A DNA stretch of 27,474 nucleotides from a virus. The translations under genes were made by a program, and so were the position numbers. Location: positions 1 through 27,474 of the IMG/VR virus record IMGVR_UViG_3300037225_000538. One strand, given 5' to 3'. Positions within the stretch are counted from its first letter, which is position 1. Every line of letters starts with the position of its first letter. The notes beneath the pieces are model-generated. The model did not search any database, had not been told where the DNA came from, and saw nothing but the letters and a program-made list of their open reading frames with translations. Below are positions 1 to 27,474 of this stretch, in pieces.

Positions 1-1
1 G

Positions 2-118
2 CACATGACCCCGCCTGCGCCTGCCTTCACGGACTTCGACAGCATGCCGGACGACCCGATGGACGACGAGGATGAAGACGACATTGGTGCGGAAGCGGAC
101 GAAGAAGACTTCAGTTAG
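2..118 (+). CDS. C-terminal end of an acidic protein (partial, cut by left edge)
   Basis: The reading frame is open from the left edge to a TAG at 116-118, giving the last 38 residues of a protein. The tail is extremely acidic: nearly half of the final 25 residues are Asp or Glu, and it ends EEDFS. Acidic, disordered C-termini ending near an aromatic residue occur in single-strand DNA-binding proteins, and the next genes include a helicase, so an SSB-like protein is possible. The canonical DDDIPF-type tip is absent, however, and the domain-bearing part lies outside the window, so the identity is open. Confidence 0.55.
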   Translation, partial: HMTPPAPAFTDFDSMPDDPMDDEDEDDIGAEADEEDFS

Positions 119-163
119 CAAATGGGCTTTGAGGGTGATGTCCTGAAAGTCTTATCCCACCTA

Positions 164-173
164 ACCGTATAAT
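164..173 (+). promoter_or_regulatory. Putative phage promoter, ACCGTATAAT copy 1
   Basis: This is an exact copy of the 10-mer ACCGTATAAT, which contains a perfect -10 hexamer. It lies 20 nt upstream of the ATG at 194. The 31 bp from 161 to 191 match 3145-3175 with only three mismatches, and both copies run straight into the same GGAAAGCAAACC ribosome-binding segment. No TTGACA-like -35 box is visible at the usual distance. Confidence 0.65.
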
Positions 174-193
174 TTACAAGGAAAGCAAACCAA

Positions 194-379
194 ATGGAGT
201 CCGAACATATGCGCTATTTGGGAACACTAGGACTCTTGTCTCAGTGCTCCGTCTACGTTCCTGAAGATATCCGGGAAATGATCGCTATGGCTTTCGATGA
301 CGCTTGCCAGGCAAACCCAAACCTCAGGCAGCGGCGAACTCTAAACCTTTTGGAAATTGAGGCGAACAATGTCAACTGA
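194..379 (+). CDS. Small hypothetical phage protein (61 aa)
   Basis: The ATG at 194 follows a good AAGGAAA ribosome-binding site and a promoter-like element. The 61-residue product is mildly acidic and looks mostly helical; it has no motif or membrane segment that I recognise. Its last 11 nt overlap the start of the downstream helicase gene, whose GAGG ribosome-binding site lies inside this ORF, so the two are probably co-transcribed and translationally coupled. Its place as first gene after the promoter suggests an early-expressed accessory of the replication genes, but that is inference only. Confidence 0.6.
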   Translation: MESEHMRYLGTLGLLSQCSVYVPEDIREMIAMAFDDACQANPNLRQRRTLNLLEIEANNVN

Positions 380-2432
380 CTGGAGAACCGCCGCGCAAGT
401 CCGCGTCGAGTCCAAGGGCGGGCCATCTGACAAGGTCCTCTGCCCGGATTGCGACGGGCCGATGACCCTCCGCACTTCTCAACGTGGAAGCTTTTATGGT
501 TGCAGCCGCTTCCCGTCCTGCCGGGGAACCCGCAAGGTCAGCGAGGAGACCAAGTTCGTCCCCGCCGCCGGAGCGGGCTACGAGCCGATGGTCAAGATGC
601 CCGGCTCTGACGAGCAGGAAGCCATCTGGGACTACCTCGCGAAGGGAAAGTCTCATATCATCGTGGATAGCGGTCCGGGCGTGGGGAAGACCTGGGTTGC
701 TTGCCAATGGTGCCTGCGTGCCCCGAAGAGTCAGCAAATCACCATCGTCGCCTTCAACCGCCACATAGCCAAAGAGGCCAATGGAAAGTTGGCTGCGTCG
801 AAGGTGCCAAACGCCCGCGCCCGCACTTACCACTCCCTTGGTTATGGCATTCTGCGGGAGCACTTCAAGAATCTCGGTGACCCTGACGAGAAGAAGATGC
901 AGAACATCTTCGAAGGCCTCTGCCCCGCTCCCATCTTCGGCAAGGGGCAGTGGCGGATGAAGCTGAACCTCGCGGAAAAGCTTGCCGGCTTCGTCAAGAA
1001 CTACCTGATCGACTATCACGCCGCCAACTTCCATGACGAGATGGAGCGGCTGGCCGACCACCACTCGCTGGACTTCAACGGGGAGTTCAACGAGGCGGTC
1101 TTGATAGTTCCCGCAGCGCTGGACAAGTGCAAGCAGCTCGTTGCGTCTAAGATTGACTTCGACGACATGATTTGGTTGCCGGTCGTGCTGGACCTGAAAC
1201 CCCGCTTCGCTCCGCAGCTGATGATCAGCGACGAACTTCAGGATTTGAATGCCTGTCAGCACGAGTTGATGTTTCGAGTCGGAGCCGGACGCCTGATGGG
1301 AATCGGGGACAAAAGACAGTCAATTTATAGTTTCAGGGGCGCTTTGTCTGATTCTATCGACCAGTTGACCGAGAGAATGAAAAACAGTCCGTTGGGCGTT
1401 AAGACTTTCCCGCTGACCATCACACGTCGTTGTCCCAAGAGCCACGTCCGGTTGGCGCAGAACCTGTTCCCCAACATCCAGGCGCTGCCCGACGCACCCG
1501 AGGGCGAGATCCTCTCGATGAAGAAGGACAAGGCCGTCGAGATGATGGCCGCCGGTGACCTAGTGATCTGCCGGGTCAACGCCGAGCTGATCGGCGTCGC
1601 CTATGCACTCATCCGCCGCAAGATCCGTCCGGTGATCAAGGGCAAGGACATCGGCAAGGGTCTTCGCCAGCTGATCGACAAGCTGGAGGAGCGGGCCGTA
1701 GAGAGGCTGGATGCTAACGCCCGCGCCACATACTCTGACGAGTTAGCCGTCATCCGCGAGGAGCTCGGCATCTACGGTCGTGAGGAGGCCGAGCGGTTGC
1801 TCAAGCTGGAGGAAAAGGGTGAGGGCCGCATGCAGAACCTCATGGACAAGTGCTCGTGCATGATGGAGTTCATCGCCAATGCCAAGACCGTCCAACAGAT
1901 CCGCGAAAACCTGGAGTCACTATTCAAGGACGACGACGACGAGGCCAACGCGGTAGTGCTCGGAACTGTGCATCGCTGCAAGGGACTCGAAGCGGAACGA
2001 GTTTTCATCCTCTCTCCTGAGCTAATCCCACATCCCATGGCACGTAAGCAGTGGGAGAAAGATAGCGAGAAGAACTTGGCATGGGTGGCCTCTACCCGTG
2101 CCAAGTTCAACTCCAAAACCGGAGCGGTAGGGTCTCTGATCTTCTGTGGACCTATTCCGGCCATCTTCGGCCAGGGAGCGCCCTCGGCTCCTCCCACTTG
2201 GGGTTCCAGCGGAGATCCCAACGAGCACGAGGTCGGCGTCTTGACCGACGAAAATGCCACCCGCATCGGAACCATCCCGTCGAAGGAATTACTGAAAGAC
2301 TATATCGGAAAAACCAGTAGGAAGGCGCAGTCAAAAGGTCACCTCGTTACCCCCGACGGGTTGCAGCGGCATTTTGATCAGAAAGAGATCGAGCTAGACG
2401 GCGATGCGCTATTGAAAGCCGCCTGCGAGTAA
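369..2432 (+). CDS. SF1A (UvrD/Rep-like) DNA helicase with N-terminal topoisomerase-type zinc finger
   Basis: The predicted role is ATP-driven 3'-5' DNA unwinding in phage replication or repair. Residues 25-51 form a four-cysteine finger (CPDC, then GC..FPSC), typical of the zf-C4 Topoisom domain of type IA topoisomerases. The helicase core follows: Walker A GPGVGKT at about 102-108, Walker B DELQD near 288, motif III GDKRQSIYSF, motif IV with a double Arg (TRRCP), motif V GTVHRCKGLE near 534, and motif VI WVASTRAK near 575. ATG 369 is preferred over TTG 357 because GAGG lies 7 nt upstream of it. The 687-aa product stops at TAA 2430-2432, but the same frame stays open for 30 more plausible codons, suggesting a recent nonsense mutation. 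The helicase assignment is firm; the precise role is inferred. Confidence 0.9.
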   Translation: MSTDWRTAAQVRVESKGGPSDKVLCPDCDGPMTLRTSQRGSFYGCSRFPSCRGTRKVSEETKFVPAAGAGYEPMVKMPGSDEQEAIWDYLAKGKSHIIVDSGPGVGKTWVACQWCLRAPKSQQITIVAFNRHIAKEANGKLAASKVPNARARTYHSLGYGILREHFKNLGDPDEKKMQNIFEGLCPAPIFGKGQWRMKLNLAEKLAGFVKNYLIDYHAANFHDEMERLADHHSLDFNGEFNEAVLIVPAALDKCKQLVASKIDFDDMIWLPVVLDLKPRFAPQLMISDELQDLNACQHELMFRVGAGRLMGIGDKRQSIYSFRGALSDSIDQLTERMKNSPLGVKTFPLTITRRCPKSHVRLAQNLFPNIQALPDAPEGEILSMKKDKAVEMMAAGDLVICRVNAELIGVAYALIRRKIRPVIKGKDIGKGLRQLIDKLEERAVERLDANARATYSDELAVIREELGIYGREEAERLLKLEEKGEGRMQNLMDKCSCMMEFIANAKTVQQIRENLESLFKDDDDEANAVVLGTVHRCKGLEAERVFILSPELIPHPMARKQWEKDSEKNLAWVASTRAKFNSKTGAVGSLIFCGPIPAIFGQGAPSAPPTWGSSGDPNEHEVGVLTDENATRIGTIPSKELLKDYIGKTSRKAQSKGHLVTPDGLQRHFDQKEIELDGDALLKAACE

Positions 2433-2525
2433 CAGGGCGTCTCCGTCGAGGAGTGCCTACGGGAATCTGCAAATGAGATCGCCCGACACGAAGGATTGGA
2501 GGAAAGCGATGAGTGCCCGTTCTGA
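2433..2525 (+). other. In-frame extension of the helicase beyond its TAA stop
   Basis: After the TAA at 2430-2432 the helicase frame continues for 30 sense codons to a TGA at 2523-2525. The peptide reads like ordinary protein (QGVSVEECLRESANEIAR, then an acidic stretch ending DECPF). No start codon or ribosome-binding site would make it a separate gene. If the TAA were CAA, the helicase would end at 2525 and overlap the next gene's start at 2509, as is usual in this genome. A C-to-T nonsense change, a sequencing error or readthrough would all fit. Confidence 0.45.
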
Positions 2526-2808
2526 ACTTTACAAATCTTTACTGAAGAAAGAAAACTTGTTCGAAGAGCTAAAAGATGCATTCTTGAAAATGGAACCACT
2601 GTTCCTGCTCCGCCCGCGCGTCGAGTATCACGAAGACTATGGGATCGTCCTATGGTGGACGCTGCCCTTCGAGGAACCTCCATTTGTAGGACGGGGGGAT
2701 TTTGAAGTAGAGTCTGCAGGCGATGGACCTACTCACTGGTCCCCGCTACCGGACCCGAAGTTCATGACCATCAGCGATGGAGGGAAGATTCGCGAGTGCG
2801 AATGGTAA
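2509..2808 (+). CDS. Hypothetical phage protein (99 aa)
   Basis: The ATG at 2509 is chosen over the in-frame ATG at 2473 because a strong GGAGG lies just upstream (2499-2503), while 2473 has no such site. The N-terminus is charged and helical (SARSELYKSLLKKENLFEEL). The C-terminal half is rich in Trp, Pro and Phe (WWTLPFEEPPF), suggesting a small beta-rich domain. No family is recognised. The gene sits between the helicase and another small unknown gene, with only 4 nt before the next ATG, so the group is probably one operon. Confidence 0.6.
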   Translation: MSARSELYKSLLKKENLFEELKDAFLKMEPLFLLRPRVEYHEDYGIVLWWTLPFEEPPFVGRGDFEVESAGDGPTHWSPLPDPKFMTISDGGKIRECEW

Positions 2809-2812
2809 ATCT

Positions 2813-3148
2813 ATGAAATACATAATGTTCAAAACTACTCTTGGTGGAGAGGACCAACTCATACCTGTCATCTTTCCAAAGCAACTGGTCCACGCGCTCG
2901 TTGCCGAGGCGTTGATCCCCTGCCTGATCAAGCACGGCTACCCCATCGAGATTGCCAGCGCTGGAGAGGTCACCATCTTCGGGACGGAGATCACCTGCCA
3001 CGGCAAGTCTGAGACTCTCAAGCTTCACGCCGATCCCAGGGACGCCGCCGTCATCCACAACCACGACTATTGCTTCGGGATAGACATGCCCGAGCAGAAC
3101 GCCGCAGTGAGCGCTCTGCGCAAGCTAATGAAGGAGAAACGGCGCTAA
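2813..3148 (+). CDS. Hypothetical phage protein (111 aa)
   Basis: ATG 2813 lies 4 nt after the stop of the upstream gene. No strong ribosome-binding site precedes it, so start by re-initiation is likely; the longer in-frame ATG 2777 lies inside the upstream gene and also lacks a good site. The protein begins MKYIMFKTTLGGEDQLIPV and looks like a compact alpha/beta domain ending in a basic tail (RKLMKEKRR). It contains HNHDYC and two other His/Cys positions but no motif I can name. The TAA stop at 3146-3148 touches the second ACCGTATAAT promoter. Confidence 0.6.
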   Translation: MKYIMFKTTLGGEDQLIPVIFPKQLVHALVAEALIPCLIKHGYPIEIASAGEVTIFGTEITCHGKSETLKLHADPRDAAVIHNHDYCFGIDMPEQNAAVSALRKLMKEKRR

Positions 3149-3157
3149 CCGTATAAT
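3148..3157 (+). promoter_or_regulatory. Putative phage promoter, ACCGTATAAT copy 2
   Basis: This exact ACCGTATAAT starts on the last base of the preceding stop codon and lies 19 nt before the ATG at 3177. The flanking 31 bp (3145-3175) repeat 161-191 almost exactly, including the ribosome-binding region, which points to a conserved promoter-leader unit. No consensus -35 box is apparent. Confidence 0.65.
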
Positions 3158-3176
3158 CTAACAGGAAAGCAAACCT

Positions 3177-5210
3177 ATGAAAATAGCACCAGTCGAACAA
3201 GTAACAACCTTCAAGACCTTGAAGACCGCAGTAGCAGCGCAGTTCCAACGAATGCTGCCCACCGGCTTATTCCACGTAGATATCGAGAAGGACATGCTCT
3301 GGCAGTCCTATCTGAACAGCTTCCCGGAGGGCTCCAACCCTCTGTACCAGAAGCGCACGGAGCATGACTGCTCGTGCTGCCGAGGCTTCATCCGCACGCT
3401 GGGCAGCGTCGTGACCATCGTCAACGGTGAAATGGTCAGCCTGTGGGACATCAGCGTCGGAGGCCCGTACCAGGCAGTCGCCGACGCGATGTCGGCGCTG
3501 GTCAAGCAGGGCAAAATCGACAACGCCTTCCTCCACACGGAGAAGACTGTAGGCGTTAGCGCCAACCGCCAGCTGCTAGCCGACACTACCGTCAAGACCT
3601 GGGAGCACTTCTTCGTGAACCTCTCGACGGCGGTAGTCGCCCCAGGCCCGGCCATCGGGCCGAAGTTGGCCGAGAGCCGCAGCACCTACGACGTGATGCT
3701 CCGCAGTCTCCAGGAGTTATCCGTTGAAAGCGTCGGCATAGTCCTGGACCTGATCGCGCAGAACTCGCTCTACCGGGGCGAGGAGCAGCAGTTCGCAGTC
3801 TCCAGCTTCTTGACGCTCAAGCGGGAGTTCGACGCTCTGACACCCGAAGCGCGTGAGCTATTTGTGTGGTCGCACGTCGGCTCCACCCCGCAATCCGTCT
3901 CACGCATTCGCAACACCGCCATCGGCACCATGCTCACTGACCTCTCGGGTGGCATGGACATCGAGGACGCGGTCAAAGCGTTTGAGCTAAAGGTTGCACC
4001 CGCCAACTACAAGCGCCCGACCGCATTGGTCACCAAGCGCATGATTGCGGACGCGCAGGTCAAGGTCAACGAATTGGGGCTGGCCTCCGCGCTGGAGCGA
4101 CGATACGCGACCATCGACGACATCACGATCAACAACATCCTGTTCGCCGACCGGACGGCGAAGAAGGCGATGAACGTATTCGACGACTTAGCCAGCCGAA
4201 TTCCGGAGAGCAAGAAGGCACTAGACCGGGTGGAGGAGGTCCCGGTGGAGAAGTTCTTCGCGGACGTGCTCCCGACGGCTGAGTCCTTAGAGATCATGTT
4301 CGAGAACCGGCACGCCAACAACCTAGTCAGTCTGGTCACGGCTGGAGACCCCACCTCCAAGTTGCTGTTCAAGTGGCCCAACCGCTTCTCCTGGTCCTAC
4401 GTCGGCGACCTGACCGACTCCATCAAGGAGCGCGTGAAGCGGGCTGGCGGGCAAGTGGAGGCTGACCTCCGGTGCTCGCTGTCCTGGTTCAACTACGATG
4501 ACCTCGACCTGCACCTGACCGAGCCTGGAGGCAACGAGATCTACTACGCCAAAAGACTTTCTGCTCTGACTCGCGGCCAACTCGACGTGGACATGAACGC
4601 GGGCTCTGGGACCACTCGTAGCGCGGTGGAAAACATCTTCTACCCCAGTAAGGAGCGCATGCGGGCGGGGACCTACATTTTGGCGGTCCACAACTTCTGC
4701 CTGCGTGAGAAGTCCAACGTTGGCTTCGAGGCCGAGATCGAGTTCGGCGGGGTCGTCCACTCGTTCTCCTATGACAAGCCCGTCCGCGACAAAGAAACCA
4801 TCGAGGTGGCGCGATTCAAGTATGACAAGAACGGCTTCGAGATTGTCTCATCTCTGCCCTCCACTCAATCGAGCAAGACGATATGGAGCGTTCCCACTCA
4901 AGTATTTCACCGGGCCAACGTGGTCATGCTCTCCCCGAACCACTGGGATAACCTCTCCATCGGTAACAAGCACTACTTCTTCATGCTCGAAGGTTGCCGC
5001 AACGAGGGGGTGGCGCGGGGGTTCTATAACGAGTTTTTAACGGAGGAGCTATCCAAGCACCGGAAGGTCTTCGAGATCGTCGGAGCCAAGATGAAGACGG
5101 AGGAGTCGGACCGGCAACTGAGCGGCCTCGGGTTCTCCTCAACGCAACGCAACCAACTGCTGTGCAGGGTCAAGGGAAGCCTGACTCGCACGATCAAGGT
5201 CATATTCTAA
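3177..5210 (+). CDS. Large conserved phage protein with C-terminal DUF2135-like beta domain
   Basis: This 677-aa protein begins at an ATG after AGGAAAGC and has its own promoter. The N-terminal part contains a Cys-rich motif (EHDCSCCRGFIR, about residues 62-73) followed by a helical region to about residue 420. From about 430 it carries the pattern LSWFNYDDLDLHLTEPGGNEI with LDVDMNAGSG and VENIFYP, resembling the beta-sandwich of DUF2135/YfaP-type proteins. I recall similar uncharacterised phage proteins with the same EHDCSCC and DDLDLH signatures, usually followed by a roughly 127-aa partner as here. Function is unknown. The Cys cluster could bind metal, and the C-terminal domain could mediate protein contacts. 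Its position among replication genes argues against a virion role but does not exclude one. Confidence 0.7.
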   Translation: MKIAPVEQVTTFKTLKTAVAAQFQRMLPTGLFHVDIEKDMLWQSYLNSFPEGSNPLYQKRTEHDCSCCRGFIRTLGSVVTIVNGEMVSLWDISVGGPYQAVADAMSALVKQGKIDNAFLHTEKTVGVSANRQLLADTTVKTWEHFFVNLSTAVVAPGPAIGPKLAESRSTYDVMLRSLQELSVESVGIVLDLIAQNSLYRGEEQQFAVSSFLTLKREFDALTPEARELFVWSHVGSTPQSVSRIRNTAIGTMLTDLSGGMDIEDAVKAFELKVAPANYKRPTALVTKRMIADAQVKVNELGLASALERRYATIDDITINNILFADRTAKKAMNVFDDLASRIPESKKALDRVEEVPVEKFFADVLPTAESLEIMFENRHANNLVSLVTAGDPTSKLLFKWPNRFSWSYVGDLTDSIKERVKRAGGQVEADLRCSLSWFNYDDLDLHLTEPGGNEIYYAKRLSALTRGQLDVDMNAGSGTTRSAVENIFYPSKERMRAGTYILAVHNFCLREKSNVGFEAEIEFGGVVHSFSYDKPVRDKETIEVARFKYDKNGFEIVSSLPSTQSSKTIWSVPTQVFHRANVVMLSPNHWDNLSIGNKHYFFMLEGCRNEGVARGFYNEFLTEELSKHRKVFEIVGAKMKTEESDRQLSGLGFSSTQRNQLLCRVKGSLTRTIKVIF

Positions 5211-5225
5211 CGAAAGGAAAATTAC

Positions 5226-5609
5226 ATGTTTGAAAAAGCCGCACGCTTGAAATTACGGTTCGAAACACAGAAGGGTCCGCTGTCCGTCGAGGATCTGTGG
5301 GACCTGCCCTTGTCCGGCAACGGGCTGAACCTCGACAAGATCGCGATGGCGCTGTCCCGCCAGCTCAAGGAGGAGTCCACGGAGAGCTTCGTGCTGAAGA
5401 CGAGCCGGAGCACCGACGTTCTCCAACTGAAGTTCGACATCGCGAAGCACATCATCGACGTTCGTCTGGCGGAGATCGAGGCGGCGAAGGTTAAGGCCGA
5501 GGTGCGTGCCAAGAAAGACCGCATCCTGTCAATCATCGAGCGGAAGCAGGACGAGCAGCTCGAAGGCCAGCCGCTAGAAGACCTGCTCAAGATGGTCGAG
5601 TCGCTGTAA
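5226..5609 (+). CDS. Conserved phage protein, partner of the upstream large protein (127 aa)
   Basis: The gene starts at ATG 5226, 15 nt after the large upstream gene, behind AAAGGAAA. The sequence starts MFEKAARLKLRFETQKG and contains VEDLWDLPLSG, then a helical, strongly charged region (about residues 70-110) that may form a coiled coil, and ends in an amphipathic helix. I recall this arrangement as a widespread, uncharacterised phage family found next to the 677-aa type gene, so the two products may act together. No catalytic motif is visible. Confidence 0.65.
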   Translation: MFEKAARLKLRFETQKGPLSVEDLWDLPLSGNGLNLDKIAMALSRQLKEESTESFVLKTSRSTDVLQLKFDIAKHIIDVRLAEIEAAKVKAEVRAKKDRILSIIERKQDEQLEGQPLEDLLKMVESL

Positions 5610-5621
5610 GGACAGCTCAAC

Positions 5622-5825
5622 ATGAGCAACCTCATCACGCAAGATGAAGCGGAAGCCTTGTTGGCAGGAGTCCCAGACGGCTTCCTAACCGCCGAGCAGC
5701 TGGACCAGCATCGGGAGCATCTCGCCGAGGTAGAAGCCGAGGGCGCTTGGCTGCGGCACGCCGAGAACCTCGGCTGGGAAGAAGCGATGGAGGAGAGCTA
5801 CCGCGAGAGCGGTCTGACCGTATAA
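5622..5825 (+). CDS. Small acidic hypothetical protein (67 aa)
   Basis: The ATG at 5622 follows AAGGA. The product is very acidic and predicted almost entirely helical (SNLITQDEAEALLAGVPDG at the N-terminus, EEAMEESYRE near the C-terminus). It closes the operon that begins at 3177. Its last codons and TAA stop are formed by the third ACCGTATAAT element, so gene end and promoter overlap. No family is recognised; small acidic phage proteins are often protein-binding modulators, but nothing here shows that directly. Confidence 0.6.
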   Translation: MSNLITQDEAEALLAGVPDGFLTAEQLDQHREHLAEVEAEGAWLRHAENLGWEEAMEESYRESGLTV

Positions 5826-5826
5826 T
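5817..5826 (+). promoter_or_regulatory. Putative phage promoter, ACCGTATAAT copy 3
   Basis: This exact ACCGTATAAT is embedded in the end of the preceding gene. The next convincing start codon is the helicase ATG at 6211, so transcription from here would make an untranslated leader of about 380 nt that contains hairpins and the dispersed repeat. Confidence 0.6.
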
Positions 5827-6210
5827 GAAAACAAGGGAGCAGGTGACGGCGTTTATGACCAAAGAGCCAACGAATCATAAACCTCCGCTCGGCGGCACAC
5901 GAGCGTTGAGTCCGAGCCGTCCGATGTCTGTAGCATCGTGGAATGCCTGCTCCCGCAGCCTTCCGTCGGGCCAGATCGGGGAGGATTTGCTCTCCGCCCC
6001 CTCCGCTGCCGACGGCTGCCCAGATGTCCTGTTTCGGGTCTTCTCTTGCTCCGGAGGACCCGAACGGGGCGTCGGCGGACTAATTTCTCTTTCCCGGAAG
6101 CCCCTAGGATCGTTTTCTTGGTCGTTTTTAGCCCCTAGGACGCGTCGGAGGGACCTCCCCCAAGGGTTTATACCCCCCGGACCCCCAGAGGCGCTTAAAT
6201 CACCTCCCAG
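5827..6210 (+). other. Structured non-coding region upstream of the SF2 helicase
   Basis: These 384 bp hold no convincing gene. Both strands have open frames (to 6214 on +, down to 5875 on -), but their products are Ser/Pro/Arg-rich without any family resemblance. Visible structure includes a 6-bp perfect stem at 5886-5905 (CGCTCG/CGAGCG), an 8-bp perfect stem at 6033-6064 (TTCGGGTC/GACCCGAA) enclosing the palindrome CTCCGGAG, and the dispersed repeat at 6095-6198. With a promoter motif just before it, this could be a regulatory leader or a small RNA. Alternatively it could be relic sequence. Confidence 0.45.
6095..6198 (+). repeat. Dispersed direct repeat, copy A (about 105 bp)
   Basis: This segment matches 19701-19807 in the same orientation. 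Conserved blocks in order are CGGAAGC.CCTAGGA at the left end, an exact 18-mer at 6135-6152 (equal to 19742-19759), a small hairpin GGGT-TTAT-ACCC at 6164-6175, and GCGC(C)TTAAA at the right end. Indels between the blocks break every reading frame, so selection is not on a protein. CCTAGGA occurs twice within the copy. It ends 12 bp before the helicase ATG. Confidence 0.75.
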
Positions 6211-7695
6211 ATGAAACCCCCCACGGTGAAGGTCCAGCTCGGCAACCGCTGGGCTGTTTTTGATTGCGACCCCGACGTTCAGGTGCGTTTGAAGAAGTTT
6301 TTCCGGTATTCCGTTCCAGGAGCACAGTTCTCCGAGGCGTATCGTTGCGGGAGCTGGGACGGATTCCAAAATATGCTCCAGCGCGGTCGCGTGGCCACGG
6401 GGCTATTTCTGGAGCAACAAGAAACGCTGGGGAAGAAGTTCCAACTAATCCTCACTGACGAGCGGAGGTCTCCCGCGTTCAAAGACGTTACCTCCATACG
6501 CCAGCTCCGCCCGTATCAAGAGAACGCCTTGGTCGCCATGATCTCCGCATCTACTTGTGGAGGGCTGATCCTGAGTGGAACCGGCACAGGAAAGACGGCG
6601 CTAGCAGCGGCATTCTTCGCCCGTCTGCAAGGGCAGGCTTTGTTCGTTTGCGATGAGTTGGCGTTACTGTCGCAGTCCCGTGCTGCGCTTGCGAAGGATC
6701 TCGGAGAAGAGGTAGGAATCGTCGGCAGCGGAAGGTTCGAACTTCAGCGCGTCACCTGCGCGACGATTCAAACCCTCCACAAGCGGCGGCACACCAGCGT
6801 CTTTCGAAAATGGTTTCGCACGCTGGAAGTAGTCATCGTAGACGAAGTGCATGTCGCGATTAACAAAAGGAATGCGGACGTCATCCAGCAGATCGCCGCC
6901 AAAGCCGTCTTTGGCCTGACTGCAACGTTGGAGGTAGAGAAGCCTCACGTACACTTGCCAGCAGTTGCGATGTGTGGGCCGGTCGTTTTTGAGTACCCGA
7001 TCTCTCAGGGAGTCGAGGACGGTTATCTCAGCGACGGGGTGATCTACCGGGTGGAGTTCTACGACCCGCTGACGGGCATGGCTCCTGCATATCCAACGCT
7101 GGTGGACGGGAAGAAGGTCTGGATCAAGGCGGGGAGTCAGGCAGCCGAGTACAGGAGACGCGTCTGCCTAAACAAGTCGAGGAACGATTGTGTTGAGGGG
7201 ATCGTGCGGGAGGGGCTGAGGTGCGGACGGAAGATCGTGGTGCTGGTGGATTGGAAAGTCCACCTGCGGATGCTGGATAATAGGTTCTCCGACGTAAAAC
7301 ACCGATCTCTCAGCGGTGAAATCAAACCTGCCGCCAGGCTGGAGGCTATGCGGGAGATGGACGCCGGGGAGTTAGACTTGATTTTGGCGTCGAAGGTATT
7401 CGCCAAGGGAGTCGATATACAATCTGTAAATCTTATTCTTGATTGCTGCGGTTTACCCTCCCGAAATAATGCTATCCAACGTTACGGAAGAGGAGTTCGC
7501 AAAAATCAGAAAGAAAAAGTCTTGTTTTACGTTGATATCTTTGATGTCGGAAATCGTTTTGAGGCCGCCGGACGTAGCCGCTTAAAAGCACTGCAAGAAC
7601 TTGGAAGCCCAATCATTCATGAACAGTGGAAAAATGATGCGAAAGCGGTGCTGAAAGCTATGGAGGAAATCAATGGGCCTGATATACCTAGCTGA
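6211..7695 (+). CDS. SF2 DNA helicase, UvsW/XPB-like, with replaced C-terminus
   Basis: The predicted role is ATP-dependent duplex or branched-DNA remodelling in replication and recombination. Residues 1-95 form an N-terminal accessory region; Walker A GTGTGKT lies at 123-129, the DEVH box at 211-214, motif III GLTATL near 235 and motif VI QRYGRG at 423-428. The 494-aa length suits phage UvsW-like helicases. The ribosome-binding site is weak (CCTCCCAG). The last roughly 85 codons are AT-rich, unlike the rest of the gene, and a second, GC-rich version of the same segment lies downstream at 8533-8781 behind the homing endonuclease. I infer that the present C-terminus came in with the endonuclease and that the enzyme is intact because of it. 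Confidence 0.88.
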   Translation: MKPPTVKVQLGNRWAVFDCDPDVQVRLKKFFRYSVPGAQFSEAYRCGSWDGFQNMLQRGRVATGLFLEQQETLGKKFQLILTDERRSPAFKDVTSIRQLRPYQENALVAMISASTCGGLILSGTGTGKTALAAAFFARLQGQALFVCDELALLSQSRAALAKDLGEEVGIVGSGRFELQRVTCATIQTLHKRRHTSVFRKWFRTLEVVIVDEVHVAINKRNADVIQQIAAKAVFGLTATLEVEKPHVHLPAVAMCGPVVFEYPISQGVEDGYLSDGVIYRVEFYDPLTGMAPAYPTLVDGKKVWIKAGSQAAEYRRRVCLNKSRNDCVEGIVREGLRCGRKIVVLVDWKVHLRMLDNRFSDVKHRSLSGEIKPAARLEAMREMDAGELDLILASKVFAKGVDIQSVNLILDCCGLPSRNNAIQRYGRGVRKNQKEKVLFYVDIFDVGNRFEAAGRSRLKALQELGSPIIHEQWKNDAKAVLKAMEEINGPDIPS

Positions 7696-8532
7696 AAACA
7701 AAATCAACGGAAAGTGCTATGTAGGAAAAACCACTGGGCCGTTAGCCAAGCGCTGGCGAGGGCATGTTTACGATGCAAAGTACTCCAAAAGCAAAAATCG
7801 ACTGTTTGCTAATGCTCTCCGAAAATACACCCAAGATGGTTTTACTCTCTCCGTTCTTGCGAAGGCGCCAAACTCACAACTTAGCACAATGGAAAAGATA
7901 TGGATTTTCTTGATGAACTCTATGACTCCTAACGGTTATAACTTGACAGAAGGGGGAGAGGGAGCAGTCGGCTACAAATTCTCTGAAGAGGACCGCAAGA
8001 AAATAAGTGCAGGGGTACGTGCCATTGTAACGACTTCCTTTCGAAGCAAACTTAGTGCCGCACAGAAAGGAAGAAAACATTCCCCCGAAACTCGTCAAAA
8101 AATAAGCCTGGGAAATAAAGGCAAGAATCTCGGAAGAAAACGGTCTCCTGAAACTTCTGAAAAAATTCGCAAAACTATGGCGACTCCGGAAATGAAAAAG
8201 AGATTAAGGGAAGCACACCTCGGGCGCCACAATCCTTCAGAGGAAGCTAGAAAACGTATGCGCGATGCTGCGGTGGGGCGCATACGTTCTCCTGAGACCT
8301 GTCAAAAGCTTAGCGATGCCCTACGAGGGAGAACCTTTTCTGTCGAAACTAGGGAGAAAATTTCCAAAGCAAATAAAGGTAAAGTACGAACCAAAGAAGT
8401 CAAAGAAAAACTTAGTCTAGCCCGGCAAGGAAATCATAACGCATTAGGGTACAAGCACTCAAAAGAAACTCGTAGAAAAGTAAGTGAAGCTGGGAAAAAA
8501 CGTTGGGCTATTTGGAGAAAAAAGAATAAGCG
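7415..8532 (+). mobile_element. Homing insertion: surrogate helicase C-terminus plus GIY-YIG endonuclease
   Basis: The AT-rich segment begins near 7415-7440 inside the helicase gene and ends where GC-rich helicase sequence resumes at 8533. It contains a complete replacement for the helicase C-terminus (to 7695), the endonuclease ribosome-binding site inside that coding sequence, and the endonuclease gene (7673-8536). The right boundary is sharp. The left boundary is set only by the composition change and by where homology to the displaced fragment begins (LILD against MIVD), so it is uncertain by some tens of bases. Confidence 0.7.
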
Positions 8533-8536
8533 ATGA
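7673..8536 (+). CDS. GIY-YIG homing endonuclease with NUMOD3 repeats
   Basis: This is a site-specific DNA endonuclease promoting its own spread. The N-terminal catalytic domain shows a degenerate GIY (LIY, 3-5), YVG at 16-18, Arg27, Glu74 in STMEKIW and Asn90 in GYNLTEGG, closely matching the spacing of the I-TevI catalytic residues. From about residue 105 come eight NUMOD3-type DNA-binding motifs of the form (K/R)-x-S-x-E-T-x-x-K-(I/L)-S. The C-terminus is very basic. ATG 7673 has a strong GGAGG about 7 nt upstream, within the helicase gene, and the ORF overlaps the helicase by 23 nt. Its TGA overlaps the ATG of the displaced helicase fragment (ATGA). Composition is AT-rich compared with its neighbours, indicating transfer from another phage. 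Confidence 0.93.
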   Translation: MGLIYLAENKINGKCYVGKTTGPLAKRWRGHVYDAKYSKSKNRLFANALRKYTQDGFTLSVLAKAPNSQLSTMEKIWIFLMNSMTPNGYNLTEGGEGAVGYKFSEEDRKKISAGVRAIVTTSFRSKLSAAQKGRKHSPETRQKISLGNKGKNLGRKRSPETSEKIRKTMATPEMKKRLREAHLGRHNPSEEARKRMRDAAVGRIRSPETCQKLSDALRGRTFSVETREKISKANKGKVRTKEVKEKLSLARQGNHNALGYKHSKETRRKVSEAGKKRWAIWRKKNKR

Positions 8537-8781
8537 TAGTTGACGCGACCGGGCTTCCGTCAAGAAACAACGCGCTGCAACGCTACGGACGCGGAGCGCG
8601 GAAAGCGAAGAGCCAGGATCTGCTATGGTACGTGGACATTGCCGACATTGGCAACCGTTTCTCCGGCGCGGCACACGCCAGGTTGAAGGCCCTGATAGAG
8701 ATCGGTGCCCCCATCGTATCCGTCAAGTGGTGCGGGAACCCTGAAGAAGTTTTGAATGTGGTTAAAGGAGAATCAGCATGA
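8533..8781 (+). pseudogene. Displaced original C-terminus of the SF2 helicase (82 codons)
   Basis: The frame encodes a second copy of the helicase motif-VI region. Aligned with the C-terminus of the upstream helicase, I count 39 identical residues in 66, including RNNA.QRYGRG, YVDI and GNRF. It lacks the ATP-binding half and cannot be a helicase alone. Its composition matches the main helicase body rather than the endonuclease insert, which marks it as the resident sequence. It has no stop codons. It begins with an ATG overlapping the endonuclease stop and ends with ATGA overlapping the next gene, so it may still be translated by coupling. No good ribosome-binding site precedes it. Confidence 0.8.
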
Positions 8782-9488
8782 GTCTTCCGCTAGTTAGCTG
8801 CATCATGCCCACCCGGGACCGCCCCGAGTTCATGAAGAAGGCGGTAGAGTACTTCTTGCGGCAAACGCACCCAAATAAAGAACTGTTGATCTTAGATGAC
8901 GGAACTAGGTTCGATTCCTTGGTATCTTGGGCAACCGCCTCATCCGACGACAACGATAAGGTTTCCATCCTCCGATATGTTCCAAACTCTAGGTTCAAAA
9001 CCCTAGGAGCGAAGCGCAACTGGTGCGTGAAGCATTCACGAGGCGATCTAATCGCGCATTGGGACGATGATGATTGGTACGAGTCAGAACGATTGTCACT
9101 TCAAGTAGCAGCCATGGGGGATGCCAACGCCGAAATCTGTGGGGTAGAGGCTCCGATCTTTTATGACCTCCCGAGTGGAAACTCTTTTCAGTATCGCTAC
9201 CGAGGGCCGGGCCGCTACCTCTACTCCGCGACGTTGATGTATTCACGGGACTATTGGGCGCGGTCTACGTTCCCCGCCCTCCAGGTGGGTGCATCTACCC
9301 CGTTTGTGTGCGGGCCAGGACGGCTCGACAAAGCCGCATTCATGTCTCCCGACTGGTACACAGGCATCAGCCACCTGAGAAACAACTCCCCCAAAGTGTT
9401 CGGGGCAGCAGAGTTCACGCGATGGGAAGGCGATGTGAAATCCCGCCTCGGCGCAGACTGGTCCTTCTACCAAAGTTTGCGACCATGA
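8778..9488 (+). CDS. GT-A fold glycosyltransferase, family 2-like (236 aa)
   Basis: The predicted role is transfer of a sugar from a nucleotide-sugar donor. The N-terminus VSCIMPTRDRPEF is a typical GT2 start, followed by LDDG at 39-42 and the metal-binding acidic cluster WDDDDW at 95-100. AAAGGAG lies upstream of the ATG, and the start overlaps the stop of the displaced helicase fragment. It has no signal peptide or membrane helix, so it is a cytosolic enzyme. It is the last + strand gene of the left arm and resembles the right-arm enzyme at 19669-20514 in layout (a DDDWY cluster followed by a YxLP motif), so the two may be distant paralogues. Acceptor unknown: virion protein, phage DNA or host glycan. 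Confidence 0.8.
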   Translation: MSLPLVSCIMPTRDRPEFMKKAVEYFLRQTHPNKELLILDDGTRFDSLVSWATASSDDNDKVSILRYVPNSRFKTLGAKRNWCVKHSRGDLIAHWDDDDWYESERLSLQVAAMGDANAEICGVEAPIFYDLPSGNSFQYRYRGPGRYLYSATLMYSRDYWARSTFPALQVGASTPFVCGPGRLDKAAFMSPDWYTGISHLRNNSPKVFGAAEFTRWEGDVKSRLGADWSFYQSLRP

Positions 9489-9491
9489 GTC

Positions 9492-9827
9492 CTATATCAC
9501 TAGTAGTTCCAAACCTAGAATCCCACTGTCCGTCCACTCGAAATCCGTAAGCAAGATCACGGAAAACAGATCGCCCTTCTGCACGGCAAACGGCGACGCG
9601 ACAAACCCAGCGAAGTACTGCACCTCGGTGGTGCCGCCCGCCCAGGTCATCTTCGGCAGTTCTCCGAAAATACTCACGCCGTTCATCAGCACGTCTATCT
9701 CCACTACATCTGTTGAGGGAGGGGTTATTGGTGGGCACCCACCACTGACGGCTACCACGTACAACGAGCACTGCGCCAGATAACCGTTACAAGGTGATAT
9801 CTGCACTCCTGGAAATATGGTCATCAT
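9492..9827 (-). CDS. Small hypothetical protein at the end of the tail operon (111 aa)
   Basis: The ATG at 9827 is preceded by GGAGGGG placed across the stop codon of the upstream tail gene, so translation is coupled. The sequence looks beta-rich with many Val, Gly and aromatic residues (EVQYFAGFVASPFAV) and ends DSGILGLELLVI. It has no recognisable domain. Position directly after the tail-tip protein suggests a small virion or tail-tip component. It converges on the + strand glycosyltransferase with only three bases between the two stop codons. Confidence 0.6.
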   Translation of the reverse strand: MMTIFPGVQISPCNGYLAQCSLYVVAVSGGCPPITPPSTDVVEIDVLMNGVSIFGELPKMTWAGGTTEVQYFAGFVASPFAVQKGDLFSVILLTDFEWTDSGILGLELLVI

Positions 9828-9831
9828 GATA

Positions 9832-11946
9832 TCACCCCTCCGTCATTACCCGTCTTTGTAGATAAAAAACTATGTTTTGACGCACGCGGTCCTTCGGCTG
9901 AGCGATAGAGGAAATCACTCGCTGTAAAAACGCCGCTTCGTTGGAAGTTGCCTGGTTGGCCGAATTGATGGCGGTCACCTGATGCCGGAAGAACTTGCGG
10001 CCAATCTCGTTGCTGTTAACCTGAGTCACCATCATGTTGTCGTTTGCCAGCGGGCGGGCGGTGTTGACCACCAAGCCCATGCCGGGTTCCAACCCGTCCC
10101 TGTCCGTCTGGATCACCACGGTCACGGGACGAACCTTCATGCGCAACAGCAGCCCGTCTGCGATTGCCTGAAGCGTGTCTATGTTGGACACGTCCTTTAC
10201 GTCTACTATCCCCTCAAACAATCCGTTGGCAGCGATCTCCGCATCGTCCTGCGCCCAGGCTATGTAGGAGAGGGGCGTCGGGTACTCGACTTCCAAAACA
10301 TCGCCGGAACCTAAAACTGAATGGGAGAAATTTTGAACGACAGTTGCTGGAGCTAACCATTCGAAGTCGTATGGTTTTAATCCAAAATCTGCAACGTCGA
10401 TCACGACGGCTGGGACCCCATTAACCCGAACCATGGGGCGAGAGTTCAACGGAGACATGGTAATGAAGAAGCGCGTATACCCGTCCCCGTGAAAAGTGTC
10501 CGTCCAGAGCGGGTTGACGGCGGCGTTGTTCCTGACGCCGACGCGGTTGCGGTACTTGCTGGAGTCGTTGCTCACCGTCATATCGATCCAGTTCCCATCG
10601 TTTTGCTGGATGGAGAATGGAGCCGTCAAGTATCCCGTCTCTGCCGGGAAGAGATGCAACACCTTGTTGAAGTCGATGCGCCAGTCCGCGCCGCTCGCCG
10701 TGCAGATGCCGTTGAGAACGTCCGTAGCCGTTATCCAGTTGTAGACCTGATCCCCGAGAGCCACCATCGGGTCCCACTCCCAAACGAAGCTGATCCCGAA
10801 ACGCGGCGTCAAGTAATCGGTGCAGATATGGCCGAACAGGATGGCCGCCAGGTTACCCGCGAAGGCCTGGTACTCTTTGCCAACGATCACCCGGTCGCAG
10901 AGCACCCCGTAGTCAACGCAATTCACGGTGATCTCGTTGCGGGCGGCGCTACCGGTGTAGTCGTACTCGCTCGTGTTGTCCACGACGCCGGCGAACCAGC
11001 GGTACCCGTCGCGGTGCCAGATCACCACTTCCTGACCTTGCTCCGGGCGGTACGGGGTGCCCTTCTGGGTCAGCGTGAAGGAGACCGCGGCCTTGCTGCC
11101 GCCCCCGATCTGCATGGTCCGCTGCACGCCGTTCCCGCCGCTGCCGTCGTCACATTTCACGAACTCCGTACGGTCGGTGTTGTCAATGAATACCGTCAGC
11201 AAGCGGGGGCCGGTTATCAGTATCGCCCCGGTTGTTCCTCCGACGGCTTTAATGAAGCCCCCGAGCACTCCTAGGACGGCACGGATTACCTTCCCGCTGG
11301 CTCCCCCTACGACGTTGATTGTTCCCCCGGTTCCCGTGATAGGAAGGATTGGTACGCCGGACAGAAACGCACCCACTACGAAAACTGCGTTTGAAGGGTC
11401 CACTACAACAGTAACTGCCGGAGTATATGATCCAGGTGCAGAATGAGTTTCCCAGGCAACGCCGATAGCATCGTGACCGTTCGCCTGCGTGGCCACCTGC
11501 GTAGAACCGCCGACCGTGATGGAATCAGCACTCCTATACATGCCCACCAGAGTGACGACAAGAGCATCTGTGGCGGAGGCGGTGATCGTGGGAACCGTTC
11601 CCGCAGCCTGATCGCTAGAGTCGATGACTCCGTTTAATCCCGAAAACTCGGCAACCGCCGTGCATTGATAAGACAGGCCGCCGGATGCTGACCAAGACAC
11701 CGTAAGCGGCCCGCTGGTGGCAGCAATTCTGTACCACAACTGACAGTAGTTTCCACCGACCGTCGGACTGGTAGATCCCGCTTGAGTCCACAAACCTCCT
11801 TGCGTGTCGGAAATCACTACTGAGGATGCAACTCCTTCATACCCTATTCCCACGAGCAGAAGATTACCGGCAGCTACGGGTGACGCGAATGCTTGCGATT
11901 GCGAACTCGAAGAGCTGGCAGCTTGGACAAGATTAGGTATAGGCAT
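9832..11946 (-). CDS. Tail-tip/baseplate hub-like protein with N-terminal beta domain (704 aa)
   Basis: Residues 1 to about 200 are Ser/Thr/Gly-rich and beta-stranded (AGNLLLVGIGYEG, LWYRIAATSGPLTVSWSASG), like the adhesin-type beta-sandwich domains common in phage tail proteins. A Gly-rich hydrophobic linker follows (about 200-245). The rest (TVFIDNTDRTEF, EITVNCVDYGVLCDR, DVLNGICTASGADWRIDF, and a segment near 460 with MTVSNDSSKYRNRV) resembles the gp27-like hub or tail-associated proteins placed after the tape measure gene. It probably forms part of the tail tip or carries a host-binding surface. ATG 11946 has no strong ribosome-binding site. The order tape measure, small protein, this protein fits a siphophage tail module. 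Exact structural role not provable here. Confidence 0.65.
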   Translation of the reverse strand: MPIPNLVQAASSSSSQSQAFASPVAAGNLLLVGIGYEGVASSVVISDTQGGLWTQAGSTSPTVGGNYCQLWYRIAATSGPLTVSWSASGGLSYQCTAVAEFSGLNGVIDSSDQAAGTVPTITASATDALVVTLVGMYRSADSITVGGSTQVATQANGHDAIGVAWETHSAPGSYTPAVTVVVDPSNAVFVVGAFLSGVPILPITGTGGTINVVGGASGKVIRAVLGVLGGFIKAVGGTTGAILITGPRLLTVFIDNTDRTEFVKCDDGSGGNGVQRTMQIGGGSKAAVSFTLTQKGTPYRPEQGQEVVIWHRDGYRWFAGVVDNTSEYDYTGSAARNEITVNCVDYGVLCDRVIVGKEYQAFAGNLAAILFGHICTDYLTPRFGISFVWEWDPMVALGDQVYNWITATDVLNGICTASGADWRIDFNKVLHLFPAETGYLTAPFSIQQNDGNWIDMTVSNDSSKYRNRVGVRNNAAVNPLWTDTFHGDGYTRFFITMSPLNSRPMVRVNGVPAVVIDVADFGLKPYDFEWLAPATVVQNFSHSVLGSGDVLEVEYPTPLSYIAWAQDDAEIAANGLFEGIVDVKDVSNIDTLQAIADGLLLRMKVRPVTVVIQTDRDGLEPGMGLVVNTARPLANDNMMVTQVNSNEIGRKFFRHQVTAINSANQATSNEAAFLQRVISSIAQPKDRVRQNIVFYLQRRVMTEG

Positions 11947-11981
11947 ATGCTGGGGTCACTGTTTGTCGGTGGATTCCGTCC

Positions 11982-12404
11982 TTACGCATTTACGAAGCTG
12001 AAGATCTTGTTGGCATCGTTCGGCCAAATCAATGGAATGTCTGAGCCGCTAGTGACGAATGGGAACCCAGCGTAAGAATCTCCAGAGATCTTGCGGATCA
12101 ACAGCGTGCCTTCCGGACTGGCTCCGTCCGACTGATAGATCACAGCCTGCGTCACCGTGTGGCCGGATGGAGGTGCCGCGAAGGTCACGTCATCCGCGTC
12201 GAAGACCGCACCGGTGAAGCTCTTACCACTGAGAGTGGCGGTCGCTACTATCGCACTGCTTGGTATGTCCGCAAGGGTGTGATCGGTCGCCTGCACGGCG
12301 GTGTAAGCGGCGGTGCATAGAGCCACCTTGATTATGTCGCTGGTCAGGTCCACTAACTTGTTGCCGATGTCCTCCAGCGTTTTCTGATAGTTGAAGTCTG
12401 CCAT
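11982..12404 (-). CDS. Conserved phage tail-region protein (140 aa)
   Basis: ATG 12404 follows AAAGGA at good spacing. The sequence (IIKVALCTAAYTAVQATDHTL, then ADIPSSAIVATATLSGKSF, FDADDVTFAAPPSGHTV, PLIWPND) matches a pattern I recognise from many phages: an LTSDxIKVAL strand, a Y....D.....L..IP segment and a DADDVTF motif. Such proteins lie close to tail genes and are usually annotated only as hypothetical or structural. It follows the tape measure gene by 13 nt, so it is part of the late tail operon. Function unknown; a virion component is likely from context. Confidence 0.7.
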   Translation of the reverse strand: MADFNYQKTLEDIGNKLVDLTSDIIKVALCTAAYTAVQATDHTLADIPSSAIVATATLSGKSFTGAVFDADDVTFAAPPSGHTVTQAVIYQSDGASPEGTLLIRKISGDSYAGFPFVTSGSDIPLIWPNDANKIFSFVNA

Positions 12405-12417
12405 TTCGTGCGGTCCT

Positions 12418-15400
12418 TTAGAGTTGATTTTGAACGACGTTCAGTAAGTAGTCCATATCTGCCCGACTAGTGAAGGTGTTGTTCGACACTGTGATGTTGG
12501 TCACGGGGGCAGAGTTGGAGGAGTTTGGAGCGTAAACCGCCGGAGTCGGAGAACTCCAAGATGGAGAGGCAGCCTGGCCAGCTAATAAATCTCCCCGCAG
12601 AAATCCCGCTGCTGCCGTACCTGGAGACGATGCAGACGCCGCAGGCGCCGGCAGTAGAGACCCGCTGGTGTACTCGCCCCCCGCCGCTGTCGCCGCCAAA
12701 GACGTATCCAAGGCAGCAGCCGTCGGCAGTAAAGAATCTCCCTTCAGATATGACCCTGCGGCCGCAACCGTGCTGGAGAGGTCACTCAACTGAGAGGTGG
12801 CAGCATCGGCCTGAGATGCAAGCATGCCAGCGGCGTTCATCGCGGCGAGGATCGTCGTCGTGGAGTCGGCAATGGGCGAGCCTACTCCACTATTTGGGGT
12901 AGCCGACTCAAGTGAATATGACCACGTCACTCCCGCCGCAGTCACTCCCCCCGTGACGTTTCCGTCGGCATCGATGTATACTATGCTGCCGTCGGGGTTA
13001 ACTTTTTGGCTGGGGGAAGTCGTTGCTGTTTGGGCGGAAGCGAGAACGGCTCCTGATGCTTGAGTAACGGATGGAATGTTGGTGGGAACCCAAGACGGCA
13101 GTACCCCGGCTGGAACGGCCGACGACGTAGCAGGGGCATTGGGGTCTACTTGATATCCGGGCGCGGGCGTTAATGTCGAGCCGTTTATCGTCGGAGTCGA
13201 GGGCGGAGTCGGCGTTGGTACCGTATCCAAAAATTGTAGCGTGCCTGTGGTTGTCGAAGTAGCAGCGGGAGTCGATGCTTGAGCAGTCAACGGGGTCGTA
13301 GTTGGAGTGGTGGTTGGAGTGGTGGTTGGAGTCGTGGTTGGAATCGGGGTCGGGGTCGTGGTCGTGGTCGGGGTCGGAGTCGGTGTTGATGTGACGACGT
13401 TGGGTCCCACTACAGGAGCACCGACACTTCCGTAGTCGGTGCCGGTGACCTTCATGGTTATCAGTCTGATCATCGGTCCGATGGCGTTGTAAAGATAATC
13501 CCGAATCTCTGTCGGGGAATCCTTCACATCCGTCAACTGCTCCAGGAGGCTTACTACGTCTCCGAATCCCACGCCGTCCTTCGTGATGTCGGTCAGTGCG
13601 TTGCGGATGATATGGGAGTCGTTGAGCAGGGAATCCCCCTGCGTGACCAATCCGATATTCAGATAGCGAGTGGACTCCTCGATCAGCGAAAGAGTCGCCT
13701 CTTCGTGCATGTTCTGGATCGCTTGGGTTATGGCGCTGGCTATCGCGACGGCGACTCCAACGATGGGCACCGCGCTGAGGGCACCCGACGTAGAAGTGCC
13801 AACTCCGGAGGTAACGCCGCTCGTATCCACTCCCGACCCGGTGTCTCCCCCAACCTGATTCCCCATGCGAGTCGTGGCACCGTTAATGACTTGGCCGGTG
13901 ACCCCGCCAGAACTGGAACTACTCCCGAACATCCCCAAATCCTGTCCCAGAGATGTGGAGATATCTGCGGCGGCGGACTTGATCTGGTCCGCGAGAGGTT
14001 GAAAGAAACCCTTGATGAATGTCGAGAGCAAGTTCTCAGCTAGCTGCTTCCCGATGGTAACCACGTCCTGGCACCAGTTTCCCCACTCCACCAGGTTCTT
14101 GCCGATCATCGTGCTCAGACTATCAAACGCGGTCTGAAAGTCGTTCGAGATCTGAGTGGCGAACTCGACCATCTTCTGCGCCTGCGTCTTCATCGTCGCG
14201 GCGATGTTGGCGTACTGAGCAGCCACGGCGGCGGTCAAGGTTCCACCCGCAGCTATCTGCGCCTCAATCATTTTCTGCCATGCTTGCTGGCCTTGGAGGG
14301 TGGCCGCGTTTCCCGCGTCGGAGATAGCTTGATACGCCTTCGTCACCTGATCGACCGCTTGATTCAACTCCTGCTGTGAAGGAATTCCTAAAAACTTCAA
14401 AGCTCCAGCGGTGGGGTCGGTATTTTGACTAACCGCGTTCGCGGCGTCGAACGCCTTTTGCTGCGCTTGTAACTTTTGGAGCAAAGAAGCCTGCCCTGAT
14501 GCTACCACGGCGGCAGCCTCCGTGACGGCAGCGTTCATGTTTTGCTGAAGCTCTTGAATGGACGATAGTCCGAGAAGTTTCAAGGCTCCACGAAGCGGGT
14601 CAGAGTTTTGAGCCGCCACGTCGGCGGCGTCGAATGCTTTTTGCTGCGCTTGGACTAATTGAATCAGAGATGCTCCGCCAGCGGCGATCAAAGTAGCCAA
14701 TTCCGTTTGGGCGGTGGAAGATGCTTGCTGCAATTCCTGAATGGACGGCAAACCGAATAACTTTAATACATCTCGTAGAGGATCTTGTGCCTGCCCTAAG
14801 GCATTTGCCGCATCGAACTTTGCCTTTTGAGCTACGACCATCTGAGAAAGAGTAGCTCCGCCAGCGGAAATCAACGCCCCCAACTTCTCCGTAGCCGTAG
14901 TCATGTTCTGCTGTAAAACGTCCAGCGTCGGCAGATTAAATAAACCTAAGGCTGCTGCCAATGGATCATTCTGTTGCGCCTGGGCATTCTGTGCGTTGAA
15001 CAACACTTGCTGCGCCGCGAGCATTTGCGCCAACGTGGCTTGACCGGTCGCGGTAATCGCCGCGATTCTAGCAGTAGCATCCGTGACGGCTTGCTGGAGC
15101 TCTACTGGAGATTTGTACGGGACCCCCATCATCTTCAACGCAGCTGCGAGCGGGTCCTGCGCCTGGGCTTGTGCTTCTTGAGCGAGGAAGAGGTTCTGCG
15201 CGGCGGTCATCTTGGCCAAGAGGGTTCCCTGACCAGACAACATAAGGGCGTCCACTGCTGCTTGAGCCTTGTCGACGTTGTTTTGAAGAGTAGGAAGATC
15301 CGGGAGGCCGAGCAGCTTCATAGCGAATAGAAGAGGATCTGCACTCTGCCCAGCAGCCTCCGTCTTGGTGAACAGGGACTGCTGCGCGGCGAACTTCTCT

Positions 15401-18003
15401 CCGATAGTGCTTGCCTCTGACTCCACGACGGCCTCAGCCTCGTCTAGAGCCATGTCGGCAGCATTTTTCAGCACCTCGATGGATGGAATCCCCAAAAGTT
15501 TCAGGGCTGTTTGACGGGCGTCTCCTCCCCCTGTCGCCAGGTTTTGCGCGGCGGTGAACGCTTTCTGTTCTGCCAACCACTGCAAGCCGACGTGGTCACC
15601 GATGTCAGCGATGACGATGTCCGCATTATGTTTGGCGATGGTGGCCTTGCTTGTAAGTTCTTCCAATGTGGGAATGCCGAGGTTAGTAAGAGCGATTTGA
15701 ACACTCGTCCCGGTGGCTTTACCGTAGTCGTCCTGGAGCTTGCGCAATTCGCTGTCGTATTCATCGATGCCGATCTGCCCTGTCTCGAACAGCTTGTCTA
15801 TGTCGCTGAGGCGGCTGCGGAAAGCTTCCATCTGGGCCGGATCGTAGGTGGCCCCGGATGGCAACTTGGCCTCGTATTTGTTGAGGGCATCGATCTGCTT
15901 CTGGAGGCTGCCGCCGATGGCTTCACCGAACTGGTCCGCGCTGACCTTTCCCTTGAGAAAAGACACTGTAACCAAATCCATTGCCTCGGCGAGCTTCTCG
16001 ATCTTGGGAGGTTCCGCCCCCAGTTCGCTCAAGGCCGTGTCCAGCGCCTTGGCAGCTGCTTGGGCGGCTGCCATGCCGGAGGCTGCCGCCTCCGCCGCTT
16101 TCCTCTTGGTGTAATCGTCGGTCGATTCTCCGGCAGCTTGATCGGCGGGCTTTTTGGCACTGCCGTCCGGGTTGAGGCCGAGACCGGTCATGTTTGGCGC
16201 CGAGGGCAACCTCGACTTCAACAAGTTATCGGTGGCCGCGGTCATGGATGTGTAGTGGCCGCCGATCCGCTCTATGTCATCTTTGATGCTTCGCAAGGCT
16301 TCATCGAGCATCCCAAGAGGACCGGAGAGAAAGTCCAATGGATGAGATTTAATCTCAGACCAAGTATCGGACCAAGCCTGCCCTATGCTCTTCGTCCCGG
16401 CGTACCAATCATCCAACCCCTTCTTCCATCCTGCGGGGAGCAGATCGGAGAAAGCGATACCCGATACGCCCGTGAATAACATGGGGACCGCTGCTGTAAC
16501 CGCTTTCGAAGCATTGGTAAGAGCACCAACAAGAATTGACCCGATCCCCTCGGCCCCGTCCACGAGCGAGGAGAAGAAGCTGGACACCCCCGGAAGATTA
16601 TCGGTGAATGCCTTGCCAAGGTCCTTGATCGAATCGACGATGTTTCCGATCTCCTTGAACACGACGAACGCGGCTCCCACGACTAGCGCGGCCTGCGCAA
16701 AAGCCAGCATCGCGGCTTCCCCGGCAGTTAGTGCCCCCTCCAGACCATTCGCCACCGCGTACCCGACGTTATAAACCGCTGTGGCAGTTGCAGTCAGGGC
16801 GGACACCACCGCCGCGCCGCCAAGCTTAGAAAAGATCAATATGGCAGGACCGGCGGCAGCGACTAGCACCCCCAAACCGATCACGATTTTTTGAATCAGC
16901 GGGTCCAGCGACTGGAACCCATCTGCCATCGCGGTTATCGCGCTTATGATCGGCGGCCCGAAGGTGTTCAGCAAGTCCGCCATGGCGCCCTTCATCACGT
17001 CGCCGATTGGCTGAACGGCTAGCATCACATTGTGCCAGGCCTCGGTGAGGCGGTCCCCCTGAGTCTTCACGGTCTCAGCGGTCTCCTCGATGGTGCTGGC
17101 GTTCTCCTTCATTGCGGCAGTCATCGCGTTTAGATCGAGGGCACCACTTTTGATGGCATCGAAAATCGCAAGGTACCCACGCGACCCGAAAAGCTCCATA
17201 GCGCGATTCTGGCCCTCTATCTCTGTGGTGGCACTTTTGATGTAAGTGATCAACTGTGCAAAACCATTTACCGTTGGGTCTATCCCCTGCGCCCGAAGGT
17301 CTTTCAAGCCCGTACGAAGCCCCGTCATGGCGGCGGTCGCTGGAACTCCGGCCTTCTCCAAGGTACCAATCAACGCAGCGGCTTGCTCGAAATCCAAGCC
17401 TAACCCACGCAACTGGGGGCCGAACTGCATCAAGCTCGACGACAAATCCGTGACGGAAGCGTTCGTCTTCTGGTAAACGTTGAATAAGAAATCCAAAGAA
17501 GCGCCCTGATCGTCGGCAGCTATCTTCCAGGCGTTGAACGCGCGGGCCGCTTGCTCCACCATGGGGACGACTTCCTGTCCTGTGATGTGCGCCAACTCCA
17601 AGAACTGCTGCGACAAATCCTCCAACGGCTCCCCGGCCAGGCCGAGCAACTTGGCAAGTGTGGAAATAGCCCCGCCGACCTCGGTCGCCGACTCCTCCAC
17701 CCCGGCGAAGACCGTGCTGAAGCTCTCCTTGAGACCGGCGAGGCTATCGCCGACTGCCCCGGTACTGACGATGATTTCCCGAAAACCTTGTTGAATCTCG
17801 ATGGAGGCGTCCAGCGCGGCGGCTCCTAGAGCTGTCAGCGGGACGGTCAAAGCAGCGGACATCCCCTCGCCGAGAGACGACAGCGACGATCCCGCTTCCT
17901 CAGTCTTGGAGATGACTTCGTTGATCCCAGATGTATAATCCGAGATGTCCGCGCCGATCTTAACCAGTAATTCGGCTAGTGGAGTGCTGCCGCTGCCTTC
18001 CAT
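12418..18003 (-). CDS. Tail tape measure protein (1861 aa)
   Basis: This protein sets tail length and is ejected with the DNA. It is the largest ORF. The N-terminus (LAELLVKIGADISDYTSGI) and the following region of long Ala-rich helices are typical of PhageMin-tail tape measures. Two hydrophobic stretches (about residues 375-405 and 430-455) may be the membrane-active segments. Residues 766 to about 1256 are eight 61-aa repeats. A Thr/Pro-rich linker spans about 1540-1570, and the C-terminal 290 residues are Ser/Ala-rich. ATG 18003 has only a weak GGTGA site, which overlaps the opposite-strand promoter at 18013-18022. By the usual 0.15 nm per residue rule the tail would be unusually long, though the linker and C-terminus may not be helical. 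Length, position and sequence make this call firm. Confidence 0.93.
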   Translation of the reverse strand: MEGSGSTPLAELLVKIGADISDYTSGINEVISKTEEAGSSLSSLGEGMSAALTVPLTALGAAALDASIEIQQGFREIIVSTGAVGDSLAGLKESFSTVFAGVEESATEVGGAISTLAKLLGLAGEPLEDLSQQFLELAHITGQEVVPMVEQAARAFNAWKIAADDQGASLDFLFNVYQKTNASVTDLSSSLMQFGPQLRGLGLDFEQAAALIGTLEKAGVPATAAMTGLRTGLKDLRAQGIDPTVNGFAQLITYIKSATTEIEGQNRAMELFGSRGYLAIFDAIKSGALDLNAMTAAMKENASTIEETAETVKTQGDRLTEAWHNVMLAVQPIGDVMKGAMADLLNTFGPPIISAITAMADGFQSLDPLIQKIVIGLGVLVAAAGPAILIFSKLGGAAVVSALTATATAVYNVGYAVANGLEGALTAGEAAMLAFAQAALVVGAAFVVFKEIGNIVDSIKDLGKAFTDNLPGVSSFFSSLVDGAEGIGSILVGALTNASKAVTAAVPMLFTGVSGIAFSDLLPAGWKKGLDDWYAGTKSIGQAWSDTWSEIKSHPLDFLSGPLGMLDEALRSIKDDIERIGGHYTSMTAATDNLLKSRLPSAPNMTGLGLNPDGSAKKPADQAAGESTDDYTKRKAAEAAASGMAAAQAAAKALDTALSELGAEPPKIEKLAEAMDLVTVSFLKGKVSADQFGEAIGGSLQKQIDALNKYEAKLPSGATYDPAQMEAFRSRLSDIDKLFETGQIGIDEYDSELRKLQDDYGKATGTSVQIALTNLGIPTLEELTSKATIAKHNADIVIADIGDHVGLQWLAEQKAFTAAQNLATGGGDARQTALKLLGIPSIEVLKNAADMALDEAEAVVESEASTIGEKFAAQQSLFTKTEAAGQSADPLLFAMKLLGLPDLPTLQNNVDKAQAAVDALMLSGQGTLLAKMTAAQNLFLAQEAQAQAQDPLAAALKMMGVPYKSPVELQQAVTDATARIAAITATGQATLAQMLAAQQVLFNAQNAQAQQNDPLAAALGLFNLPTLDVLQQNMTTATEKLGALISAGGATLSQMVVAQKAKFDAANALGQAQDPLRDVLKLFGLPSIQELQQASSTAQTELATLIAAGGASLIQLVQAQQKAFDAADVAAQNSDPLRGALKLLGLSSIQELQQNMNAAVTEAAAVVASGQASLLQKLQAQQKAFDAANAVSQNTDPTAGALKFLGIPSQQELNQAVDQVTKAYQAISDAGNAATLQGQQAWQKMIEAQIAAGGTLTAAVAAQYANIAATMKTQAQKMVEFATQISNDFQTAFDSLSTMIGKNLVEWGNWCQDVVTIGKQLAENLLSTFIKGFFQPLADQIKSAAADISTSLGQDLGMFGSSSSSGGVTGQVINGATTRMGNQVGGDTGSGVDTSGVTSGVGTSTSGALSAVPIVGVAVAIASAITQAIQNMHEEATLSLIEESTRYLNIGLVTQGDSLLNDSHIIRNALTDITKDGVGFGDVVSLLEQLTDVKDSPTEIRDYLYNAIGPMIRLITMKVTGTDYGSVGAPVVGPNVVTSTPTPTPTTTTTPTPIPTTTPTTTPTTTPTTTPLTAQASTPAATSTTTGTLQFLDTVPTPTPPSTPTINGSTLTPAPGYQVDPNAPATSSAVPAGVLPSWVPTNIPSVTQASGAVLASAQTATTSPSQKVNPDGSIVYIDADGNVTGGVTAAGVTWSYSLESATPNSGVGSPIADSTTTILAAMNAAGMLASQADAATSQLSDLSSTVAAAGSYLKGDSLLPTAAALDTSLAATAAGGEYTSGSLLPAPAASASSPGTAAAGFLRGDLLAGQAASPSWSSPTPAVYAPNSSNSAPVTNITVSNNTFTSRADMDYLLNVVQNQL
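13296..13383 (-). repeat. Short tandem repeat encoding a Thr/Pro linker in the tape measure gene
   Basis: Near-identical 12-bp units (GTGGTTGGAGTG on the + strand) run from about 13299 to 13346, followed by shorter related units. On the coding strand they give TTTP and TP repeats (about residues 1540-1570). Such repeats can change copy number by slippage, so linker length may vary between relatives. Confidence 0.7.
14236..15708 (-). repeat. Eight 183-bp (61-aa) repeats within the tape measure gene
   Basis: Each unit starts near DP.....LKLLG(I/L)PS...L and ends with a helix AQ..FxAA. Unit starts fall at coordinates 15708, 15522, 15339, 15156, 14967, 14784, 14601 and 14418, so spacing is 61 residues apart from one of 62 and one of 63. 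The units are diverged at DNA level, so the duplications are old, but the period has been kept strictly. Confidence 0.85.
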
Positions 18004-18012
18004 TAGTTGTTC

Positions 18013-18022
18013 ACCGTATAAT
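18013..18022 (+). promoter_or_regulatory. Putative phage promoter, ACCGTATAAT copy 4, apparently leaderless
   Basis: This exact ACCGTATAAT ends 5 nt before the ATG at 18028, so transcription starting at the usual distance from a -10 box would begin at or next to the start codon. It lies in the 24-bp gap between the divergent tape measure gene and the small + strand gene. Its complement also contains the weak ribosome-binding site of the tape measure gene. Confidence 0.6.
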
Positions 18023-18027
18023 TAGTC

Positions 18028-18339
18028 ATGGGAATGTTTGACTTAATCCACTACTCAATGCCTTGTCCCGTCTGCGATACGATTCTTGCAGACGGATGGC
18101 AGAGCAAGGACGCCCAATGTGACTTGGACCTCCTAGAACCGGGGGCAGTTCGGAGCTTCTACAATATCTGCCCCGTCTGCGAAGTCTGGATCAAGATGGT
18201 AGTGGTTCCAAAGCAAGTGGAGATTCGCTTGGAGCAAGTACGTCCTTGTGGGACGGCATTTACTCCAGAAAAACCCAGCATCGAAGATCTTCGTACTGCC
18301 TGGCAAGCCAAAAAGCTCACATTCCCTTCGGTGCTGTAA
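18028..18339 (+). CDS. Small zinc-ribbon phage protein encoded against the tail operon (103 aa)
   Basis: The protein starts MGMFDLIHYSMPCPVC and has a second CPVC near residue 50, so it has two Cys pairs spaced like a zinc ribbon, with WQSKDAQCDL between them. I recall similar small phage proteins starting MGMFDxx with CPxC and QSKD; their function is unknown. The ATG is preceded only by the promoter motif, suggesting a leaderless mRNA. The gene sits on the opposite strand between the tail chaperone and tape measure genes, where a gene is rarely found, and its 3' end overlaps the end of the chaperone T frame by 23 nt. It would be expressed with the left-arm promoters rather than with the tail genes; antisense effects on the tail transcript are possible. 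Confidence 0.75.
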   Translation: MGMFDLIHYSMPCPVCDTILADGWQSKDAQCDLDLLEPGAVRSFYNICPVCEVWIKMVVVPKQVEIRLEQVRPCGTAFTPEKPSIEDLRTAWQAKKLTFPSVL

Positions 18340-19068
18340 ACTTCCTGACTTGCTCGATTGTGTCTTCCGGCGTCATCTCGTAGTCTTCGCCGGAATCCTC
18401 GTCCAACGAATAGCCAAACAGCGCCTCAGCAGTGACCGGCGGAGAGCCCTCTCGCAGCTGCTTCCCGCTCCAGTTGATGAAGGTCGCCCCTACCATCCCA
18501 AAGCGCAAGTCCCACCTCCGCTCTTGCTCCAAGTATCGAGCCTCGCGAGCGAAGTACTCCTCGAACGTCAGCGACCAGAACTCTTCGCTGGCCATCCCTA
18601 GGACCTGCGTGCCGAAGCTCCACAGGTCCAGCCAGAACTTCTCTTCTTCTACTGGACCATCGGGTCCGGAGGAGGCGGCGGAGCCGTTGCTGCCACCGTT
18701 CCGATTGCCTTTTGCAGGACCTCGCGATTCTTTGCCAGCAGAGCGTCGATTGCATGCCTCTGCTGTACGCCGAAAAAAGCTTCCACGAAGCACAGCTGCG
18801 CGTATTCGATCATCGGGCCGGTGAGGAGGTCTTCCAACATCACCTCCTCGGTCAACCCCGGTTCCTTCTCGACGATCCCCTCCATGAGTGCCGTCGGCAA
18901 GAAGTCCTCCGGCGGGTGCCCGAGGATCTCGGCGAACGTCTTTCCAAATTTGGCTTTGATCCGCTTCACCGCGCCGAGAGAGTAGCGGAGATGGTACACC
19001 TTGCCGTTGGCGAAAGTAACCGGCGTAGGCTCGGTCGGGTAGTTCGTTGCTGTACTGCCGTTTGTCAT
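18317..19068 (-). CDS. Tail assembly chaperone GT fusion made by -1 frameshift (predicted)
   Basis: A second frame, -1 relative to the G-like gene, is open from before the G start down to TGA 18317-18319 and has no good start codon. Its distal part (EEEKFWLDLWSFGTQVL, then FEEYFAREARYLEQERRWDL, ending FTAPKGM) looks like a real T-type domain, preceded by a Gly/Ser-rich linker. In dsDNA-tailed phages the gene pair between tail tube and tape measure makes G and a small amount of GT fusion by programmed frameshifting. Here the only sensible way to express the T domain is the same mechanism. Either candidate slip site would give a fusion of about 250 aa. It acts in the cytoplasm during tail assembly and is not a virion part. 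Confidence 0.7.
18649..19068 (-). CDS. Tail assembly chaperone, G-like (139 aa)
   Basis: ATG 19068 is preceded by GAGG at good spacing; a longer frame to 19116 lacks one. The product (MTNGSTATNYPTEP, then VTFANGKVYHLRYSLGAVKR) has the usual small alpha-helical chaperone look with a beta-rich N-terminus and ends with a run of five prolines. It lies between tail tube and tape measure genes, as gene G does in lambda. It would bind the tape measure protein and help the tube polymerise on it. The overlapping -1 frame provides the T extension. Confidence 0.8.
   Translation of the reverse strand: MTNGSTATNYPTEPTPVTFANGKVYHLRYSLGAVKRIKAKFGKTFAEILGHPPEDFLPTALMEGIVEKEPGLTEEVMLEDLLTGPMIEYAQLCFVEAFFGVQQRHAIDALLAKNREVLQKAIGTVAATAPPPPPDPMVQ
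18709..18715 (-). promoter_or_regulatory. Alternative -1 slip site (A AAG) near the end of the G-like gene
   Basis: On the - strand, codons 119-120 of the G-like gene read CAA AAG. An A-AAG slip would move Lys from AAG to AAA and enter the T frame close to the end of G, where such shifts usually lie. The upstream CAA codon does not re-pair well, so this is a weaker heptamer than the one at 18772-18778. Confidence 0.35.
18772..18778 (-). promoter_or_regulatory. Candidate -1 ribosomal slip heptamer T TTT TTC
   Basis: On the - strand, codons 97-99 of the G-like gene read GCT TTT TTC. This is a perfect X XXY YYZ slip site, since both tRNAs re-pair after a -1 move. A shift here enters the open T frame. 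It lies earlier in the gene than the lambda site, so a later slip at 18709-18715 remains an alternative. Confidence 0.5.
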
Positions 19069-19103
19069 AATGATCCTCTGATTTAAAAACTGGTTGAAAT
19101 TGT

Positions 19104-19128
19104 TGAGGGGCCGCACGAGGACCCCTCA
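19104..19128 (-). terminator. Hairpin between tail tube and chaperone genes (possible attenuator)
   Basis: Downstream of the tail tube stop on the - strand, TGAGGGG and CCCCTCA form a perfect 7-bp GC-rich stem, with two further G-C pairs across a one-base bulge and a 6-nt loop. A T-rich stretch (AGTTTTTAAAT) follows, but about 12 nt later, so it is not a classic terminator. Partial termination or mRNA protection here would help make tube protein in excess over the chaperones. Confidence 0.4.
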
Positions 19129-19155
19129 GAAGATTTACGAGCTCCCTCCAACTCC

Positions 19156-19602
19156 CTACGGAGTGAACATCCCCCACGAGACGGGGCCGTCCAGCGTGAT
19201 CTCGATGGTGCTGTCGATCACGTTGTCGATGGGGAAGGTGAACGGGTGGCCAGTGACGAACCCCTTGAAGCTCATCATGTTGTGGTGAGTGTCCGAGGGC
19301 GGGAAGCGAAGCTGCATGTTCCGCTCCGTCAGCGTCGCCATCAGCTCGAACAAGCCCGTGGCGGGTGCCAGGGTCGGGTCGGCCGGATCGTAGTTGATGC
19401 CGAAGCTCAACTTGCCGGGGTCGATCAGCACTGCGGCCTTCTCCCGGTAGTTGCCGACGGTCGTGTGGGTGGTCGTGTCGACGATGGTCACCTGGAAGCC
19501 GGGTCCGGTGATGCTCTTGACGTTCAGCGTCTTCGTGAAGTGCTCGGGAGATGCTCCGTCGCCCACGTAGATGGCCGTTCCTTTTGCGAATAGTCCTGCC
19601 AT
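19156..19602 (-). CDS. Major tail tube protein (148 aa)
   Basis: This subunit would polymerise into the tail tube around the tape measure protein. ATG 19602 is preceded by AAAGGAG, a strong site fitting a highly expressed gene. The sequence is beta-rich (GTAIYVGDGASPEHFTKTL, FQVTIVDTTTH, the tail-tube-like LMATLTERNMQLRFPPS, STIEITLDGPVSW) and its length suits the lambda V/TP901-1 type of tube protein. It lies just upstream of the chaperone pair, the standard siphophage position. I recognise the fold and context rather than a close homologue. Confidence 0.78.
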   Translation of the reverse strand: MAGLFAKGTAIYVGDGASPEHFTKTLNVKSITGPGFQVTIVDTTTHTTVGNYREKAAVLIDPGKLSFGINYDPADPTLAPATGLFELMATLTERNMQLRFPPSDTHHNMMSFKGFVTGHPFTFPIDNVIDSTIEITLDGPVSWGMFTP

Positions 19603-19668
19603 TTTGTAGTTCTCCTTTTGATTTGAATTGCCCCTGGTGGGCGCGGTAAATTTCAGGCTTTGAGATCG

Positions 19669-20514
19669 TTAAAGTAGGTCCGGATGGGATTTTGGCTCCT
19701 CGGAAGCGCCTAGGACCTCGTTTCTTGCCCCTCTAGGATCGCTAGGACGCGTCGGAGGGGCCTGGGTAGGGGTTTTATACCCCCTCGGAGTCAGGAGCGC
19801 CTTAAAACGAGTCCTATAGAGTTCCAGGTCTTGGCCGATCCAATCCCGAAGGATCTCCAGGTCCGGGTCCGGCTCCCACCCGACGCCGGACTGCGGGCGG
19901 TGGCCCACTCCGATCCCCGCGCGTCCCGGAAGCCCCTTCATGCCAACGGAGCGCGCGCCACCGTGGAAAGCTCTCCGCCCTTGGGCACGCTCCCACAACC
20001 GCACGTCGATGAAGCTGGACTGCGGCTCCTCGCAGATCTCCCTCAGCAGCGGCAGCAAATCCTTGTGAATCACCGTCTGCGCGAGAGACGCGTGAGACCG
20101 ATTGCCGAGCCTCCAGTACTGCCGAGTCGGAAGGTGGTAGTAGCGCGCGGGAACTTCCCCGACGATTTTGAACCCCTCTTGCAAATACTTCACCTGCTGG
20201 CCGAGATAGTCACTTGCGTACCAATCATCGTCCTCGCAGAACGCGACGAAGTCGTAGCAGACCTCCGGGATGGCCGCCAAGAGGTTTCTCGCCAACGTGT
20301 TATCACCCGGCTTCCACTTCGGCTCCGGGTAGATGTGTGAGAACAAGATGTTCGCTGGCAGGTCGTCGATTCTGGTTGCAATCTCCCCGTCATCCACAAC
20401 GATCCACTGCAACGGTCCCCGGTAGTCTTGTCGTCGGATGAACTCCGCGCAAAGTCCGAAAGCTTCCGGTCGCATTCCGGTCGCCGTGATGATGGAGACC
20501 CCAGTTTGTTCCAT
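19669..20514 (-). CDS. GT-A glycosyltransferase, family 2-like, with repeat-derived C-terminus (281 aa)
   Basis: ATG 20514 (MEQTGVSIITATG) lies 2 nt after the stop of the upstream glycosyltransferase gene; longer in-frame starts lie inside that gene. VDDG at 40-43 and the metal-binding cluster EDDDW at 94-98 identify a nucleotide-sugar-dependent GT-A enzyme. It is the last gene of the sugar cassette, just before the tail tube gene. The final residues, after about residue 236 (PRGYKTPTQAPPTRPSDPRG onward), are Pro-rich and are encoded by copy B of the dispersed repeat, so the natural C-terminus may have been replaced. Catalytic parts are untouched. The acceptor is unknown. Confidence 0.8.
   Translation of the reverse strand: MEQTGVSIITATGMRPEAFGLCAEFIRRQDYRGPLQWIVVDDGEIATRIDDLPANILFSHIYPEPKWKPGDNTLARNLLAAIPEVCYDFVAFCEDDDWYASDYLGQQVKYLQEGFKIVGEVPARYYHLPTRQYWRLGNRSHASLAQTVIHKDLLPLLREICEEPQSSFIDVRLWERAQGRRAFHGGARSVGMKGLPGRAGIGVGHRPQSGVGWEPDPDLEILRDWIGQDLELYRTRFKALLTPRGYKTPTQAPPTRPSDPRGARNEVLGASEEPKSHPDLL
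19701..19807 (+). repeat. Dispersed direct repeat, copy B (about 107 bp)
   Basis: This copy matches 6095-6198 in the same orientation, with an exact 18-mer core at 19742-19759 and a compensated hairpin: GGGGT-TTTAT-ACCCC here against GGGT-TTAT-ACCC in copy A. It also contains a 7-bp stem GCCCCTC/GAGGGGC (19727-19761) weaker in copy A. It overlaps the 3' end of the glycosyltransferase gene on the opposite strand and ends about 100 bp from the tail tube start. Confidence 0.75.
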
Positions 20515-20516
20515 GC

Positions 20517-21233
20517 TCAACTCTTTATGTACCGGGCAACTACGTCTGAAGCCATCGAAAGCGTCATCCACTTGTTACGAAAGCGCCGCTGCATCTCTGC
20601 CCCAGAAGCGTGACGGTTGTTGTGGGTGCGACGGAAGCTGGAACTGCTGCCCACTCCACCGAATCCATGCTTGACCGTCACTTCAGAAGTCACCGCCAGA
20701 GTTAGCCCCGCGAGCAACACCCGCAGGCAGTGGTCCTGGTCATCGAATCCATAGCCAGAAAACAGCTCGTCCAGCAAGCCCACACGGTCAATGACCTCTC
20801 GCTTCAGATAGACGCAGATGTAGCATAGCCGTCGCTCGCAGTAGGTGAGACCACCGGGGAACTTTGCGGGGTCGGTCTGGAAGACATTATCAGCCTCGCC
20901 GTCGATGTGCGGGGACAAGATCCCGATCTCCGGATGAGCATGGGCAATCTCCTGAAGCTTTTCGATGGAGCCAGATTCGGTGAACTGAGCGTCATCGTTC
21001 ATCAGTAACACGTCGCCGTCGCTCACCGCCTTGATTCCCAGGTTAGCGTTCCGTGGGAAGGAGAAAGGCTCCTGCCCTACAATCACCTCCCAACCCGGCA
21101 TATCCCTGCGAACGAGGCTTCGACTAGTGACGACGCTCTTCGGCACTTCGGGTTCAAACAGCTCCACGTTCGCGCAGAACTGTGTGAAGATGTCCGCAAA
21201 CCCGGACAGCGTCACTAAAGTTACCGGCTTCAT
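20517..21233 (-). CDS. Glycosyltransferase, GT2 rhamnosyltransferase-like (238 aa)
   Basis: A GT-A fold is indicated by LLMNDDAQ (metal-binding Asp pair at 80-81), by FPRNANLGIKAV just before it, and by GYGFDDQDHCLRVLLAG near residue 160, the acidic catalytic-base region of rhamnosyltransferase-type GT2 enzymes. KHGFGGVGSSSSF follows. The ATG at 21233 overlaps the stop of the upstream methyltransferase gene (ATGA). There is no membrane segment, so the enzyme is cytosolic. It is one of five glycosyltransferases in this - strand cassette and probably adds one sugar to a multi-sugar chain. Confidence 0.85.
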   Translation of the reverse strand: MKPVTLVTLSGFADIFTQFCANVELFEPEVPKSVVTSRSLVRRDMPGWEVIVGQEPFSFPRNANLGIKAVSDGDVLLMNDDAQFTESGSIEKLQEIAHAHPEIGILSPHIDGEADNVFQTDPAKFPGGLTYCERRLCYICVYLKREVIDRVGLLDELFSGYGFDDQDHCLRVLLAGLTLAVTSEVTVKHGFGGVGSSSSFRRTHNNRHASGAEMQRRFRNKWMTLSMASDVVARYIKS

Positions 21234-21823
21234 TTAGAAAATATCCCTGTGAAAACATATTTCTGATATTCTGGAAACCAACGCTCCGTCCCCTCCAGCA
21301 TCTTGAGCGCGAGCAGCGCGTGGTCCACCGTCTCCCTTGTCCATAGGTGGTAGTGTGGAGCGTACAAATCAGGGTCGAAGTTCACCGAGAAGTACAGCTT
21401 GCCTCCCGGTTTTAAGACCCGGTGAATCTCCGTCGCCATCTTGTCCGGGTCTGGGGTATGGTCGATCACATTGATGCACCACACATAGTCGAACGACTCT
21501 GCTGGGAAGCTCATCTGCTCGCCGCTCTCGCAGCGGTACTCGACCCAGCTGCTGCCTGTGTGACGGAATGTCTTGTCGTACTCATACAACAAAGGATCAG
21601 TCGCAACTATCGGCGTTCCACGAAATCCCAAAATGCTCACCAGACCACATCCAAGATCCAACCCTAATCCTTCTTGACGAGCCAGAGTGGGCGTGAACCA
21701 GGATTCGGCGGCGCAGTAGTCTCCTCGGCGGCGACTCAAGTAACGCTCTTGATTGCTCTGCTCCTCGACACAGAAGACGTCTTGCCAAAAGCGAACTTCA
21801 GCTTGCTGCTGTGGCGTTAGCAT
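21230..21823 (-). CDS. Class I SAM-dependent methyltransferase, type 11-like (197 aa)
   Basis: The ATG at 21823 follows GAAGGTG and overlaps the upstream stop by 7 nt; a longer frame to 21871 runs inside the upstream gene and is less likely. LDLGCG at 55-60 is the SAM-binding motif I. FDYVWCINVIDHTPDPDKMATEI is motif II and post-motif II of the UbiE/type 11 group, followed by VLKPGGKLYFSV. Substrate is not visible; between glycosyltransferases, O-methylation of a sugar is the likely role. Confidence 0.85.
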   Translation of the reverse strand: MLTPQQQAEVRFWQDVFCVEEQSNQERYLSRRRGDYCAAESWFTPTLARQEGLGLDLGCGLVSILGFRGTPIVATDPLLYEYDKTFRHTGSSWVEYRCESGEQMSFPAESFDYVWCINVIDHTPDPDKMATEIHRVLKPGGKLYFSVNFDPDLYAPHYHLWTRETVDHALLALKMLEGTERWFPEYQKYVFTGIFSK

Positions 21824-22674
21824 ATCACCTTCTGATATACTTTCAAAAGTTGTGTCGCGACTAGGTCCCATGTAAGGTTCCTTGCGTAGGTGTTAGGAGA
21901 CCAATCCCAATCTACTGAGTTATAAGCTGGGTGAATATGTGATTTGAACAGCGCGACGGAACCTTCCGGGGAAATCGTTTGCAGGCCTGGGCCGTACCAT
22001 TCATTGCCACGGTTGGCAGAAGTAGAGATCACCCGGCACCCGGCACAGAGAGCCTCCCCGATCACCAAAGACATCCGCTCCGTAGAGCTGGAGGAAACCA
22101 ACACACGGTGCCGCTTGTACTCCGCCGCCAAGTCCTCCCGCGAGAGTCCCGTAAGAAATGTGAATGGTATCTCCAGTTCCTGACAAGCATCTCGAATGAC
22201 CTCCCATCGCTTGCCATCATCCGCACGGACGGCAACGGCAGCGACCCCGACTCGTCCCGGCCCCCCATCAGGCGCGTGAAATATTTTGGATGTGCCATTC
22301 GGGATGGGCGTGTACGGGATTTTTGCCCCGACCCAAGCCTGCATCTCGTGTCCCTCGGTGTGTGAGAAGGGGAGGACCGCCGCCGCACGTCTCAGGTGGC
22401 TGGCCATCTCCGCCGGGGCCATTCCCCGGTCAACCGGGTAGAAGGTCGGCGTCACCACGTAGGGCTTCGCCGCCACGGTGGCCAGCCGGAAGTTCTCGCG
22501 GCTCCAAGGATAGTTGACGTGGAAGATGTGAACCAGGTCCGCCTCCCGCAACGGGCGCGCATTTCCATACCAGCAGTCGACGCCTAGCTCCCGGAGCGCG
22601 GTCATCGTAGCGTCGATGGCGATGAGGTCGCCGCCTTCCCATGTCCGCTCCCGATTGAGTATGGCAACCTTCAT
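21817..22674 (-). CDS. Glycosyltransferase, GT4-like GT-B fold (285 aa)
   Basis: ATG 22674 has GGAG upstream and overlaps the previous stop (ATGA). The sequence starts MKVAILNRERTWEGGD, a Rossmann-type N-terminus with a glycine-rich turn, and carries IPNGTSKIF (sugar-nucleotide side) and the C-terminal signature ERMSLVIGEALCAGCRVIST, typical of GT4 retaining enzymes. At 285 aa it is shorter than most GT4 proteins, so the N-terminal domain is compact. It is the only GT-B-type enzyme in the cassette. Confidence 0.82.
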   Translation of the reverse strand: MKVAILNRERTWEGGDLIAIDATMTALRELGVDCWYGNARPLREADLVHIFHVNYPWSRENFRLATVAAKPYVVTPTFYPVDRGMAPAEMASHLRRAAAVLPFSHTEGHEMQAWVGAKIPYTPIPNGTSKIFHAPDGGPGRVGVAAVAVRADDGKRWEVIRDACQELEIPFTFLTGLSREDLAAEYKRHRVLVSSSSTERMSLVIGEALCAGCRVISTSANRGNEWYGPGLQTISPEGSVALFKSHIHPAYNSVDWDWSPNTYARNLTWDLVATQLLKVYQKVIC

Positions 22675-23207
22675 GCTTTCTCCACCCACCAGAAAGGCTC
22701 TGCGACCTTAACGCCTGGGAAAACTTGCTCCACAGCCTTTCGTACCCCAGGAAGTCCTGGATTCCCGAAGTCATCGCCGCACAGCACTTTTCGTGCCTTT
22801 GGCCCATACAAAAAGATGTCTGACCGGCAGCCATCATAAGAGTGGTCCGCGTCAATGTAAACCAGGTCGGCTTCCGGCGCAAGTACATTGACTATGTTAG
22901 AGTCACCGCGAATCGCGAGAACCTTGTCTACAGCCCCTGTCGCTGTTAAGTTGCTGTGGAAAGCCTCCCAGAACTGCTGACTTGGATAGTGCCGGTCGAT
23001 CTCTCGATCATCCGGCTCGTGATCCATCCACCAGCGGTCAACGCAGGTGACATGATCCACGCGTTGAGCGAACCAGATAGCCGATAGTCCCATGAAGCTG
23101 CCAATTTCCAGGACAGTTTTCACGGAGTGCTTTTTAATCAGCATCTCCAAAGCCTGACGATTGGCTTGGGGCAAGTATCCCCAGACGCTCTCTTGCTGCT
23201 CAGGCAT
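22671..23207 (-). CDS. Class I methyltransferase, Methyltransf_24-like (178 aa)
   Basis: VLEIGSFMGLSAIW (from about residue 32) is SAM-binding motif I, CVDRWW follows beta-strand 2, and LVYIDADHSYDGCRSD (about 115-130) is the metal-coordinating motif of the Methyltransf_24/macrocin O-methyltransferase group. CGDDFG follows at the expected place. The start overlaps the upstream glycosyltransferase by 8 nt. A sugar O-methyltransferase is the simplest reading. Confidence 0.82.
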   Translation of the reverse strand: MPEQQESVWGYLPQANRQALEMLIKKHSVKTVLEIGSFMGLSAIWFAQRVDHVTCVDRWWMDHEPDDREIDRHYPSQQFWEAFHSNLTATGAVDKVLAIRGDSNIVNVLAPEADLVYIDADHSYDGCRSDIFLYGPKARKVLCGDDFGNPGLPGVRKAVEQVFPGVKVAEPFWWVEKA

Positions 23208-23892
23208 ACCGGTTTTCCCTTGCTAATTTGCATTCAACATGGGCACTCAGCTTCTGAATGGTCGCTATGCGATATGCAGCATCCCCATTCACAGGCATCC
23301 GATCTGTGCTGGAACCCGCGTGCGGGTTGTAGTGAAATAACGGCTCCCGCAATGGCAGTATCTTCCAACCAGCAGCGACCATCATTCCCCACATCAACCA
23401 ATCCTCATAAATGGCAGGGGCCTCGTCGTAGCCGCCGACCTGCTTCCAAGCCTTGCGGCGAAACATCGAGCAGCAGAACATCAGATTGCCTTGCAGGAAA
23501 CGGTCCACGGAGAACGGCGGGGTCGTGGGCTGGACTCGACCGTCCGGCCAGATCAAGTCGGGAGCCACCGCTCCGATGCCATCGTCTCGCAGCATCGTGT
23601 CCAAGCAGCGCTCAACGTAGTTGGGCTCAATCCAGTCGTCGGCGTCCAGCGGAACGACGAACTCACAGGCAGTACTCTGGACGCCGATGTTGCGTGCGTT
23701 GGCCTGCCGCTGTGGCAAAGCATCGATCCACCCCGCGCATAGGTTCTCCGCGATCTCCTTGGAGTTGTCCGTCGAGCCGCCGTCCACGATGATAACCTCG
23801 GCAGGAGGGATCGTCTGCTGCTGAGCACTACGAATGGACCGCTCTAGGTACTGCCCGTAGTTCAAGTTGGCGATGACGACGGCGACGCTCAT
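23200..23892 (-). CDS. Glycosyltransferase family 2 (230 aa)
   Basis: This is a classic GT2 sequence: SVAVVIANLNYGQYLERSI, VDGGSTD at 36-42, the DxD-type DADDW at 83-87, then GGYDE and YEDWLMWGMMV, the acceptor and catalytic-base region. Cytosolic, no membrane helix. Its ATG shares a base with the TAA of the preceding small gene (TAATG), so the two are coupled. It is the most canonical glycosyltransferase in the window. Confidence 0.9.
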   Translation of the reverse strand: MSVAVVIANLNYGQYLERSIRSAQQQTIPPAEVIIVDGGSTDNSKEIAENLCAGWIDALPQRQANARNIGVQSTACEFVVPLDADDWIEPNYVERCLDTMLRDDGIGAVAPDLIWPDGRVQPTTPPFSVDRFLQGNLMFCCSMFRRKAWKQVGGYDEAPAIYEDWLMWGMMVAAGWKILPLREPLFHYNPHAGSSTDRMPVNGDAAYRIATIQKLSAHVECKLARENRYA

Positions 23893-24158
23893 TAGCTTTT
23901 CGCAGCCTCTTCGTGAACTCCAGCCTTTCCCGCGTGAAGCGCCGCCGTCTTGAAGTTGCCGGCAGCGAGATGCTTCTTGCTGGCCAGCTGGTGAGCAGCT
24001 GCCGCTGCCAGGTGATCCGACTTCTTGTCGCTGGCATTGGCAATCTTGGACTTCAAGTTGGCAGAACGGCTGGCGCTGCCAGGGTTCGGGTGCGGGCCGC
24101 CACCAGGACCTCCCTTCTTCACAGCATCAGCCAACAACAACGTCGTAAGCATTTTCAT
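23892..24158 (-). CDS. Small Ala/His/Lys-rich hypothetical protein (88 aa)
   Basis: ATG 24158 follows AAAGGAG and overlaps the stop of the upstream glycosyltransferase (ATGA). After a short N-terminus (MKMLTTLLLADAVKKGG) comes a Gly/Pro-rich stretch, then basic helices with many Ala, Lys and His residues (SDHLAAAAAHQLASKKHLAAG). It has no catalytic motif. It could be a glycan acceptor or a DNA-binding peptide, but nothing in the sequence decides. Its place between two glycosyltransferases and tight coupling argue that it is a real gene. Confidence 0.6.
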   Translation of the reverse strand: MKMLTTLLLADAVKKGGPGGGPHPNPGSASRSANLKSKIANASDKKSDHLAAAAAHQLASKKHLAAGNFKTAALHAGKAGVHEEAAKS

Positions 24159-24955
24159 ACGGCTCCTTTCAAGGCCGACAAACATGGCAAAGCATTTGGT
24201 GGTCGGGCATCGTTCCACAAAGTCAAGTCCTCGGGTCGTCGAATCCACTGCCGCGAGACCGCGAGGCCGTCGTACTGCACGTGCCACTTCATCGCACGCT
24301 CCACCGGATCGTAGCGCCCCACGCGCTCCCGGATCACCTTCCGCTCCGCCTGCGCGCTGGTGCGGAGCGGATAGTGCTTCAGCGTGAAGAACTCCGGCGA
24401 GACCAGCATGCCGGGGAACTTCGCGAAGTGACCCCCCGTGCTAGCCAAGTCCACCCGATGCTCCGTGCGCTTCCAGGCCTTCACCTGCCGCATTCGGCTG
24501 TCCGGATGGTTGACGGTGTAGTAGCGAAAGTGCCGCTCCGGGTCACCGACGTATAGGTCGTCCACGGGCATGAAGTGATAGACCTGGAAGTTCACCGCCG
24601 AGTAACCCCCGCGACCGACACGCTCCAGCCCGTCCAGCAGGCTTTCCCTCGCGCGAGGACTCCGACGGATCTCGTCGGCGTCGTGATGGATGATCCAATC
24701 AGCATCTGACTGGTAAGCCAACTCCTCGACTCGTTGAAGCAGCAATCGCCACGAGTAGTATGGTGAAGGGCCATCAGCGGGAAACTTCTCGTAGTTCATG
24801 ATCCCCAACTTTTTGACGATGGTGGCGCTCTCGTCTTGGCTCCAATTGTCCACCACGTGAACGTCAACTCCCTGCTCGTGGAGATGACGAACCGTGTCTC
24901 CTATGATATCCGCTTCGTTATAGCAACAAACGAAAGCTGTGGCGCGGAAGCTCAC
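24155..24955 (-). CDS. Glycosyltransferase, GT2-like with DADE motif (266 aa)
   Basis: GTG 24955 is chosen because it overlaps the stop of the preceding gene (GTGA) and homology-like sequence begins there (SFRATAFVCCYNEADII); the upstream 95 codons of the frame are antisense-like. VDNWSQDES is the GT-A nucleotide-binding turn and HHDADEIRRS at about 90-99 is the DxD-type site of the Glyco_tranf_2_4 group. The C-terminal half includes HFRYYTVNHP and HYPLRTSAQAE. It is the first glycosyltransferase of the cassette in transcription order. Confidence 0.82.
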   Translation of the reverse strand: MSFRATAFVCCYNEADIIGDTVRHLHEQGVDVHVVDNWSQDESATIVKKLGIMNYEKFPADGPSPYYSWRLLLQRVEELAYQSDADWIIHHDADEIRRSPRARESLLDGLERVGRGGYSAVNFQVYHFMPVDDLYVGDPERHFRYYTVNHPDSRMRQVKAWKRTEHRVDLASTGGHFAKFPGMLVSPEFFTLKHYPLRTSAQAERKVIRERVGRYDPVERAMKWHVQYDGLAVSRQWIRRPEDLTLWNDARPPNALPCLSALKGAV

Positions 24956-25212
24956 TTGGTTGCCATGTCCTTGCTGGGAATCGTGACGACCTTCGGAGAA
25001 ACAGGAGGATCGCCCACGGCAACAGGACCAATGGCCCCAGTTACGTTGTAATCCTTGCTGAACTTGCCCAGAGCGGCGATTCCGCCCGCAGCCACGAAGC
25101 CCGCAGTGATAGTCGCCCACTTCGGCAAAACGACTCCACCCTGTGACAAGGCGAGGACCAAGCTGGCACCGGACGTTACGTAGCCAGCCAAGGTCGTCTT
25201 CCAGGAACGCAT
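24952..25212 (-). CDS. Small membrane protein, holin-like candidate (86 aa)
   Basis: ATG 25212 has GGAG 7 nt upstream. Two hydrophobic stretches are visible (about residues 7-29 and 33-52), followed by a hydrophilic tail with KDYNVTG. This layout, WKTTLAGxx..., then a second helix and KDxNVTG, is common in small phage membrane proteins sometimes annotated as holins or lysis-associated. No endolysin gene is visible in this window, so a lysis role is uncertain. It shares the operon with sugar genes. Confidence 0.6.
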   Translation of the reverse strand: MRSWKTTLAGYVTSGASLVLALSQGGVVLPKWATITAGFVAAGGIAALGKFSKDYNVTGAIGPVAVGDPPVSPKVVTIPSKDMATK

Positions 25213-25223
25213 CCATCTTCTCC

Positions 25224-25469
25224 TTACGCCAGAGGCTCAATCCACTCGTTATTCCAGAGAAGGAGCATCTCGTGGATAGCCTGCTTGCTATAACTGGTCC
25301 CCGCTACATCGTAGGGGAGCGTATCTCCCTTGTGGTAGAGAGTCCCGAGAAAATGAACGGCAGCCTTGGTGGCCTTGTACTGCGTGGTCCCGTCGTTCTC
25401 AAAGTTGCGATCGCCGAAAGACGCGAAGTTCCGACGAATGCCGCCGTTGATTTGTGTTTGAGTTGCCAT
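25224..25469 (-). CDS. Hypothetical protein (81 aa)
   Basis: ATG 25469 follows AAGGAG at ideal spacing, and the stop lies 11 nt before the next ATG. The protein is soluble, with aromatic and charged residues throughout (FASFGDRNFENDGTTQYK, then LLLWNNEWIEPLA at the end). No family recognised. It lies between the DUF115-like gene and the small membrane protein gene. Confidence 0.6.
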   Translation of the reverse strand: MATQTQINGGIRRNFASFGDRNFENDGTTQYKATKAAVHFLGTLYHKGDTLPYDVAGTSYSKQAIHEMLLLWNNEWIEPLA

Positions 25470-25478
25470 TGTTTCTCC

Positions 25479-26147
25479 TTAAGTTTTAACTGTTTCCAAA
25501 ACTGGTTGCAGCGCTTGCTCCAAGGCCATCGTCAGCCAACAAGTAAGCGCCGATCCCGAAGAGGCGTTGATGACTTCCACCCCGGCGCTCTTCAACGGCT
25601 CCACGAGGGAATCGAACAGCGGGAGCATGGTGTTCCGCAGAATCCGGTCGAACCCGCCCGGACGCTTCTCGTCGTGCCAATGCGTCCGCCCATCGACCAC
25701 CTGCATGTCCACGCCCAGCAAGATGATCTTCCGTACGCCGTAATGGTAGGCGAGGTTGATAGCTGCGTAGGAACTGTTGGAACCGTGGCGGAGCCCCGAA
25801 GGATCGGTCTCCAGGCCCGTCTGCCCTGTGAATGGAATGTGACGAAAGCTCGGGTTCGACCGCAACTCCTCCCCACCCTTCAACCAGAAACCCGTCACCA
25901 AGAGGTCTCGGAAGTGGCACGCCTGACAAAGAGACAAGCGATTCCGGTCCAGCTGGTTCTCGTACCACTCCTGATCGCAGAAGTAAAACACGTCCGCGTA
26001 AGGCCACAGCCGCCAGCTGTCGTTGATGGTAATGACCTTAGGGCGGTGGATGCTCAGCGCGGAGAGGTCTTGCATGGCCAACGATGGGCCTCCGGCCAGG
26101 ATCACGCAGGTCTCGCCCGGCCAGGATTTTGAAATCGTATGCCTCAT
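25479..26147 (-). CDS. DUF115-like Rossmann protein, possible sugar-modifying enzyme (222 aa)
   Basis: ATG 26147 overlaps the stop of the upstream connector gene (ATGA); the longer frame upstream is an antisense-like shadow. The N-terminus ETCVILAGGPSLAMQDL is a glycine-rich loop as in DUF115/MAF-type proteins. PKVITINDSW, ADVFYFCDQEWY and KIILLGVDMQVVDG with THWH follow at the usual places. Family members include motility accessory factors involved in flagellin glycosylation, so this gene marks the start of the sugar cassette. Actual reaction unknown. Confidence 0.72.
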   Translation of the reverse strand: MRHTISKSWPGETCVILAGGPSLAMQDLSALSIHRPKVITINDSWRLWPYADVFYFCDQEWYENQLDRNRLSLCQACHFRDLLVTGFWLKGGEELRSNPSFRHIPFTGQTGLETDPSGLRHGSNSSYAAINLAYHYGVRKIILLGVDMQVVDGRTHWHDEKRPGGFDRILRNTMLPLFDSLVEPLKSAGVEVINASSGSALTCWLTMALEQALQPVLETVKT

Positions 26148-26533
26148 TGTGATAATGAATGCAACCGGGTCACGCGCCAGTTGCTCGACATATTGATACG
26201 TCCGCTGGGGTCGTTCCAGACCAGCGGGGCATATGACATCGCCTGCACCAGGATGTAGCCCGTCGCCGGCAGCGAGTCCTGCAAGGCCTCGAACATCTCC
26301 TGCCACTTCCGGCGGACGGTGATGTAGTCGAAGCGAGAGCCACGCACGCACACCTGAAAAGTGACCCGCTCGTTCTCCCGCTCCATGGTGTCGGCCGGCA
26401 TCCCGCCGGTCTCGAAGATGCCCACACATTGATCTTGCTCATCGGGCATGTACGACTTGTACAGAAGCCACCCGGTGCTGTTGCCGACGTTGGCCGACAG
26501 GTAATCGTAGATGTCGTCGAGAAGCAGGCTCAC
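26144..26533 (-). CDS. Tail terminator / tail completion protein, probable (129 aa)
   Basis: GTG 26533 overlaps the upstream stop (GTGA). The sequence is an alpha/beta fold with an N-terminal helix (SLLLDDIYDYLSANVG), a strand LLYKSYMPDEQDQCVGIFETGG, a central RVTFQVCVRGSRFDYITVRRKW motif typical of minor capsid/tail terminator proteins (gpU-like or DUF3168-like), and a C-terminal strand. It lies just after the gp10-like gene, the usual connector order. It would cap the tail tube where it meets the head. The next gene is usually the tail tube; here the sugar cassette intervenes. Confidence 0.7.
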   Translation of the reverse strand: MSLLLDDIYDYLSANVGNSTGWLLYKSYMPDEQDQCVGIFETGGMPADTMERENERVTFQVCVRGSRFDYITVRRKWQEMFEALQDSLPATGYILVQAMSYAPLVWNDPSGRINMSSNWRVTRLHSLSQ

Positions 26534-26928
26534 GCCACGGACCTCTTTATCGCGTCGGCAACTATCCCCGGAAGCTCATCCTGCCGCTCTTGGACGGGAT
26601 TGATGAGGTAGTGTGGTCCAGAACCTGGACGAGTCCAGTGCACGGTAGGGCTCATGTTCTCGTGTACGGCCAGTGCGTAGCCAACCGTCTCATCCCCATA
26701 TCCCAGCGTGACAGTCACCTTGGACCCACTGACCTCCGGCTCCTGCACCTTGCCGGTGTTCATCAGCGCACCAGTCTTCACTGGAACGCGGCGCTTGCTC
26801 TCGATCATGATGCTACCGGCGAACTGGTAGAGGGCAGACGCGACCTCCGGCTGCACGTTGGCGATGGCCCGCTCGATGCGAGCCTTGATGGTGTCGATAC
26901 CGTTGAGTGTGAATGTTACCTTGGCCAT
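26530..26928 (-). CDS. HK97 gp10-like head-tail connector protein (132 aa)
   Basis: ATG 26928 follows AGAGGAG. The sequence shows the gp10 pattern: an N-terminal helix (GIDTIKARIERAIANV), then IMIESKRRVPVKTGALMNT, the RVPVxTGxL motif that is diagnostic of this family, then YALAVHENMSPTVHW and a C-terminal helix. The product would join the neck between head and tail. It follows two tiny genes and precedes the terminator-like gene. Confidence 0.85.
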   Translation of the reverse strand: MAKVTFTLNGIDTIKARIERAIANVQPEVASALYQFAGSIMIESKRRVPVKTGALMNTGKVQEPEVSGSKVTVTLGYGDETVGYALAVHENMSPTVHWTRPGSGPHYLINPVQERQDELPGIVADAIKRSVA

Positions 26929-26932
26929 AAGT

Positions 26933-27091
26933 TTACTCCTCTGCCACCTTCACGTTCGACAGGATCTCGGCAGCCACCACGTCCATCAACTGGTCCTCGG
27001 TCATCAGCCCCTCGCGCAATGCCCACTCCGCCGTGTCGAGGAACTCGTCGGAGGCGACGGTCGAGGTGTCGAGCCGAAAGCTGATCTTCAT
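26933..27091 (-). CDS. Small acidic protein in the connector region (52 aa)
   Basis: ATG 27091 overlaps the stop of the upstream gene (ATGA). The 52 residues (MKISFRLDTSTVASDEFLDT, then acidic helix to VKVAEE) are soluble and acidic. The TAA lies 5 nt before the next ATG, and the gp10-like gene's ribosome-binding site is inside this ORF. No family recognised, but the tight coupling on both sides makes it a real gene. Confidence 0.6.
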   Translation of the reverse strand: MKISFRLDTSTVASDEFLDTAEWALREGLMTEDQLMDVVAAEILSNVKVAEE

Positions 27092-27249
27092 GATGCTTTA
27101 TGCTTTCGCAATTGGACTTCACTTTCGACCGCTGCAATTTCAGCTTCTACCGCCTCGGCAGTAATACGTCTAGACATAAACTCGCGCCGACAAATTTCAA
27201 GCCGAGCCATAAGAATCTGATCCGTGATTGCATCCGACAAAGTAGTCAC
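27088..27249 (-). CDS. Small helical protein in the connector region (53 aa)
   Basis: GTG 27249 overlaps the stop of the upstream gene (GTGA), and its TGA overlaps the next ATG (ATGA). The product is a single long amphipathic helix by composition (SDAITDQILMARLEICRRE, later AEAVEAEIAAVESEVQLRK), probably coiled coil. Function unknown; co-expression with neck genes suggests assembly or a small connector part. Confidence 0.6.
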   Translation of the reverse strand: MTTLSDAITDQILMARLEICRREFMSRRITAEAVEAEIAAVESEVQLRKHKAS

Positions 27250-27474
27250 TTGGCGGTCCCCAGTTGAACTTTTACATAACAGTCTCCATTTTCATCCGGC
27301 CATTTCATCACATTGAGGATGGGCGGGAACTTGTCGTCACCGACGACGTAAATTCTGTCATCGTACTTCACGTCTGGCAAACCGAGTATCCAGATAGTCA
27401 TGCTGGAGAGCACAACCGCCCCATCACCCTGACCGCCGGAAGGCACGCGCTCAATCTTGAATACGCGGCGTCCT
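27246..27474 (-). CDS. Head closure / head-tail adaptor-like protein (partial, cut by right edge)
   Basis: The frame is open to the right edge and reads GRRVFKIERVPSGGQ before the GTG at 27446, so the true start probably lies outside the window. The visible C-terminal 76 residues are beta-rich (LSSMTIWILGLPDVKYDDRIYV, then VMKWPDENGDCYVKVQLG). Shape and position before a gp10-like gene fit a head-closure (stopper) protein, but no diagnostic motif is visible. Confidence 0.5.
   Translation of the reverse strand, partial: GRRVFKIERVPSGGQGDGAVVLSSMTIWILGLPDVKYDDRIYVVGDDKFPPILNVMKWPDENGDCYVKVQLGTAK

Follow-up and report, generated by a model that had tools for sequence, protein, structure and literature searches.

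Homing endonucleases (HEGs) normally leave an invaded gene alive, because they are carried within an intron or intein or lie between genes. A set of HEG-linked hybrid genes has been described from fungal mitochondria, comprising atp6 in Allomyces, atp6, atp9, cox2 and nad3 in Glomus, atp9 in Rhizopus and cox2 in Mortierella (PMC3630166). In these hybrids the native gene end is left beyond the endonuclease and resembles relatives more than the copy in place does, and the hybrid is transcribed (PMC3630166), which bears out the original prediction that C-terminal replacement by homing genes is known from these organelles. For phages, a review of T4 HEGs describes free-standing GIY-YIG HEGs with intronless homing and co-conversion (PMC2988022); word searches of that review and of a survey of HEGs at phage exchange boundaries (PMC10448857) brought up no case of the fungal kind.

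Here we describe such an arrangement in a virus. The window, by which we mean the whole stretch of DNA analysed, is a single metagenomic contig of 27,474 nt (IMG/VR virus record IMGVR_UViG_3300037225_000538, positions 1–27,474) and is a fragment. In it a HEG occupies the best conserved region of a replication/repair helicase, for which it compensates with a spare gene end. We consider it very probable that a unit made up of a foreign, surrogate C-terminus (~93 codons including motif VI) and the HEG entered a native UvsW-like helicase gene just upstream of motif VI, stranding the original 3′ end.

The hybrid helicase

The helicase ORF (6211–7695, + strand) encodes 494 residues of UvsW/XPB-type SF2 helicase. 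It has the UvsW_N domain, the SF2 motifs I–VI and the UvsW profile match that define the UvsW type: in Pfam it matches ResIII (E 1e-20), Helicase_C (1e-12) and UvsW_N (5e-6), it also matches phrog_16, and the top PDB match of its profile, built with six viral relatives, is T4 UvsW (2oca). The part assigned as native (6211–7413, +; residues 1–401) carries UvsW_N, Walker A (GTGTGKT), DEVH, TAT and the first half of RecA2, with a GC3 of ~0.7. The remainder (7414–7695, +; residues 402–494), which we call the surrogate, carries motif VI (QRYGRGVRK) and has a GC3 of 0.34.

The original prediction held that the last part of the helicase is supplied by AT-rich DNA running into the endonuclease gene, and the composition agrees. 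In 20-codon blocks, the GC3 of the helicase lies between 0.55 and 0.80 up to 7410 and between 0.25 and 0.40 from there to the stop codon; the fall, from about 0.7–0.8 to 0.34, occurs in frame at 7408–7414. This is also the maximum-likelihood change point, and one equally strong was found in none of 1000 shuffles. The 93-codon surrogate (7414–7692) has a GC3 of 0.344, against 0.713 ± 0.105 (SD; minimum 0.452) for a background of 578 overlapping 93-codon windows taken from the contig's remaining genes and from the native part of the helicase, not one of which is as low. GC3 is 0.39 in the HEG, 0.68 in the body of the helicase and 0.65 in the second C-terminus behind the HEG, and the right-hand change point in GC is at 8530–8545. 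Given the switch on the left and the return on the right, the ~1.1 kb from 7414 to 8532 is a tract of one foreign composition, and both of its ends map to nearly one site of the native helicase.

The hybrid is modelled by AF2 as an SF2 fold (pLDDT 71; the alignment had 7 sequences, which supports the overall fold only), and Foldseek matches of the model are UvsW/XPB-type helicases. In the model the surrogate completes RecA2, contributing a strand (408–411), a helix (418–428), a second strand (437–445) and a second helix (451–463), so that it supplies both the last elements of RecA2 and the helix of motif VI. A complete in-frame 3′ end lies immediately upstream of the HEG; the hybrid helicase remains full length and is probably functional, without splicing.

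The endonuclease and the stranded C-terminus

The HEG (7673–8536, +; 287 aa) has a GIY-YIG domain and four NUMOD3 motifs. It matches Pfam NUMOD3 (1.9e-23) and GIY-YIG (3.3e-7), phrog_314 (6e-40) and NCBIfam TIGR01453 (2e-27), and retains the conserved residues GLIY...YVG, the R of KRWRGH, the E of MEKIW and GYNL. It overlaps the end of the helicase ORF by 23 bp in a different frame and with its own start codon. As had been predicted, its ribosome-binding site lies inside the end of the helicase: a Shine–Dalgarno-like GGAGG at 7662–7666 (+), 6 nt before the ATG at 7673, within the surrogate coding sequence. At the other end its TGA stop overlaps the ATG at 8533, as ATGA.

The ORF that starts there (8533–8781, +) has 82 codons and corresponds to a helicase C-terminus with no ATPase half. 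It aligns with residues 408–485 of the helicase with 41 of 78 residues identical (52.6%; E about 1e-24), 39 of 66 in the first part, which is the GC-rich second version originally reported. At the DNA level the surrogate and native tails are ~63% identical. The left junction (7408–7434), delimited by the GC3 change point and the start of the alignment, is homologous and in frame. At the right junction (8530–8545) the HEG 3′ end meets the native region before motif VI; the alignment of the stranded copy begins at 8533, and its first codon pairs with the helicase codon at 7432–7434. In the alignment no stretch is missing between the left junction region and the start of the stranded copy, as expected for insertion at a single site. 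On composition only, the stranded copy is classed as the putative native one and the in-place copy as foreign.

The first 4 bp of a family-2 glycosyltransferase gene (8778–9488, +) overlap the end of the stranded tail, which indicates that this gene probably lay directly after the helicase before the insertion. Elsewhere in the window, the tape measure protein (12418–18003, −; 1861 aa) has degenerate internal repeats of about 104 aa with 35% identity (14533–14844 and 15271–15582).

Relatives of the helicase

Relatives of the helicase were sought in IMG/VR (2.9 million viral contigs), INPHARED (50,697 phage records), PLSDB (72,556 plasmids) and 84,980 bacterial and archaeal genomes, with the helicase, the stranded copy, both C-termini together and the motif pattern GLPSRxxxxQRxGRG as queries. 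From these collections, which may omit records very near the window, the nearest helicases recovered are less than 30% identical (about 29% at most), and neither an allele free of the HEG (an empty site) nor a donor of the surrogate was recovered. Of 80 viruses collected as carriers of the neighbouring phrog_1735 gene, 50 were searched, and 8 of these gave a helicase match, all of them distant. The sole match to the motif pattern was an antisense chance match and was discarded. The stranded copy had no match in the family libraries searched (Pfam, PHROG and NCBIfam).

A second case in phages

We screened HEG relatives from viral contigs and phage records for a homologue of the upstream sequence just downstream of the HEG in the same orientation. 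Host-gene sequence was found on both sides of the HEG in 2 of the 79 distinct regions, the window and L147 (IMGVR_UViG_3300002220_001387, 1–3602, read on the minus strand). Two further positives proved to be repeats of the HEG itself. Another was set aside as it has no HEG: in L041 (4471–7908) the N-terminal 167 residues of a 421-aa ORF of unknown family are present twice, with 69% identity, on either side of a Thg1-like tRNA-His guanylyltransferase gene; the duplication is a partial one of the 5′ end and encloses cargo other than a HEG.

In L147 the host gene, gene A (2924–1839, minus strand), whose function is unknown, has a complete, in-place 3′ end. The HEG (1075–1842; phrog_314, E 6e-28) lies in the opposite orientation to it. 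The order is gene A, HEG, a 51-codon start of gene B, a second gene A 3′ end and gene B itself, which extends past the end of the sequence stretch. The stranded gene A end has 43 codons and 81% amino acid identity to the in-place end. Three of its relatives, in which gene A is followed directly by gene B, give the empty site, and in L159 a related HEG (70% aa) lies between single copies of A and B with no duplication. The stranded end of L147 is 84.7% identical to L159 and the in-place end 76.5%, a modest difference which suggests that the stranded copy is the resident one. Where the gene B fragment meets the stranded A end, CATGT is present on both sides, and this far junction looks like a micro-homology joint. 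L147 thus fills in what is missing for the window, namely loci without the HEG, an arrangement like that of a donor and a right junction between non-homologous sequences, and its relatives and junction suggest one-sided homing.

The two cases are alike and not identical. In both the HEG lies behind a complete in-place gene end, a stranded second end lies beyond it and the right junction looks illegitimate; in L147, unlike the window, the HEG is on the opposite strand to its host gene, and the insert also carries the 51-codon start of gene B.

In L165 (4068–6969) and in four other loci, gene B (DUF6267, phrog_455) is broken up. The parts are an N-terminal ORF with an intein-like N-part end, a separate ORF of 436 aa and a C-terminal ORF that has its own ATG and opens with an intein-like C-part (...VIIHN|S). 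With these ends the fracture looks like the split-intein type, and the gene B insertions were rejected as a third surrogate case. The gene pair A–B thus shows three different solutions to HEG-type invasion.

Proposed route and alternative explanations

The donor, the cutting site, the order of events and the activity of the enzyme are inferred as follows. In another phage, the HEG would have been the gene immediately after a divergent helicase; in several of the phage genomes examined, the start of a free-standing GIY-YIG HEG coincides with the end of the preceding gene or falls within it. In a mixed infection it would have cut the recipient helicase at a conserved site near 'VNLI/VD'. The left end of the break would then have invaded the donor helicase by homology, copying the donor C-terminus and the HEG, while the right end, having no usable homology or joining too early, would have been ligated end-to-end to the copied strand, the recipient tail staying in place. 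The product would begin with the recipient gene, continue with the donor's gene end and the HEG, and close with the gene end of the recipient; the recoded surrogate and the split site would both guard against re-cutting.

Several lines of evidence favour entry of a surrogate end together with the HEG. The two share a low GC3 whereas the stranded copy and the helicase body share a high one; the Shine–Dalgarno sequence of the HEG is inside the surrogate, and neither the GIY-YIG domain nor the NUMOD3 motifs of the HEG have been lost; the AF2 model gives the hybrid an SF2 helicase fold; and there are both a similar architecture in L147 and the fungal mitochondrial precedent (PMC3630166). The cassette first proposed, inserted at the motif-VI region, agrees with the composition and the reading frames as well as with the alignment and the family assignments. 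The conditions first named as refuting it yielded no counter-evidence, in searches that reached helicases of less than 30% identity. An assembly chimera, in which an AT-rich phage carrying the HEG and a relative from the same sample were joined at the conserved motif-VI sequence, would suit the source of the window, an IMG/VR fragment, and a left junction in conserved sequence. It would, however, need two independent mis-joins within 1.1 kb, the left one in frame and the right one joining the HEG 3′ end to non-homologous helicase sequence, for which overlap assemblers have little reason; the flanks on both sides have the composition of one genome, and the like architecture of L147 is in another contig. 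We regard a chimera as quite unlikely. Tandem duplication of the helicase 3′ end in situ, with later HEG insertion and then divergence, would account for two homologous copies in tandem, and partial duplications are known in phages (that in L041, for example), yet the copies are distinct not only in sequence but also in base composition, in which the low-GC one resembles the HEG and not the genome. Moreover, an amino acid identity of 53% with both frames open implies a long time, over which the stranded copy has had no visible use, and this history appears very unlikely.

It is also highly improbable that 8533–8781 is an independent small gene, encoding a motif-VI domain protein that acts in trans and merely resembles a helicase tail. 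The frame is open for 82 codons, its ATG overlaps the HEG stop and a GGAG lies 15 nt upstream, so that re-initiation is possible, but it lacks the ATPase half, the insertion point falls at its first codon, and no free-standing homologue, or copy without a helicase, was found among phage records, viral contigs and genomes. That the HEG resides in a self-splicing intron or an intein, the mature helicase using the C-terminus at 8533–8781, might be thought from the NCBIfam label of the nuclease ('group I intron endonuclease') and from the frequency with which phage introns carry HEGs. There was, however, no Rfam match at E ≤ 1 within 5000–10000, and RNA folding of 7420–7672 was no better than that of shuffles (z 0.01), so there is no support for an intron. 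The separate start of the HEG, in a frame other than that of the helicase, excludes an intein, and Pfam found no Hint/intein domain. Because the HEG overlaps the last 23 bp of the helicase ORF, neither an intron core nor intein blocks could be accommodated, and a whole C-terminus is already present in the upstream copy. As far as sequence can tell, we consider splicing of either kind extremely improbable, in keeping with the original view that the gene stayed functional without it.

Comparison with known systems

To our knowledge, no HEG insertion is known in T4 UvsW. The window helicase shares with T4 UvsW (2oca) the UvsW_N domain and the SF2 core, though sequence identity between them is low. 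Like the free-standing GIY-YIG phage HEGs (the T4 Seg family; phrog_314), the HEG of the window combines GIY-YIG and NUMOD3, is free-standing and lies beside a conserved phage gene; the usual cases are intergenic, whereas this one separates the body of a gene from its original end.

The original prediction took the pattern to be unfamiliar for phage helicases. This stands as regards the open-access literature, in which we found no phage description of a HEG with a surrogate and a stranded end (weak evidence, as such searches are), but in view of L147 the arrangement is probably not unique to the window. The case is moderately interesting alone and more so if it recurs: recurrence would account for stranded C-terminal fragments beside phage nucleases that are annotated as 'split genes' or pseudogenes, and would provide a mechanism for making chimeric phage enzymes. 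We suggest only tentatively, leaning somewhat against it, that free-standing phage HEGs can settle in conserved core motifs of working genes without splicing, via one-sided homing; this would add a recurrent third route to those by intron and by intein, and would generate hybrid phage proteins.

The closest counterparts are the fungal mitochondrial hybrids (PMC3630166), which have the same in-frame foreign 3′ end, followed by a HEG (GIY-YIG in Glomus atp9) and then by the stranded native 3′ end. They differ from the window in that its host is a phage DNA helicase, not a mitochondrial membrane-protein gene, and in that its two copies have 53% amino acid identity against 91% in Glomus atp6. The native copy is identified by composition in the window and by relatives in the fungi. 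The locus extends the fungal mitochondrial pattern to tailed-phage-like viruses.
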